51,467 nucleotides of DNA, from positions 1 through 51,467 of the forward strand of contig NZ_JAEMTF010000016.1 in assembly GCF_016462415.1 (NCBI RefSeq), written 5' to 3'. The position numbers and the translations under genes were made by a program. This document shows, piece after piece, positions 1-51,467 of the stretch. Each line of letters starts with the position of its first letter. Position 1 is the stretch's first letter. This DNA is from Williamsia sp. Lineage in GTDB: Bacteria; Actinomycetota; Actinomycetes; Mycobacteriales; Mycobacteriaceae. The notes beneath the pieces were generated by a model. The model saw only the letters and a list, made by a program, of their open reading frames with translations, made no database searches and was not told the origin of the DNA.

Positions 1-143
1 GGAGGGCCGGGCGCGACCCGTTGCGGGGGCGGCGGAATACGGGACGGGTCGTCGACGACCATCAACGGGCCGCCGCAGCGCGGGCATCCCGATCGGCGCG
101 GGTCGTGCGGTGCCTGGATGCGACAGCGCGGACAGAAGTCCAT
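1..143 (-). CDS. N-terminal fragment of a zinc-ribbon protein, cut by the window edge
   Basis: The reading frame starts at the ATG at 143 and runs leftward off the window. The 47 visible residues contain two CxxC knuckles (CPRC at residues 4-7 and CPRCGG at 20-25), followed by a Pro-rich stretch. This is the layout of a short N-terminal zinc ribbon that usually precedes a longer body, often membrane-bound or nucleic-acid-binding. A three-residue ATG frame at 155 ends in TGATG, overlapping the start codon. I do not recognise the family from this much sequence. The evidence for a real gene is the zinc-knuckle pattern and strong GC bias at third codon positions. Confidence 0.6.
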   Translation of the reverse strand, partial: MDFCPRCRIQAPHDPRRSGCPRCGGPLMVVDDPSRIPPPPQRVAPGP

Positions 144-203
144 CACTCGTCCATGGTGGCACGCCACCGGCCGCGACGTCCCACGACCGGATCGCTCCAC
201 AAG

Positions 204-421
204 TTATGCACAGGTTCGGCACCGCGTCCGTGCTGTGCGGTATGCAAACGATGGTTTGCTCCGCTCAACAAAACCGTCCCACTTGCACGAATTTCAGTGA
301 CCAGGCTCACTAAATTGATCCGTACGGCTCGGTTTGTCCACAGTTTCCACAGCCTCATCCACAGGTTGAGGGTCGGCTGCCACGCCCTGTGCCTGCGGCG
401 CGACACCGCCCCTGTGGATAG
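204..421. promoter_or_regulatory. Cluster of DnaA-box-like sites in a gene-free stretch
   Basis: The gene-free stretch 144-444 carries TTATGCACA (204-212), TTGTCCACA (334-342), GTTTCCACA (343-351) and TCATCCACA (355-363) on the plus strand. On the minus strand it carries CTATCCACA (413-421). Three of these fit the YYRTCCACA pattern used by actinobacterial DnaA and two differ by one base. The part from about 240 to 330 is noticeably richer in A and T than the surroundings. No dnaA or dnaN gene is present, so this is not a classical oriC. A DnaA-controlled promoter for the zinc-ribbon gene, or a titration or reactivation cluster, fits better. Confidence 0.5.
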
Positions 422-444
422 ATCTCGAAGGTCACAGCAGTTGC

Positions 445-1299
445 TCACAGACCGACGGACGACCACCGGGCACGCTTCTCCATCGCCGACCAGGCGCCGG
501 TGACCACACCGTCCACCGCGGCCGCCATCTCGAGTTGACCGCCGGTGAGTCGGGCGAGTAGAGGCTTCGACGGCGAGATCACGTCGACGTGGGCGTCGGG
601 GTACCGCTCGGCGATGACCGATCGCAGCACGCCGACGGCGTCGACGAGTCCGACCTCCACCGCTCGGCGACCGATCCAGACGTCTCCGGAGAACAGTGTC
701 TCGTCGTCACCGGAGAGCTTGGCGCCCCGCCGCTGACGTACCCACGCGATGAACGCCTGGTGCAGGTCGGCCTGGATGCCCGACAACCACTCGACGTCCT
801 CGGGCTTCTCCTCGGAGAACATGTCGAGCCGCGCCTTGTTGCTGCCCGCGCTGTAGATGCGGCGTTCGAGCCCGATCTTGCCGATCAACTCGGCCGCGCC
901 GAAGCCGGACGACACGACACCGATGGATCCGACCATCGACGTGCGCGCCGCGAAGATCTCGTCGGCAGCACACGCGATCCAGTAACCACCCGACGCCGCG
1001 ACGTCCTCACAGAACGCGAGCACCCGGACGCCGTTCTCCGACGCCAGCTGGCGCACGCGCTCGGCGATGTACTCCGATTGCGCCGGCGACCCGCCTGGGG
1101 AGTTGATGACCAGGACGACCGCCTTGACCCGCTCCCCGGTGAACGCGCGCTTGAGGACACTCTCCACCCCGTCGGCCGTCAGACCTCCACGTCCCACGCC
1201 GACCGCACCGATGTGGCCCTCGAGCCGGACCACCGCGACCCGATCGGGACGGGGTGCGCCCAGCGCGTGCTTCAGCCTCGTCAACGGTCCGTCGCTCAT
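445..1299 (-). CDS. sppA: S49-family signal peptide peptidase, SppA-like
   Basis: A 284-residue S49 serine peptidase with a ClpP/crotonase-like fold. Short SppA enzymes degrade cleaved signal peptides and other membrane-associated peptides. Visible features are the NSPGGSP oxyanion motif (66-72), the nucleophile Ser103 in AASGGYW, the GSIGVVS segment (124-130) and the probable general base Lys155 in SNKARLD. This matches the Ser-Lys dyad of single-domain SppA. No N-terminal membrane helix or signal peptide is visible, so it may act on the cytoplasmic face. The start at 1299 is the first ATG of the conserved frame; the upstream frame has no coding character. It is divergent from the LLM gene with only 24 bp between the start codons. 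Confidence 0.88.
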   Translation of the reverse strand: MSDGPLTRLKHALGAPRPDRVAVVRLEGHIGAVGVGRGGLTADGVESVLKRAFTGERVKAVVLVINSPGGSPAQSEYIAERVRQLASENGVRVLAFCEDVAASGGYWIACAADEIFAARTSMVGSIGVVSSGFGAAELIGKIGLERRIYSAGSNKARLDMFSEEKPEDVEWLSGIQADLHQAFIAWVRQRRGAKLSGDDETLFSGDVWIGRRAVEVGLVDAVGVLRSVIAERYPDAHVDVISPSKPLLARLTGGQLEMAAAVDGVVTGAWSAMEKRARWSSVGL

Positions 1300-1323
1300 G
1301 GAAGTCACTCTAGGCTTGCGGTC
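1300..1323. promoter_or_regulatory. 24-bp divergent promoter region between sppA and the LLM gene
   Basis: Only 24 bases separate the two start codons. The plus strand reads TAGGCT about ten bases before the ATG at 1324 and there is no Shine-Dalgarno sequence. That is the arrangement of a leaderless transcript with its -10 element inside this spacer. The sppA promoter must overlap it or lie inside the LLM gene. Confidence 0.35.
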
Positions 1324-2247
1324 ATGGAGATCTGTGTTTTCACCGAGCCGCAGCAGGGTGCCACCTACGACGAGCTGTTGGCCGTCGCGCAGACGTCGGA
1401 GGCGGCCGGCTACACCGGCTTCTTCCGCTCTGACCACTACCTCGCGATGAACGTCGCCGACGGTGTCGGCCCGTCGGACGCCTGGATCACCCTGGCCGGC
1501 CTCGCACGGGAGACGTCTCGGATCCGGCTGGGCACCCTGGTCACCTCGGCGACGTTCCGACTGCCCGGACCGCTGGCGATCTCGGTGGCCGGGGTCGACG
1601 CGATGTCGAACGGTCGGGTCGAGTTCGGCATCGGTGCCGGTTGGTACGAGTCCGAGCACACCGCCTACGGGATCCCGTTCTCCCGTCTCGGCGAGCGCTT
1701 CGACCGACTCGAGGAGTACCTCGCCGTGATCACGGGGCTGTGGTCCACGCCCGTCGGGGACCGGTTCACGTTCGACGGCAGCCATTTCCAGCTCACCGAC
1801 TCCCCCGCGCTGCCCAAGCCCGTGCAACAGCCCGGCCCGCCGGTGATCATCGGCGGCGCAGGGAAGAAGCGCACCCCCGCGCTCGCCGCCCGGTACGCCG
1901 CGGAGTTCAACACGCCGTTCATGTCACCCGACGACGCCGCACCGCTCTACCGACGTGTCGACGAGGCGTGCGAGCTCGTCGAGCGCTCCACCCCGATCCG
2001 ACATTCCGCCGCGCAGGTCGTGTGCTGTGGCCGCGACGACGCCGAGGTCGCGCGGCGCGCCGAGGCGATCGGACGTGACGTCGCCGACCTCAGGGAGAAC
2101 GGCCTGACCGGTTCGCCTGCGGAGATCGTCGACAAGATCGGCCGATTCGCCGACGTGGGCGCCACCCGCGCCTACCTCCAGGTGCTCGACCTGTCCGATC
2201 TCGCCCACGTCGAACTCATCGGCTCCGAGGTGCTGCCGCAGCTGTAG
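1324..2247 (+). CDS. LLM-class (luciferase-like) F420- or flavin-dependent oxidoreductase
   Basis: A 307-residue protein of the bacterial luciferase-like TIM-barrel family. Members in mycolate actinobacteria mostly use reduced F420, sometimes FMN, to reduce or hydroxylate small molecules. Family features seen are the N-terminal FTEPQ strand, FRSDHY, the RLGTLVTSATFR strand, the VEFGIGAGWYESEH loop, the LGERFDRLEEYL helix and PPVIIGGAGKKRTPALAARYA, which lines the cofactor phosphate site. Length is normal for the family. It leads a same-strand group with the genes at 2279, 3049 and 3801, with 31 bp to the first of these. The substrate cannot be read from sequence, and whether the cofactor is F420 or FMN is inferred from lineage. 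Confidence 0.85.
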   Translation: MEICVFTEPQQGATYDELLAVAQTSEAAGYTGFFRSDHYLAMNVADGVGPSDAWITLAGLARETSRIRLGTLVTSATFRLPGPLAISVAGVDAMSNGRVEFGIGAGWYESEHTAYGIPFSRLGERFDRLEEYLAVITGLWSTPVGDRFTFDGSHFQLTDSPALPKPVQQPGPPVIIGGAGKKRTPALAARYAAEFNTPFMSPDDAAPLYRRVDEACELVERSTPIRHSAAQVVCCGRDDAEVARRAEAIGRDVADLRENGLTGSPAEIVDKIGRFADVGATRAYLQVLDLSDLAHVELIGSEVLPQL

Positions 2248-2278
2248 GCGCCGACCCCGACATGTCAGACTGACTCCC

Positions 2279-3052
2279 ATGTCAGCCACGGTGGCCTTCG
2301 ACGATCATCTGCGGGCGATCGGTGCGGCGACCGGTCGCATGACCGCGGCGGCCCTGGCCGCGGGTCCCGACGCCCCGGTGCCGACGTGCCCGGAGTGGAC
2401 CGTCGCCGACCTCCTCGCCCACCAGGGCATGGTGCACCGGTGGGCACACGCCCACATCACCGCGACCGAGCCGCCGTTCGCCGACGTGGACGCCGTTCTC
2501 GCCGAGGTCGATCCCGACGAACTACCGGAGTGGCTCGCCGAGGGATCCGACGAGCTCGTCGACGCACTCTCGGCGGCGCCTGCCGATCTCGACGCCTTCG
2601 TGTTCATCGAGACCGGGCGGACCCCGTTGGAGTTCTGGGCCCGTCGTCAGGCCCACGAGACGACCATCCACGCACTCGACGCCATCTCTGCCGCCCGGGG
2701 CGAGATCCCGCCGCCCACGGCCATGGGCGTGACGCCGGCGTTCGCCGCCGACGGACTCGACGAGCTGGTCGTCAGCTTCCTGTCCCGCGGCCGATCCAAG
2801 CTCTATGACGGCGCGCCGTTCCGCATCGTGATAGCCCCCGACGACACCGACCACGCCTGGACCCTGCGGGTCACCGAATCCGCCCTCACCGCCGAGCGTG
2901 AGCTCGACGACTACGCCGAGGTCTGGTGGAGCGGCGCCGCGGCCGCGTTGTACGCCGGGTTGTGGAACCGCGGCGGTGACATCACCACCGCCCGGGGTGA
3001 CGCCGCCGTGTTGGAGAACTGGCACAGCCGACACCGCATACGAGGACGATGA
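2279..3052 (+). CDS. Maleylpyruvate isomerase-family mycothiol-dependent enzyme
   Basis: A 257-residue member of the MDMPI/DinB-like fold. The N-terminal half is a four-helix bundle with the PTCPEWTVADLLAHQGMVHRW segment split across residues of helix 1-2 and a metal-binding HExxxHxxD pattern in AHETTIHALDA. The C-terminal half (from about 180) looks like the MDMPI_C domain. Family members use mycothiol as thiol cofactor for isomerisation or conjugation of electrophiles. Its stop overlaps the next gene's start (ATGA at 3049-3052), so it is translationally coupled to the VOC gene. The start at 2279 has no clear Shine-Dalgarno. The specific reaction is unknown; the neighbouring epoxide hydrolase suggests electrophile detoxification. 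Confidence 0.85.
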   Translation: MSATVAFDDHLRAIGAATGRMTAAALAAGPDAPVPTCPEWTVADLLAHQGMVHRWAHAHITATEPPFADVDAVLAEVDPDELPEWLAEGSDELVDALSAAPADLDAFVFIETGRTPLEFWARRQAHETTIHALDAISAARGEIPPPTAMGVTPAFAADGLDELVVSFLSRGRSKLYDGAPFRIVIAPDDTDHAWTLRVTESALTAERELDDYAEVWWSGAAAALYAGLWNRGGDITTARGDAAVLENWHSRHRIRGR

Positions 3053-3804
3053 GTACTTTCGAAGTTCGCTGGCTGACCGCATTCCTCGACTTCCCCGCCG
3101 ACGAGTTCGGCAGCGAGGTCACGTTCTGGCGCGCCATCGCGGGCAGCACCGTCTCACCGCCGCGCGGTGACAAGCGACAGTTCGCGACGCTCGAGCCGTT
3201 CAACGGCGACCCGCACCTCCGCGTCCAGCGTCTCGAATCAGGCGACGGTGGCGTGCATCTCGACCTGCACGTCGACGATCTCGAGGCCGCGGTGGTCGAG
3301 GCCGGCCGACTCGGCGCCGAGGAGGTACACCGGTACCCGGACGTGGTGACGATGCGCTCGCCGGGCGGTTTCGTCTTCTGCCTGGTGCCCTGGGAGGGGC
3401 AGAAGACCCGGTCGCGTCCGATCCGCTGGCCGGGCGACACGATCAGCATCATCGACCAGGTCAGCATCGACATCCCGGCCCGCGTGTTCGAGACCGAATG
3501 CGAGTTCTGGCAACGACTGACCGGGTGGGAGCTGACCGACAACGACAGCCCCATGTTCCGCCATCTCGACCGCCCGAACCACATCACCATCCGGATCCTG
3601 CTGCAGCGCATCGATTCCGGCGAGATCGGCGGCCATGTCGACCTCGCCAGCACCCATCCCGCCGACGAGGTCTCCCGTCATGAGGACTGGGGCGCGGAGG
3701 TGCTCGCCGAGTTCCCGAACTGGACGGTGATGGCCGACCCGACCGGTCGCCGCTACTGCATCACCTCGCGCAATCCGCGCACGGGCGAACTCCCCACCGC
3801 ATGA
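3049..3804 (+). CDS. VOC-superfamily protein with two glyoxalase-like domains
   Basis: A 251-residue tandem VOC-fold protein. Residues about 1-125 and 130-250 each follow a beta-alpha-beta-beta-beta pattern, with GGVHLDLHVDDLEAAV in the first half and GGHVDLAS in the second. Each half ends in a strand of the type MRSPGGFVFCLVPW or MADPTGRRYCITS. Such proteins include glyoxalases, thiol transferases, dioxygenases and antibiotic-binding proteins. The metal ligands are not conserved enough for me to assign a reaction. Start and stop overlap the neighbouring genes by ATGA, so the three genes 2279-4784 form a tight operon. Confidence 0.8.
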   Translation: MSTFEVRWLTAFLDFPADEFGSEVTFWRAIAGSTVSPPRGDKRQFATLEPFNGDPHLRVQRLESGDGGVHLDLHVDDLEAAVVEAGRLGAEEVHRYPDVVTMRSPGGFVFCLVPWEGQKTRSRPIRWPGDTISIIDQVSIDIPARVFETECEFWQRLTGWELTDNDSPMFRHLDRPNHITIRILLQRIDSGEIGGHVDLASTHPADEVSRHEDWGAEVLAEFPNWTVMADPTGRRYCITSRNPRTGELPTA

Positions 3805-4784
3805 CCGCCGACGCACTCGCATACCGGACCGTCGAGGTGGACGGGTTTCGCTGGCGGATGATCGACCAGGGCGCCGGCCCCGCGGTCCTGCTGTGCCACG
3901 GCTTCCCCGGCCTCGCCTACAGCTGGCGGCACCAGGTACGCGCGTTGTCGGCCGACGGATACCGGGCGATCGCCCTGGACATGCCCGGTTACGGCGGCAC
4001 CGACCGTCCGGACGAGATCGCGCAGTACTCGTTCGCCGCGGTCGCCGCGCGGATCGTCGCCCTGCTCGACGAATTGGGGATCGACGACGTGCTCGGGGTC
4101 GGCCACGACTTCGGCTCACCGACGGCGTGGACGCTGGCCCGACACCACCGCGACCGGGTGCGCGGACTGATGTTGATGGCCATGCCGTACGCCCCGGATC
4201 GGCTCCCGGTGCCCCCGACGCAGGCGTACGCCCATGTGGCGCAGAGACATTTCTTCCATTTCGACTATTTCCAGGAGCCCGGGGTCGCCGACGCCGAGCT
4301 CGACGCCGCACCCGGCGAGTTCCTCGCGCGTGTCTTCCACGCGCTGTCCGGCGATGCGCCCTACCTGCAGACGTGGGACCACCCGAGCGTTCGCGACGGC
4401 GCCCGTGTCGGCTACCTCGACGCGTTGCCCCCGGCCCCCGAGCTGCCGTGGCCGTGGTTGACCGTCGAGGAGTTCACCGTCTACGAGACCACGTTCTCCG
4501 AGACCGGTTTCACCGGTGGACTGAACTGGTATCGCGCCGCCGACGTCAACTGGGCCGAGATGGCCGGTGACGATCCGGTTCTCGACGTCCCGGCGTACTT
4601 CCTCAACGGCGAGAACGATCCGGCGCTGACCATCGCCGGAGAGAAGACCATGGGCCGCATGCGCGAGACGATGCCGAGTCTGCGCGCGGTGCACACCTAC
4701 GACGGCGCCGGCCACTTCATCATGGCCGAGTGTCCGCGCGAGGTGAGCGCGGCCCTGATCGGGTTCGCCCGCACCCTCGGCTGA
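3801..4784 (+). CDS. Alpha/beta hydrolase, epoxide hydrolase type
   Basis: A 327-residue soluble alpha/beta hydrolase with epoxide-hydrolase hallmarks. These are HGFPG (33-37, oxyanion and cis-Pro motif), GHDFG with Asp103 as nucleophile instead of Ser, lid tyrosines in HFDYFQ and in NWYR, the acid Asp273 in NGENDPAL and His305 in GAGHFI. It would open an epoxide ring to a diol. It starts inside the stop codon of the VOC gene and is the last gene of the operon. It converges on the AlkZ-like gene with only six bases between the stops. Haloalkane dehalogenase is a less likely alternative because NWYR is typical of epoxide hydrolases. Confidence 0.85.
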   Translation: MTADALAYRTVEVDGFRWRMIDQGAGPAVLLCHGFPGLAYSWRHQVRALSADGYRAIALDMPGYGGTDRPDEIAQYSFAAVAARIVALLDELGIDDVLGVGHDFGSPTAWTLARHHRDRVRGLMLMAMPYAPDRLPVPPTQAYAHVAQRHFFHFDYFQEPGVADAELDAAPGEFLARVFHALSGDAPYLQTWDHPSVRDGARVGYLDALPPAPELPWPWLTVEEFTVYETTFSETGFTGGLNWYRAADVNWAEMAGDDPVLDVPAYFLNGENDPALTIAGEKTMGRMRETMPSLRAVHTYDGAGHFIMAECPREVSAALIGFARTLG

Positions 4785-4790
4785 GGCGTC

Positions 4791-5891
4791 TCAGCCCGCC
4801 GGATGGGCTCGGTGGAACTCGGTCAGGCGTTGCGCCTCGTCGTCCAATGCCCGTGCGTCCGAGGCACTCACCGCGGCCAGCGGCTCGATCCGTACCGCTC
4901 CGGTGTCGTCGGCCGACCAGCGTGCGACGACACGGCCGTCGACCAGTCCCAGCCCGGGCATCAGACCGTTCGGGGTGACGAGCTGGGCGTACACCTCGTC
5001 GTCGATGATGCGGCGCCGGTCGGCCTGGGCGGTGACGACGTTGTCGAACGGGGCGAGCAGTCGTGCCGGGGCGGGTTCGTCGGCGTCGATGATGTCGATG
5101 CCGTCGAGGTCGAACAGTTCGACGCCGTCGGGGCCACGGAAGCGGTTGAGCTCCCAGTCGGCCTCCATCGCCTCCACCAGTGGGCGGAGTCGGGTCATGC
5201 CCGCCCAGGTCTGGATGCCCTTGATCGTCGACGGCCCGAACCCCCGTAGGTAGAGCCGGATCAGATCCTTTCGGGCCTCGTCGCCGACGACCGCGGGCTC
5301 GCCGGGACCGACCCAGTCGTCGAAGAGTCGGTACGTGGCGGTGGCATGACCGTTCCACAGCCCGCGCGGCGGGACCTGGACCAGCGGCAGCGTGCACCGC
5401 GCGACCGCGGTGAGGGTCGACGGCGCGTCGTCGGGCCACCGCGCCACCAGCTTCTGTCCGAGCTCTCGCGCGGTGAGTGCGCCGCCGGACAGCAACTCTC
5501 GGGCGTGGGCGGTGATCTCGGGTGCGGTCGCGTCGACCAGACGCCTCAGATGATTACTGCGGACCTCGCCCTCCATCGCCGCCTGGGCCAGAGGACGGAC
5601 CCAGCGCGCGTCCTGCGAGTCCATCAGGAACACCGTGCTGCGCAGCAACGCCATCCGCACGACCTCGCGGTCGGTCATCAGGTCGTCGAGCTCGGCGGGG
5701 TCGAATCCGTCGATCCGCGACCACAATCCGTAGAACGCGGCCCGCGGATCCTGCGACTGGAGGCCGACGCACCGGTCGAGGACCTCGACGGCGTCCTCGT
5801 CGACCCGACTCAGCAGGTGTTGGCGTGCGAGCAACGTCCGGTTCCACTGCCCGAGGGTGACCTCGCCCGCCACCGGCGCATCAGCGGCCAT
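4791..5891 (-). CDS. AlkZ-family winged-helix DNA glycosylase-like protein, fourth gene of the jet operon
   Basis: A 366-residue HTH_42 (PF06224-type) protein, the family of Streptomyces AlkZ and E. coli YcaQ, which remove bulky alkylated bases and unhook interstrand crosslinks. Family features are LARQHLL (21-27), CVGLQSQDPRAAFYGLWSRI with Q45-x-Q47 at the place of the catalytic Q-x-Q motif, a DREVVRMALLRSTVFL strand, GLWNGHATATYRLFDDW, YLRGFGPSTIKGIQTWAG and LLAPFDNVVTAQADRR. The start at 5891 lies four bases after the jetC stop, so it is almost certainly co-transcribed with jetABC. It occupies the place where Wadjet operons carry the JetD nuclease (DUF3322/DUF2220), with which it shares no visible motif. 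That it acts with JetABC is inference. Confidence 0.85.
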   Translation of the reverse strand: MAADAPVAGEVTLGQWNRTLLARQHLLSRVDEDAVEVLDRCVGLQSQDPRAAFYGLWSRIDGFDPAELDDLMTDREVVRMALLRSTVFLMDSQDARWVRPLAQAAMEGEVRSNHLRRLVDATAPEITAHARELLSGGALTARELGQKLVARWPDDAPSTLTAVARCTLPLVQVPPRGLWNGHATATYRLFDDWVGPGEPAVVGDEARKDLIRLYLRGFGPSTIKGIQTWAGMTRLRPLVEAMEADWELNRFRGPDGVELFDLDGIDIIDADEPAPARLLAPFDNVVTAQADRRRIIDDEVYAQLVTPNGLMPGLGLVDGRVVARWSADDTGAVRIEPLAAVSASDARALDDEAQRLTEFHRAHPAG

Positions 5892-5895
5892 CGTG

Positions 5896-8800
5896 TCAGC
5901 GTCCGCCGGTCGAACGGGCCGATGCGATCTCGCCGAACGTCGCCGTGCGCGCGTCGGATCGGGCGCCGTCGGCGTCCACCCGTTTGTCGACGAGGATGAC
6001 CTGGCCGATGAACGGTTCCACGATGCCCGCCATGCGGATGGGGGCGGCGATGATGAGCTGGAACCCGAACTGTTCGAACGCGCGCAACGACTGACTGGAG
6101 AACGTCTCGTCGGACTTGCTGAACGCCTCGTCGAGCATGAGCGGGGCGAACCCCGGCCGGTGGTCGTCCGGGCTGCTCAGCGAGAAGCTCAGTGCCGCAG
6201 CGAGACAGAACGCCACGAGTTTTTCCTGCTCACCACCGGAGTTCGTGGCGGTGTTGCGGTAGGTGTGCACCGGCGGCGCGTCGGCGCCGTCGGCCACCGA
6301 CATCTCCTTGCCGTAGAAGAAGTAGCTGTTGCGGACGTCGAGGACGTTGTCGCACCAGCGGCGTCCCTCGGTGTCGGTGGCGGTGAGCCGCACGATGAGG
6401 TTCTTGATCCGGTAGAACTGTCGGGCCAACACGGCGCCGTCACCCGAGCGCGCCGAGGGTGCGTCCCGGATCATCGCGTCGACGATGCGGCCGAACTCCA
6501 TCGCCTCGTCGGTCGGGTTGTGCTGCACCGCGATCTGCAGGTACGTGCCGGTGTTGAAGTCGACGCGACGCAGACCGGAGTTGACCTCGGCGATGCCACG
6601 GCGGATCCGCTTGTTGGTGTCGCCGATCTCCTTGTAGAGGTTCGACACCGAGTGCGAGATGTCGGTGGTGATGAGCTGCCGGAACCGTTCCTGGGTGGTG
6701 GCCAGACCGTGTTCGACGAGACCGGAGTGGATCGAGACGAGGTCGCTCGCGCACTCGATGGTCGCGGTGAGATTGTTCGCCGCGGACGGCCATTCTCGGA
6801 CGAAGGCCTCCGCCGCCCGGACGATCCGGTTCTCCGCGGTGTCGCGCTCGGCGTTGGCGTCGGCCTGGACGGACTCGAGCGCGTTGCGCAGATCCGAGCG
6901 CACCTCGCCGTAGGTGGCCAACGTGAGGTGTTTCTGGCCGGTGGCGAGCACCGACTCCAGCACCCGCTCGAGGTACTCGCGGTCGTCGTCGGCGAGGTCG
7001 TCGGTCTCGGGGTTCTGTTCGAGTTCCGCGAGCCACCGGTCCCAGTCGGAGCCGATGTGCCGCAACTGGTCGTTGATCGCGCCGACCCGCGCGACCGCCT
7101 CACGCCAGTCGGCGCGCGCGATGTCGACCTGTTCCTCCAGCTCGGCGAGGTCGACACGGTTCTCGCGAACCGCGTCGATCCGGCGGTTGAGCTCGTCGGC
7201 GTCGCGGCGCGACGACCACCAGTTCAGCTCCGTCCACGACGAATAGCCGGCCAGGGCGTCGGCGGCCTTGGCGCGTTCGCGGTTGTCCTCCAAGAGGTCC
7301 CGCATGTCCTGCGAGATCTGCCTGGTCTCCTCGTACCGGTGCCGGAGCGCGCCCAGCGACTCCTCCAGCGCGGCCCGTTTGCCGTCGGTGTTGGTGCCGA
7401 ATATCCAGTGGGTGCGGTCGTCGACGCGGCGCCGGTCGTCCTTGCGGTAGCGATCACGACCCGCCTTGACCAATCCCTGCGGCGTGACCGCGAGATCGTG
7501 GCGATCGAGTTCGATGGGATTGTCGACGCAGGTGTGGTCGGCCGAGCGGGCCACGACCCCCGACAGCCAGGCGCCGGCGGGATGCGCTCGGTCGACGGTC
7601 ATCTTCGCCGCCAGCGACCCGGACCGCGGCACCTCGTGGGTCGCGTTCTCGTCGTAGGCGCGGAACTCGAGCACGCCGCCGAGATCGGTCTTGTTGACGA
7701 ACTCCGCGACCCGTCGGCGGTGCTCGTGCGGCACCAGCAGGGTCATGCCGAGACCGCGCAGCACCCGTTCGGCCGCACCGGCCCACGTGGCGCGCTGGTC
7801 GTCGGCGACCTCGACGAGTTCCGCCGCGTACGGCAGCTCCTGCGCCGGGATACCGGTGGCCGTGGCGATGGCGTCGCGCTGGGCGAGCGCCTCGCGCGGC
7901 AGCAGCGACCGGCGTGCCGTGAGCGTCGCCAACTCCTCGGCGACGGCCTCGTGTTCTCGTCGGGCGTCGGTCTCGGCGCTGAACACCGGATGGGCCCGTG
8001 CGTTCAGCGACTCCGCCGCCTCCCGTGCCGCCCGCGCCATCTGCGGTGCGCGACCACGCAGCGCCTCGAACTCCTCCCGCGACTCCGGGGTCCGCTCACC
8101 GAGGCGAGACACCACCGCCGAATACCGCTCGTAGGCGCGGTTCCGCGCGGTCACCTGCGCCTCGAAGGACTTCAGTTCCGACTCCAGCGCCGTCAGCTCA
8201 CCCTTGTCGACCGTGAGCTGGTCGCGCAGCGAGGTGTGCCGGTCCTCGCGCTCGTCGGCGATGTTCTCCCACGACGCGACCTCGTTATCGAGGGCGGTGC
8301 GTGCATCCTCGATGTGATCGAGTTTCTCGCGCAGCAACGTCATCCGGTGCTCGCGCATGAACGCCCGCATCGGCGGACCCAACAGTTCGCCGGCGCGGGT
8401 CGTGGATTCCTCCGCCCCGCAATAGGTCTCCCACGCCTCCGGGATCGGGCGCAGCACCTTCTCCTGTGCGTGCGCCCGCGCCGCCGCCTGGTACGCCTCG
8501 TCGAGCTGGGTGAAGTTCTCCACCAACCGCTCGGCCTTGGCGTAGGTGTCGGGGCGGTCGAGCATGTAGGTACGGATGAAGAGGTTGAGGTCGCCGACGT
8601 TCTTCATCGCCTTGGCCTTGCCCATCAGCGACAGCGCCGCCGACGAACTGCCGATGCCCACGCGCCGGCGCAGCGCCTCGGAATAGGCGCTCTGCACGTC
8701 GAAGCATGCGACGTCGGGATGGGTGGCGCGGTAGGCACGGATGTCGAAACCGCCGGTGGCCCAGTCGTTGAGGCTCAGCAGTTCGACGTCGCCGGTGTGC

Positions 8801-9312
8801 AGTTGGTACCACGACCGCAGGGTGGCACCGTCGTTGCCGGACCCGGGGAACCACTTGATGGCGATCGCGGTGGTCACCGAACCGGCGCCGTTGTCGTACG
8901 TCGCGGCGATCGCCGACCAGGTGGCGCCGGTACCACGCAGGTACTGCACCTGCGACTGGTTGTACTCGTCGTCGTTCTCCGCCCAGGCGCCGCGCACGTA
9001 GTCGGCCATCGACCGCGCCGCGCGCTTCGCGCCCTTGGCGGTGAGGTCGGCCGAGGCGTTGAAACCCTGGTCGTAGGTGGGCAGCAGGACAACCGAGTGC
9101 CCGTCCATCATCGAGGACTTGCCCGACCCGGACGGGCCGGTCAGCAGCACACCGCGTTCATCGATCGGAAAGTTCTTGTAGCCGTGGAAGGTTCCCCAGT
9201 TGACCAACTGGATACGGGTCAACCGGAACTGTCCGATGTTGATCGTTCGCCGATGCTGCCCGCTCTCCGACGGCAGAGTCGTCGGAAAGGTATCTGCGAT
9301 CGTGTCGGTCAT
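5896..9312 (-). CDS. jetC: JetC/MksB-type SMC ATPase of a Wadjet-like system
   Basis: A 1138-residue SMC-like ATPase, the motor of the JetABC/MksBEF (EptC in M. smegmatis) DNA-loop-extruding complexes that restrict plasmids. It has an N-terminal head strand FRLTRIQLVNWGTFHG and Walker A GPSGSGKS (59-66). Long Glu/Arg-rich coiled-coil arms run from about 270 to 950 around a central hinge-like region. The C-terminal signature SGGEQEK begins at 1025, and Walker B LMLDEAFSKSD has Asp1061 and Glu1062. Length is typical. Its start overlaps the jetB stop (ATGA at 9309-9312). All ATPase motifs are intact, so it is not a decayed gene. The equally long open frame on the opposite strand is a GC-bias artefact. 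Confidence 0.93.
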   Translation of the reverse strand: MTDTIADTFPTTLPSESGQHRRTINIGQFRLTRIQLVNWGTFHGYKNFPIDERGVLLTGPSGSGKSSMMDGHSVVLLPTYDQGFNASADLTAKGAKRAARSMADYVRGAWAENDDEYNQSQVQYLRGTGATWSAIAATYDNGAGSVTTAIAIKWFPGSGNDGATLRSWYQLHTGDVELLSLNDWATGGFDIRAYRATHPDVACFDVQSAYSEALRRRVGIGSSSAALSLMGKAKAMKNVGDLNLFIRTYMLDRPDTYAKAERLVENFTQLDEAYQAAARAHAQEKVLRPIPEAWETYCGAEESTTRAGELLGPPMRAFMREHRMTLLREKLDHIEDARTALDNEVASWENIADEREDRHTSLRDQLTVDKGELTALESELKSFEAQVTARNRAYERYSAVVSRLGERTPESREEFEALRGRAPQMARAAREAAESLNARAHPVFSAETDARREHEAVAEELATLTARRSLLPREALAQRDAIATATGIPAQELPYAAELVEVADDQRATWAGAAERVLRGLGMTLLVPHEHRRRVAEFVNKTDLGGVLEFRAYDENATHEVPRSGSLAAKMTVDRAHPAGAWLSGVVARSADHTCVDNPIELDRHDLAVTPQGLVKAGRDRYRKDDRRRVDDRTHWIFGTNTDGKRAALEESLGALRHRYEETRQISQDMRDLLEDNRERAKAADALAGYSSWTELNWWSSRRDADELNRRIDAVRENRVDLAELEEQVDIARADWREAVARVGAINDQLRHIGSDWDRWLAELEQNPETDDLADDDREYLERVLESVLATGQKHLTLATYGEVRSDLRNALESVQADANAERDTAENRIVRAAEAFVREWPSAANNLTATIECASDLVSIHSGLVEHGLATTQERFRQLITTDISHSVSNLYKEIGDTNKRIRRGIAEVNSGLRRVDFNTGTYLQIAVQHNPTDEAMEFGRIVDAMIRDAPSARSGDGAVLARQFYRIKNLIVRLTATDTEGRRWCDNVLDVRNSYFFYGKEMSVADGADAPPVHTYRNTATNSGGEQEKLVAFCLAAALSFSLSSPDDHRPGFAPLMLDEAFSKSDETFSSQSLRAFEQFGFQLIIAAPIRMAGIVEPFIGQVILVDKRVDADGARSDARTATFGEIASARSTGGR

Positions 9313-10151
9313 CGGTCGTCCTCGTTCTCGTTCTCATCCGGTTCCGCCTCGTCGAGCGCATCGGCGTCGGTGACGGGTTCGTCGAGCTCGGCGAGGTCGG
9401 GTCCGCCGCCGGCCAGCGTGCGGTAGGCCGTCGTGTAGGCCTGCACCTGCTCCGGCGTCAGCAGGGACGCGATCACCCCGTAGATCGCGTACCGGTCGGT
9501 TCCGGGCAGCGCGCGGATGATCTTCCGGTTCTCCAGGACGTTGATGGCCGCGTCGATCCGGCGGACGAAGCCGGACTCGTCGGTGTCGCGGACGGGCTTG
9601 AACGTGAGCATGTGATCGACCATCTCCGACCGCTCCACCGTCACGGTCTCGTCGACGCCGGTGAGGTACTTCTGCCGGAGGAACAGCGCGAGTACCGACG
9701 CCGCGAGCGTGAGGGTGGAGGCGCGCAGGATGTTGCGTTGGCGCGGCTCGGGTTCGGTGATCTGCCGGGTGTAGGCGTACCGGTGCTCGGCGTTGATCTC
9801 CAGGCCGAGGTTCAGCTCCGACAGACGCGACCGGATGATCTCCTCGTTGGCCTCGATCGCGCGCCAGTTCCGCGACTTCGCCGAGACGTGGGCAGCGGAG
9901 ATGAGTTCCTGCAACGCGTAGCAGACGGGCGCGGGCAGCGCCGAGGTGTCGCCGTCGAACCGCGGTGCGACGCGTGATTCCGAGACGTCGCCGACCGGCG
10001 CCGACCCGTCGAAACTGAAGTGCGACAAATCGATCGACGAATCCGCCTCGGCACCGGGGTGGTCGACGAACAGGTCGTCGCCGGTCTGCTCTGGGTGCTC
10101 GGCGTCTTCTGTGTCGATCTCTTCGGTGTCGATCTCTTCTGGGGCGGTCAT
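9309..10151 (-). CDS. jetB: JetB/MksE-like DUF4194 protein of a Wadjet-like system
   Basis: A 280-residue protein of the DUF4194 (JetB, MksE) family, a winged-helix kleisin partner that binds the SMC complex. The conserved core is about residues 75-245 (YALQELISAAHVSAKSRNW, then LNLGLEINAEHRYAYTRQI, then ASVLALFLRQKYL, then GVIASLLTPEQV). It is flanked by strongly acidic tails. Tail residues 6-16 come from a 15-bp tandem duplication at 10111-10140 that encodes EEIDT twice. The start at 10151 is chosen because it overlaps the jetA stop (ATGA) and because the upstream frame is low-complexity shadow. Translational coupling to jetA and jetC indicates stoichiometric production. Confidence 0.88.
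   Translation of the reverse strand: MTAPEEIDTEEIDTEDAEHPEQTGDDLFVDHPGAEADSSIDLSHFSFDGSAPVGDVSESRVAPRFDGDTSALPAPVCYALQELISAAHVSAKSRNWRAIEANEEIIRSRLSELNLGLEINAEHRYAYTRQITEPEPRQRNILRASTLTLAASVLALFLRQKYLTGVDETVTVERSEMVDHMLTFKPVRDTDESGFVRRIDAAINVLENRKIIRALPGTDRYAIYGVIASLLTPEQVQAYTTAYRTLAGGGPDLAELDEPVTDADALDEAEPDENENEDDR
10111..10140. repeat. 15-bp tandem duplication inside jetB
   Basis: Two copies of GTGTCGATCTCTTC(G/T) lie head to tail at 10111-10125 and 10126-10140. They encode the duplicated EEIDT unit of the JetB acidic N-terminal tail and keep the frame, so the repeat can expand or contract without breaking the gene. Confidence 0.8.
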
Positions 10152-11674
10152 CGACGACCTCCCTTCGCGTCGTCGAGCAGGTGGACCGCGGTGGGGATCG
10201 GCACCCCGGTGAGTGCGGGCAGTTCGGTCGTGAACGTCATTGCGGGGATGTGGATCTCGCGTACCCCGCGCGCGGTGTGCGCGCCCACCACAGTGCGTAC
10301 GGCGGCGGTGTCGACCTCCCCGTGGCGCTGGGCCAGCGACCACACCCCGACGATGTCGCCGACGCGCGGCGACCCGATGTGCGCGAGCACCGCGGCGAGG
10401 TCGGCCGTGCCGGAACGCACCGCCGCGTTGACCGCGTCGGTGAGCACCTGCCAGTCGATGGTCTCCGATCCGACCAACTCGGCCGGGTCGATCTCGATCT
10501 CACCCGCGGTGACCTCGACCCCGTCGGGGATGTCGATGACGCCGTCGTGCATCGACAGCGCGCCGACGGAGTTGGTGTCCGCGACGGCCATCGGGACCAC
10601 GATGCCCATGTCCCGACCTGCGCCTGCGTGCTCGAACGCCACGGCGGCGGCCCGCTGCGCCTCGCCGATCTGCTCACGCAGCGCGCGGTAGTGCAGGAAG
10701 TCGCCACCCTTGACGAAGGTGTTGATGCGTCGGTACACCTGGCCGCGTATCTCGTCGACGTGCTGCACCTCGTCCCACATCCGATCGATGAACCGGGCGA
10801 GGGTGTCGGCGAGGTCCGGCGGGAGATCGGGCAGCCCGGAGAGGATGTCGTCGATGTGCCGCTCGAGGCCCTCGCGGAGGCGATGATCCGAGATCAGCGT
10901 GTAGAAGGCGTCGAATGCGTTGCCCTCCGCGGTTTTTCCCAGTTCGTCGTGGCCGTCGAACATCCGGTTCAGGGCATCGGCGTAGGCCCCGGCCCGCTCG
11001 TCGAGACCCTGGGTGATCAGCGCCCGCGAGTTCTCCCGCAGCTTCTCGCCGTAGCCGATGATGTCGGCGGGCATCCGCTCGGCCAGCGAGGTGACCATGC
11101 GGATGTCGTCGAACAGGCGGCGGGCGTCGACCGCGGGCACCGCACCGGCGGCCAGCTCCGACCGACGCCGGGTGAGCTCGGCGATCTTGGCGTCGAGATC
11201 CCGGATGTGTTCCCCCGGATCGGGATTGATCGCGACCGCGATGTTCGACAGTCGGCCGATCACCATCTCCATGGCCGTCTCGGTGGCCACCGATCGGTCG
11301 TGCCGGACGGCCTGCACCTGGGTGATGGCCGTGGTGGCACCACGGGTCAGCTGATAACGCTCCACATGACGGTCGGGGTCGAGGCTGCGCGCGACGAACC
11401 CGTCCTTGACCCACCGGTCCAGGAGTTCGACGGGACCGGGCACACTGAGCCCACGATCGGTCCAGTGCGCGGCGAGGTCGGCCAGGTCGGCGTCGATGCC
11501 GTCGGCGAGGTGGTCGCCGTCGACCTGCCCGTCGGACAGACGCGCGGCCATCATCGCCAGGTAGACCATCGCGCTGCGCGACCGCAGCAGCCGCAGCGTC
11601 ACGTCGGCATCGGCGTTCTCGGAGAACGCGGCGTAGAGAGTCGCAGCACTGTCACGCTCATTGCTGCGGGCCAT
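10148..11674 (-). CDS. jetA: JetA/MksF-like DUF3375 kleisin of a Wadjet-like system
   Basis: A 508-residue DUF3375 (JetA, MksF) protein, the kleisin-type subunit bridging the SMC heads. The N-terminal winged-helix part (about 1-130) includes TLRLLRSRSAMVYLAMM and LLDRWVKDGFVA. It is followed by a helical part with DLDAKIAELTRRRSELAAG, then RRLFDDIRMVTSLAERMPADI. The C-terminal winged-helix part begins around residue 300 with NTFVKGGDFLHYRALREQIGEA. The start at 11674 is preceded by AGAGGTGAG and fits the family's N-terminus; the upstream frame is not coding. It is the first gene of the leftward operon jetA-jetB-jetC-alkZ-like, with a TATCCT -10-like element about 70 bp upstream on the minus strand. 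Confidence 0.88.
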   Translation of the reverse strand: MARSNERDSAATLYAAFSENADADVTLRLLRSRSAMVYLAMMAARLSDGQVDGDHLADGIDADLADLAAHWTDRGLSVPGPVELLDRWVKDGFVARSLDPDRHVERYQLTRGATTAITQVQAVRHDRSVATETAMEMVIGRLSNIAVAINPDPGEHIRDLDAKIAELTRRRSELAAGAVPAVDARRLFDDIRMVTSLAERMPADIIGYGEKLRENSRALITQGLDERAGAYADALNRMFDGHDELGKTAEGNAFDAFYTLISDHRLREGLERHIDDILSGLPDLPPDLADTLARFIDRMWDEVQHVDEIRGQVYRRINTFVKGGDFLHYRALREQIGEAQRAAAVAFEHAGAGRDMGIVVPMAVADTNSVGALSMHDGVIDIPDGVEVTAGEIEIDPAELVGSETIDWQVLTDAVNAAVRSGTADLAAVLAHIGSPRVGDIVGVWSLAQRHGEVDTAAVRTVVGAHTARGVREIHIPAMTFTTELPALTGVPIPTAVHLLDDAKGGRR

Positions 11675-11860
11675 CTCACCTCTGTCTCTCGTGTGCTGCG
11701 TTTCGACGTCGGGCGCACCGCCGCGGTTCCGTTGGACAGGATAGTGGTTGCCGCGGCTCGGTCGGCCGATCCACCGGCAGCCACCCGCAGATCTGTGACA
11801 GACGAGATGCGTGAGGTTTCGCACAGCGTCATCGGGTCGTCGCAGCGTTAGCGTTGGCCC
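11675..11860. promoter_or_regulatory. Divergent promoter region between jetA and the epimerase gene
   Basis: This 186-bp spacer separates the jet operon (leftward) from the epimerase gene (rightward). The minus strand shows a TATCCT -10-like hexamer around 11742-11747 with no good -35. The plus strand shows TTAGCGT just before the ATG at 11861, which suits a leaderless start. I saw no strong palindrome that would indicate a dedicated repressor. Confidence 0.3.
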
Positions 11861-12823
11861 ATGTCAGACATCGTTTCGCGCCCGCGGACACCGCCACGCA
11901 CCGTCGTCATCGCCGGCGGCAACGGCGGCCTGGGACGACGGATCGCCGACGACCTGGCCGGCCGCGGAATCGACATCGCCATCCTGACCAGGACGATCGA
12001 CGAGCGGTCGCCGCATCGTCAGGTGCAGTGGGACGGGCGCAGCCAGGGCGACTGGGTCGCCGTGCTCGACACCGGCACCGACACCGCGGTCATCAACCTG
12101 GCCGGCCGACTGGTCGACTGCCGACCCACCGCGTCGAACATCGACGAGCTGCGCCGGTCACGCGTCGAGCCCACCCGAGCGCTGGTCGAGGCGGCGCGCG
12201 GACTGCGGACGCCCCTGACGCACTGGATCCAGGCCAGTACGACCGCTGTCTGGAGTGATGCGGGCGAGACGTGGTGCACCGAGAACACACCTGTCCCCGA
12301 CGGCCTTCCGCAGATGACCGGTGTGGTGAAGCCCTGGGAGGCCGCCGCCGACGACGCGCCGTGCGACCACGTCGTCGTCCTGCGCACCTCGATCGTGTTG
12401 GACTCGGGATCGCCCGTACTGCAACGTCTCACGAGGCTGGTGCGCGTCGGTCTCGGTGGCCGCGTAGCCGGCGGACGTCAATGGGTCAGCTGGATCCACA
12501 TCGACGACTGGCTCGCCGTGGTCCGCGCGGGACTCGATCTCGACCCCGAGGTCACGCTGCCGTCGGGAGTGGTGATCGCCGCGACCGACCACCCGGTCCG
12601 CAACGCGGAGCTGATGGCCACCCTGCGACGACTGTTGCACCGCCCGCCTGCACCACCGACACCGGAATCACTGCTGCGGTTGGGTGCGGTGCTCCTGCGA
12701 TCGGATGCGCAACTCGGTCTCACCGGTCGGCGGGCCCGCTCGACGGTCCTGCACGACGCGGGCTTCCGGTTCACCCACCCCGATCTCGGAGGCGCGCTCG
12801 CCGACGTCCTGGGCGCCAGGTAG
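11861..12823 (+). CDS. TIGR01777-type (SDR39U1-like) NAD-dependent epimerase family protein
   Basis: A 320-residue atypical extended SDR protein. The N-terminal Rossmann motif is VIAGGNGGLGRRIADDL (GGxGxxG-like), followed by AVINLAGRLVDCR. The region WIQASTTAVWSD carries the YfcH-like STTAVY equivalent, with Trp in place of the usual Tyr. QWVSWIHIDDW and the C-terminal LRLGAVLLRSDAQLGLTGRRA segment with the DAGFRFTHPDLGGAL end are typical of the DUF1731 tail. The function of the family is unknown; related proteins act in cell division inhibition or lipid or sugar modification. The usual glycine-rich motif is slightly degenerate. It converges on msrA with 19 bp between stops. Confidence 0.82.
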   Translation: MSDIVSRPRTPPRTVVIAGGNGGLGRRIADDLAGRGIDIAILTRTIDERSPHRQVQWDGRSQGDWVAVLDTGTDTAVINLAGRLVDCRPTASNIDELRRSRVEPTRALVEAARGLRTPLTHWIQASTTAVWSDAGETWCTENTPVPDGLPQMTGVVKPWEAAADDAPCDHVVVLRTSIVLDSGSPVLQRLTRLVRVGLGGRVAGGRQWVSWIHIDDWLAVVRAGLDLDPEVTLPSGVVIAATDHPVRNAELMATLRRLLHRPPAPPTPESLLRLGAVLLRSDAQLGLTGRRARSTVLHDAGFRFTHPDLGGALADVLGAR

Positions 12824-12842
12824 CGAGGCCAGAGGCGACGAG

Positions 12843-13508
12843 TCAGGCGGGGTATCTCAGCCCGGTGGCCGAATGGCAGCGATATCCGTGCGGGTTCTTC
12901 GCGAGGTACTGCTGGTGGTAGTCCTCGGCGTAGTAGAACCGTCCGCTGCCCGCCTGCGCGAGCGGCTTCACCTCGGTCGTGACCTCGCCGATGCCCGCGG
13001 CGCGGACCACACCGGCGAACTTCTCCGCCGACGTCCGCGCGACGGCCGCATCGGCGTCGTCGAACGTGTAGATCGCCGATCGGTACTGCGTCCCCACGTC
13101 GTTGCCCTGACGCATCCCCTGCGTCGGGTCGTGGGTCTCCCAGAAGATCGCGAGGATGCCCTCGAGGTCGATGACCGCCGGGTCGAAGACCACCAGCACC
13201 GCCTCGGTGTGCCCGGTCCGCGCGCTGCACACCTCGCCATAGGACGGGTTGGGCGTGAAGCCACCCGCGTAACCGACAGCGGTGGAGTACACGCCCGGCA
13301 CCTGCCAGAAGATCTCCTCGACACCCCAGAAACAACCGCCGGCGAGGATGACCGTCGAATACCTCGGGTCGAACGGGCCGCTGATCGGATGGCCGTTGAC
13401 GACATGGCGGTCGGCCACGGGGACCGCCTCCGATCGCCCGGCCAACGCCTTGTCCTCCGAGATCAGTTCCCTCTTGCGGTGTCCGAGAAGCTGATGGAAC
13501 CAGGTCAT
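12843..13508 (-). CDS. msrA: Peptide methionine (S)-S-oxide reductase
   Basis: A 221-residue MsrA, which repairs oxidised methionine in proteins using thioredoxin as electron donor. The catalytic motif GGCFWGVEE places Cys59 as the active cysteine. Further family elements are VGYAGGFTPNPSYGEVCSARTGHTEAV, split over the substrate pocket, and the DPTQGMRQGNDVGTQYRS region. The C-terminal YYAEDYHQQYLAKNPHGYRC provides a likely recycling Cys. An N-terminal extension of about 50 residues (MTWFHQLLGH) precedes the catalytic domain, which is common in actinobacteria. An alternative ATG lies nine bases upstream at 13517. Its closeness to sodA groups two oxidative-stress functions, although they are divergent and not one operon. 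Confidence 0.93.
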   Translation of the reverse strand: MTWFHQLLGHRKRELISEDKALAGRSEAVPVADRHVVNGHPISGPFDPRYSTVILAGGCFWGVEEIFWQVPGVYSTAVGYAGGFTPNPSYGEVCSARTGHTEAVLVVFDPAVIDLEGILAIFWETHDPTQGMRQGNDVGTQYRSAIYTFDDADAAVARTSAEKFAGVVRAAGIGEVTTEVKPLAQAGSGRFYYAEDYHQQYLAKNPHGYRCHSATGLRYPA

Positions 13509-13588
13509 GGGAGTCATGCTACGCACGGCGTACCGCCGCGATTTGGCCCGCGAACCCGGCGTGCCTATGATGGCGATCACAGCCCTGG

Positions 13589-13604
13589 TGTGACCGTTCT
13601 CACG
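13589..13604. promoter_or_regulatory. Crp/GlxR-like site upstream of a small membrane protein gene
   Basis: The 16-mer reads TGTGA-N6-TCACG and differs from the actinobacterial Crp/GlxR consensus TGTGA-N6-TCACA only at the last base. It lies about 30 bp before the GTG start of the small gene at 13633. One near-match in 51 kb could be chance, so this is a candidate only. Confidence 0.35.
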
Positions 13605-13632
13605 GCCGCGTCGACGACGACAGGAGAAGTGA

Positions 13633-13788
13633 GTGGCCACGCAGTCCCACCCCGATCTGATCCGCACCCTCGGTCGACACAACCGTCCCGCGACGCGTGA
13701 GGACTTCAACATCCGCGCCCGCTGCATCACCACGGGCGCCAGCGTCCTCGCCCTCGTCGCGCTGCTGATCGCACTCATCCTGCTCTGA
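13633..13788 (+). CDS. Small single-pass membrane protein (51 aa)
   Basis: A GTG-started frame preceded by a good Shine-Dalgarno sequence (AGGAGAAG). Residues 1-30 are polar and basic (ATQSHPDLIRTLGRHNRP). Residues 34-51 form one hydrophobic helix (GASVLALVALLIALILL) that ends exactly at the stop. Third codon positions are almost all G or C. I do not recognise a family. It sits between msrA and sodA and is probably a cytoplasm-facing small membrane protein with a C-terminal anchor. Confidence 0.65.
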   Translation: MATQSHPDLIRTLGRHNRPATREDFNIRARCITTGASVLALVALLIALILL

Positions 13789-13840
13789 GCCGCCTGCTCC
13801 GCGCGCTCACCTGCCCAGACACGGGTAGCGACGGACTGGC

Positions 13841-13872
13841 TTGACTTCAACCATGGTTGAAGTCCCTATGCT
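13841..13872 (+). promoter_or_regulatory. MerR/SoxR-type promoter of sodA with a perfect palindromic operator
   Basis: A -35 element TTGACT (13841-13846) and a -10 element TATGCT (13867-13872) are separated by an overlong 20-bp spacer. Most of the spacer is a perfect 22-bp palindrome (13843-13864, half-site GACTTCAACCA). The long spacer with a central dyad is the hallmark of promoters activated by DNA distortion by MerR-family proteins. The half-site CTTCAA resembles the SoxR half-site CCTCAA. It points to sodA, 88 bp downstream of the -10. No merR/soxR gene lies in the window. Confidence 0.7.
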
Positions 13873-13960
13873 CGACTCTGTTGCATTACCCCCGCCCCTA
13901 CGTAGGCTGGGCAAGTACACAGCGACCACAACGGGTAGAGCCCCCGAGGAGAGGAACAAC

Positions 13961-14590
13961 GTGTCTGACTACACCTTGCCGGATCTGGACTACGACTACG
14001 CGGCACTCGAGCCGCACATCTCCGGCAGGATCATGGAGTTGCACCACAGCAAGCACCACGCCACCTACGTCAAGGGCGCGAACACCGCACTGGAGAAGGC
14101 CGCCGCAGCTCGCGAGGACGGGACCATCGCGGACAAGGTCTTCCAGCTCTCGGCGAACCTCGCGTTCCACCTCGGTGGCCACACCAACCACTCGATCTTC
14201 TGGAAGAACCTGTCGCCCAACGGTGGCGACAAGCCCGAGGGTGACCTCGCAGCCGCCATCGACGACCAGTTCGGCGGGTTCGACAAGTTCCAGGCGCACT
14301 TCACCGCCGCGGCCACCACGCTGCAGGGCAGCGGCTGGGCGATCCTCGGATACGACACCATCGAGGGCAAGCTGGTCATCCAGCAGCTCACCGACCAGCA
14401 CGGCAACACCTCGATCGGTCTCGTGCCGATCGTCATGCTGGACATGTGGGAGCACGCCTTCTACCTCGACTACCAGAACGTCAAGCCGGACTACGTCAAG
14501 GCATGGTGGAACGTCGTGAACTGGGCCGACGCCGGCGAGCGTTTCGCCAAGGCGCAGAGCCAGGGCAAGGGCCTCATCGTCGGAGCCTGA
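13961..14590 (+). CDS. sodA: Superoxide dismutase, Mn/Fe family
   Basis: A 209-residue Mn/Fe superoxide dismutase, converting superoxide to oxygen and hydrogen peroxide. Metal ligands are His28 ([13 protein letters not shown]), His77 ([10 protein letters not shown]), Asp161 and His165 ([14 protein letters not shown]). The second-shell His147 (LTDQHGN) is the residue seen in the mycobacterial enzyme. The GTG start at 13961 is preceded by GAGGAGAGG. There is no Sec signal peptide; mycobacterial SodA is exported without one. A 17-bp-stem terminator follows directly. Metal preference (Fe or Mn) cannot be settled from sequence. It corresponds to Rv3846 of M. tuberculosis. Confidence 0.96.
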
Positions 14591-14603
14591 TCTCGCTCTT
14601 CCA

Positions 14604-14642
14604 CGACACCGCCCCCGGACCACGCGTCCGGGGGCGGTGTCG
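14604..14642 (+). terminator. Hairpin terminator after sodA
   Basis: A perfect 17-bp stem (arms 14604-14620 and 14626-14642, very GC-rich, core CCGCCCCCGG) with a 5-base loop follows 13 bp after the sodA stop. There is no strong T-run, as is usual in high-GC actinobacteria. Confidence 0.85.
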
Positions 14643-14747
14643 TCTCTGCGCGCCCATCGGGACATGCAGACGTAACGCCGTCGTCAAGCGATCGTTTAGC
14701 ACTCCACTCCCCTTGTGTGCCAGCGGCTCTGACGAGCATCATGAGCC

Positions 14748-15284
14748 ATGGACTACTCCGCGCGTTCGCTCGTGCCGATCGGGCTCACCCCGTTCCACCG
14801 TGACGGTCAGTTACGCGGGATGCTGATCTCCGGGCGCTGGCCGGACACCACCCTCGAGTGGACCCAGACATTGGTGGCGTCGGTTCGCATCGCGTGCCGC
14901 CCGGGATTCCTGCGGACCACCACCGTCTTCGGCGTCATCGAGGACCGACCCGAACACTGCGACCCCGACACCGTCGGGATGATGCTCGCCGTCGGCGACG
15001 TCTCGAGCGACGACTTCGTCCGTGACAACCCGTTCCTCGCCCACGCCCCGGCGCTGGTCATGCTGCACCCGCCGTCGCAGACGCGGGCCTCGCTCCCGGA
15101 GTGTTCCGACGTCGCGTCGGGCTGTGTGCTGTTGCCCGGCGTGCCCGAGCTCGGCCTCGAACATCGCGCCGGCTGGGCCGAGGCGGAGGCGGACGGGACC
15201 GTGGTCAACCTGCGCAACCAGATCGGGGTCGACCCGAACTCCGACCCCGACACCGCGGTGCTGGCGATGCTGCTGGCCGCCTGA
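14748..15284 (+). CDS. Conserved hypothetical protein (Rv3847-like position)
   Basis: A 178-residue soluble protein without signal peptide, membrane segment or recognisable catalytic motif. It reads as an alpha/beta protein with a strand-rich middle (VASVRIACRP, TTTVFGVIED, GMMLAVGDVSSDDF, ALVMLHPPSQ). It lies directly after sodA and before the Gdt1-type transporter, which is the place of Rv3847 in M. tuberculosis; the length is also close to what I recall for that protein. No function is known to me. The ATG at 14748 has no clear Shine-Dalgarno; a possible upstream promoter lies in the AT-richer stretch around 14690-14710. Confidence 0.75.
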   Translation: MDYSARSLVPIGLTPFHRDGQLRGMLISGRWPDTTLEWTQTLVASVRIACRPGFLRTTTVFGVIEDRPEHCDPDTVGMMLAVGDVSSDDFVRDNPFLAHAPALVMLHPPSQTRASLPECSDVASGCVLLPGVPELGLEHRAGWAEAEADGTVVNLRNQIGVDPNSDPDTAVLAMLLAA

Positions 15285-15417
15285 CGTGTCGCCGCGCCGG
15301 TGACCCCGAGTACCCGGATAAGGGTGCCCAAACTATGGTGAAAAGGGCCTCCGAACTGCGGTTATGCGGGTTCAGGAACTGTTGCGCCTGCTCACGATCG
15401 CCCGTAGCGTCAGCGTC

Positions 15418-16143
15418 ATGTTCACCGCCCTGCTCCTCAGCTTCGGCGTGATCTTCGTGGCCGAACTCGGCGACAAGTCACAGCTGATGGCGATGACCTA
15501 TGCCATCCGCTACCGCTGGTGGGTGGTCCTGCTCGCCATCACCGTCGCCACCACCGCCGTGCATGCGGTCTCCGTCTTCGTCGGACACTTCCTCGGTCTG
15601 TCCATCCCGACCGACCTGATCTCGATCGTCGGCGGGCTCGCGATGCTGGTCTTCGGTCTGTGGACCATCCGTGGCGACGAACTCGACGAGTCGGAGTCCG
15701 CCCGCGCGCAGCGCACCGGCGCCTCGGTCATGTTCGCGGTGATGTCGTCGTTCTTCCTCGCCGAGCTGGGCGACAAGACGATGCTGGCGACGATCACGCT
15801 GTCCACCGACAACAACTGGGTCGGGGTCTGGATCGGATCGACCATCGGGATGGTCGCCGCCGACGCCCTCGCGATCATCGTGGGCGCGACGCTCGGCCGG
15901 AAACTGCCCGAACGCGCGATCTCGATCGGTGCGGCCGTGCTGTTCTTCTGCTTCGCGGCCTGGCTCCTCACCGAGGGCATCGTCGCCGCAGCCAGCACCC
16001 CGGTGACCATCGCGGCCATCAGCGCCACCGTGGTGATCCTGGCCCTCGGGACGGCCTACATCGTCGCCGTGCGGCGGGCGCGCGCCGCACAGGCAGCCAC
16101 CGAGGCCGAGCTGGTCACCTCGAAGCCGACGCACGACTCCTGA
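15418..16143 (+). CDS. TMEM165/Gdt1 (UPF0016) family cation transporter
   Basis: An integral membrane protein of 241 residues with six predicted helices in two homologous halves. Each half carries the family signature E-x-G-D-K-S/T: AELGDKSQ near residue 15 and AELGDKTM near 120. Bacterial members export Mn2+; eukaryotic ones move Mn2+ or Ca2+. A hydrophilic loop between the halves (RGDELDESESARAQR) is presumably cytoplasmic. The start at 15418 (MFTALLL) fits the family; an in-frame ATG at 15364 would add 18 residues with no family match. Location next to sodA matches Rv3848 of M. tuberculosis and suggests a link between manganese supply and superoxide defence. Confidence 0.85.
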   Translation: MFTALLLSFGVIFVAELGDKSQLMAMTYAIRYRWWVVLLAITVATTAVHAVSVFVGHFLGLSIPTDLISIVGGLAMLVFGLWTIRGDELDESESARAQRTGASVMFAVMSSFFLAELGDKTMLATITLSTDNNWVGVWIGSTIGMVAADALAIIVGATLGRKLPERAISIGAAVLFFCFAAWLLTEGIVAAASTPVTIAAISATVVILALGTAYIVAVRRARAAQAATEAELVTSKPTHDS

Positions 16144-16162
16144 TCGACCGTCGCCGCGGTGC

Positions 16163-16678
16163 TCAGCGCTGAACGACCCGCAGGCCGCTGTGTGCGCCCT
16201 CCGTCATCGCCGAGACCAGGTCCGGCGGGTCGGCGGGCAGGCCCTGCTGAACCCGCAGGATCTTGATCAGCTCGCTGACGACGACGACCGAATCGCTCGA
16301 GAGGCCGGCCAGCCCGAACGCGGCCATCTGGACCGTGGTGTCGGCCTGCATCCGCATCCGATCGATCTGGTCCCGGGTGCGCTGCGCTTCGTGGTCCTCG
16401 AGGAAGTAGTGCACGTCGACGCCGAACGCGGCGGCGATGCCCTCCACGGTTCGAAATGACGGCGACTTGGCCTTCCCGGACCGCAGCTGGCTCAGATACG
16501 ACTCGCCCAGCCGGAACCCGTGGTCGGTGGACAGTGCGGCGATCGCCTTCGCGCTGTAGGCCCGTCCGTTCGGTCCGGGTACGGTTCGGAACAACTCCTC
16601 GAGACGCCGTGCGAACAAGCCGGGCTCGGCCGATTCCAGATCCTTGTCGGTCACAGCCGACTCTCGTTCCACAGACAT
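16163..16678 (-). CDS. espR: EspR-like XRE-family DNA-binding regulator
   Basis: A 171-residue protein whose middle closely follows M. tuberculosis EspR. It begins with FARRLEELFRTV and a GPNGRAYSAKAIAAL helix-turn-helix start. YLSQLRSGKAKSPS is the recognition helix and wing, and IAAAFGVDVHYFLEDHEAQR leads into the dimerisation tail. EspR is a nucleoid-associated regulator of ESX-1 genes. This protein has about 20 extra N-terminal residues and a longer C-terminus. The start at 16678 has GGGGTGGAG upstream. It sits between the Gdt1 homologue and the DUF6474 gene, as Rv3849 does. An inverted repeat overlaps its start codon, hinting at autoregulation. Direct targets, including any type VII secretion genes, are not in the window. 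Confidence 0.82.
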   Translation of the reverse strand: MSVERESAVTDKDLESAEPGLFARRLEELFRTVPGPNGRAYSAKAIAALSTDHGFRLGESYLSQLRSGKAKSPSFRTVEGIAAAFGVDVHYFLEDHEAQRTRDQIDRMRMQADTTVQMAAFGLAGLSSDSVVVVSELIKILRVQQGLPADPPDLVSAMTEGAHSGLRVVQR

Positions 16679-16750
16679 GTGTGTCTCCACCCCTAGTGAC
16701 TCCGACGATGTCGGTGCCGCGCGTCTCCAACGACTCACCCCTGAGACACA
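16673..16750. promoter_or_regulatory. Inverted repeats around the espR-like start
   Basis: AGACA-N4-TGTCT (16673-16686) straddles the start codon. TGTGTCTC (16680-16687) is repeated in inverted orientation as GAGACACA at 16743-16750, about 55 bp apart. EspR family proteins bind as dimers of dimers to spaced half-sites and can loop DNA, so this may be an autoregulatory operator. The match to a formal EspR consensus was not tested. Confidence 0.4.
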
Positions 16751-16864
16751 CACGGCACGGGCCCGACGACCGCGATCGTTTCCCCCACGCGATCACCCGA
16801 CCTGGGTGCAGCGTATACGACCCGCCACCTGCGCGTTAGCGTCGAAGCTTTTCTCTCCGGGAGC

Positions 16865-18484
16865 TCAGAGGTCGGCCTGATGGACGATCTGGTCGGCCGC
16901 GCCGTCGGTGATCCACTCGCGGAGCACTTTCGTCGCCCACACGTCGTCCTCGTTGTAGGCCAGGATCCGGTCGCGCTGCCCGGCGTCCGGAGTGCCGTCG
17001 GCGACACCGACCGCGACCCGATACCACTCCATCGACGCCTCGCCCCCGGCGTCCGGGTCGCGCCAACCGAATCCGGCCACCGGCGCGATCTTCTTGAGTC
17101 CCTTGCCCTGTGGGCAGATGAAGTTGGCGCCGACCGCCTCGTAGACGTCCACCCACTGCGGCGAGGCGATGAACGCCTTCACCTCGTCGAGGGTCGGCAC
17201 ACCGGGCAGACCGGCGAAGCGTGTCGCCGATCCGAGCAGCCAGCGGTTCTCCGCCGACTGGGAATAGCAGTAGGCGGCGAACGTCTTCCCGGCTGCGGCG
17301 GCGGCCTCGCGTTCGGCGCTCAACCACGCCCAGAACTCGGCGAACGACCGTCCCTCGTCGACGGTGGGCAGCGGGTCCCAGGTCGCGAACGGACGGTATC
17401 GAACGGGTCGGGTCGGGTCGGTGCGGTCGGTGAGCAGCGTCCCCCACAGGTACGCGCCGTCCTCGCCGTAGCTCTCCATGTCGACGTCGACCTCGATGTC
17501 GGCGCGCGCCACGGTGGGCACCTCGACGCGACGCACGAGCGACACCCCTCGGCGCCAGGCGCGCGCCAACACCACCGCGTCGGCGATGTCACCGCCGGAC
17601 CAGTCCTCGGGGGCGGGGCCGGTGTAGTCGGCCAGGTCGTCGACGGTCAGGAGCCCGGCGTCGCGGGCCACCCGGGCCTGGTTGCCGTTGATCACCAGGC
17701 TCACGTCGCGGGCGGCGACGAGCTCCGGTCCGCACCGGACCCACCACGGACAGGTCCGGCATTCACCGATCCGGCTCGGAGCGGTGGACAGCGCACCCGC
17801 GGCGATGGAGTGGCGCCGGGCCAGGGTCTCGTCATAGCCGGTCATGGCGGGGGCGAGGTCGTGCACCACGATGCAGTCGGCGTCGAGCCCGATCGATCCG
17901 CCCAACCCGGTGTCGGTGGCAAGTCCGGCGTGTTCGAGCAGCCGGGTCAGATGCGCGAGCCGCAGCACGTCCCGCCGGTGACTGCGCATCGACCGCGTCG
18001 GGTCGTCAGCGGGCAGCCAGGTGAACAGCGGACTCGTCCGGATCGTCCCCTCGCCGCCGGGCACGCTGACGCGGTGGTTGACCACGATGACCGGGACGTA
18101 CCCGTCGCCCACCTCGACGAGCAGCTCCGACCCGCCCCGACGACCGGCACGACGATCGGCGGGCAGCGCCGCGTCGAACACCCAGCCCGCACCGGCGGCG
18201 CAGGCGGCCATCGTCGCGGCGACCCTCTCGGACATCGGTCCCGAGGGGATCCGGACGAAGGTTCCCGGCTCGTCGCTGTGGATGCCGGCCAGCACCTCGG
18301 CGACCGTGGCACGGTGTGCGGCGGCCGCTTCCTTGCGCCGGGTGACCGACGGATCGTCGGTCGCGTCGACGGCGTCGCGCGCGTGGAGGTGGTCGAGGGC
18401 GAGCCGGTGTTCGCACCCGGCCAGATCGCGGGCCGTGAGCAGGGGGAGGGTCATCGTCGGGTGCAGCTCATCGATCACGACCAT
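16865..18484 (-). CDS. TM0106-family RecB-like nuclease fused to a YprB-type RNase H-like domain
   Basis: A 539-residue two-part nuclease. The first half resembles the RecB/Cas4-type PD-(D/E)xK fold. A Cys in LAGCEHRLALDHL and three in ECRTCPWWVRC make a likely four-cysteine Fe-S cluster, as in AddB and Cas4. The second half looks like the DnaQ/RNase H-like YprB domain, with the D-x-E strand EVDVDMESYG and a late YNEDDVWATKVL motif supplying further acidic residues. TM0106 proteins are uncharacterised, probably acting in DNA repair or processing. The start at 18484 follows AAGGCGAGGG; an ATG at 18454 is possible. It is divergent from the DUF6474 gene and has no counterpart between Rv3849 and Rv3850 that I recall. 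Confidence 0.8.
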   Translation of the reverse strand: MVVIDELHPTMTLPLLTARDLAGCEHRLALDHLHARDAVDATDDPSVTRRKEAAAAHRATVAEVLAGIHSDEPGTFVRIPSGPMSERVAATMAACAAGAGWVFDAALPADRRAGRRGGSELLVEVGDGYVPVIVVNHRVSVPGGEGTIRTSPLFTWLPADDPTRSMRSHRRDVLRLAHLTRLLEHAGLATDTGLGGSIGLDADCIVVHDLAPAMTGYDETLARRHSIAAGALSTAPSRIGECRTCPWWVRCGPELVAARDVSLVINGNQARVARDAGLLTVDDLADYTGPAPEDWSGGDIADAVVLARAWRRGVSLVRRVEVPTVARADIEVDVDMESYGEDGAYLWGTLLTDRTDPTRPVRYRPFATWDPLPTVDEGRSFAEFWAWLSAEREAAAAAGKTFAAYCYSQSAENRWLLGSATRFAGLPGVPTLDEVKAFIASPQWVDVYEAVGANFICPQGKGLKKIAPVAGFGWRDPDAGGEASMEWYRVAVGVADGTPDAGQRDRILAYNEDDVWATKVLREWITDGAADQIVHQADL

Positions 18485-18655
18485 CCCTCGCCTTGTCCGC
18501 GGCACCGCTACGACGCCCGAGCCCACGCCCGATCGGGCCTGTGTAATGCTGGTACAGCTACTTCTTCTACCGTAATGTCCAGACATTTTCGTCATCCGTC
18601 GCCGCCGCGCGCCCCGCGCGCAGCAGCCGGCCGCAGCGACCGGGAGGGTCCCCAC

Positions 18656-19351
18656 ATGGGTCTGTTCACCTCGAGCCGCACCACCCGTGCGCAGAAGAAA
18701 GCCCACGCCAAGGCGCTCAAGGCCAAGGCCAAGCTCGAAGCCCGGCTCGATTCGCGCGGCATCGGCAAGGACCGCCGCAAGCGTCGCCGCCAGGAACGCA
18801 AGCTGGGCAAAAAGCTCATCAAAGCCGAGCAGAACGCGACGAAGACCGCGGCGAAGACGGTCGCCGACACCAACAAGACCAATCTGAAGATCGCCAAGGC
18901 CAACGCGGACGCGGCGGCCAACGGCACATCGCTGACGCCACGCAAGGTCAAGCGTTATCTCTCGGTGGCCAAGGTCGTCGCCCCCATCGCCGTCCCGCTC
19001 GCCTACCGGGCCTCCACGCTGGCCCGCGAGAGCATCACCTCGTATCAGGCCAACCGCGCGGGCGTGCCGATCGACGAGCTGAACAAGTACAGCGGCCACG
19101 GCGCCGCGCTCTCGGCACGGGTCGCCGGTGCCGAGCGGTCCCTGCAGACCCTGGCGGGTACCCGCGGCAACGACGCCGAGACCACGAAGTTCGTCTCGAC
19201 CATGACCGCACGCCTGACCGACCTCACCGCCGCCATCGGCGCTGCCGAGCACATGCCGGCCACGCGTCGCCGTTCCGCACACCAGGCGATCGCACGCGAA
19301 CTCACCGCGATCGACGCCGATCTGCTGGCCCGACTCGGAGTGCGCCCCTGA
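18656..19351 (+). CDS. DUF6474-family protein, Lys/Arg-rich
   Basis: A 231-residue protein with a strongly basic, Lys/Ala-rich helical N-terminus (about 1-90, rich in KKAHAKALKAKAK-like blocks). After it comes a hydrophobic hairpin-like segment (YLSVAKVVAPIAVPLAYRAS, about 103-122), then an amphipathic helical tail. It matches my memory of DUF6474 (Rv3850 position). The function is unknown. The start is backed by GGGAGGG at 18641-18647. Its TGA overlaps a proposed CTG start of the next gene, which suggests translational coupling to the copper-type membrane protein. The basic N-terminus may bind nucleic acid or acidic lipids. Confidence 0.75.
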   Translation: MGLFTSSRTTRAQKKAHAKALKAKAKLEARLDSRGIGKDRRKRRRQERKLGKKLIKAEQNATKTAAKTVADTNKTNLKIAKANADAAANGTSLTPRKVKRYLSVAKVVAPIAVPLAYRASTLARESITSYQANRAGVPIDELNKYSGHGAALSARVAGAERSLQTLAGTRGNDAETTKFVSTMTARLTDLTAAIGAAEHMPATRRRSAHQAIARELTAIDADLLARLGVRP

Positions 19352-19980
19352 ACCACGGTTGGCCCGGCGTACTGGTCGGACGTCTCGCGGTCGCGGTCAC
19401 AGTGCCCACGCTCGCGGTCGCCGCACACGGTGTCGCCTCCGGCGCGGTACCCGGTCTCGGCGGGATCGCGCTCTGCCTGATGATCGGCGTGCTCGCCGGC
19501 ATGTGCACCGGCCGACGCTGCGGTGCCGTCGCCCTGCTGACCGTTCTCTCCGCCGCGCAGTTCCTCTCCCACCTCGCGCTGGCGGTCACCATGCCCGCGA
19601 CCCACACCATGCCCGCGACCCACACCATGGACCACGCAGGCATGGACCACGCGGGGATGTCGATGCCCGCGGACGCGCACGCGGGTCCGCTGCGACTGGT
19701 CTCCGATCACCTGGCCGAGATGTTCCACCTCGGTGGGGCCGACGGCACGACCATGCTGCTGACCCACCTCATCGCCATCCCGCTCTGCGCGGTGCTCATC
19801 GCGGCCGCGGTTGCGGTGTTCGCCGTCATCACCTCCGTGCTCGCGGCCCTGCGCCGCTCGCCGTCGCCGGTGCTCGGCCACCCTGCCACCGTCGTCGTCC
19901 GCGAGGGCATCACGCGGTGGCATCGGATCGATCGCGCCGCCGGCGCCGGGGAACGCGGACCACCGCTGCTGATCGCATGA
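19348..19980 (+). CDS. Polytopic membrane protein with a Met/His-rich metal-binding loop
   Basis: About 210 residues with four to five hydrophobic helices. A loop after the third helix has MPATHT repeated twice and DHAGM repeated twice, a classic extracytoplasmic Cu-binding composition. The following genes encode the copper proteins YcnI and CopC. The frame opens after an upstream stop with no ATG. The first GTG (19402) would cut the first helix in half and has no Shine-Dalgarno. A CTG at 19348 overlaps the DUF6474 stop (CTGA), has GGAG seven bases upstream and restores a full N-terminal helix, so I favour CTG, at moderate confidence. It may correspond to the Rv3851 position. Its role in copper uptake or export is inferred. 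Confidence 0.7.
   Translation: MNHGWPGVLVGRLAVAVTVPTLAVAAHGVASGAVPGLGGIALCLMIGVLAGMCTGRRCGAVALLTVLSAAQFLSHLALAVTMPATHTMPATHTMDHAGMDHAGMSMPADAHAGPLRLVSDHLAEMFHLGGADGTTMLLTHLIAIPLCAVLIAAAVAVFAVITSVLAALRRSPSPVLGHPATVVVREGITRWHRIDRAAGAGERGPPLLIA
19587..19658. repeat. Short tandem repeats encoding the Met/His-rich loop
   Basis: An 18-bp unit (ATGCCCGCGACCCACACC) occurs twice in tandem from about 19591, followed by two copies of an ATGGACCACGC unit near 19627 and 19642. They encode the doubled MPATHT and DHAGM segments, so the number of metal-binding units can change by slippage. Confidence 0.7.
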
Positions 19981-20035
19981 CGCACACCGACCCGGACCGC
20001 CGCCCGCGACCGGGTCTGCGTCGCGTCGCCGAATC

Positions 20036-20057
20036 ACCCGTCGGTCGCCCGACGGGT
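20036..20057 (+). terminator. Hairpin between the Met/His-rich membrane protein gene and ycnI
   Basis: A perfect 9-bp stem ACCCGTCGG with a 4-base loop (TCGC), followed by CCTTCCCGT. It lies in the 116-bp gap before ycnI and could be a weak terminator or an attenuator separating the membrane protein gene from ycnI-copC. Confidence 0.45.
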
Positions 20058-20096
20058 CCTTCCCGTATCAGTTCAGCTCTCCACAAAGGAAACCCC

Positions 20097-20765
20097 ATGC
20101 ACAACAGTGTCTTCCGCCATGCGCGGATCCCGGTCGCCATCGTCGCGGCCGCCGGCGTCGTCGCTCTCGGCTCGGCGCTCGCTCCCGCGGTCGCGTCCGC
20201 GCACGTCTCGGCGAATGCACCCGGCCTCGCCCAGGGCGGTTACGGCGTCATCACCTTCCGGGTGCCCAACGAGTCGGACACGAACGCCGCCACCACCGAG
20301 GTCACGGTGACCCTGCCCAACCTGAAGTCGGCACGCACCGAGCCGATGCCGGGGTGGCGGGCCGTCGTCTCCAAGGACGCGACCACCGAGGAGGCCACCT
20401 CGGTCACCTGGACCGCGACCCCGGGATCGCCCGGCATCGCGGTCGGGGAGTTCGGTCAGTTCGTCCTCAGCGCGGGCCCGCTGCCCAAGGAGGAGACGGT
20501 GAAGTTCCCGGCCGTCCAGAAGTACTCCGACGGCGAGACGGTGGACTGGAACCAGCCGCCCAACGCCGACGGCTCCGAGGCCGATCACCCCGCACCGGAG
20601 ATCGAACTCGCCGCCGCCACCGACGACGAGGACGGCGACTCGACGGCCACGACCGCGTCCTCGGACACCTCCGACACCACCGCGCGGTGGCTCGGTGGCG
20701 CCGGCCTGGTCGTCGGTGTCCTCGGTATCGCGGCGGCGGGCGTCGCCATCCGGCGCAAGCCATGA
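20097..20765 (+). CDS. ycnI: YcnI-family (DUF1775) copper-binding membrane-anchored protein
   Basis: A 222-residue exported protein. It has a signal peptide (about 1-33, ending AVASA) and a mature N-terminus HVSANAPGLAQGGYGVITFRVPNES. The N-terminal His and the later Trp in TVDWNQPP form the known mononuclear copper site of YcnI. A beta-sandwich DUF1775 domain follows (about 34-165), then an acidic Asp/Thr-rich linker (TDDEDGDST) and a C-terminal membrane helix with basic end (GAGLVVGVLGIAAAGVAIRRKP). It acts outside the membrane, probably as a copper metallochaperone. AAAGGA precedes the ATG. The stop overlaps the copC start (ATGA), the usual ycnI-copC order. Confidence 0.9.
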   Translation: MHNSVFRHARIPVAIVAAAGVVALGSALAPAVASAHVSANAPGLAQGGYGVITFRVPNESDTNAATTEVTVTLPNLKSARTEPMPGWRAVVSKDATTEEATSVTWTATPGSPGIAVGEFGQFVLSAGPLPKEETVKFPAVQKYSDGETVDWNQPPNADGSEADHPAPEIELAAATDDEDGDSTATTASSDTSDTTARWLGGAGLVVGVLGIAAAGVAIRRKP

Positions 20766-21304
20766 CGTCGATCCGGAGCGCAGCAGGACTGCGCACCGCC
20801 GCGACGTTGGTGGCCACCGTGCTGCTGGCAGTCGGGGTGTCGTTCCTCGGCGCCCCGACGGCGTCGGCGCACTCGGTGCTGGAGTCGTCGGACCCGGCCA
20901 ACGGGTCGACGGTGGCGACGGGACCGGGCAGCGTCACGCTGACGTTCAACGAGGCGCTGCAGGACTCCTACGACGTGCTCAACGTCGTGGGCCCGGACGG
21001 CAACTACTGGCAGCAGGGCGACGCGAGCGTCGTCGGCTCGAGGATCCGCGTCGAGCTGCGGTCGTTGGGCCCGGCCGGTGTCTACCGGGTGAACTACCGC
21101 GTCACCTCGGCCGACGGCCACCCGGTGCGCGGACAGGTCGAGTTCACCCTGTCCACGGCAGGCACCGGGACACCGGGACCGTCGGCGACTGCGTCGTCCG
21201 GTGACGACGGCGGCACCCCGGCGTGGCCGTTCATCGTCGGCGCCGTGGTCGTGATCGTCGCCGTCGGTGGCGTGTTCGCGCTCCGGCGTCGCGCGCGCAG
21301 CTGA
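20762..21304 (+). CDS. copC: CopC-domain copper-binding protein, membrane-anchored
   Basis: A 180-residue exported protein with a signal peptide ending TASA. Mature HSVLESSDPANGSTVATGPG begins with the copper-ligand His of the CopC/YcnJ family. The CopC beta-barrel runs from about 37 to 130 and contains VTLTFNEALQDSYD and the conserved YRVTSADGHPVRGQVEF, whose Asp and His complete the Cu2+ site. A Ser/Thr/Gly linker and a C-terminal helix (PFIVGAVVVIVAVGGVFAL) anchor it. CopD is absent here, so any uptake partner must lie elsewhere or be the upstream Met/His-rich membrane protein. It is translationally coupled to ycnI. Confidence 0.9.
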   Translation: MTSIRSAAGLRTAATLVATVLLAVGVSFLGAPTASAHSVLESSDPANGSTVATGPGSVTLTFNEALQDSYDVLNVVGPDGNYWQQGDASVVGSRIRVELRSLGPAGVYRVNYRVTSADGHPVRGQVEFTLSTAGTGTPGPSATASSGDDGGTPAWPFIVGAVVVIVAVGGVFALRRRARS

Positions 21305-21309
21305 GTGGA

Positions 21310-21344
21310 GACCGGCACGGTGCGCGCAACGCACCGTGCCGGTC
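21310..21344 (+). terminator. Hairpin terminator after copC
   Basis: A perfect 15-bp stem (arms GACCGGCACGGTGCG and its complement) with a 5-base loop sits five bases after the copC stop and is followed by CGCCTTC. It marks the end of the copper operon. Confidence 0.85.
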
Positions 21345-21455
21345 GCCTTCGTCCGGTGGCCTCCTCCCGGGTCCGGCGACAAACGCAGCCGCGGCAGGCA
21401 TGATGACTTCTCGAACCGCGCACGCGCAGACGAACTCAGAGGAGACTCGAGAGCG

Positions 21456-21956
21456 ATGACCCATCCGGACGCCGGCTCCGACGATCAGGGTCGGTCGCGA
21501 CCGGACCCCGCCGAGTCATCCGGCACCCCGCCTGCGAAGAAGACCCCCGGCAAACGGACGCCTGCGAAGAAGGCTCCCGCCAAGAAGGTCCCGGCCAAGA
21601 AGGCGGCGCCGAAAGCGGCCGCCAAGAAGGCTCCCGCGAAGAAGGGCACCAGCGGCCCGGGCGAGCGGTCCAACGCGAAGAAGGCCGCGTCGTCGGCCCC
21701 GCCCAAGTCGCCACCGCAGAAGTCTGTCCCGGAACCCTCACCGCCGACACCCGCGGGCCCGCCGACGGTCGCCGCCGTCCCCGACGTGCCTGCCGCCCAC
21801 GCGAAGTTCACACAGCTGCGCCGCACGGCACCGACGGCCCTGTCAGATCCCGACCCGATCAATCCGGTGCCCTACGTCGTCGCGGCCGCTGGTGTCGGAC
21901 TCGGCCTCACCGTGCTGGCCGTGCGTCGCCGGCGGCGCAGAGCAGCTGCGAGCTAG
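21456..21956 (+). CDS. Hns-like (Rv3852-type) Lys/Pro/Ala-rich protein with C-terminal membrane helix
   Basis: A 166-residue protein. An acidic N-terminus (1-24) is followed by PAKK/APKK-type repeats (about 27-80), which also occur in mycobacterial HupB and HBHA tails and in histone H1. A Pro-rich linker and one hydrophobic helix near the end (PYVVAAAGVGLGLTVLAV) lead into RRRRRR. This architecture, and the place just before rraA in the M. tuberculosis order, fit Rv3852 (called Hns). Such proteins bind DNA in vitro; the membrane helix suggests a nucleoid tether or, alternatively, a surface adhesin. AGAGGAGAC precedes the ATG. Its stop shares the four bases CTAG with the stop of the convergent gabD2. 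Confidence 0.72.
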   Translation: MTHPDAGSDDQGRSRPDPAESSGTPPAKKTPGKRTPAKKAPAKKVPAKKAAPKAAAKKAPAKKGTSGPGERSNAKKAASSAPPKSPPQKSVPEPSPPTPAGPPTVAAVPDVPAAHAKFTQLRRTAPTALSDPDPINPVPYVVAAAGVGLGLTVLAVRRRRRRAAAS

Positions 21957-23506
21957 CGTCCGGGCAGGAAGCGCAACGCCTTCATCGACGTCGGCACCAG
22001 CTTGAGGAACAGTTTGCGCGGCACGCCGCGGATCCCGTCGATGCCGATCACCCGCTGCGTCGCGATGGTCTGCGGCTCGGTGTACTTGAGGATGCCCTCG
22101 TTGCCGTGGCGACGGCCGACGCCGGAGATGCCCATGCCGCCCATCGGTGCTGCGGTCGATCCCCACGCGGCGGCGTAGCCCTCGTTGATGTTGACCGTGC
22201 CGACACGCAGCTGTGCGCCGATCTCGCGTGCCTGCGCGCTGTCACCGGCGAACACGCTGGCGTTCAGGCCGTAGTCGGTGTCGTTGGCGAGCTTGATGGC
22301 CTCGTCGACCGAGTCGACCTCGTAGATCGACACCAGCGGACCGAACGTCTCGGTGGCGAAGCACGTCATGTGCTCGTTGACCCCGGACAGCACGGTCGGG
22401 GCGTAGAAGAACGGCCCGAGATCGTCGAGCCGCTTGCCGCCGGCCAGTACGGTCGCACCCTTCGAGGTGGCGTCGGTGACGTGCTCGTCGATGACGTCGA
22501 CCTGCGCGGCCGAGGCCAGTGAGCCCATGTCGGAGCCGAAGTCGTAGGCGGGGGCCACCTTCATCGACGAGACCTTGGCGGCGAACTTGCGGGAGAACTC
22601 GTCGGCGACGGGCTTCTCGACGTAGAGACGCTCGATCGCGATGCACAGCTGACCGGAGTTCGAGTAGCAGGCACGCGCCGCGCCCTCGACGGCGCGATCG
22701 ATGTCGGCACCCTCGGTGACGATCATCGGGTTCTTGCCACCGAGCTCGGCGGAGAAACCGATGAGTCGACGACCGGCCTGCTCGGCCAGCGTCGCACCGG
22801 TCTGCGAGGACCCGGTGAACATCAGATAGTCGGCGGTCTCGGCGATCGCCTGTCCCACGACCGACCCGGGACCGGGGACCACGGCGAACAACTCGGGCTC
22901 GAGGCCGGCCTGGTACAGCAGTTCGGCGACGGCGAGCGCACAGTACGGGGTCTGGCTGTCCGGCTTGATGACGACGGCGTTGCCTGCCATCAGCGCGGCC
23001 ACGGCGTCCGACGCCGCCAACGTCACCGGGTAGTTCCACGGCGAGATGATGCCGACGACACCCTTGGGCTGGTAGCGAACCCGCACGTCCGTCGCGCCGG
23101 GGATCATGCCCTTGACGCGCTTGGCCGACAACACCTTCGGGCCGACCTTGGCATAGTGCCGAGCGGTCAGCGCGACGTCGAGGACCTCTTCCTGCGCGTA
23201 CGCGCGGGCCTTGCCGGTCTCCGCCTGCGCCATGTCCATCAGCTCGTCGCGGTGGGAGAACACCAGGGCCGCGAAGCGCACGAGGACGTTCGCCCGCTCC
23301 TTGGGCGCCAGTGCCGCCCAGCGGGTCTGCGCGGCGCGGGCACGCTGCACGGCGACGTTGAGGTCGTCGGCGGTGCCGATCGGGATGGTGGTCATCTCGT
23401 CACCCGAGAAGGCCTCGAGGACCGGGCGGGTGGGTCGTGCGTCGGCATCGTCGATCGCGACCAGACGCGCGAGTCGTTCGAACGTTGCTGTGGTCGGCTT
23501 CGCCAT
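21953..23506 (-). CDS. gabD2: Succinate-semialdehyde dehydrogenase [NADP+]
   Basis: A 517-residue aldehyde dehydrogenase of the GabD2 type, oxidising succinate semialdehyde to succinate. In mycolate actinobacteria this can bypass part of the TCA cycle. Seen are IISPWNYPVTL with the cofactor-site Asn158, GNAVVIKPDSQTP with Lys181, FTGSSQTG (230-237), the general base Glu254 in AELGGKNP and the catalytic Cys288 in NSGQLCIAIER. The C-terminal QRVIGIDGIRGVPRKLFLKL tail agrees with Rv1731. Length is normal. GAGGAGG precedes the start. The family also accepts other aldehydes, so the exact substrate is inferred. Confidence 0.9.
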   Translation of the reverse strand: MAKPTTATFERLARLVAIDDADARPTRPVLEAFSGDEMTTIPIGTADDLNVAVQRARAAQTRWAALAPKERANVLVRFAALVFSHRDELMDMAQAETGKARAYAQEEVLDVALTARHYAKVGPKVLSAKRVKGMIPGATDVRVRYQPKGVVGIISPWNYPVTLAASDAVAALMAGNAVVIKPDSQTPYCALAVAELLYQAGLEPELFAVVPGPGSVVGQAIAETADYLMFTGSSQTGATLAEQAGRRLIGFSAELGGKNPMIVTEGADIDRAVEGAARACYSNSGQLCIAIERLYVEKPVADEFSRKFAAKVSSMKVAPAYDFGSDMGSLASAAQVDVIDEHVTDATSKGATVLAGGKRLDDLGPFFYAPTVLSGVNEHMTCFATETFGPLVSIYEVDSVDEAIKLANDTDYGLNASVFAGDSAQAREIGAQLRVGTVNINEGYAAAWGSTAAPMGGMGISGVGRRHGNEGILKYTEPQTIATQRVIGIDGIRGVPRKLFLKLVPTSMKALRFLPGR

Positions 23507-23596
23507 GGAGAACCCTCCTCGGGCAGGCGTGCCGATCTGACACGCGGTTGTTTCAAGTATAAGCGGGACCGGTCAGACGCCCCACCGGCCCGTGGC

Positions 23597-24082
23597 TCAG
23601 GACGCGGTGGTCACCACGATGCCGTCGTCGTCGCTGTGGACGATGTCGCCCACCCGGAACGTGACGCCACCGAACGCGACATCGACATCGGCCTCGCCCG
23701 CCCCGGTCTTGGTGGACTTGCGCGGATTGGTGCCCAGCGCCTTGACGCCGATGTCCATCGTGGCGATGACGGCCGAGTCACGGATGGCGCCGTGCGCGAT
23801 GATCCCGGCCCAGCCGTTGCTGCGGCCGAGTTCGGCGATCAGGTCGCCCACGAGCGCGGTGTGCAGCGACCCGCCGCCGTCGATGACCAGGACCGCACCG
23901 TCGCCCGGGGTGCCCAGCACCTTTTTGAGCAGGGCGTTGTCCTGGTGGCATCGAACCGTGCGGACGGGTCCGACGAACTCCCGTCGGCCCCCGAACTGGC
24001 GGAACTGGGTGTCGCAGCTGCGGACGTCCTCGCCGATCTCGTCGACCAGGTCTGCGGTTGCCGTGAAGGTGAGATCACTCAT
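23597..24082 (-). CDS. rraA: RraA-family protein, RNase E inhibitor or aldolase fold
   Basis: A 161-residue RraA/MenG-like protein. The family includes regulators of RNase E and class II HMG/CHA aldolases. Seen are [23 protein letters not shown], the [18 protein letters not shown] phosphate or pyruvate loop, [25 protein letters not shown] (containing the G-x-x-R-D aldolase motif) and the [19 protein letters not shown] end. The short N-terminus and lineage match mycobacterial RraA (Rv3853), which lacks the aldolase N-terminal extension. It is in an operon with the upstream S4 gene (10-bp gap). Because the R-D motif is intact, aldolase activity cannot be excluded. Confidence 0.9.
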
Positions 24083-24092
24083 GTGCGCCAGC

Positions 24093-24320
24093 TTAGGGTT
24101 GGTCGCCGTCGACCCGCGCAGCCATCCCACCGATCTCGACGATGTCGCCGACCACGAGTTGGCGACCGCGTCGGGTCTCGGTCTCACCGTTGACGCTCAC
24201 CTCGCCGTCGGCGATGACGAGCTTCGCCTCGGCCCCGCTCTCGATGAGATTGGCCAACTTCAGGAACTGGCCGAGTCGGATCGTGTCGTCTCGGATCGGG
24301 ACCCCGGGCACCGCACTCAT
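24093..24320 (-). CDS. Small S4-domain RNA-binding protein
   Basis: A 75-residue YaaA/YbcJ-like stand-alone S4 domain. The pattern [48 protein letters not shown] is the complete S4 fold, with the Arg-rich TRRGRQL RNA-contact loop; it covers almost the whole protein. Proteins of this type bind rRNA or stalled ribosomal complexes. It lies immediately upstream of rraA on the same strand, pairing an RNA-binding protein with a possible RNase regulator. It is divergent from lysX with 81 bp between start codons. Confidence 0.85.
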
Positions 24321-24401
24321 CGTTGACCTCTTCCGCGCGTGGAACCCCTGCGTCGGCGTTGTGGTCGTGAGGGACGCAGGTGGTCACTACTGTCTACTAC
24401 C

Positions 24402-27400
24402 ATGGCCGGACTCACCTCGCTCATCCCGACCAGGTCCACCACCCCCACCGACGACTCCGCCGGCACCCGCCGCGACTCGGTCGAGCGGTCGGTACGCGTG
24501 CTCGACCGCATCCGGACGCCGCGCGGGATCGGCGGCCGGGCTCCGCACCACGCGGGCCTCGTGGTGGGGACACTGGCCGCCATCTCCCTGATCAGCAGCG
24601 TCTCGGTGACCTTTCGCCACGTCATCGCGATACCGCGTGACTGGGTGGACCGCTACGTCATCTCCGCGCCCGACACCAGCTTCGCCTGGGCGTTCGTGCT
24701 GGCCCTGCTGGCCGTCGCGATCTCGGCCCGAAAAAGGGTGGCGTGGTGGCTGACCGCGCTGTACCTGCTGCTCTTCGCCGGCACCAACGCGCTGCTGCTG
24801 GTCCCGGAGATCGGTCGTGAATACGACGTCACCATGGCCGGTCGGATCAGCCTGGTCATCGGACTCAGCATCGACGCCGCCGTGCTGGTGTTCCTGGCGA
24901 TCACCTACCGGCAGTTCTACACACGCGTGCGCCGTGGCGCGCTGCTCAAGGCGTTGGCGGTGCTCGCCGGTGGCCTGCTGGCCGCCACGCTCGTCGGCTG
25001 GGGTCTGGTCGAGGCCTTCCCCCGCAGCCTCACCGCCGACCAGCGACTCGCCTACGCGTTCAACCGGGTGGTGACGTTCTCCTCGGTGGACAAGGGCACC
25101 TTCGACGGCAACCACACCTATACCGTCATCAACTCGCTCCTCGGTCTGCTGGGCGCGCTCGCGCTGATCCTCGCCGCGATCGTGCTGTTCCGATCGCAGC
25201 GACTCGCGGGCCTGCTGACCCCCGCCGACGAACGACTCATCCGCGCCCTCATCGACACCTACAACGACGACGACTCGCTGGCGTACTTCTCCACCCGGCG
25301 CGACAAAGCGGTCGTGTTCGCGCCGAATGCGCACGCCGCCATCACCTATCGCGTCGAGGTGGGTGTGTGCCTGGCCAGCGGCGACCCCATCGGCGACCCC
25401 CGACACTGGCCGGATGCGATCGCCGAGTTCCTCCAACTGTGCGAGCGCTACGGCTGGCATCCCGCCGCGATGGGGGCCAGCGAACGCGGCGCCACCGCAT
25501 TCTCCGCGGCCGGGATGACCGCGCTGAACATCGGCGACGAGGCCATCGTCGACACCCGCTCCTACAGCCTGGCCGGGCCGGACATGCGCGGTGTGCGTCA
25601 AGCCGTGACCCGATGCCTGCGTGCGGGCATCACCGTGCGGATACGTCGTCACGGCGACCTGTCCGACGCCGAGATGGCGGGTGTGACCGAGCGCGCCGAC
25701 GCCTGGCGGGACACCGACGAGGAGCGCGGGTTCGCCATGGCGTTGAGCCGTCTCGGGGACCCACTCGACGACGACTGCCTGCTGGTGGAGGCGGTCGCGG
25801 ACGCGGGCACCGCCGGCGAGAAGGTCGTCGGGATGCTGTCGTTCGTCCCCTGGGGCCGCACCGGCGTCTCCCTGGACCTGATGCGTCGCGACCGCGGTTC
25901 GATCAACGGGATCGTCGAGACCATGGTCACCGAACTGGCCACCAACGCGGCGACGTTCAACATCACGCGGATCTCGCTGAACTTCGCGGCCTTCCGCGAG
26001 GTGTTCGCCCACGGCGAGAAGATCGGCGCCGGACCGGTGATGAAGGGCGCGCACGGTGTCCTCACCTTCGCGTCGCGGTTCGTGCAGATGGAGTCGCTCT
26101 ACCGGTCCAACGACAAGTACCTGCCCACCTGGACCCCGCGATTCCTCTGCTGCGAGGACGCGCGACTGATCCTGCGGGCCGGTATCGCCGCGATCGTGAC
26201 CGAGGGGTTCGTCACCCTGCCGCAGTTCCGCCGCGACACCCGCGCGCACGTCGGCACGCAGTGCGCGATCCCGGACGGGCTCGACGCCGACATCGTCGTC
26301 GCCGAGATCGCCCAGGACGCCCTGACCCGTTCGGAGGGCGTACGCCGGCCCGAGCAGGTCCGGGTCCGACTCGACAAGTTGGCGGCGATGTCGACGGCCG
26401 GGGTCGAGGCCTACCCGTCCGCGCGGGCCCCGTCGCACGCGATGGCCGACGCACTGGCCGAGACCGAGGGCACCGACGTCCGCGTCGCCGGCCGCGTCCT
26501 GCGCCTACGGGACCTCGGCAAGGTCGTCTTCGCCGACGTGCGGGACTGGACCGGCTCGGTCCAGGTGGTACTCGATGCCGCGGTCTTGGCCGGCGAGACC
26601 GTCTCGGGCGCTGTCGATTTCGCCCGTACGGTGGACCTCGGCGACCTGGTCGAGGTGACCGGCACGATGGGTCGCAGTCGCAGCGGCGAGTGGTCGGTGC
26701 TGGCCGCGGACTGGCGGATGATCGGCAAGTGCCTGCACCCGTTGCCCGACAAGTGGAGCGGGCTCACCGATCCGGAGGCCCGGGTCCGACAGCGTTACGT
26801 CGACCTCGCCATCGATCCGCGTGCCGGGGACCGACTGCGCACCCGCAGTCTGGCGGTGAAGTCCATGCGCGACTTCCTCTCCGACCGCGGCTTCCTCGAA
26901 GTGGAGACGCCGATCCTGCAGCGGATCCACGGCGGGGCCAACGCCGAGCCGTTCCGCACCCACATCAACGCCTATGACCTCGACCTGTACCTACGTATCG
27001 CACCCGAGCTCTACCTCAAGCGGTTGTGCGTGGGCGGGGTCGAGCGGGTCTTCGAGATCGGTCGGAACTTTCGCAACGAGGGCGTGGACTTCAGCCACAA
27101 CCCCGAGTTCACCAGCCTGGAGGCCTATCAGGCGCACGGCGACTACGACACGATGCTGCATCTGACCCGTGAGCTGATCCAGAACGCCGCCACCGCGGCA
27201 CACGGCAGCCCGATCGTGATGCGGCCCGGCCCCGACGGAGCGGTGCCGGTCGACATCTCCGGCGAGTGGCCCGTCGTCACGGTGCACGATGCGGTGTCGG
27301 CGGCGGCCGGCGAGCCCGTCGACGCCTCCACGGGAATCGAGCAGCTGCACACCATCTGTGACAGGCTGGCGATCGTCTATCGACCGGAATGGGATGCCGG

Positions 27401-27806
27401 CCAGATCGTGCTCGAGCTCTACGAGCACCTCGTCGAGGATCGGACCACCATGCCGACGTTCTACAAGGACTTCCCGACGTCGGTGTCGCCGCTGACGCGG
27501 TCCGATCCCGATTCCCCCGGCGTCGCCCAGCGATGGGATCTCGTCGCGTGGGGTGTCGAACTGGGCACCGCCTACAGCGAACTCACCGATCCGGTCGAGC
27601 AGCGATCCCGACTGACCGCGCAGTCCGAGCGAGCAGCCGGCGGCGACGCCGAGGCCATGGAACTCGACGAGGACTTCCTCACCGCGCTCGAGTACGCGAT
27701 GCCGCCGACCGGCGGTCTCGGCATCGGTGTCGACCGCGTCATCATGCTGATCACCGGCCAGTCCATCCGCGAGAGCGTCGCGTTCCCGCTGGCCAAACCC
27801 CGATGA
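24402..27806 (+). CDS. lysX: LysX: lysyl-phosphatidylglycerol synthase fused to lysyl-tRNA synthetase
   Basis: A 1134-residue bifunctional protein. Six to seven membrane helices lie between about 50 and 270 (the MprF-type flippase part). A cytoplasmic DUF2156 lysyl transferase domain follows at about 280-620 (with [17 protein letters not shown], then GMSAASERGA-like, and [11 protein letters not shown]). An OB anticodon domain covers about 690-780 ([25 protein letters not shown]). The class II LysRS catalytic domain runs from 800 to the end, with motif 2 [14 protein letters not shown] and motif 3 GLGIGVDRV. It charges tRNA-Lys and moves lysine to phosphatidylglycerol, giving resistance to cationic peptides and antibiotics. 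The ATG at 24402 has no Shine-Dalgarno, so it may be leaderless. The downstream hydrolase overlaps it by ATGA. Confidence 0.95.
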
Positions 27807-28711
27807 GCCGCCGGACAGCACTCACCGACCCCGTCGCGCTGCCCGGTCGTCTCGTCGAGATCGATGGACTGACAACCCACGTCCTGGTCGAGGGATCCGG
27901 CCCACCGGTGCTGCTGCTCGCGGCTCTGGGCAGCAACTGGTTCGACCTCGACCAGCTCGCCGACGAACTCGTCGACCGGTTCACCGTCATCCGGTACGAC
28001 CGGCCGGGGTACGGGGCCAGCGAATCCCTGCCCCGTGACCGGTTCCCCACGCTGCGCGGCGAGATCGACCGGATGGCAGCGGTTCTCGACGCGGCAGAGG
28101 TCACCGACCCCGTACTCATCGCCGCCCATTCGCTGTCGTCGCTCTACGCCGAGGCGTTCGCGCGGGATCGACCCGAGCGGACTGCCGCGGTGATGATGAT
28201 CGACGGGACGTTCGTGATGGTGCCGTGGCGGATCCTGCCCACCGCGCTCCGGGTCCGCAACTGCCACCGGGCGGTGCGGGTGGTCGACGCGCTGCGGCTC
28301 CCACAGCTAATGGGTCCCGCCGTACATGATTCGGTGTTGCCCACTCCCCCGGGCGGTTTCACCGCAGTTCAGCAGTTCTGGACGCGGGCGGTGTGCACCA
28401 CGACCACGATGCTGCGGGCCACGTTGGTGGAGAACGCGGCGTTCCCGTCGGTCAACGCCGACCTCATCGAGCTTCGTCGCCGACGGCCCGCCGTCGATGC
28501 CGCGGTCACGGTGGTGGCGGCACTCGCCGAGGCGGGCGGATGGCGGCGCTTCTGGCGCTGGCGTCAGGAACGCTACGCCGACATGCTCGGCGGCGTGTTC
28601 GAGGAGATCAGTCCCGCGAACCACTTCGTCGTGACCCAGCACCCGGCCGCGATGGGACTCATGATCACCCGACTCGCCCGGCGCGCAGGTCTTCTCGACG
28701 CCGACGCATGA
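27803..28711 (+). CDS. Alpha/beta hydrolase translationally coupled to lysX
   Basis: A 302-residue alpha/beta hydrolase without a signal peptide. Visible are [11 protein letters not shown] (after strand 4), a nucleophile elbow AAHSLSS with Ser110 (the usual G-x-S-x-G is altered to A-H-S-L-S) and a late His in ANHFVV. The middle lid (about 140-230) is rich in Arg. The start lies inside the lysX stop. In several bacteria aminoacyl-phosphatidylglycerol synthases are paired with hydrolases that remove the amino acid again, so a lysyl-lipid hydrolase or lipase role is a reasonable inference. It is predicted cytoplasmic or peripheral, whereas the known Pseudomonas hydrolase is periplasmic. Confidence 0.82.
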
Positions 28712-28718
28712 GTTGGGT

Positions 28719-28877
28719 CTAGAGGTTCAGCGCACGTAATTCGGCTGCGGTCGCCATCCGCTCACCGTCCTCCGGCCACAGCCGGGCGAGTCGGTGGCGG
28801 GCGATGACTCCCCCACCGATCGGTCCGAAGACCCGTGTTCGACGATGGCTGTTCGGTCTCACGTTCGTCAGCTTCAC
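28719..28877 (-). CDS. Possible small protein (52 aa), convergent with the lysX-operon hydrolase
   Basis: A GTG-started minus-strand frame of 52 codons, basic in the first half (RPNSHRRTR) and ending in an alpha-helical LWPEDGERMATAAELRALNL stretch. About three quarters of third positions are G or C, lower than neighbouring genes, and there is no clear Shine-Dalgarno. The C-terminal half looks protein-like, so it may be a real small gene or the relic of a longer one. I do not recognise it. Confidence 0.3.
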   Translation of the reverse strand: MKLTNVRPNSHRRTRVFGPIGGGVIARHRLARLWPEDGERMATAAELRALNL

Positions 28878-28911
28878 GGTGCGATCACATCCTGTGTCCG
28901 GTTGGTGTCCG

Positions 28912-28927
28912 TGTGACGCACGTTACA
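28912..28927. promoter_or_regulatory. Crp/GlxR-like site upstream of the SMP-30 gene
   Basis: TGTGA-N6-TTACA differs by one base from the Crp/GlxR consensus. It lies 125 bp before the SMP-30 gene, in the 174-bp spacer between that gene and the small minus-strand frame. GlxR-type regulators control carbon metabolism genes, which would suit a sugar lactonase. It is unproven. Confidence 0.35.
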
Positions 28928-29051
28928 GGTGTGACTCCACCGCACCGGCGTACGACACGCCCCGTTCGGCGGTTCCGATCCCACGAGACGCGGCCGTGAT
29001 CGTGCGGCCGAAGCCCCTCGCGCGGGTCGGTCACTGTGTTTCCATCGAGAC

Positions 29052-29933
29052 ATGAAACCTGATGCCACGGTCGTTCTCGACGGTTACACCTACTTCGAGT
29101 GCCCCCGGTGGCACGACGGCCGGGTGTGGGTGTCGGACTTCTACACCTTCGAGGTGCTCTCGGCGCGACCCGACGGCTCTGACGTCCGCGTGGAAGCGAC
29201 TGTGCCTCAGCAGCCGTCGGGCCTCGGGTGGCTCCCGGACGGACGTCTGCTCGTGGTGTCGATGCGCGATCACACCATCCTGCGACGCGAGGAGGACGGC
29301 TCGCTCGTCGTGCACGCCGATCTGTCTGAGCACGTGTCGGCCCACCTCAACGACATGCTGGTCGATGACCGCGGACGCGCCTACGTCGGCAACTTCGGCT
29401 TCGACCTGATGAATCAGGGCACCCCGGCCACCGCGAGTGTCATCCGCGTCGACCCGGACGGCTCGTCGACGGTCGTGGCCACCGACCTCTGGTTCCCCAA
29501 CGGCATGGCGTTGACCCCCGACGGCGAGCTGCTGGTCGACGAGACGCTCGCGAACCGGATCAGCGTGTTCGCCATCGACGACGCCGGCGACCTCGGCGAG
29601 CGTCGCGACTGGGCGACGTTCGGCGACCTCCCGGACATGACCGACATGGCGTCGGTGATGGGCGGGATACGGCTTGCCCCGGACGGCTGCGCCATCGACA
29701 CCGACGGATCGCTGTGGGTCGCCGACGCGCTCGGCGGACGTATCGCCCACGTGGTGGCCGGCCAGGGGGTGGTGGACCAGCTCGACTTCGGCAGCGGCGT
29801 GTTCGCCTGCGGCCTCGGCGGCGAGGACGGACGCACCCTCTTCGTCTGTGCGGCACCCGACTTCGACGAGCACGCTCGGAAGGTCGCCCGCGATGGCAAG
29901 CTCCTGGCGGTCCAGCTACCCGCGACGACGTGA
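29052..29933 (+). CDS. SMP-30/gluconolactonase/LRE-family lactonase
   Basis: A 293-residue six-bladed beta-propeller of the SMP-30 (regucalcin/gluconolactonase) family, which hydrolyses sugar or other lactones with a bound divalent metal. Expected ligands are Glu16 (FECPRWH), the Asn in LFPNGMA-like WFPNGMA, the Asn in HLNDML and the Asp in DTDGSLWVADALG. Propeller blade repeats such as VWVSDF, LLVVSM, AYVGNFGFD, LLVDETL and LWVADAL are visible. There is no signal peptide. The start at 29052 is the first ATG; no strong Shine-Dalgarno is seen. No sugar pathway genes flank it, so the substrate is unknown. Confidence 0.85.
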   Translation: MKPDATVVLDGYTYFECPRWHDGRVWVSDFYTFEVLSARPDGSDVRVEATVPQQPSGLGWLPDGRLLVVSMRDHTILRREEDGSLVVHADLSEHVSAHLNDMLVDDRGRAYVGNFGFDLMNQGTPATASVIRVDPDGSSTVVATDLWFPNGMALTPDGELLVDETLANRISVFAIDDAGDLGERRDWATFGDLPDMTDMASVMGGIRLAPDGCAIDTDGSLWVADALGGRIAHVVAGQGVVDQLDFGSGVFACGLGGEDGRTLFVCAAPDFDEHARKVARDGKLLAVQLPATT

Positions 29934-30011
29934 ACGGCACCCTCATTCGCCTGGCGTAACATCCGTACAGTACGGTCTACCCGACTTGCCAACCGATTCG
30001 GGGAGATGTTC

Positions 30012-30512
30012 ATGCGCACGTACTTTCGTTCACTTGTAGCGGCGGCAGCGGTGGCAGCCGCCGTCGTCACCGGAGGATTGGCTGCTGCCGGTCCGGCATC
30101 AGCCGCGCCGAAGGAGACACCCATCCGCGGACTGACCATCTACAACAGCACCCTGGCCACGTTCGGCGACCACGACTTCTGCCGCGGTACCGTCGCCGCT
30201 CGATTCACGTCTCCGAAGCGGGGGATCACGCGGCTGACGTTGACCTCGAACGGGTTCATCGGCAACGGCGCGGGCTGGAAGAAGAACCCGACCTGTCGGG
30301 TGCTGGTCATCGCGTCGCAGACGAGCGCAACGGCCCTGTACCGCGACATCTTCATCCCGGCCGCGTTCGGCGCGAAACGCGGACAGACGGTGACCCGCGA
30401 CATCCGAACGGGTTCCGGTTTGGCACAGCTTGCCGTGGCACCGTATGCGGCAAACAACCCCGTCCGCGTGCCGCAGGGGTCCGGTTTCACCGCGTATCTC
30501 CTCGTTCCGTAG
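30012..30512 (+). CDS. Small secreted protein of unknown function
   Basis: A 166-residue exported protein. The signal peptide (MRTYFRSLVAAAAVAAAVV to about residue 32) ends GPASAA. The mature part starts PKETPIRGLTIYNSTL and is rich in beta-strand-forming residues, with two Cys (DFCRG, PTCRV) that probably form a disulfide. No catalytic motif is seen. The start is set at 30012 because GGGGAG at 30000-30005 then has ideal spacing; an ATG at 30006 would overlap that element. A strong terminator follows, so it is probably monocistronic. Confidence 0.8.
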   Translation: MRTYFRSLVAAAAVAAAVVTGGLAAAGPASAAPKETPIRGLTIYNSTLATFGDHDFCRGTVAARFTSPKRGITRLTLTSNGFIGNGAGWKKNPTCRVLVIASQTSATALYRDIFIPAAFGAKRGQTVTRDIRTGSGLAQLAVAPYAANNPVRVPQGSGFTAYLLVP

Positions 30513-30526
30513 ACGGCACCTACGAC

Positions 30527-30567
30527 CAGAAGGGCCACCGACAGCGATGCTGTCGGTGGCCCTTCTG
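30527..30567 (+). terminator. Strong terminator between the secreted protein and gltD
   Basis: A perfect 19-bp stem (arms starting CAGAAGGGCCACCGACAGC) with a three-base loop (GAT) is followed by TTGTTC. It is 15 bp after the secreted protein's stop and 46 bp before the gltD stop. It probably ends both converging transcripts. Confidence 0.9.
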
Positions 30568-30612
30568 TTGTTCGTGTGTCTGAGCTGTTCGTGTGTCCGG
30601 CTCTGTGTCAGG

Positions 30613-32079
30613 TCAGCGCTGCGGCGCCATGGTCGGGTGGATCGGAGCCGGCAGGAAGGTCTGCTCGGTGAGGTACTTGTCCGCACCGGCGGCCGCAGAG
30701 CGGCCCTCGGCGATGGCCCACACGATGAGCGACTGTCCGCGACCCGCGTCACCGGCGACGAACACGCCGGGGACGGTGGTCGCGAAGTTGTCGTCGCGCA
30801 CCACGTTGCCGCGCTCGTTGTAGTCCACGCCCAGCTTGTCGAGGAAGTCCTCGCGCTCGGGTCCGACGAAGCCCATGGCCAGCAGGACGAGATCGCACTC
30901 GAGCTCGAAGTCCGAGCCCTCGACCTTCTCGAACCTGCCGCCGCTCATGACGACCTCGTGCGCCGAGAGTCCGGTGACCTTGCCGTCGGACCCGACGAAC
31001 TTCTCGGTGTTGACCGAGAAGACGCGCTCGCCGCCCTCCTCGTGGGCCGAGGAGACGCGGAACATCAGCGGGTACGTCGGCCACGGGGTGGCCTCGGCAC
31101 GCTCCTCCGGCGGACGCGGCATGATCTCGAACTGATGCACGATCTCGGCACCCTGCCGCAGCGACGTACCGAGGCAGTCAGCGCCGGTGTCGCCGCCGCC
31201 GATGATGACGACCTTCTTGCCCTTGGCGGTGATGGGCGGCTGGCCGTCGGCGTCGGTGACGTCGTCGCCGAGCTGCACCCGGTTGGCCCACGGCAGGAAC
31301 TCCATGGCCTGGTAGATGCCCTCGAGTTCACGGCCCGGGATGGGCAGGTCGCGCCAGTTGGTCGCGCCGTTGGCCAGCACCACCGCGTCGTAGTCGGCGC
31401 GGAGCTGCTCGACGGTGATGTCGACACCGACGTTGACGCCGGTGGTGAACACCGTGCCCTCGGCCTCCATCTGCTCCATCCGACGATCGATGTGGCGCTT
31501 CTCCATCTTGAACTCGGGGATCCCGTACCGCAGCAGACCGCCGATGCGGTCGGCCCGCTCGAGCACGGTCACGTCGTGACCGGCCCGTGTGAGCTGCTGC
31601 GCGGCAGCCATTCCCGCCGGACCCGAACCGACGACGGCGACGGACTTGCCCGTCTTCACCGTCGGCAGGACGGGCTTCACCCAGCCCTGGTCGAACGCGT
31701 TGTTGATGAGCTCGACCTCGACCTGCTTGATGGTCACGGCGGGCTGGTTGATGCCGAGCACGCACGACGCCTCACACGGGGCCGGGCAGAGCCGACCGGT
31801 GAACTCCGGGAAGTTGTTCGTCGCGTGCAGACGGTCGATGCCGTCCTCCCACTGGTCCTTGTAGACCAGGTCGTTCCACTCCGGGATCAGATTGCCCAGC
31901 GGACAACCCATGTGGCAGAACGGGATCCCGCAGTCCATGCAGCGACTGGCCTGCTCGCGCAGGACCGTCCGATCGAAATCCTCGTAGACCTCACGCCAGT
32001 CCTGCAGACGCAGGTCGACCGGACGCCGCTTGGGCAGTTCCCGCTCGGTGTGCTTGAGAAACCCTCGCTGATCAGCCAC
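30613..32079 (-). CDS. gltD: Glutamate synthase small subunit
   Basis: A 488-residue FAD/Fe-S subunit passing electrons from NADPH to GltB for glutamate synthesis from glutamine and 2-oxoglutarate. The N-terminal Fe-S region has [13 protein letters not shown] and CPAPCEASC. The FAD-binding motif is [14 protein letters not shown] and the NADPH-binding motif is [13 protein letters not shown]. The [19 protein letters not shown] end is typical. The GTG start at 32079 lies inside the end of gltB (8-bp overlap), preceded by GGAGG within gltB. Length is standard, and the gltB-gltD order matches Rv3859c-Rv3858c. Confidence 0.96.
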
Positions 32080-35000
32080 GTGCAGCCTCCATGATCGCCT
32101 CGTCCACGTTGCGGCCGTCCTTCTCTGCCGACTCGATCGCCGCGAGCACCTTCTTGAAATCGCGCGGCATGACCTTGATGAACTTGTTCTTGGTGTTGTC
32201 CCAATCGGCCAGGATGGCTGCGGCCACAGGTGAATCGGTCTCGTTGCCGTGCTTGTCGATGATCCCGTGCAGGAATTCCAGATCGTCGGAATCCAGCTCG
32301 TCGGGATCGACGAGCTCGGTGTTGAGGTTGTCGGGCAGCTTGCCGAACGGGTCGTAGACGAACGCGATGCCGCCGGACATACCTGCCGCGAAGTTGCGGC
32401 CGGTGTCACCGAGCACCACGACGCGACCGCCGGTCATGTACTCACATCCGTGGTCACCCACGCCCTCGACGACGGCTACCGCACCGGAGTTACGAACGCA
32501 GAACCGCTCGCCCACCACTCCGCGGAGCAGGATCTCCCCGCCGGTGGCACCGAAGCCGATGACGTTGCCGGCGATGATGTTCTCCTCGGCGACGAACCCC
32601 TCGGGCGCGACGCGCGACGGACGGATCACGATGCGACCGCCGGAGAGTCCCTTGCCGACGAAGTCGTTGGCGTCACCCTCGAGCCGCAGCGTGATGCCCT
32701 TGGGCAGGAACGCGCCGAAGCTGTTGCCCGCCGACCCGGTGAAGTCGATGATCACCGTGCCCTCGGGGAGGCCGGATGCCCCGTACACCTTGGTCACCTC
32801 GTGGCCGAGCATCGTGCCGACCGTGCGGTTGACGTTCGAGATCGCCGACGTGAACGACACCCGCTCGCCCTTGTCGATGGCCGCGCGGCTCTGCGCGATG
32901 AGCTGCTGATCGAGCGCCTTGTCGAGCGCGTGATCCTGACGGCCCGAGCAGTACAGGTCCTGGTTCATGAACGGCGAGTCCGCCTCGGCCAGGATCGGCG
33001 AGAGGTCGAGCTTGCCCGCCTTCGCACCACTCCAGTGCGCGAGCGCCTTGGCGGTGTCGAGGGCGGCGACCTGACCGACCGCCTCCTGCAGGGTGCGGAA
33101 TCCCAGGCGCGCCAGCAACTCCCGCACCTCCTCGGCGATGAACATGAAGAAGTTCTCGACGAATTCCGGCTTGCCGGTGAACCGCTGACGCAGCAGCGGG
33201 TTCTGCGTGGCGACACCGACGGGGCAGGTGTCGAGGTGGCAGACCCGCATCATGATGCAGCCCGACACCACCAGCGGCGCGGTGGCGAAACCGAACTCCT
33301 CGCCGCCGAGCAGCGCGGCCACCACGACGTCACGGCCGGTCTTGAGCTGACCGTCGACCTGCACGACGATGCGGTCGCGGAGACCGTTGAGCAGCAGCGT
33401 CTGCTGGGTCTCGGCGAGGCCGAGCTCCCACGGTGCGCCGGCGTGCTTCTCTGACGTCAGCGGGGTGGCACCGGTGCCGCCGTCGTGACCGGAGATGAGC
33501 ACCACGTCGGCGTGGGCCTTGGACACACCCGCGGCGACGGTGCCGACGCCGACCTCGGAGACCAGCTTCACGTGGATGCGGGCCGCCGGGTTGGCGTTCT
33601 TGAGGTCGTGGATCAGCTGCGCCAGGTCCTCGATCGAGTAGATGTCGTGGTGCGGCGGCGGCGAGATCAGACCGACGCCGGGCGTCGAGCCACGGACCTC
33701 GGCGACCCAGGGGTACACCTTGTGCGGCGGGAGCTGGCCGCCCTCACCGGGCTTCGCGCCCTGCGCCATCTTGATCTGGATGTCGGTGCAGTTGGTCAGG
33801 TAGTGCGACGTGACGCCGAAACGTCCCGACGCGACCTGCTTGATCGCACTGCGTCGCCAGTCGCCGTTCTCGTCGGGCTCGAAGCGGTCGACGCTCTCGC
33901 CGCCCTCACCGGAGTTGGACCGACCACCGAGCCGGTTCATGGCGATCGCGAGGGTCTCGTGCGCCTCGGCGGAGATCGAGCCGAAGCTCATCGCACCGGT
34001 GGAGAAGCGCTTGACGATCTCCGACGCCGGCTCGACCTTGTCGATCGGGATCGGGTCGCGGTCACCGAAGTTGAACTCGAACAGACCACGCAGCGACGCC
34101 ATCCGCGTCGACTGGTCGTCGATCAGCTTCGTGTACTCCTTGAACACCTTGTACTGCCCGGTGCGCGTCGCGTGCTGCAACTTGAACACGGTGTCCGGGT
34201 TGAACAGGTGGTACTCACCCTCACGGCGCCACTGGTACTCACCGCCGACCTCGAGCTCGCGGTGCGCGCGCTCCTCGGGACGGGCCTGGAAGGCCAGGGT
34301 GTGGCGCGAGGCGACGTCGGCGGCGATCTCGTCGAGACCGATGCCGTCGAGGTGGCTCTGCAGTCCGGTGAAGAACTCGTCGACGGTGTCCTGCGAGATG
34401 CCGATGACCTGGAACAGCTGCGCGCCGGTGTACGAGGCGAGGGTCGAGATGCCCATCTTGGACATCACCTTGAGCACGCCCTTGCCCGCGGCCTTGATGT
34501 AGTTCTTCTGCGCGGTCGCGAAGTCGATGTCGCCGAGCACACCGCGCTCGACCATGTCCTCGATGGACTCGAGTGCCATGTACGGGTTGATCGCCGCGGC
34601 ACCGAAGCCGACGAGGCACGCCATGTGGTGCACCTCGCGGGCGTCACCCGCCTCGACGAGCAGACCGACCTGGGTGCGCGTCTTCTCCCGCACCAGGTGG
34701 TGGTGGACCGCGGAGGTCAGCAGCAGGGACGGGATCGGGGCGAGCTTCTCGTCGGACTCACGGTCGGACAGCACGATGAGGCGAACCCCGTCGGCGATCG
34801 CGGCCGAGACCTGCGACCGGACGTCGTCGAGCGCCGCGCGCAGACCGTCGCCGCCCTCGGCCACGGGGTACAGACCGCGGATCTGGACGCTGCGGAAGTC
34901 CGGGTAGTTCCCGTCCTCGTTGATGCGCACCAGCTTGGCCAGCGCGTCGTTGTCGAGGATGGGCTGACCGAGCTCGATCTGCCGGCACGACTCGGCGGTC

Positions 35001-36679
35001 GGGTTGAGGAGGTCGCCCTCCTTGCCGATGGTGACGCCGATGCTGGTGACGACCTCTTCACGGATCGCGTCGAGCGGCGGGTTGGTCACCTGGGCGAAAC
35101 GCTGCTGGAAGTAGTCGAACAGGGTGCGCGAACGCTGCGAGAGCACTGCGATCGGGGTGTCGGTTCCCATCGACCCGATCGCCTCGGCGCCGGCCTTGGC
35201 CATCGGGGTGACGAGCAGGTTGAGTTCTTCGGTGGTGTACCCGAAGACCTGCTGGCGCAGGCGAACCCGGTCGTGCGGCATGTGGGTGTGCGGACGATCC
35301 GGTAGATCGTCGAGCGCGAGGAACCCGTCGTCGAGCCACTGCTGGTACGGGTGCAGCGACGCGAGCTCGTCCTTGATCTCGGCGTCGTCGACGATCCGCC
35401 CCTGCTCGGTGTCGACCAGGAACATGCGGCCGGGCTGCAGACGCAGCTTCTGGACGACGTCGGCGGGATCGATGTCGAGGACACCGACCTCCGACGCCAT
35501 GACGACCAGTCCGTCCTTGGTGACCCAGATCCGGCTGGGGCGCAGGCCGTTACGGTCGAGGACCGCGCCGACGACGGTGCCGTCGGTGAAGCACACCGAC
35601 GCCGGTCCGTCCCACGCCTCCATGAGCGTGGAGTGGTACTGGTAGAACGCCCGGTGCTCGGGCTTCATGCTCTCGTGACGCTCCCAGGCCTCCGGGATCA
35701 TCATCAGCACGGCGTGCGGCAACGACCGACCACCCAGGTGCAGGAGCTCGAGGACCTCGTCGAAACGTGCTGTGTCCGAGGCACCCTCGGTACAGACCGG
35801 GAAGATCTTCTCGGCCGTGTCGGCGCCGAAGACGGAGGTGTCGATCAGCGCCTCGCGGGCGCGCATCCAGTTCTCGTTGCCGGTGACGGTGTTGATCTCA
35901 CCGTTGTGCGCGATCCGACGGAACGGGTGCGCCAGCGGCCACGACGGGAAGGTGTTGGTGGAGAAGCGCGAGTGGACCAGGCCCAGGGCGCTCTCGAGCC
36001 GGGAGTCCTGCAGGTCGAGGTAGAACCCACGCAGCTGCGGCGTGGTGAGCATGCCCTTGTAGACGAACGTGCGGCCCGAGAGGCTCGGGAAGTACACGGT
36101 CTCGCGACCGGGACCGTCCTGCCCGGCACCCTTGGTGCCGAGTTCGGTCTCGACGCGCTTGCGCACGACGAATGCTCGCCGTTCGAGTTCGTCGCCGGAT
36201 GCGCCGGTGATGAACAGCTGACGGAAGGTGGGCATGGCGTCGCGGGCGAGGGCACCGAGCGACGAGTCGTCGATCGGGACGTCGCGCCAGCCGATGACGG
36301 TCAGACCCTCGGCCTCGACGATCTTCTCGACCGACTCGCACGCCGTCTTGGCGTCGGTCGAGCCCTGCGGGAGGAAGGCGATGCCGGTGGCGTAGGACCC
36401 CTCGGGCGGCAGCTCGGTGTCGATGACCGCACGCAGGAAGCTGTCCGGGACCTGGATCATGATGCCCGCGCCGTCACCGGTGTTCGGCTCGGCACCCGCG
36501 GCGCCACGGTGTTCGAGGTTGACCAGGGCTGTGATGGCCTTGTCGACGATGTCGCGACTACGCCGTCCGTGCATGTCCACCACGAAGGCCACGCCGCACG
36601 AGTCATGCTCGTTGGCGGGGTGGTAGAGACCCTGTGGACTCGGGTAACGCTGCCCTATGGGGCGGGGAGCCTGCTTCAT
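32072..36679 (-). CDS. gltB: Glutamate synthase large subunit
   Basis: A 1535-residue ferredoxin/NADPH-type glutamate synthase alpha subunit. After a 27-residue propeptide comes the catalytic Cys28 (DSCGVAF) of the class II glutaminase domain (to about 430). Then follow a central domain and the FMN-binding synthase domain with [15 protein letters not shown], whose cysteines bind the 3Fe-4S cluster. The C-terminal beta-helix (about 1270-1500) has repeated Gly-rich turns such as [14 protein letters not shown] and [21 protein letters not shown] lies upstream of the ATG. The long open frames on the opposite strand are shadows. It is the first gene of the gltBD operon. Confidence 0.97.
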
Positions 36680-37161
36680 TTGTTTCGCCCTTACATCGCG
36701 CTGACGCGAACATGCCTCACTGCGGCTGAGATTACGGCACTGGCGTGTCGTGAGCCCCAGTTAGGACTGCCTCATTCGGCTCTGACCAGCGCGTACACGC
36801 CGATCAGCTGGTGATCGCGCTGCAGTGTCAGCGCCGTTGCTGACATGTGCGGATCCACTCACCTGTGGTCATGGCATCCGTTGATAACCGCCGAGGGGTC
36901 TCCCCGGTCCGAGATCATCGGTCAATTTTCTCACGACGGTCCCGCAGAGCTGAAATCGGAGCCAGGAATCGTCGAGGTCGGGGCCGAGCCACGAACCGCC
37001 ATCTGCTGCGCCGTCTGCTGCAGCGATGAGCGGGTGGAGGCCGAGTACCCCACGATACTGCGCAATCCGCGAGAACCGGAGACAGCGGCGGCGGGGCGGT
37101 CATACGTTGAGCAAAGGATCCATCGACCCGGTTGGCAACGGGCAAAGAGAAAGGCGCTCGC
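36680..37161. promoter_or_regulatory. 482-bp divergent intergenic region between gltB and the lipase gene
   Basis: No gene is seen here. On the minus strand a TAATCT -10-like element (36729-36734) lies about 50 bp before gltB, with no good -35, so gltB may need an activator. On the plus strand a CATACG element near 37102 could serve the lipase gene. I saw no clear GlnR or AmtR palindrome, and no riboswitch fold was recognised. Confidence 0.4.
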
Positions 37162-38091
37162 ATGCGCGCAGTGGTGACCCTGTGTACGACCGCGGTGATC
37201 GCAGCCCTGGCCCTGACCGGGCTCGCCGCCACGGCATCGGCCCGTCCACTGCCTGTCACCTACTCGCTCGGTGCGGCCACCGCGGTGGCGATCGACCGGC
37301 CCGACAGCTCGCCGCCGGGCGCCAACGACTGGAACTGCCGACCCACAGCGGCGCACCCCCGGCCGGTCGTCCTCAGTCACGGGACGCTGTTCAACATGAC
37401 GATTGACTGGCAGGCGCTCTCGCCGTTGCTGCGCAACGCCGGATATTGCGTGTACGCGTTCAACTTCGGGCAACAGCCCGGGTCGGACTACCTCGGCTTT
37501 CCCGGTGCGGGCAAGGTCGGTGGCACCGGTCCCATCGAGCGGTCGGCCGCGCAGCTCGCCCGGTTCGTCGACCGGGTCAAGGCGTCGACCGGGGTGGCGA
37601 AGGTCGACATCGTCGGTCACTCCCAGGGCGGCATGATGCCGCGGTATTACCTCAAGAACCTCGGCGGCGCCGCCTCGGTCGATCAGCTCATCGGGCTGGC
37701 TCCGTCGAACCACGGGACGACGGTTCTCGGGCTCGGGCTGATCCCCGGTGTCCCCGAGACACTACGACTCGGTCTGGGCACCGCCATCCGCCAGCAGATC
37801 GTCGGGTCGGACTTCCTGCGGCGGCTCAACGCCGGCGGCGACACCGTTCCCGGGGTCCGCTACACCGTCATCGAGACCCGCTACGACGAGGTGGTCACGC
37901 CGTACACCTCGGCGTTCCTCACCGGGCCCGACGTGACGAACATCGAGTTGCAGCGCACGTGCAGCCAGGACTACACCGACCATCTGTCGATCACCTACGA
38001 CCGACGGGCGCTCAGTTACGTTCTGCACGCACTGGATCCGGCCTCTCCGATCGCACCCTGCTCGTTCTCGTCGCCGCTGTCGGGCGCGTAG
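37162..38091 (+). CDS. Secreted lipase (alpha/beta hydrolase, lipase class 2-like)
   Basis: A 309-residue exported lipase or esterase. The signal peptide (1-28) ends TASA. The mature enzyme has LSHGTLFNM (oxyanion region), an AYFNFGQQPG-like strand, the nucleophile elbow GHSQGG with Ser154, APSNHGTT, the acid Asp in ETRYDEVVTPY and the His in YTDHLSI. Two or more Cys could form disulfides outside the cell. This matches secreted lipases of mycolate actinobacteria acting on host or environmental acylglycerols. AAAGAGAAAGG lies upstream of the ATG; an earlier in-frame ATG at 37132 would bury the signal peptide. It converges on the response regulator gene, five bases away. Confidence 0.85.
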   Translation: MRAVVTLCTTAVIAALALTGLAATASARPLPVTYSLGAATAVAIDRPDSSPPGANDWNCRPTAAHPRPVVLSHGTLFNMTIDWQALSPLLRNAGYCVYAFNFGQQPGSDYLGFPGAGKVGGTGPIERSAAQLARFVDRVKASTGVAKVDIVGHSQGGMMPRYYLKNLGGAASVDQLIGLAPSNHGTTVLGLGLIPGVPETLRLGLGTAIRQQIVGSDFLRRLNAGGDTVPGVRYTVIETRYDEVVTPYTSAFLTGPDVTNIELQRTCSQDYTDHLSITYDRRALSYVLHALDPASPIAPCSFSSPLSGA

Positions 38092-38096
38092 ACGTC

Positions 38097-38711
38097 CTAG
38101 AGCCAGCCGCGACGCTGCGCGGTGGCCGCCGCCTCGGCGCGGGTGTTCGCACCGGTCTTGCCGATCGCACTCGACAGGTAGTTGCGCACGGTCCCGGCGG
38201 ACAGGTGGACCTGGCCGGCGATGGTGGCCACCGTCGCCCCGGACAGCGCGGCGCGCAGCACCTCTCGCTCCCGGTCGGTCAACGGGCTGTCGCCGTCGGT
38301 GAGGCTCTCGGTCGCCAGCGTCGGGTCGATGACGCGCAGCCCGGCGTGCACCCGCCGGACGGCGTCGGCGAGCTCGGCCGCCGGGGTGTCCTTGACGACG
38401 AATCCGGACGCACCCGCCTCCACCGCACGACGGAGGTAGCCGGGGCGGCCGAAGGTGGTGACGATCAGCGACCGTGTCTGCGGGAGTTCGCTTTTCAACA
38501 GCCTCGCCACCTCGATACCGTCGGCACCGGGCATCTCGATGTCGAGCAGGCAGACATCGGCCGCCGACGCGGCGGCGGCGGCGACCACCTCGTCGCCGCG
38601 CCCGACCTGGGCGACGACGACGAGGTCGGACTCGAGACCCAGCAGGGCTGCCAACGCGCCCCGGACCAACGCCTGGTCGTCGGCGAGCAGCAGCCGGATC
38701 GGGGTGCTCAT
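38097..38711 (-). CDS. NarL/LuxR-family response regulator
   Basis: A 204-residue DesR-like regulator. The receiver domain (about 5-120) has the acidic pair ADDQ, the phosphoacceptor Asp57 (CLLDIEMPG), a switch Thr in IVTTF and the Lys in VVKDTP. The C-terminal LuxR helix-turn-helix (about 140-200) reads LTDREREVLRAALSGATVATIAGQVHLSAGTVRNYLSSAI. The start at 38711 overlaps the kinase stop (ATGA). It is the last gene of an operon with the ABC exporter and kinase, which is the common arrangement for systems controlling their own exporter or membrane lipids. Confidence 0.92.
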   Translation of the reverse strand: MSTPIRLLLADDQALVRGALAALLGLESDLVVVAQVGRGDEVVAAAAASAADVCLLDIEMPGADGIEVARLLKSELPQTRSLIVTTFGRPGYLRRAVEAGASGFVVKDTPAAELADAVRRVHAGLRVIDPTLATESLTDGDSPLTDREREVLRAALSGATVATIAGQVHLSAGTVRNYLSSAIGKTGANTRAEAAATAQRRGWL

Positions 38712-39829
38712 CCGAGCGTCACCCGCACCGCGGTGCCCGTCCCGGTCGCCCGGACGCTCAGCGCTCCGCCCGCCGCGTCGACCCGCTCGGTGAGCCCGCG
38801 CAGACCGTTGCCGAAGGCGTGTTCGTCGATGCCGCAGCCGTCGTCGACGACCTCGATGTGTCCGTCGGCGACGTCGACCACGCACCGACGGGCGCCGCTG
38901 TGACGCACCACGTTGGTCACCGATTCGCGCACCACCCAGGCGAACAGTGCGCTGCGCGCAGGCGAGATGTCGGCGAGGTCGGTGGGCAGGTCGGCCTCGA
39001 TCTCGGCGGCGGTGAGCGCGGTGCGCGCCGACGCGAGTTCGGTTCGTAGATCCGGCGTGCGCAGGCCACCCACGGTGGACCGCACCTCGGCGAGCGCGTG
39101 ACGCGACAACGAGTGCAGTTCGGCGAGCTCGAGTTTGGCGCGATCGGGATCGATGTCGACGAGGCGTCCGGCGAGTTCGGACTTCAGCGTGATCACCGTG
39201 AGCGAGTGTCCGAGGATGTCGTGGACGTCGCGCGCCACCCGTTCCCGCTCCGCGATCACGGCGAGCTGCTCGTCGAGTTCGCGTTTGCGGTGTTCGGCGA
39301 ACTCACGCTCGCGCTCGCGGATCTGCAGGTTCCGCGCCACCAGCATCGCGCCACCGGACACCAGGATCGCCGTCACGATCCCTCCGTCGAAGTCCCAGCC
39401 CGGCACCACCTGCGGACCCAGCAGGGCCACCACGACGATCGCGACCACCATCGCGATCCCGGCCCGTTGGCCGAGCCCGAAGACCGACAGCGCGATCAGG
39501 TACGGCGCCATGGCCATCGCCGCCTGGCCGATGACCGGGACCGAGGCGGCGACCACGATCACCAGTACGACGAGGAACACCGCGGCTTCGCGGTGATCGG
39601 GGTCGTCCAGGCGGAACGGGATCACCCGGATGCAGGCCGCGATGTAGATCCCCGCGAACAGCGCGATGATCGCGAGGCCGTAGGCGATGGCTCCCGCCGA
39701 CTTGTCCGACGACAGCAGTGCGGCGACCGGATAGCCCAGGAAGACCAGCCAGACGGCCGCGAACGCCCAGCGCACGTCTCGCTGGGCGTTGCCGCGGGCC
39801 CTCAGGCGGGCCAGGACGCCGGTGTTCAC
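38708..39829 (-). CDS. HisKA_3-type sensor histidine kinase (DesK-like)
   Basis: A 373-residue kinase. The first 165 residues have about five membrane helices and no large extracytoplasmic domain, so it probably senses the membrane itself. The phosphoacceptor His203 lies in ARDVHDILGHSL (HisKA_3). A coiled stretch of Glu/Arg (about 168-198) links it to the last helix. The ATPase part has NVVRHSG (N box), DDGCGID (G1) and GNGLRGLTERV (G2). I chose the GTG at 39829 (VNTGVLARL) because the upstream frame lacks coding character. It lies 52 bp after the permease gene and overlaps the regulator gene by ATGA. Confidence 0.9.
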   Translation of the reverse strand: MNTGVLARLRARGNAQRDVRWAFAAVWLVFLGYPVAALLSSDKSAGAIAYGLAIIALFAGIYIAACIRVIPFRLDDPDHREAAVFLVVLVIVVAASVPVIGQAAMAMAPYLIALSVFGLGQRAGIAMVVAIVVVALLGPQVVPGWDFDGGIVTAILVSGGAMLVARNLQIREREREFAEHRKRELDEQLAVIAERERVARDVHDILGHSLTVITLKSELAGRLVDIDPDRAKLELAELHSLSRHALAEVRSTVGGLRTPDLRTELASARTALTAAEIEADLPTDLADISPARSALFAWVVRESVTNVVRHSGARRCVVDVADGHIEVVDDGCGIDEHAFGNGLRGLTERVDAAGGALSVRATGTGTAVRVTLG

Positions 39830-39881
39830 CTCTGCGACTCTATGGGTGCGGGTGCGATCTCGGTCTCGATGCGAGCGCAGG

Positions 39882-40676
39882 TCACTGGCGTTCGGTGCCG
39901 CGGCGGTAGAAGAACACCGCGGCTGCGGTGAAGATCGCCGCCCACACACCGATGTTGGCGACGGCGACCCACAGCGGGATGTGCTCCCCGTAGACGGTGT
40001 CGCCGCCGGTCATCGGGTAGTTGGCGAGCGCGTTGATGCCGAACATCGGGGTGAACATCGAGAACGTCAGCATCGCGCCCTGCAGTGGGACGAACACGTT
40101 GCCGCCGAACGCCAGCAGGGTGAGCACGCCGCCACTGACCTGCATCGCGGCCTCGGACTTCAGCGCACTGCCGATGGCCATGCCGAACGCGGCGAACACC
40201 GACGACCCCAGCCATCCGAGCAGGATCGAGCCGACCCAGATCGCCACGGGCGCGCGGGCGCCGGTGAACGCGCCGACGATCGACAACAACAGCAGCGGCA
40301 GTGCCGCGATGGACATGGCGACCATGGCCTTCGACGCGACGTAGGCGAGCGGCGACAACGGCGTCAGCCGCAGCGTGCGCGTCCAGCCGTCCCGCTGTTC
40401 CAGCGCCACCGAGGCGGCGTTGGTCGTCGTCGCGAGGATCGAGCCGTAGACCGCCATGTGCACCATGACGTAGGCGGCGGTGTTGGCGTGGCCGATCATG
40501 TCCGAGCCGTACTTCTGGGTGGCACCGAACACGATGTAGAGCAGCGTCGGCATCGCGAGGGTGAAGATCATGGCGCGACGGTTGCGTAGGACCCGGCGTA
40601 CGTCGAGCCGCACGTACGTCGGGGAGAAGCCGCGCAGGGCTCGGGTCGTGGCGGCGGGTGTGGTGAGGGTGGTCAT
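39882..40676 (-). CDS. ABC-2-type exporter permease
   Basis: A 264-residue permease with six hydrophobic helices. It starts with a cytoplasmic N-terminus (to about 35) before AMIFTLAMPTLLYIVFGA. The ABC-2 permease pattern LALEQRDGWTRTLRLTPLSPLAY (here VALEQ) marks the coupling helix between helices 2 and 3. It pairs with the ATPase gene upstream (ATGA overlap) to form an exporter of a drug, lipid or peptide. The substrate is unknown; the attached two-component system suggests induction by the exported compound or by membrane change. Confidence 0.9.
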   Translation of the reverse strand: MTTLTTPAATTRALRGFSPTYVRLDVRRVLRNRRAMIFTLAMPTLLYIVFGATQKYGSDMIGHANTAAYVMVHMAVYGSILATTTNAASVALEQRDGWTRTLRLTPLSPLAYVASKAMVAMSIAALPLLLLSIVGAFTGARAPVAIWVGSILLGWLGSSVFAAFGMAIGSALKSEAAMQVSGGVLTLLAFGGNVFVPLQGAMLTFSMFTPMFGINALANYPMTGGDTVYGEHIPLWVAVANIGVWAAIFTAAAVFFYRRGTERQ

Positions 40677-41599
40677 CGGGTCTTCTCCGGGGTGGCAGAG
40701 GTGAGGGCGACGAATGCGTCCTCGAGGTTGTGGGCGACGATCTCGAGATCGTGGGCGGCGTCGTGGTGGAAGAGGAACCGGGCGACGGTGTCGGAATCCT
40801 CGGTGGTCAGGTAGACGCGACCGCCGCGCACCTCCGTGGCGGTGACGTTCGGGGCGTTGGCGATGATCCAGTCGATCCGGTCGGCGTCGGCTGCGGCGGA
40901 CACCACTCGGCCCGACGCCCGAGCGCGGATCTGTGCGGTCGACCCGTCGGCGACCACCCGTCCGCCGGCGATCATGACGATGCGGTCGGCGAAGTCGTCG
41001 GCCTCCTCGAGGTAGTGGGTCGCGAAGACGATGGTGCGCCCGTTGCCGGCGTCGTCGCGCATCGCGGCCCAGAAACCCCGGCGGGATTCGACGTCCATCC
41101 CCGCCGTCGGCTCGTCGAGGACGATGAGGTCGGGGTCTCCCAACAATGCCAGCGCGAACTTCACCCGCTGTCGTTCCCCACCAGAGCATTTGGAGACCTT
41201 CCGGCCGACGATACCGGCGATGTCCGCGCGGGCCATGACCTCGGCGGGATCGACCGAGCCGCCGTACGTGGAGGCGACGATGGCGACCGTCTCGCCGACG
41301 GTGAAGTCGTCGAGCAGACCGCCGGTCTGCGTCACGGCGGAGATGCGGCCGGCAGCAACGGCGTCGGCAGGACTACGGCCGAAGAGCTCGACACGTCCGG
41401 AATCGGGGGTGCTCAGACCGAGGATCATGTCCAGCGTGGTGGTCTTGCCGGCCCCGTTGGGGCCGAGGAACGCGACGACCTCCCCCTGACGGATGGCGAG
41501 GTCGACGCCGTCGACGGCGCGCACGACACCGCCTCGGCGATCGGAGAAGGACTTCGTCAATCCTTCGGCGCGGAGTGCGAGTGGAATGTTCATGGTCAT
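40673..41599 (-). CDS. ABC exporter ATPase subunit (DrrA-like)
   Basis: A 308-residue ATPase. Walker A is GPNGAGKT (46-53), the Q-loop is AVTQTGG, the signature KCSGGERQ is slightly altered (CSGGE in place of LSGGQ), Walker B is LIVLDEPTAGMD and the switch His is in FATHYLEEADD. The C-terminal 80 residues follow the DrrA/DUF4162 tail (VYLTTEDSDTVARFL). It is the first gene of the operon ATPase-permease-kinase-regulator (41599-38097). Two in-frame ATGs (41599 and 41593) are possible starts. Confidence 0.92.
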   Translation of the reverse strand: MTMNIPLALRAEGLTKSFSDRRGGVVRAVDGVDLAIRQGEVVAFLGPNGAGKTTTLDMILGLSTPDSGRVELFGRSPADAVAAGRISAVTQTGGLLDDFTVGETVAIVASTYGGSVDPAEVMARADIAGIVGRKVSKCSGGERQRVKFALALLGDPDLIVLDEPTAGMDVESRRGFWAAMRDDAGNGRTIVFATHYLEEADDFADRIVMIAGGRVVADGSTAQIRARASGRVVSAAADADRIDWIIANAPNVTATEVRGGRVYLTTEDSDTVARFLFHHDAAHDLEIVAHNLEDAFVALTSATPEKTR

Positions 41600-41651
41600 G
41601 ACAGTGCGCCTGCGAGGGCGAGGGCGACGGGATCAGATGTCACCGATGGCA

Positions 41652-41667
41652 CATGACGGATGTCATG
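41652..41667. promoter_or_regulatory. Palindromic operator upstream of the ABC/two-component operon
   Basis: CATGAC-N4-GTCATG is a perfect inverted repeat lying 53 bp before the ATPase start. A second GATGTCA-type copy lies about 22 bp to its left (41635-41641), and CATGAC is echoed near the start codon (41597). The position suits a binding site for the operon's own LuxR-type response regulator. Confidence 0.5.
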
Positions 41668-41772
41668 GGCGATGGTGAGCTGGCGTAAGGATCGCCGGGC
41701 CGTTATCGTACGCGTGACAAGTTGACCGATCGCGGCCCTTCGGTCTGCGCCGGATGTGAAGGACGACCCCAG

Positions 41773-42681
41773 GTGCGATTCGTCTGCCGTGCGGCAATGA
41801 GTCTGGCCGTTGCGGGTGCGCTGCTGATCACCCTCGCCCCGGCCACCACGTCCGCCGCACCCACCCCGACGCCTCCTCTTCAGAAACCGGTGCCCGTCGC
41901 GGGCACGCCCTGTGGCGAGCACGCCATCGCGGTGGCTGCGGTCAAGCGAGAGGTCGATGCCCACAACAGCGCTCCGCATGTGTTCGTACTCCCCGCGCAA
42001 CAGGCCGCGTCGGACCGGTACAACCGTGAGAAGACCGAGATCGGTAAGCGCCAGGACATCCTGATCAAGGCTCTCAACGACTGTGTCGACTTCCTGAACG
42101 CGCTGGACCTGCCCGGTGATGTCCGCCGTCCGCCGGATGACTTCATGTCCCGTGCCGCCGCGGCGATCGAGGCGATACCCGCGAACTACGTCGAACCCAA
42201 GCCCGCGTTGCGGACGCCCGACGGGATACTCGCGCCCCCGCGTGAGCTGCTCCCGTTGCTCGGTGTGTTGCAAGCCGCGATACCGGATGGGTCGAATCCG
42301 TCGCAGCTGCCCAAGGCCGAAAAACCTTGGGTCGGATCCCTGGACCCCTCCATCAGCGGGGCGAACGAGACCGTACCGGCGAACGCGGACGGTAGCCCCG
42401 CGGTGGTGCCGATGCTCAACGCCACGCCGACACGCTTGCTCTACGTCGACGGGTTCCTGAAGCTCCCGCCGCAGTACATGTACTTCATCCTCACCGCGCG
42501 GGCGAACCTGGCCTGGGCCACCCCACAGGGCGTGTTGATCCGCTCCTCGTCGGTGATCGCCGGCCTCAGCGGCGGATCGCAGTCCTGGATCGACCGAGCG
42601 GACGCGAACGGGGACTACTTCGCGACCGCGATGGGCAATGCGCTGCCCGGTTTGCAGGCGACTCTGGACGCCGTCCGATGA
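41773..42681 (+). CDS. Exported protein of unknown function, first of a four-gene envelope operon
   Basis: A 302-residue secreted protein. The signal peptide (VRFVCRAAMSLAVAGALLITLAPATTSAAP split over about 30 residues) ends TSA-AP. The mature part is Pro-rich, then helical (IAVAAVKREVDAHNSAPHVFVLPAQ followed by YNREKTEIGKRQD), with two Cys. The C-terminal 90 residues (LLYVDGFLKLPPQYMYFILTARANLAWATPQG) look like a compact domain. I do not know the family; a HN-x-x-PH-x-F-x-LP segment of this type reminds me of accessory parts of exported toxin-like proteins, but this is weak. The GTG at 41773 has GAAGGA upstream. Its stop overlaps the next start (ATGA). Confidence 0.72.
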   Translation: MRFVCRAAMSLAVAGALLITLAPATTSAAPTPTPPLQKPVPVAGTPCGEHAIAVAAVKREVDAHNSAPHVFVLPAQQAASDRYNREKTEIGKRQDILIKALNDCVDFLNALDLPGDVRRPPDDFMSRAAAAIEAIPANYVEPKPALRTPDGILAPPRELLPLLGVLQAAIPDGSNPSQLPKAEKPWVGSLDPSISGANETVPANADGSPAVVPMLNATPTRLLYVDGFLKLPPQYMYFILTARANLAWATPQGVLIRSSSVIAGLSGGSQSWIDRADANGDYFATAMGNALPGLQATLDAVR

Positions 42682-43223
42682 CCTGGCGACCCGGTGACCA
42701 GAATGGTCCACCCGGTCCGGCGTGGGGCCCGTCGCCGTACGCGTGGGATCAGCCAGGTGGGCCACCGACACCCCCGTACGGCCCGTCCACCATGTCGCCC
42801 CATAGACCCCCGCGACGCCGACGCACTCGACGTCTGATCATCCTGATCGTGGTCGTCCTCGCGGTGGTGGGCGGGGCGGTCGGCATCACCGTCGCCGCGA
42901 CATCCGGTGGAGGCGAGTCCCAGGACGGGGCGATCGACAAGGCCGTCACGACGTACACCTCAGCCTTCGCCGCCGGTGACGTCAACGCTCTGCGCTCGTC
43001 CACCTGTCAGGCAGACGCCGGACGGTTCGCCGAACTCGGCGCGCGTGGTGGACCCCCCACAGTTCGACCGAAGACCACCGTCACCGGCGTTCGCACCTCG
43101 GGTGACGATGCCGCCGTGACCGTCTCCCAGGGCTCCGCTGCTCCCATCACCGTGTACTTCCGGAAGGAAGGTGGCGCCTGGAAAGCGTGCCCCTCGGCGG
43201 TCTCGAGCTTCCCGACGCGATGA
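42678..43223 (+). CDS. Single-pass membrane protein with Pro-rich N-terminus and small external domain
   Basis: A 181-residue protein. A Pro/Gly-rich cytoplasmic N-terminus (1-45, PPGPAWGPSPY-like) is followed by RPPRRRRTRR, then a membrane helix (LIILIVVVLAVVGGAVGITVAA, about 53-74). The external domain (about 85-181) looks NTF2/DUF4878-like (IDKAVTTYTSAFAAGDVNAL, followed by VTGVRTSGDDAAVTV and VYFRKEGGAWKAC) with two Cys able to form a disulfide. The start lies in the stop of the upstream gene. The design matches many mycobacterial conserved membrane proteins whose function is unknown. Confidence 0.8.
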   Translation: MTWRPGDQNGPPGPAWGPSPYAWDQPGGPPTPPYGPSTMSPHRPPRRRRTRRLIILIVVVLAVVGGAVGITVAATSGGGESQDGAIDKAVTTYTSAFAAGDVNALRSSTCQADAGRFAELGARGGPPTVRPKTTVTGVRTSGDDAAVTVSQGSAAPITVYFRKEGGAWKACPSAVSSFPTR

Positions 43224-43257
43224 CGAACCACGCCAACAGCAGGGAAACGAGGTCGTG

Positions 43258-44358
43258 ATGACGATGTACCCGCCCCACGGTCGCCCGAGGCGCGGACCGG
43301 TGGTGCTCGCGGCCCTGGTGGTTGTGGCCGTGGTCGCCGCCGGTGTCGGGTTGGCGGTCTTCTGGTCACCGCAGGTTAGTGGCAGCGCCGTGCCGATCGC
43401 CGAGAAGCCCGGATTCGTCACGGTGGACGGTTCACCGGTCGCATTCCGAGACCTGCCCCGCATCGCGCAGGCGACGTTCATCAGGTCCACCGACCCCTGT
43501 GGGTTCATCACGCCGGAGCAGCTACGCGCGATCGGATCCCCGGCGACGCTGGAGCCCGATTCCATCAACACATGTCAGGCGTCGATCAACGTCGGCCAGA
43601 AGTACGACGCCGATGTCTACATCTCGTTCGCTGTGCGGCCGCCGGATGAGGACAGTTCCAACTCGAAGTTCTTCACCGAGACCATGTCCGACCAGGCGGT
43701 CGTGTTCGAGGACGGGAGCCTGGACTGCACCGCGTCGATCGAGATCCAACCGCCGGCGGACCCACGATTCACCGCGCGTGGCGACACTCCCGGGATCACC
43801 CGCCCGGCGACCGCGGTGTGGTTGCAGATCAAGCGGTCCACGAGCGACGCCTCACGCCCCGGCTGTGATCTGACACGCAAGCTGGCGGCGCCGGCCGCCA
43901 AGACGGTGTCGAGCAAACAGTTCCCCGTCCGCAAACAAGGGCCCCAGGTGGCGCCCATCGTGGGTAGGGATCCCTGCGCGATCACCAGGAAGCTACCCGC
44001 GGGGACATCAATGACAGCTTGGCAGCCGAGCAATGACACCGGGGTCAACAAATGTGCGCTGACCCTCGGGACGGAGAAGTCACCGGTGGCCGTCAACGTC
44101 GTCTACGCCCTGCGGACCGAGGGCGGTATGGCCAGCGACCGCGAGGGACTGACAGCCTCCGACATCGGGGGCCGCACCGTCTTCTCGCAGGAGCAGAACG
44201 GTGGCTGCGTCTTCACGACCACAGCCGGGAAAGCGACATCGTTCGCCGGAGGCGGCTCGACGGAACCGACGCTCTACTACCCGATCGTCGTGGTCGGCGG
44301 CCCGTGCGACACGGCCCGCCAACTGCTGCCCATCGTCGCGACACTGGCCGAGAAATGA
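43258..44358 (+). CDS. Membrane-anchored exported protein with two DUF3558-like domains
   Basis: A 366-residue protein with an N-terminal membrane helix (VVLAALVVVAVVAAGVGLAVF, about 15-35) and an external part with two similar halves. Each half opens with a D-P-C motif (TDPCGFITPEQLRAIGSP near 78 and RDPCAITRKLPAG near 240) and contains a second Cys about 30 residues on (NTCQASI; NKCALTL). Later Cys residues (LDCTAS; GGCVFTT) continue this parallel. This is the pattern of DUF3558, a lipoprotein or envelope domain of mycolate bacteria. The ATG at 43258 follows GGGAAACGAGG. It shares layout with the next gene, suggesting duplication. Confidence 0.78.
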   Translation: MTMYPPHGRPRRGPVVLAALVVVAVVAAGVGLAVFWSPQVSGSAVPIAEKPGFVTVDGSPVAFRDLPRIAQATFIRSTDPCGFITPEQLRAIGSPATLEPDSINTCQASINVGQKYDADVYISFAVRPPDEDSSNSKFFTETMSDQAVVFEDGSLDCTASIEIQPPADPRFTARGDTPGITRPATAVWLQIKRSTSDASRPGCDLTRKLAAPAAKTVSSKQFPVRKQGPQVAPIVGRDPCAITRKLPAGTSMTAWQPSNDTGVNKCALTLGTEKSPVAVNVVYALRTEGGMASDREGLTASDIGGRTVFSQEQNGGCVFTTTAGKATSFAGGGSTEPTLYYPIVVVGGPCDTARQLLPIVATLAEK

Positions 44359-44366
44359 GGAGGGCC

Positions 44367-45476
44367 ATGCGCCGGCGACCCGCGGTACTGACACTTTCGG
44401 TGTGCCTTGTCCTGATGGCCTCGGCCTGTGGCGGGGGTTCGGGCCTGTCGCCCGACGGCCGATCGCTCCCCGCCTCCGGGCAGACCGGGCAGCCGGTCGC
44501 GGCGGCACCCGCTCTGCCCGACTACCGAGCGAAACTGCCTGCCGAACAACGACAGCGCTACGAGTTGATGGACAAGTACCGGACCATCGACGCATGCGGT
44601 TTCGTGGATCCGGCAGCGGTCAATCGTTTCCTCTCGGCACCGCTCTACGTAGGACCGACCTCACTGACCGGCCCGGTCGGATGCGCGTTCAACCTCAATC
44701 CGACGAAGACCCCACTCGGGATCGATTCCTTCACGGTCGAGACCGGGGCCATCCTGGAGCCGAACAGGAAACCAAGCGAGATGATCGCCGGAACCGGCGT
44801 CTACGCGGACCGCCTGGGCGCCAGCTGCACTCTCAGCGTGAAGTCGGCGACCGGTCTCCTCGTGGGGTTGCGGACCTCGCAGGCCGGGCAGACGCAACTG
44901 TTCGGTCCGGCGGTCGACGTCTGCGGCCCCATCCGAGGGGTCATCACCGCATCGCTTCCCCGACTGCGGATGGCCACCCCACCCGCAACCGGCGTGATGC
45001 GCTCGAAAGGCGCACGGCTGGACCCCTGCACGGCCATCGCCGGCGTGCTGGACAAGTTCCCCAAGGCGACCTCGCTCACGGCAGAGTCGCAGTACCAGTT
45101 CACTAACACCACCCAGTGTCAGATCTCGCTGACGGGCGGGTCGATGCTGGACGAGGACAACAAGGCGACAGTGGGCATTCGCCTCGTACCCGACACCGAC
45201 ACCCTCCTCTACGACGACAGCTACAGCTCGATGCGCGTTCTCGGTGTCCCCGGCAGCGAGGGGATCAACCAGTACACCAAGTGCAACGTGGAAGTCCGTC
45301 TGGGCGACGATCAACCCCGCATCGCGACCACGTCGTGGACGACGTTGAAGATCTTCGACGTGAGCGAGAAAGACACGGAGGACCTCGTCGACTCGGTCAA
45401 GGTCGACGGCACGGACTGCGCCACCGCCGAACGCATGGCGGTGGCCGTCACCGCCGCCTACAAGGCGATCAGATGA
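44367..45476 (+). CDS. DUF3558-type lipoprotein
   Basis: A 369-residue lipoprotein. The signal peptide ends in the lipobox LMAS-AC with the lipidated Cys at about 21 (MASACGGGSG). The mature part has two related halves, each starting with a Cys-containing IDACGFVDPAAV or LDPCTAIAGVL motif and further Cys (VGCAFNL; TQCQISL; TKCNVEV; TDCATAE). This mirrors the preceding protein. The start at 44367 is chosen for AGGAGG just upstream; an ATG at 44355 overlaps the previous stop. It is the last gene of the operon 41773-45476 and is followed by a hairpin terminator. The role in the envelope is unknown. Confidence 0.82.
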   Translation: MRRRPAVLTLSVCLVLMASACGGGSGLSPDGRSLPASGQTGQPVAAAPALPDYRAKLPAEQRQRYELMDKYRTIDACGFVDPAAVNRFLSAPLYVGPTSLTGPVGCAFNLNPTKTPLGIDSFTVETGAILEPNRKPSEMIAGTGVYADRLGASCTLSVKSATGLLVGLRTSQAGQTQLFGPAVDVCGPIRGVITASLPRLRMATPPATGVMRSKGARLDPCTAIAGVLDKFPKATSLTAESQYQFTNTTQCQISLTGGSMLDEDNKATVGIRLVPDTDTLLYDDSYSSMRVLGVPGSEGINQYTKCNVEVRLGDDQPRIATTSWTTLKIFDVSEKDTEDLVDSVKVDGTDCATAERMAVAVTAAYKAIR

Positions 45477-45499
45477 GCGAGAGTGTTCGACGGTGATTC

Positions 45500-45528
45500 C
45501 CTGTCGGGATTCCGTGACACCCGACAGG
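45500..45528 (+). terminator. Hairpin terminator after the exported-protein operon
   Basis: Arms CCTGTCGGG (45500-45508) and CCCGACAGG (45520-45528) pair perfectly around an 11-base loop, 23 bp after the lipoprotein stop. There is no T-run. Confidence 0.6.
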
Positions 45529-45666
45529 TCCGCAACCCGATGTCTGTGACATCTGACGTCTGATTCACTTTATCGGCCGATCGCCCGCACGTACCGACCC
45601 GCGGCGTTACCGTCGAAACGCGGGTCCGGGGAACGATGTCCCGCGCGACGAGAGGGATTCGCTTCG

Positions 45667-46737
45667 ATGGTCTTCACCGCCCACGGGCCCGAGTCGGGCC
45701 GAGAACCGGTCGGCGAGGACGCCGACATGCCCTGGCACTCGACCCGCGGATCCCGCCGATCCCGCACCCTCAACAGCTATCTCGGGCTGGCCATACCGGC
45801 TCTGAGCTCGGGCTTCGGGCTGCGTTCGGTGGACGCCCGCACAGCCCCCTCCCCCGCGATGATCAAGGCGTATCGCCCGGTCGTCAACCAGTCGATGATC
45901 CGGTTGAGTCCGGTTCCACGTGGAACATCGGTCTCGCAGGTTCGCGAGCGGCACGGCGTGCGGGGCGAATGGGTGCACGGTCGGGGCGTCACGCCCGGCG
46001 GCACGATCATCTATTACCTGCACGGCAGCGGCTTCGTCGTCTGCTCTCCCCGCACACATCGCGGGCTGGTGTCACGCCTGTCGACGCTCACCGGTCTCCC
46101 CGCGTTCAGCCTCGACTACCGGCTCGGGCCCGAGCACCGGTTCCCCGCCGCGGGTGACGACGCCATCGCGGGGTACCAGTGGTTGCTCGACAAGGGTTAT
46201 TCGCAGAACCAGATCGTCGTCGCCGGCGACTCGGCCGGCGGTCACATGGCGCTCGATCTGCTCGCCCACAACCACGCTCTCGGCATCGGCCAACCCCGCG
46301 CCATGGTGCTGTTCTCGCCGCTGTCCGACCCGACCTTCGGATTGTCGCTGGCCCGGCAGAACGGCGGACACCGTGACCCGATGATCGATGCGCGGCTCGG
46401 GGCCAACGTCATCCGGATGTATCTCGGGGACATCGCCGATGATCATCCACGGCTGACCATCCCCGTCACACCGGACATGGAGCTGCCGCCGACGCTGATC
46501 CAGGCCGGGTCTCTCGAGGTGATGGCCGACGACGCCCGCGACATCCACCACCGCCTGACCGCGGCGGGCGGACGCAGCGAGCTGCAGATCTGGCCCGATC
46601 AGACCCACGTGTTCCAGATGTTCCCGCTGTTCGCGCCGGAGTCTGCTCGAGCGGTCCGGGCCGCGGCATCGTTTGTCACCCGCCAGTTCGACCGACCACG
46701 CGCGAACGCCGCGGTCGAGGACCGCGGCGGCGCGTGA
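45667..46737 (+). CDS. Alpha/beta hydrolase-3 family esterase (HSL-like)
   Basis: A 356-residue esterase of the hormone-sensitive-lipase-like family. Its oxyanion motif is HGSGF (119-123), a Gly-to-Ser variant of HGGGF. Then follow LDYRLGPEHRFPAAGDDAIAGYQWL, the nucleophile Ser189 in GDSAGG, an acidic residue in AGSLEVMADDA and His in DQTHVFQMF. The enzyme hydrolyses short to medium acyl esters, and related mycobacterial Lip proteins work on cell-envelope or storage lipids. The N-terminal 60 residues are extra. An alternative ATG at 45727 would shorten it by 20 residues. The upstream region has GAGAGGG but at long spacing. Confidence 0.87.
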   Translation: MVFTAHGPESGREPVGEDADMPWHSTRGSRRSRTLNSYLGLAIPALSSGFGLRSVDARTAPSPAMIKAYRPVVNQSMIRLSPVPRGTSVSQVRERHGVRGEWVHGRGVTPGGTIIYYLHGSGFVVCSPRTHRGLVSRLSTLTGLPAFSLDYRLGPEHRFPAAGDDAIAGYQWLLDKGYSQNQIVVAGDSAGGHMALDLLAHNHALGIGQPRAMVLFSPLSDPTFGLSLARQNGGHRDPMIDARLGANVIRMYLGDIADDHPRLTIPVTPDMELPPTLIQAGSLEVMADDARDIHHRLTAAGGRSELQIWPDQTHVFQMFPLFAPESARAVRAAASFVTRQFDRPRANAAVEDRGGA

Positions 46738-46752
46738 CGATCTGACCACTGA

Positions 46753-47322
46753 TCAGCGGGTCATCATCACCGGCGAGGTGACCGGCGAGACCGCTGCACC
46801 CTGCGTGGCGGCCAACTGCGTGCGCAGTGCCCGGGACCGGGAGACGAGACCGACGACCCGGACCGCCACCATGGTCAGCGCCCAGATCACGAAGAACGGT
46901 GCGATCGCCTCGGCGGTGAGGTGCATCGACATCATGTGTTCACCGACCCAGTTCTGGAACGTCGGGATGTCGGACACGGCCCAGACGAATCCGATCCGCG
47001 CGACCATCGCGACGAGCCAGACGGCGACGAACGCGCCGCCGCAGCGGGTCATGATCTGCCCGGTGGTCCGGTCGGCCCACATCGCGGTCGACGCGTAGGC
47101 CAACGCACCGAACACGATTCCGATCACCGCGCCGACGAGATAGAGCAGCACCGAGTTGTGGTCGGTGGGTGCGTCCTTGAGGTAGGAGTAGCCGAATCCG
47201 GACACGGCCAGGATGGGCAGGGCGATCTTGTGCCATCCGAAATGCCTTGTGCCGTACTGGGTGGCCATCATGAGGGCGAAGATTCCGCCGCTGATCTCGA
47301 CTGCCTGCGTGAGGTCGGACAT
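46753..47322 (-). CDS. Integral membrane protein divergent from a two-component system
   Basis: A 189-residue protein with four to five predicted helices (about 13-28, 33-50, 58-80, 97-115 and 138-158) and a short Arg/Thr-rich tail. The region HFGWHKIALPILAVSGFGYSYL resembles the general layout of small YoaS/CcdC-like membrane proteins, but I cannot assign a family. AAGGAG lies six bases before the ATG. It faces the kinase gene across a 173-bp spacer with repeated GTGGAG motifs, the usual layout of a sensor system and its target gene. Confidence 0.78.
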   Translation of the reverse strand: MSDLTQAVEISGGIFALMMATQYGTRHFGWHKIALPILAVSGFGYSYLKDAPTDHNSVLLYLVGAVIGIVFGALAYASTAMWADRTTGQIMTRCGGAFVAVWLVAMVARIGFVWAVSDIPTFQNWVGEHMMSMHLTAEAIAPFFVIWALTMVAVRVVGLVSRSRALRTQLAATQGAAVSPVTSPVMMTR

Positions 47323-47415
47323 CGTTACTCCTTGGGTTGTCCCGGTGGGCCGGTGCGACCGGTGTGTCGCTCGAGATCAACTCTGCTGCGACGCGGCCGA
47401 AAGCGGATCGACCCC

Positions 47416-47460
47416 GCAGTGGAGCCCGGGTGGAGAAATCCCTCCACCCGCGGGTGGAGG
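47416..47460. promoter_or_regulatory. Repeated GTGGAG operator between the membrane protein and kinase genes
   Basis: Within 45 bp there are GTGGAG copies at 47419-47424, 47430-47435 and 47454-47459. Inverted CTCCAC at 47442-47447 forms, with the last direct copy, a perfect 20-bp palindrome (47441-47460, half-site CCTCCACCCG). Such clustering suggests a cooperatively bound operator, probably for the response regulator at 48650. Confidence 0.65.
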
Positions 47461-47495
47461 ACGAATGCGCCCGGTCGATGGCATCGTGTTCACCT

Positions 47496-48653
47496 ATGCG
47501 CGTTCCGAACCTGTCCCGACTGGCCCCGCCCGTACCGGCCGACGGTCACCAGGGCGCGGGGATCACCGATGCGACGATGGTCCGGCTGCTGCCACTGATC
47601 AACGTTGTCGTGGTTGTCTGGGCGTGGTTCACCGTCTCGCCGCTCGGCTTGTCGGGCTCGGGTCTCTACGGGCTGATCCTGATGATCGTGGGTTCGTTCG
47701 CGATGTCGCTGCGGCTGTTGCCGTCGAACGTCCTGGCGTTCCGGCAGAGCTTCGTGGCCACCCTCATCGGCGCGGTGGTGGCCGGTCTGCTGTTCGGGTT
47801 CGACTCGTCCAGTGCCGCAACGGCCTTCGCGCCGATCATCGCCGGCACGGCGGGCTTTCGATTCACCCCGGTGCCGGCACTGACCATCGCCGTGATCACC
47901 TCGGCGACCGCGTTTCTCGCCACGGCAGTCCACTACGACGGCATCCCCTACTGGGCCCTGATGGTGGGACTCGCCGTGCTCATCGGGATGACGCGCCGTG
48001 ACCGCAGCGAAGCGCTACGCCTCGCCAGGGAGAAGGTGGAGCAGACCGAGCGTGCCGTGGCGTCGGAGAGTCGAGCCCAGGTGCTCGCCGAGCGGGCGCG
48101 GGTGGCCCGCGAGATCCACGACGTCCTCGCCCATTCGCTGTCGGGGGTGAACATGCAGCTCAACCTCGCCGACGCGCTCCTCGAGGACGGTCGGGCCGAC
48201 GCCGGACGGAAGGCGGTGGCCGTCGCCCAGACCCTGGTGACCGACGGGCTCGTCGAGGCCCGCAAAGCCGTCTACGCGCTGCGCGACGAACGCCGCGACC
48301 TCGTCGCGACCATCGAGGCGATGTCGCTGGGCAGCACCGAGACGGTCACGGTGACCGGCCGACCGCGGGCGATCGACAGCCAGACCAGCGGACACCTCGA
48401 ACGCATCGTCGGCGAGGCGTTGACGAATGCGCGCAGACACGCCCCCGGTGCGCCCACTACGGTGACCGTCGAATTCGGGACTGATCTACTGACCATCGAG
48501 GTGGTCAACGCGACGACGGGAGATCAGGTGTTCGACGACGGTGCCGGTGTCGGTGTGACGGGAATGCGCGAGCGGGCGGCCGAGATCGGCGCGCGGCTCA
48601 CGGTCGTGGGCGACGGGCGCAGCTGGACCGTGCGCGTGGAGGTCGACCTGTGA
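47496..48653 (+). CDS. HisKA_3-type sensor histidine kinase (LiaS/YxjM-like)
   Basis: A 385-residue kinase. Residues 30-165 hold about six hydrophobic helices with only short loops, so no external ligand domain is visible. A Glu/Arg-rich coiled linker (170-203) leads to the phosphoacceptor His208 in REIHDVLAHSLSG. The ATPase domain has EALTNARRHAPG (N box) and DGAGVGVTGMRER (G2), while the classical G1 box is weak (VNATTGDQVFDDG). The ATG at 47496 has no Shine-Dalgarno, suggesting a leaderless start; other starts are possible. The stop overlaps the regulator start (GTGA). Confidence 0.88.
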   Translation: MRVPNLSRLAPPVPADGHQGAGITDATMVRLLPLINVVVVVWAWFTVSPLGLSGSGLYGLILMIVGSFAMSLRLLPSNVLAFRQSFVATLIGAVVAGLLFGFDSSSAATAFAPIIAGTAGFRFTPVPALTIAVITSATAFLATAVHYDGIPYWALMVGLAVLIGMTRRDRSEALRLAREKVEQTERAVASESRAQVLAERARVAREIHDVLAHSLSGVNMQLNLADALLEDGRADAGRKAVAVAQTLVTDGLVEARKAVYALRDERRDLVATIEAMSLGSTETVTVTGRPRAIDSQTSGHLERIVGEALTNARRHAPGAPTTVTVEFGTDLLTIEVVNATTGDQVFDDGAGVGVTGMRERAAEIGARLTVVGDGRSWTVRVEVDL

Positions 48654-49348
48654 CCACTGGTCCGACCGCAGCCGCGAATCCGACCGAGCCGATCCGCGTG
48701 GTCATCGCCGATGACCAGGCCACCATTCGCGACGCGCTGGCGGCGATGCTGGATCTGGTGTCGGACCTCTCGATCGTCGCCACCGCCGCCGACGGCGCCG
48801 CACTGGTCGACGCGGTGCGCGAACACAGACCCGATGTGGTCCTGACCGACCTGAGGATGCCGGTGATGGACGGCGCCGACGCCACCCGCACGCTGCTGGG
48901 CGAGAACCCGGAGTTGCCGGTCATCGTGCTCACCACGTTCGATGACGACGAGTCGGTCTTCCGTGCGCTCGACGCCGGCGCGCGCGGTTATCTGACCAAG
49001 GACGCCAACCGCCACGAGCTCGCCGCGGCGATCCGATCCGCGGCAGCCGGACAGTCCGTGCTCGATCGCACTGTGCAGCAACGACTTCTTCGCGGTGCCC
49101 GCGCCGGTGCCGACGATCCTGCCACCGCCCCTGCGAACGACCCGGGACTCGACTCCCTGACCACCCGTGAACGAGAGGTGTTGACGCACATGGCGGACGG
49201 ATCGACCAACCGCGAGATCGCGGCGACGTTGTTCGTCAGCGAGTCCACCGTCAAGACCCACATCAACAACGTGTTCGCCAAACTGGCCCTGCGCGACCGC
49301 GCCCAGGCGGTCGCCTACGCCTACCGGCACGGGCTCGTCTCGGAGTAG
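48650..49348 (+). CDS. NarL/LuxR-family response regulator
   Basis: A 232-residue regulator started by GTG inside the kinase stop. The receiver domain has the ADDQ acidic pair, the phosphoacceptor Asp67 (VVLTDLRMPVMDG), Thr in VLTTFDD and Lys in YLTKDAN. The LuxR-type helix-turn-helix reads LTTREREVLTHMADGSTNREIAATLFVSESTVKTHINNVF. It belongs to the LiaR/DesR class. Its likely targets are the divergent membrane protein gene and its own operon through the GTGGAG repeats. A Pro/Ala-rich linker of about 25 residues joins the two domains. Confidence 0.93.
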   Translation: MTTGPTAAANPTEPIRVVIADDQATIRDALAAMLDLVSDLSIVATAADGAALVDAVREHRPDVVLTDLRMPVMDGADATRTLLGENPELPVIVLTTFDDDESVFRALDAGARGYLTKDANRHELAAAIRSAAAGQSVLDRTVQQRLLRGARAGADDPATAPANDPGLDSLTTREREVLTHMADGSTNREIAATLFVSESTVKTHINNVFAKLALRDRAQAVAYAYRHGLVSE

Positions 49349-49370
49349 ATCGGAACGGTCCCGCCGGAGC

Positions 49371-49388
49371 CGCGCTCCGCGGAGCGCG
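49371..49388. repeat. CTCCGCGGAG palindrome, copy 1
   Basis: CGCG + CTCCGCGGAG + CGCG is a perfect 18-bp palindrome 23 bp after the response regulator stop. It can form a hairpin and may end that transcript. It is the first of four copies around the DUF222-HNH gene. Confidence 0.8.
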
Positions 49389-49459
49389 CGCCACTCTGGT
49401 TGTCAGTGGTCCTCGATACCATCACCGCAGTACATAACTGCATGTCATCGGGGGAAAAC

Positions 49460-50875
49460 ATGACGGTCACAGCCATTGCGTCGAAACGCTCCGCGGAGAG
49501 CGGGGACGACGCTCACGACATCTTCGATCACGCGAGCCCGGGCGGCCTGTCAGATGGGGCTCTCACCGAGCGCGTCGTGGGATACGCCAGTCAGATCGCG
49601 GCCCTGACCGCCCGGTTCCTCGATCTGCTGCGAGAGTTCGACACCCGTGGGGTGTGGTCCGGGGAGGGCATCAATTCGTGCGCGCACTGGTTGTCGTGGC
49701 GCACCGGGTTGTCGCTGCGCGCGGCGCAGGATCATCTGCGTATCGCCCATGCACTGCACGACCTGCCGCAGATGCACGAGGCGTTCGCCGAGGGCCGGCT
49801 GTCGTACTCGAAGGTGCGTGCTCTGACGCGGGTGGCGACCCCGGACCGCGAAGAGGAACTGGTGTCGGTGGCGCTGTCGGCGACCGCAGCACAGGTCGAG
49901 AAGATCGTCCGATCGATCAGACACATCGACCGGAGCGAGGACGAATCACGTAGTGGCCACATCGAATCGACTGCTCAATGGCGGTGGAACGACGACGGGA
50001 CGCTCGCGGTCACGATGCGTCTCGCGCCCGTCGACGGAGCGCGATTCCTCGCCGGTGTGGTGCGCAGCGAATACGAACGGACCCGCACCGCCGACGACCC
50101 CGATGTGCCCCTCCCTGACTCCGACGACACCTCGGGTGACAGCGCTCCGCGGAGCGCGAGTGGAGCGGTCGATCTGTGGCGCCACGTCCCGTCGAACATC
50201 GCTGACGCGGTGGTCGCGATGGCCGACACCGCCCAGACCGTGATCGCGATGCCCGAGTTCGCACCCGGCGCGGAGGTCGTGATCCACAGTGAGACAGACG
50301 CCGACGCTGATTCTGCTCAGGCGCATCTCGATGCCGGGCCGGCCATCACCGGCGCTGAGGTCGACGAGGCCTCGTGCGGCGGGTCGACCCGGCGGGTCAC
50401 ACACAGGAAAGGCCGCAAGGGTGTCGCCCTCAAGATGGGTCGCAAGCGGCGTCTGCCCACGCGTGCTCTGCTGCGGGTGGTGTTCGAACGCGACCGCGGA
50501 TGTCGACATCCGGGGTGCGGTCGGACGCGTCATCTGCATGCACACCACGTCCGGTTCTGGCGAGACGGCGGCACCACCGATCCCGACAACCTCATCATGC
50601 TGTGCTCGACGCATCACCGTGCGTTGCACCACGGGGGGTTCTCGATCCGCGCCCTGGGGGCACAACAGTTCTCGTTCCACCGCACCGATGGCTCGCTGAT
50701 CGAGGTCGCCCCGGCCACGCAGGCGCCGGCGAACTGGCGGCCAGACGCCCACATCGCACCCGACGCGGTCGAGCCCGTCGGCGGTGGACGACTCGATCTC
50801 GGCTACACCCTCGAAGTGCTCTACGCGGCTTGGGAATGGCGAGAAGGTCAACTGACAACTCCGATCGCCGCGTGA
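49460..50875 (+). CDS. DUF222 plus HNH endonuclease domain protein (13E12 family)
   Basis: A 471-residue protein of the 13E12 repeat family. The DUF222 region (about 30-330) includes WLSWRTGLSLRAAQDHLRIAHAL and the GRLSYSKVRALTRVA helix-turn-helix-like segment. The C-terminal HNH region (about 355-425) has CRHPGCGRTRHLHAHHVRFWRDGG with zinc-type Cys residues, then DNLIMLCSTHHRALHHGGF, complete for the ligands. In M. tuberculosis, REP13E12 copies are integration sites for phiRv1. GGGGGAAAAC precedes the ATG. Palindrome copies lie inside the gene and keep frame. The family is often mobile or multicopy; the function is unknown. Confidence 0.9.
   Translation: MTVTAIASKRSAESGDDAHDIFDHASPGGLSDGALTERVVGYASQIAALTARFLDLLREFDTRGVWSGEGINSCAHWLSWRTGLSLRAAQDHLRIAHALHDLPQMHEAFAEGRLSYSKVRALTRVATPDREEELVSVALSATAAQVEKIVRSIRHIDRSEDESRSGHIESTAQWRWNDDGTLAVTMRLAPVDGARFLAGVVRSEYERTRTADDPDVPLPDSDDTSGDSAPRSASGAVDLWRHVPSNIADAVVAMADTAQTVIAMPEFAPGAEVVIHSETDADADSAQAHLDAGPAITGAEVDEASCGGSTRRVTHRKGRKGVALKMGRKRRLPTRALLRVVFERDRGCRHPGCGRTRHLHAHHVRFWRDGGTTDPDNLIMLCSTHHRALHHGGFSIRALGAQQFSFHRTDGSLIEVAPATQAPANWRPDAHIAPDAVEPVGGGRLDLGYTLEVLYAAWEWREGQLTTPIAA
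49488..49503. repeat. CTCCGCGGAG palindrome, copy 2, inside the DUF222-HNH gene
   Basis: CGCTCCGCGGAGAGCG is the same core with one extra A breaking the outer arms. It encodes part of KRSAESG near the N-terminus of the DUF222-HNH protein. Confidence 0.7.
50142..50157. repeat. CTCCGCGGAG palindrome, copy 3, inside the DUF222-HNH gene
   Basis: GCGCTCCGCGGAGCGC is perfect over 16 bp and encodes SAPRSAS in an acidic Asp/Ser-rich linker of DUF222, a place that tolerates insertions. Confidence 0.8.
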
Positions 50876-50897
50876 TCGCGCTCCGCGGAGCGCGATC
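50874..50897. repeat. CTCCGCGGAG palindrome, copy 4, overlapping the DUF222-HNH stop
   Basis: A perfect 24-bp palindrome (outer arms GATCGCG around the CTCCGCGGAG core) begins within the stop codon of the DUF222-HNH gene and ends eight bases before the stop of the converging EEP gene. It could act as a bidirectional terminator. Confidence 0.8.
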
Positions 50898-50904
50898 GGC
50901 GTGT

Positions 50905-51467
50905 CTAGGGCAGCGAGTCCGGTGACAGAGCCAGCCGACACACCACCCCGGAGTGATCGCTGAGACGATGGCCCTCCGAGTGCCCCGGCCAGGTGCGCAT
51001 TTCCGTACACATCAGATCGGACGCGATGTGATCGATCAGCGGGCCGTGCTCCACGTCACCCGCGGTGTGGACAACCCACCGGTCGAGGACTTCGGCGAGC
51101 CGTGCGGCGACACTGACCGGCTGCCTCCCTCGAGGGACACGTTGGTTGAAGTCCCCGGCCACAACGGTCGGAACGGTCGCGTCGAAGCGGGCGACAAAGG
51201 CCTCGAGCTGGTCGAGACAGTCGAGATGCTCCGACCATGTCGTGGCGTCTCGCCTCCCGGTGCTTACATGGGCTCGCGACCACGGAATACACACGGCGAG
51301 AATGCGTATCGGCCCGTTCGCCGCAGCGGTGAGTGCGCTGATCACACGGCCGGCTCCCCCGCCCGTGGTGATGCGCTCGATGTCGGTGAGTGGCCACCTC
51401 GACCACAAGATCACCTTGCGGCGGTCCCGCTGCTGACCGTAACCCCAGTCGTCGCCGCCATCGGCAA
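50905..51467 (-). CDS. Endonuclease/exonuclease/phosphatase-family protein, 5' end outside the window
   Basis: The C-terminal 187 residues of an EEP-fold protein (exonuclease III/DNase I/phosphatase superfamily). The frame is open to the window edge. Conserved catalytic blocks are VVAGDFNQRVP (Asp and Asn of the active site), a late SDHSGVVCRL (Asp-His pair) and LIDHIASD before it. Substrates in this superfamily include DNA, RNA, phosphoinositides and small phosphates, so no function is claimed. It converges on the DUF222-HNH gene with palindrome copy 4 between the stops. Confidence 0.85.
   Translation of the reverse strand, partial: ADGGDDWGYGQQRDRRKVILWSRWPLTDIERITTGGGAGRVISALTAAANGPIRILAVCIPWSRAHVSTGRRDATTWSEHLDCLDQLEAFVARFDATVPTVVAGDFNQRVPRGRQPVSVAARLAEVLDRWVVHTAGDVEHGPLIDHIASDLMCTEMRTWPGHSEGHRLSDHSGVVCRLALSPDSLP

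What the first reader, a model, noticed from the sequence alone, without database searches (positions are those of the whole stretch)
4791..11674. Wadjet-like jetABC operon with an AlkZ-family DNA glycosylase in place of JetD
Seen: DUF3375 (JetA), DUF4194 (JetB) and SMC-like (JetC) genes linked by ATGA overlaps, all with intact motifs. Four bases after jetC starts a 366-residue HTH_42/AlkZ-type protein with a Q-x-Q motif (Q45, Q47). Known: in Wadjet/MksBEFG/EptABCD systems the fourth protein, JetD/MksG, is a Toprim-type nuclease that cuts plasmid DNA trapped by JetABC; AlkZ proteins excise modified bases and unhook crosslinks. Inference: the SMC loop-extruder may be coupled to base excision. 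This could recognise damaged or modified foreign DNA, or create abasic sites as the cutting signal. It may also be a chromosome-repair condensin and not an anti-plasmid system.
Basis: partly seen in the sequence, partly recalled or inferred. Interest (0 to 1): 0.85.

Follow-up and report, generated by a model that had tools for sequence, protein, structure and literature searches.

The report
Condensin operon with DNA-repair glycosylase gene
In Williamsia and close relatives a DNA-looping motor complex of the anti-plasmid Wadjet type, lacking the usual DNA-cutting partner, is encoded in one row with a DNA-repair enzyme; the row is real and old, but each half also lives without the other, so the repair enzyme is probably not a replacement cutter.

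Summary
The window carries a tightly packed minus-strand row jetA-jetB-jetC-alkZ (11674 to 4791), and its 99.98%-complete genome has no JetD match. The row is conserved: alkZ follows jetABC in 20 of 20 genomes with DUF3375 from Williamsia, Williamsia_A, W. sterculiae, Jongsikchunia and Gordonia jinhuaensis (17 read from sequence, 3 from coordinates).

"In place of JetD" is not supported. The same JetD-less jetABC type is in 16 of 16 Tsukamurella genomes; none of the 12 tested has JetD or this AlkZ. The same AlkZ persists at the same sodA-msrA locus, without jetABC, in 17 of 17 Gordonia loci. Trees nest Gordonia inside the linked clade, so jetABC was probably ancestral at this site and lost there while alkZ stayed. 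Among other actinobacterial jetABC checked (a cut list) only one AlkZ lay near, by chance. AlkZ shows no added domain and little sign of an interface.

Best reading: a core, nuclease-less, MksBEF-like condensin co-transcribed with an AlkZ-type glycosylase that removes bulky or crosslinked guanine adducts. The functions are separable; physical coupling is possible but unshown. My paper searches listed no description. New variant of a known kind, moderate interest.

The parts
10148..11674 (-). jetA (kleisin-type subunit, DUF3375), 508 aa
   Evidence: Pfam E 5.5e-96, PADLOC JetA1 825 bits, matches solved JetA 8q72/8as8/8dk1
9309..10151 (-). jetB (KITE-type subunit, DUF4194), 280 aa, 4-base overlap with jetA
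5896..9312 (-). jetC (SMC-like ATPase), 1138 aa, 4-base overlap with jetB
   Evidence: matches solved JetC 8dk2 and 8as8 over residues 28-1110; motifs
9115..9138 (-). Walker A of JetC (GPSGSGKS, residues 59-66)
4791..5891 (-). alkZ-like DNA glycosylase (PF06224, HTH_42), 366 aa, starts 4 bases after jetC stop
5751..5759 (-). catalytic Q-x-Q codons (Q45-S46-Q47) of AlkZ
   Evidence: both Gln invariant in 17 of 17 linked rows; aligned with QAQ of AlkZ 5UUJ
12843..13850 (-). msrA (ORF probably over-long at its start; PMSR domain residues 167-324), upstream flank of the block
13841..14590 (+). sodA (ORF probably over-long at its start), flank of the block
3049..3804 (+). glyoxalase-like gene, downstream flank shared with 14 of 17 Gordonia loci

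Best explanation
A four-gene operon made of two separable DNA-maintenance parts. (1) JetABC here is a nuclease-less relative of Wadjet/MksBEF: an ATP-driven SMC-like DNA-loop complex that is core in Tsukamurella and in the window's genus, so most likely acting on the chromosome (condensin or MksBEF role) and not cutting plasmids. (2) AlkZ is an AlkZ-like (AZL, Q-x-Q) glycosylase that hydrolyses the N-glycosidic bond of bulky or crosslinked alkylguanine, leaving an abasic site for base excision repair. Shown: gene order, intact motifs, no JetD match, conserved linkage, Gordonia loci with alkZ and without jetABC. Inferred: co-transcription, chromosome role, repair substrate, loss of jetABC in Gordonia (from trees). 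Not shown: any physical contact between the two.
For: No JetD_C in the genome nor in any of the 20 linked genomes. Core distribution: JetB of this type in 8 of 8 genomes of the window's genus and 16 of 16 Tsukamurella, 0 of 59 Gordonia (best 88.8 bits against 283-297 in Tsukamurella). JetC tree puts the linked and Tsukamurella copies in sister clades. In every one of 29 rows (19 genomes) an alkZ start codon lies between a 4-base overlap and 16 bases after jetC, while both outer borders vary. In 17 of 17 Gordonia loci alkZ stands between the rhodanese/GDPD genes and sodA without jetABC; outgroup sodA loci have neither alkZ nor jetABC (0 of 10). RpoB+RpoC and seven-protein trees nest Gordonia among linked lineages. 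Catalytic glutamines align with AlkZ 5UUJ; dN 0.050 and dS 0.362 for alkZ against W. maris show purifying selection.
Against: Four genes kept together for the age of the clade may mean a joint function and not only shared transcription. The chromosome role is inferred from distribution and JetD absence; I did not test whether these genomes also hold Smc-ScpAB. Descent of jetABC is not clean: in the JetC tree Jongsikchunia groups with Williamsia_A (SH-aLRT 99), unlike the species tree, and the Tsukamurella jetABC lies at another locus. With RpoB+RpoC alone the AU test does not reject one linked clade (p 0.0615). Transcript not shown; promoter scan found nothing. AlkZ substrate is by family only, and the sequence match to AlkZ is distant (profile E 2.2e-11; single sequence none at 0.001).
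Confidence: 0.64

Rival explanations
1. Lesion-repair condensin: JetABC physically recruits or presents DNA to AlkZ, for example an extruder stalled at an interstrand crosslink hands it to the glycosylase.
For: Linkage in 20 of 20 genomes, near-zero spacing, block stays intact while the flanks are rearranged. 9 AlkZ columns are invariant when linked but variable in Gordonia against 3 the other way.
Against: AlkZ is kept without jetABC in Gordonia; jetABC without this AlkZ in Tsukamurella; no extra domain or tail in linked AlkZ and one fixed difference only; the 9-to-3 contrast is small and scattered along the sequence; among listed PF06224 matches in 78 genomes with DUF3375 only one lay near a jetA, by chance.
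Confidence: 0.2
2. AlkZ replaces JetD as effector of an anti-plasmid or anti-phage system: it makes abasic sites in trapped or modified foreign DNA.
For: Position of the gene is that of mksG/jetD in the known operon; no JetD in the genome. A DNA glycosylase (Brig1) is a proven anti-phage enzyme (PMC11078745, passages).
Against: Core and not patchy distribution; locus is housekeeping (sodA, msrA, GDT1); AlkZ kept without jetABC in Gordonia; Brig1 is of the uracil-glycosylase superfamily, not AlkZ-like; PADLOC has no match for the protein.
Confidence: 0.07
3. Chance neighbours: two unrelated genes that happen to be adjacent and have not been separated.
For: Each half is found alone in related lineages.
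Against: Spacing is kept at operon distance over lineages whose AlkZ is only 56-65% identical to the window's, and no gene has entered the jetC-alkZ gap in any of the 17 genomes read there.
Confidence: 0.09

Closest known systems
Wadjet type I (JetABCD / MksBEFG / EptABCD)
   Same: JetA, JetB and JetC families, gene order and overlaps, JetC ATPase motifs; sequence matches to solved JetA and JetC chains
   Different: No JetD/MksG match in the genome; core distribution in a housekeeping locus
[quoted passage not shown] review PMC10586767, passages)
   Same: SMC, kleisin and KITE without the nuclease; a chromosome role is reported there
   Different: Different lineage; here a glycosylase gene follows. 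PMC10123090 (passages) draws an mksFEBG operon with MksG for P. aeruginosa PA14, so the two papers do not describe it alike
AlkZ-like (AZL) glycosylases of the HTH_42 family (PMC9040887, passages)
   Same: Pfam PF06224 over the whole profile, Q-x-Q motif aligned with AlkZ 5UUJ
   Different: Middle residue is Ser, not the aliphatic of the described motif; lies in a sodA-msrA locus behind jetABC (I ran no search for biosynthetic clusters)
Brig1 anti-phage DNA glycosylase (PMC11078745, passages)
   Same: DNA glycosylase; Wadjet genes were in the vicinity of its gene
   Different: Uracil-glycosylase superfamily, whereas AlkZ is built of winged helix-turn-helix motifs

Membership tests
Wadjet type I | JetA, JetB, JetC of the DUF3375, DUF4194, MukB-like families in order | tested here: met
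Wadjet type I | JetD (JetD_C/Toprim) nuclease | tested here: not met
   0 matches in the own genome; 0 of 20 linked genomes. Only the JetD_C model was searched, not the N-terminal one
Wadjet type I | Cleavage of circular plasmid DNA / plasmid restriction | not testable with these tools
   needs an experiment
Wadjet type I | Patchy, horizontally spread defence gene (usual, not strictly defining) | tested here: not met
   8 of 8 in genus, 16 of 16 Tsukamurella; JetC tree largely but not wholly in line with descent
MksBEF-like condensin | SMC-kleisin-KITE set without nuclease | tested here: met
MksBEF-like condensin | Role in chromosome organisation | not testable with these tools
   needs deletion and Hi-C or segregation assay
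AlkZ-like (AZL) glycosylase | PF06224 over the full length | tested here: met
   residues 38-359 on profile 1-329 of 329
AlkZ-like (AZL) glycosylase | (Q/H)-aliphatic-Q catalytic motif | tested here: inconclusive
   Q45 and Q47 invariant in 17 of 17 linked rows, but the middle residue is Ser in 15 and Ala in 2, so the aliphatic middle is not strictly met
AlkZ-like (AZL) glycosylase | Excision of bulky or crosslinked alkylguanine | not testable with these tools
   needs an assay

The most novel reading that the evidence does not exclude
JetABC-AlkZ is one machine: a loop-extruding SMC complex that finds or holds interstrand-crosslinked or bulky-adduct DNA and delivers it to a docked glycosylase, a base-excision counterpart of the Wadjet nuclease complex; Gordonia would have gone over to an uncoupled AlkZ after losing it.
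Probability: 0.16. Interest if true: 0.85.

Novelty: new variant of a known kind. Interest (0 to 1): 0.42.

Why it matters
It gives a natural test of what a Wadjet-type complex does once its nuclease is gone: a core, JetD-less jetABC in Tsukamurella and Williamsia, with an apparent clean loss in Gordonia at a syntenic site. If AlkZ is coupled to it, SMC loop extrusion and crosslink unhooking would be joined in one operon; if not, it is a warning that the gene in the jetD position need not be the effector.

Tried and rejected
Rejected: AlkZ as a lone local oddity (linkage in 20 of 20 genomes). Rejected: jetABC inserted late beside a pre-existing msrA-alkZ pair, my own first reading of the Gordonia synteny. 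The RpoB+RpoC tree has Gordonia nested (linked group whole in 0 of 200 bootstraps), with only middling support for the branches concerned (81-92), and its AU test was p 0.0615. Adding SodA, AlkZ, GDPD, rhodanese and GDT1 gave branch support 98/97 and p 0.0046. That set was chosen after seeing the first tree, so the p-value is not that of a plan. Whether alkZ and jetABC entered this locus together or one after the other in the stem is not resolved.

Looked for independent AlkZ-jetABC pairs: 78 genomes with DUF3375 (74 of other groups, 4 Tsukamurella) searched with PF06224. Its match list is cut at the weak end, so for most of the 14 genomes of group g4, for example, no position was seen. Among listed matches, compared by eye with the jetA positions, one lay within 20 kb (G580, about 5 kb upstream of jetA); glycogen-metabolism-type genes stand between, one on the other strand: taken as chance. 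Phylum scan for DUF3375: 16 of 396 genomes at E 1e-30.

Looked for a docking feature in linked AlkZ: none in length (355-366 aa matched against 355-365 in Gordonia); one fixed difference; 9 against 3 contrast columns, not mapped on the model. Promoter and terminator scan: nothing above shuffles. The AlphaFold model is fair (mean pLDDT 78.3, pTM 0.74) and was not compared with the PDB. Paper searches: no title or abstract start in their listings speaks of jetABC with AlkZ, or of Wadjet or MksB in Williamsia or Tsukamurella (one search listed 15 of 44 papers). I read passages only, of PMC10586767, PMC10123090, PMC9040887, PMC11078745, PMC3156402 and PMC3035257.

Second copies of one genome and the near-copies L043 and L044 were left out of the AlkZ and JetC trees; L100 too; the JetC tree also leaves out L045, L049 and L055.
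Full report
What is there. The minus strand from 11674 to 4791 holds jetA (508 aa), jetB (280 aa), jetC (1138 aa) and an AlkZ-like gene (366 aa). Pfam, PADLOC and PDB sequence matches agree on the families. jetA/jetB and jetB/jetC overlap by 4 bases, and alkZ starts 4 bases after the jetC stop. JetC has its Walker A, signature and Walker B motifs. AlkZ has Q45-S46-Q47, aligned by a profile of 16 Williamsia-clade sequences with the Q-A-Q of solved AlkZ 5UUJ (E 2.2e-11); the single sequence finds no solved chain at E 0.001. No JetD_C domain is found in the 4.95-Mb genome.

Names. The whole-genome collection is unnamed. Group g30 is Tsukamurella: contig G082:C1 is 4,379,918 bases, the chromosome length of the T. 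paurometabola type strain (PMC3156402, passages). Group g9 is Gordonia: contig G660:C1 is 5,208,602 bases, which equals the 5,290,012-base G. bronchialis genome less its 81,410-base plasmid (PMC3035257, passages). Gordonia jinhuaensis falls in a group of its own (g7).

Who has it. By coordinates, alkZ follows jetABC on the same strand in 20 of 20 genomes with DUF3375: the window's genus (8), Williamsia_A (9), and one each of the groups of Jongsikchunia, G. jinhuaensis and W. sterculiae. In 17 of the 20 the row was read from fetched sequence; in G070, G104 and G132 only from coordinates. None of the 20 has a JetD_C match. In one search, 17 of the 19 loci show the four-gene row. An alkZ start codon lies between a 4-base overlap and 16 bases after jetC in every one of 29 rows (10 of them second copies of one genome); some rows have further in-frame starts inside jetC. 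The outer borders vary: between alkZ and the glyoxalase gene there are 26 to 2500 bases where that gene is found, and msrA is the next marker on the other side in only 6 of 22 rows (three of these rows are second copies).

JetABC without AlkZ. The same JetB type is in 16 of 16 Tsukamurella genomes. Twelve of these were tested and none has JetD or an AlkZ at E 1e-20; in four genomes searched with PF06224, other AlkZ-family genes exist but the listed ones lie far from jetABC. After jetC a PIG-L deacetylase-type gene follows at once in two of four Tsukamurella loci (L054, L064) and about 3.8 kb on in the two others (L030, L065) (Pfam run on L054 only). The Tsukamurella jetABC is not at the sodA locus: the two lie on different contigs in G036, and no sodA was found within some 12-15 kb on either side in G082 and G113. 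In the JetC tree the linked and Tsukamurella copies form sister clades, but inside the linked clade Jongsikchunia groups with Williamsia_A, unlike the species tree (SH-aLRT only, long branches among the others). So descent is likely but not clean.

AlkZ without JetABC. In Gordonia the same AlkZ (47-66% identical to the window's) is in 17 of 17 genomes tested, including G015, which has no JetA match. In 17 of 17 fetched loci it lies at the same place as in Williamsia: msrA (16 of 17) and sodA on one side, rhodanese and GDPD genes and in 14 of 17 a glyoxalase on the other, with no jetABC between (GDPD not reached in L096). No Gordonia genome of 59 has this JetB type (best 88.8 bits). 42 of 59 have some JetB match; in the seven jetABC loci that I fetched (L056-L062) JetC is of a different type, with no JetD beside it. 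Of the 17 Gordonia genomes, 5 have a JetD_C match somewhere. In ten outgroup sodA loci, one Tsukamurella included, neither AlkZ nor jetABC is present.

Which came first. RpoB+RpoC places Gordonia inside the linked group, beside G. jinhuaensis and W. sterculiae, with Jongsikchunia outermost, with middling support. Linked genomes form one side of a branch in 0 of 200 bootstrap trees and in 1% for the AlkZ tree. The AU test was p 0.0615 with RpoB+RpoC and 0.0046 with seven proteins, AlkZ among them, a set chosen after the first tree. So jetABC and alkZ were probably together at this site in the common ancestor, and Gordonia lost jetABC and kept alkZ. The order of their arrival in the stem is open.

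Is AlkZ tied to JetABC. Shared transcription is likely from spacing and is inferred only. Linked and Gordonia AlkZ have similar length, one fixed difference, and 57 shared invariant positions; 9 columns are invariant when linked and variable (over 1 bit) in Gordonia, 3 the other way. alkZ is under purifying selection in the pairs tested from both groups. One Gordonia copy, L096, has lost both motif glutamines. Among the listed PF06224 matches in 78 genomes with DUF3375, one lay near a jetA, with other genes between.

How it works. JetABC: ATP-driven SMC-like loop complex without the cutting subunit. From its core distribution and housekeeping locus I infer a chromosome role, as reported for MksBEF that probably lost JetD (PMC10586767, passages). 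AlkZ: hydrolysis of the glycosidic bond of bulky or crosslinked guanine adducts, leaving abasic sites (PMC9040887, passages). Nothing found points to plasmid cutting or to abasic sites as a defence signal. In C. glutamicum the kleisin MksF binds the nuclease MksG (PMC10123090, passages); whether JetA binds AlkZ is untested.

Verdict. It is a new variant of a known kind: a nuclease-less Wadjet-type condensin operon with an AlkZ-like glycosylase as fourth gene, not described in the titles or abstract starts that my searches listed.

Noticed in passing
L056-L063, L066, L067 (Gordonia and other groups): A second jetABC type (JetC about 470-540 bits to the window's) sits at other loci; none of the 20 linked genomes has a second DUF3375 match above the cut-off, which looks like replacement in Gordonia.
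   Followed up: partly
L096 (G086): The Gordonia AlkZ copy on the longest Gordonia branch has lost both catalytic glutamines.
   Followed up: partly
L054, L064, L030, L065 (Tsukamurella): A PIG-L deacetylase-type gene lies directly after, or about 3.8 kb after, jetC, on the same strand.
   Followed up: no
L044: Record titled Kitasatospora arboriphila carries a locus 94-100% identical in five proteins to Williamsia muralis; the record is probably mislabelled.
   Followed up: partly
L053: Contig titled Acidobacteriaceae bacterium carries a jetABC 76-83% identical to that of Tsukamurella sp. 8F; probably wrongly binned.
   Followed up: partly
G102, G205: JetA scoring as high as those with JetD (about 490 bits) but no JetD_C match in the genome; the nuclease may be lost or divergent.
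   Followed up: no
window 24339-36679: LysX-like gene (lysyl-tRNA synthetase with phosphatidylglycerol lysyltransferase) and glutamate synthase genes: ordinary core chromosome among the ORFs scanned.
   Followed up: no
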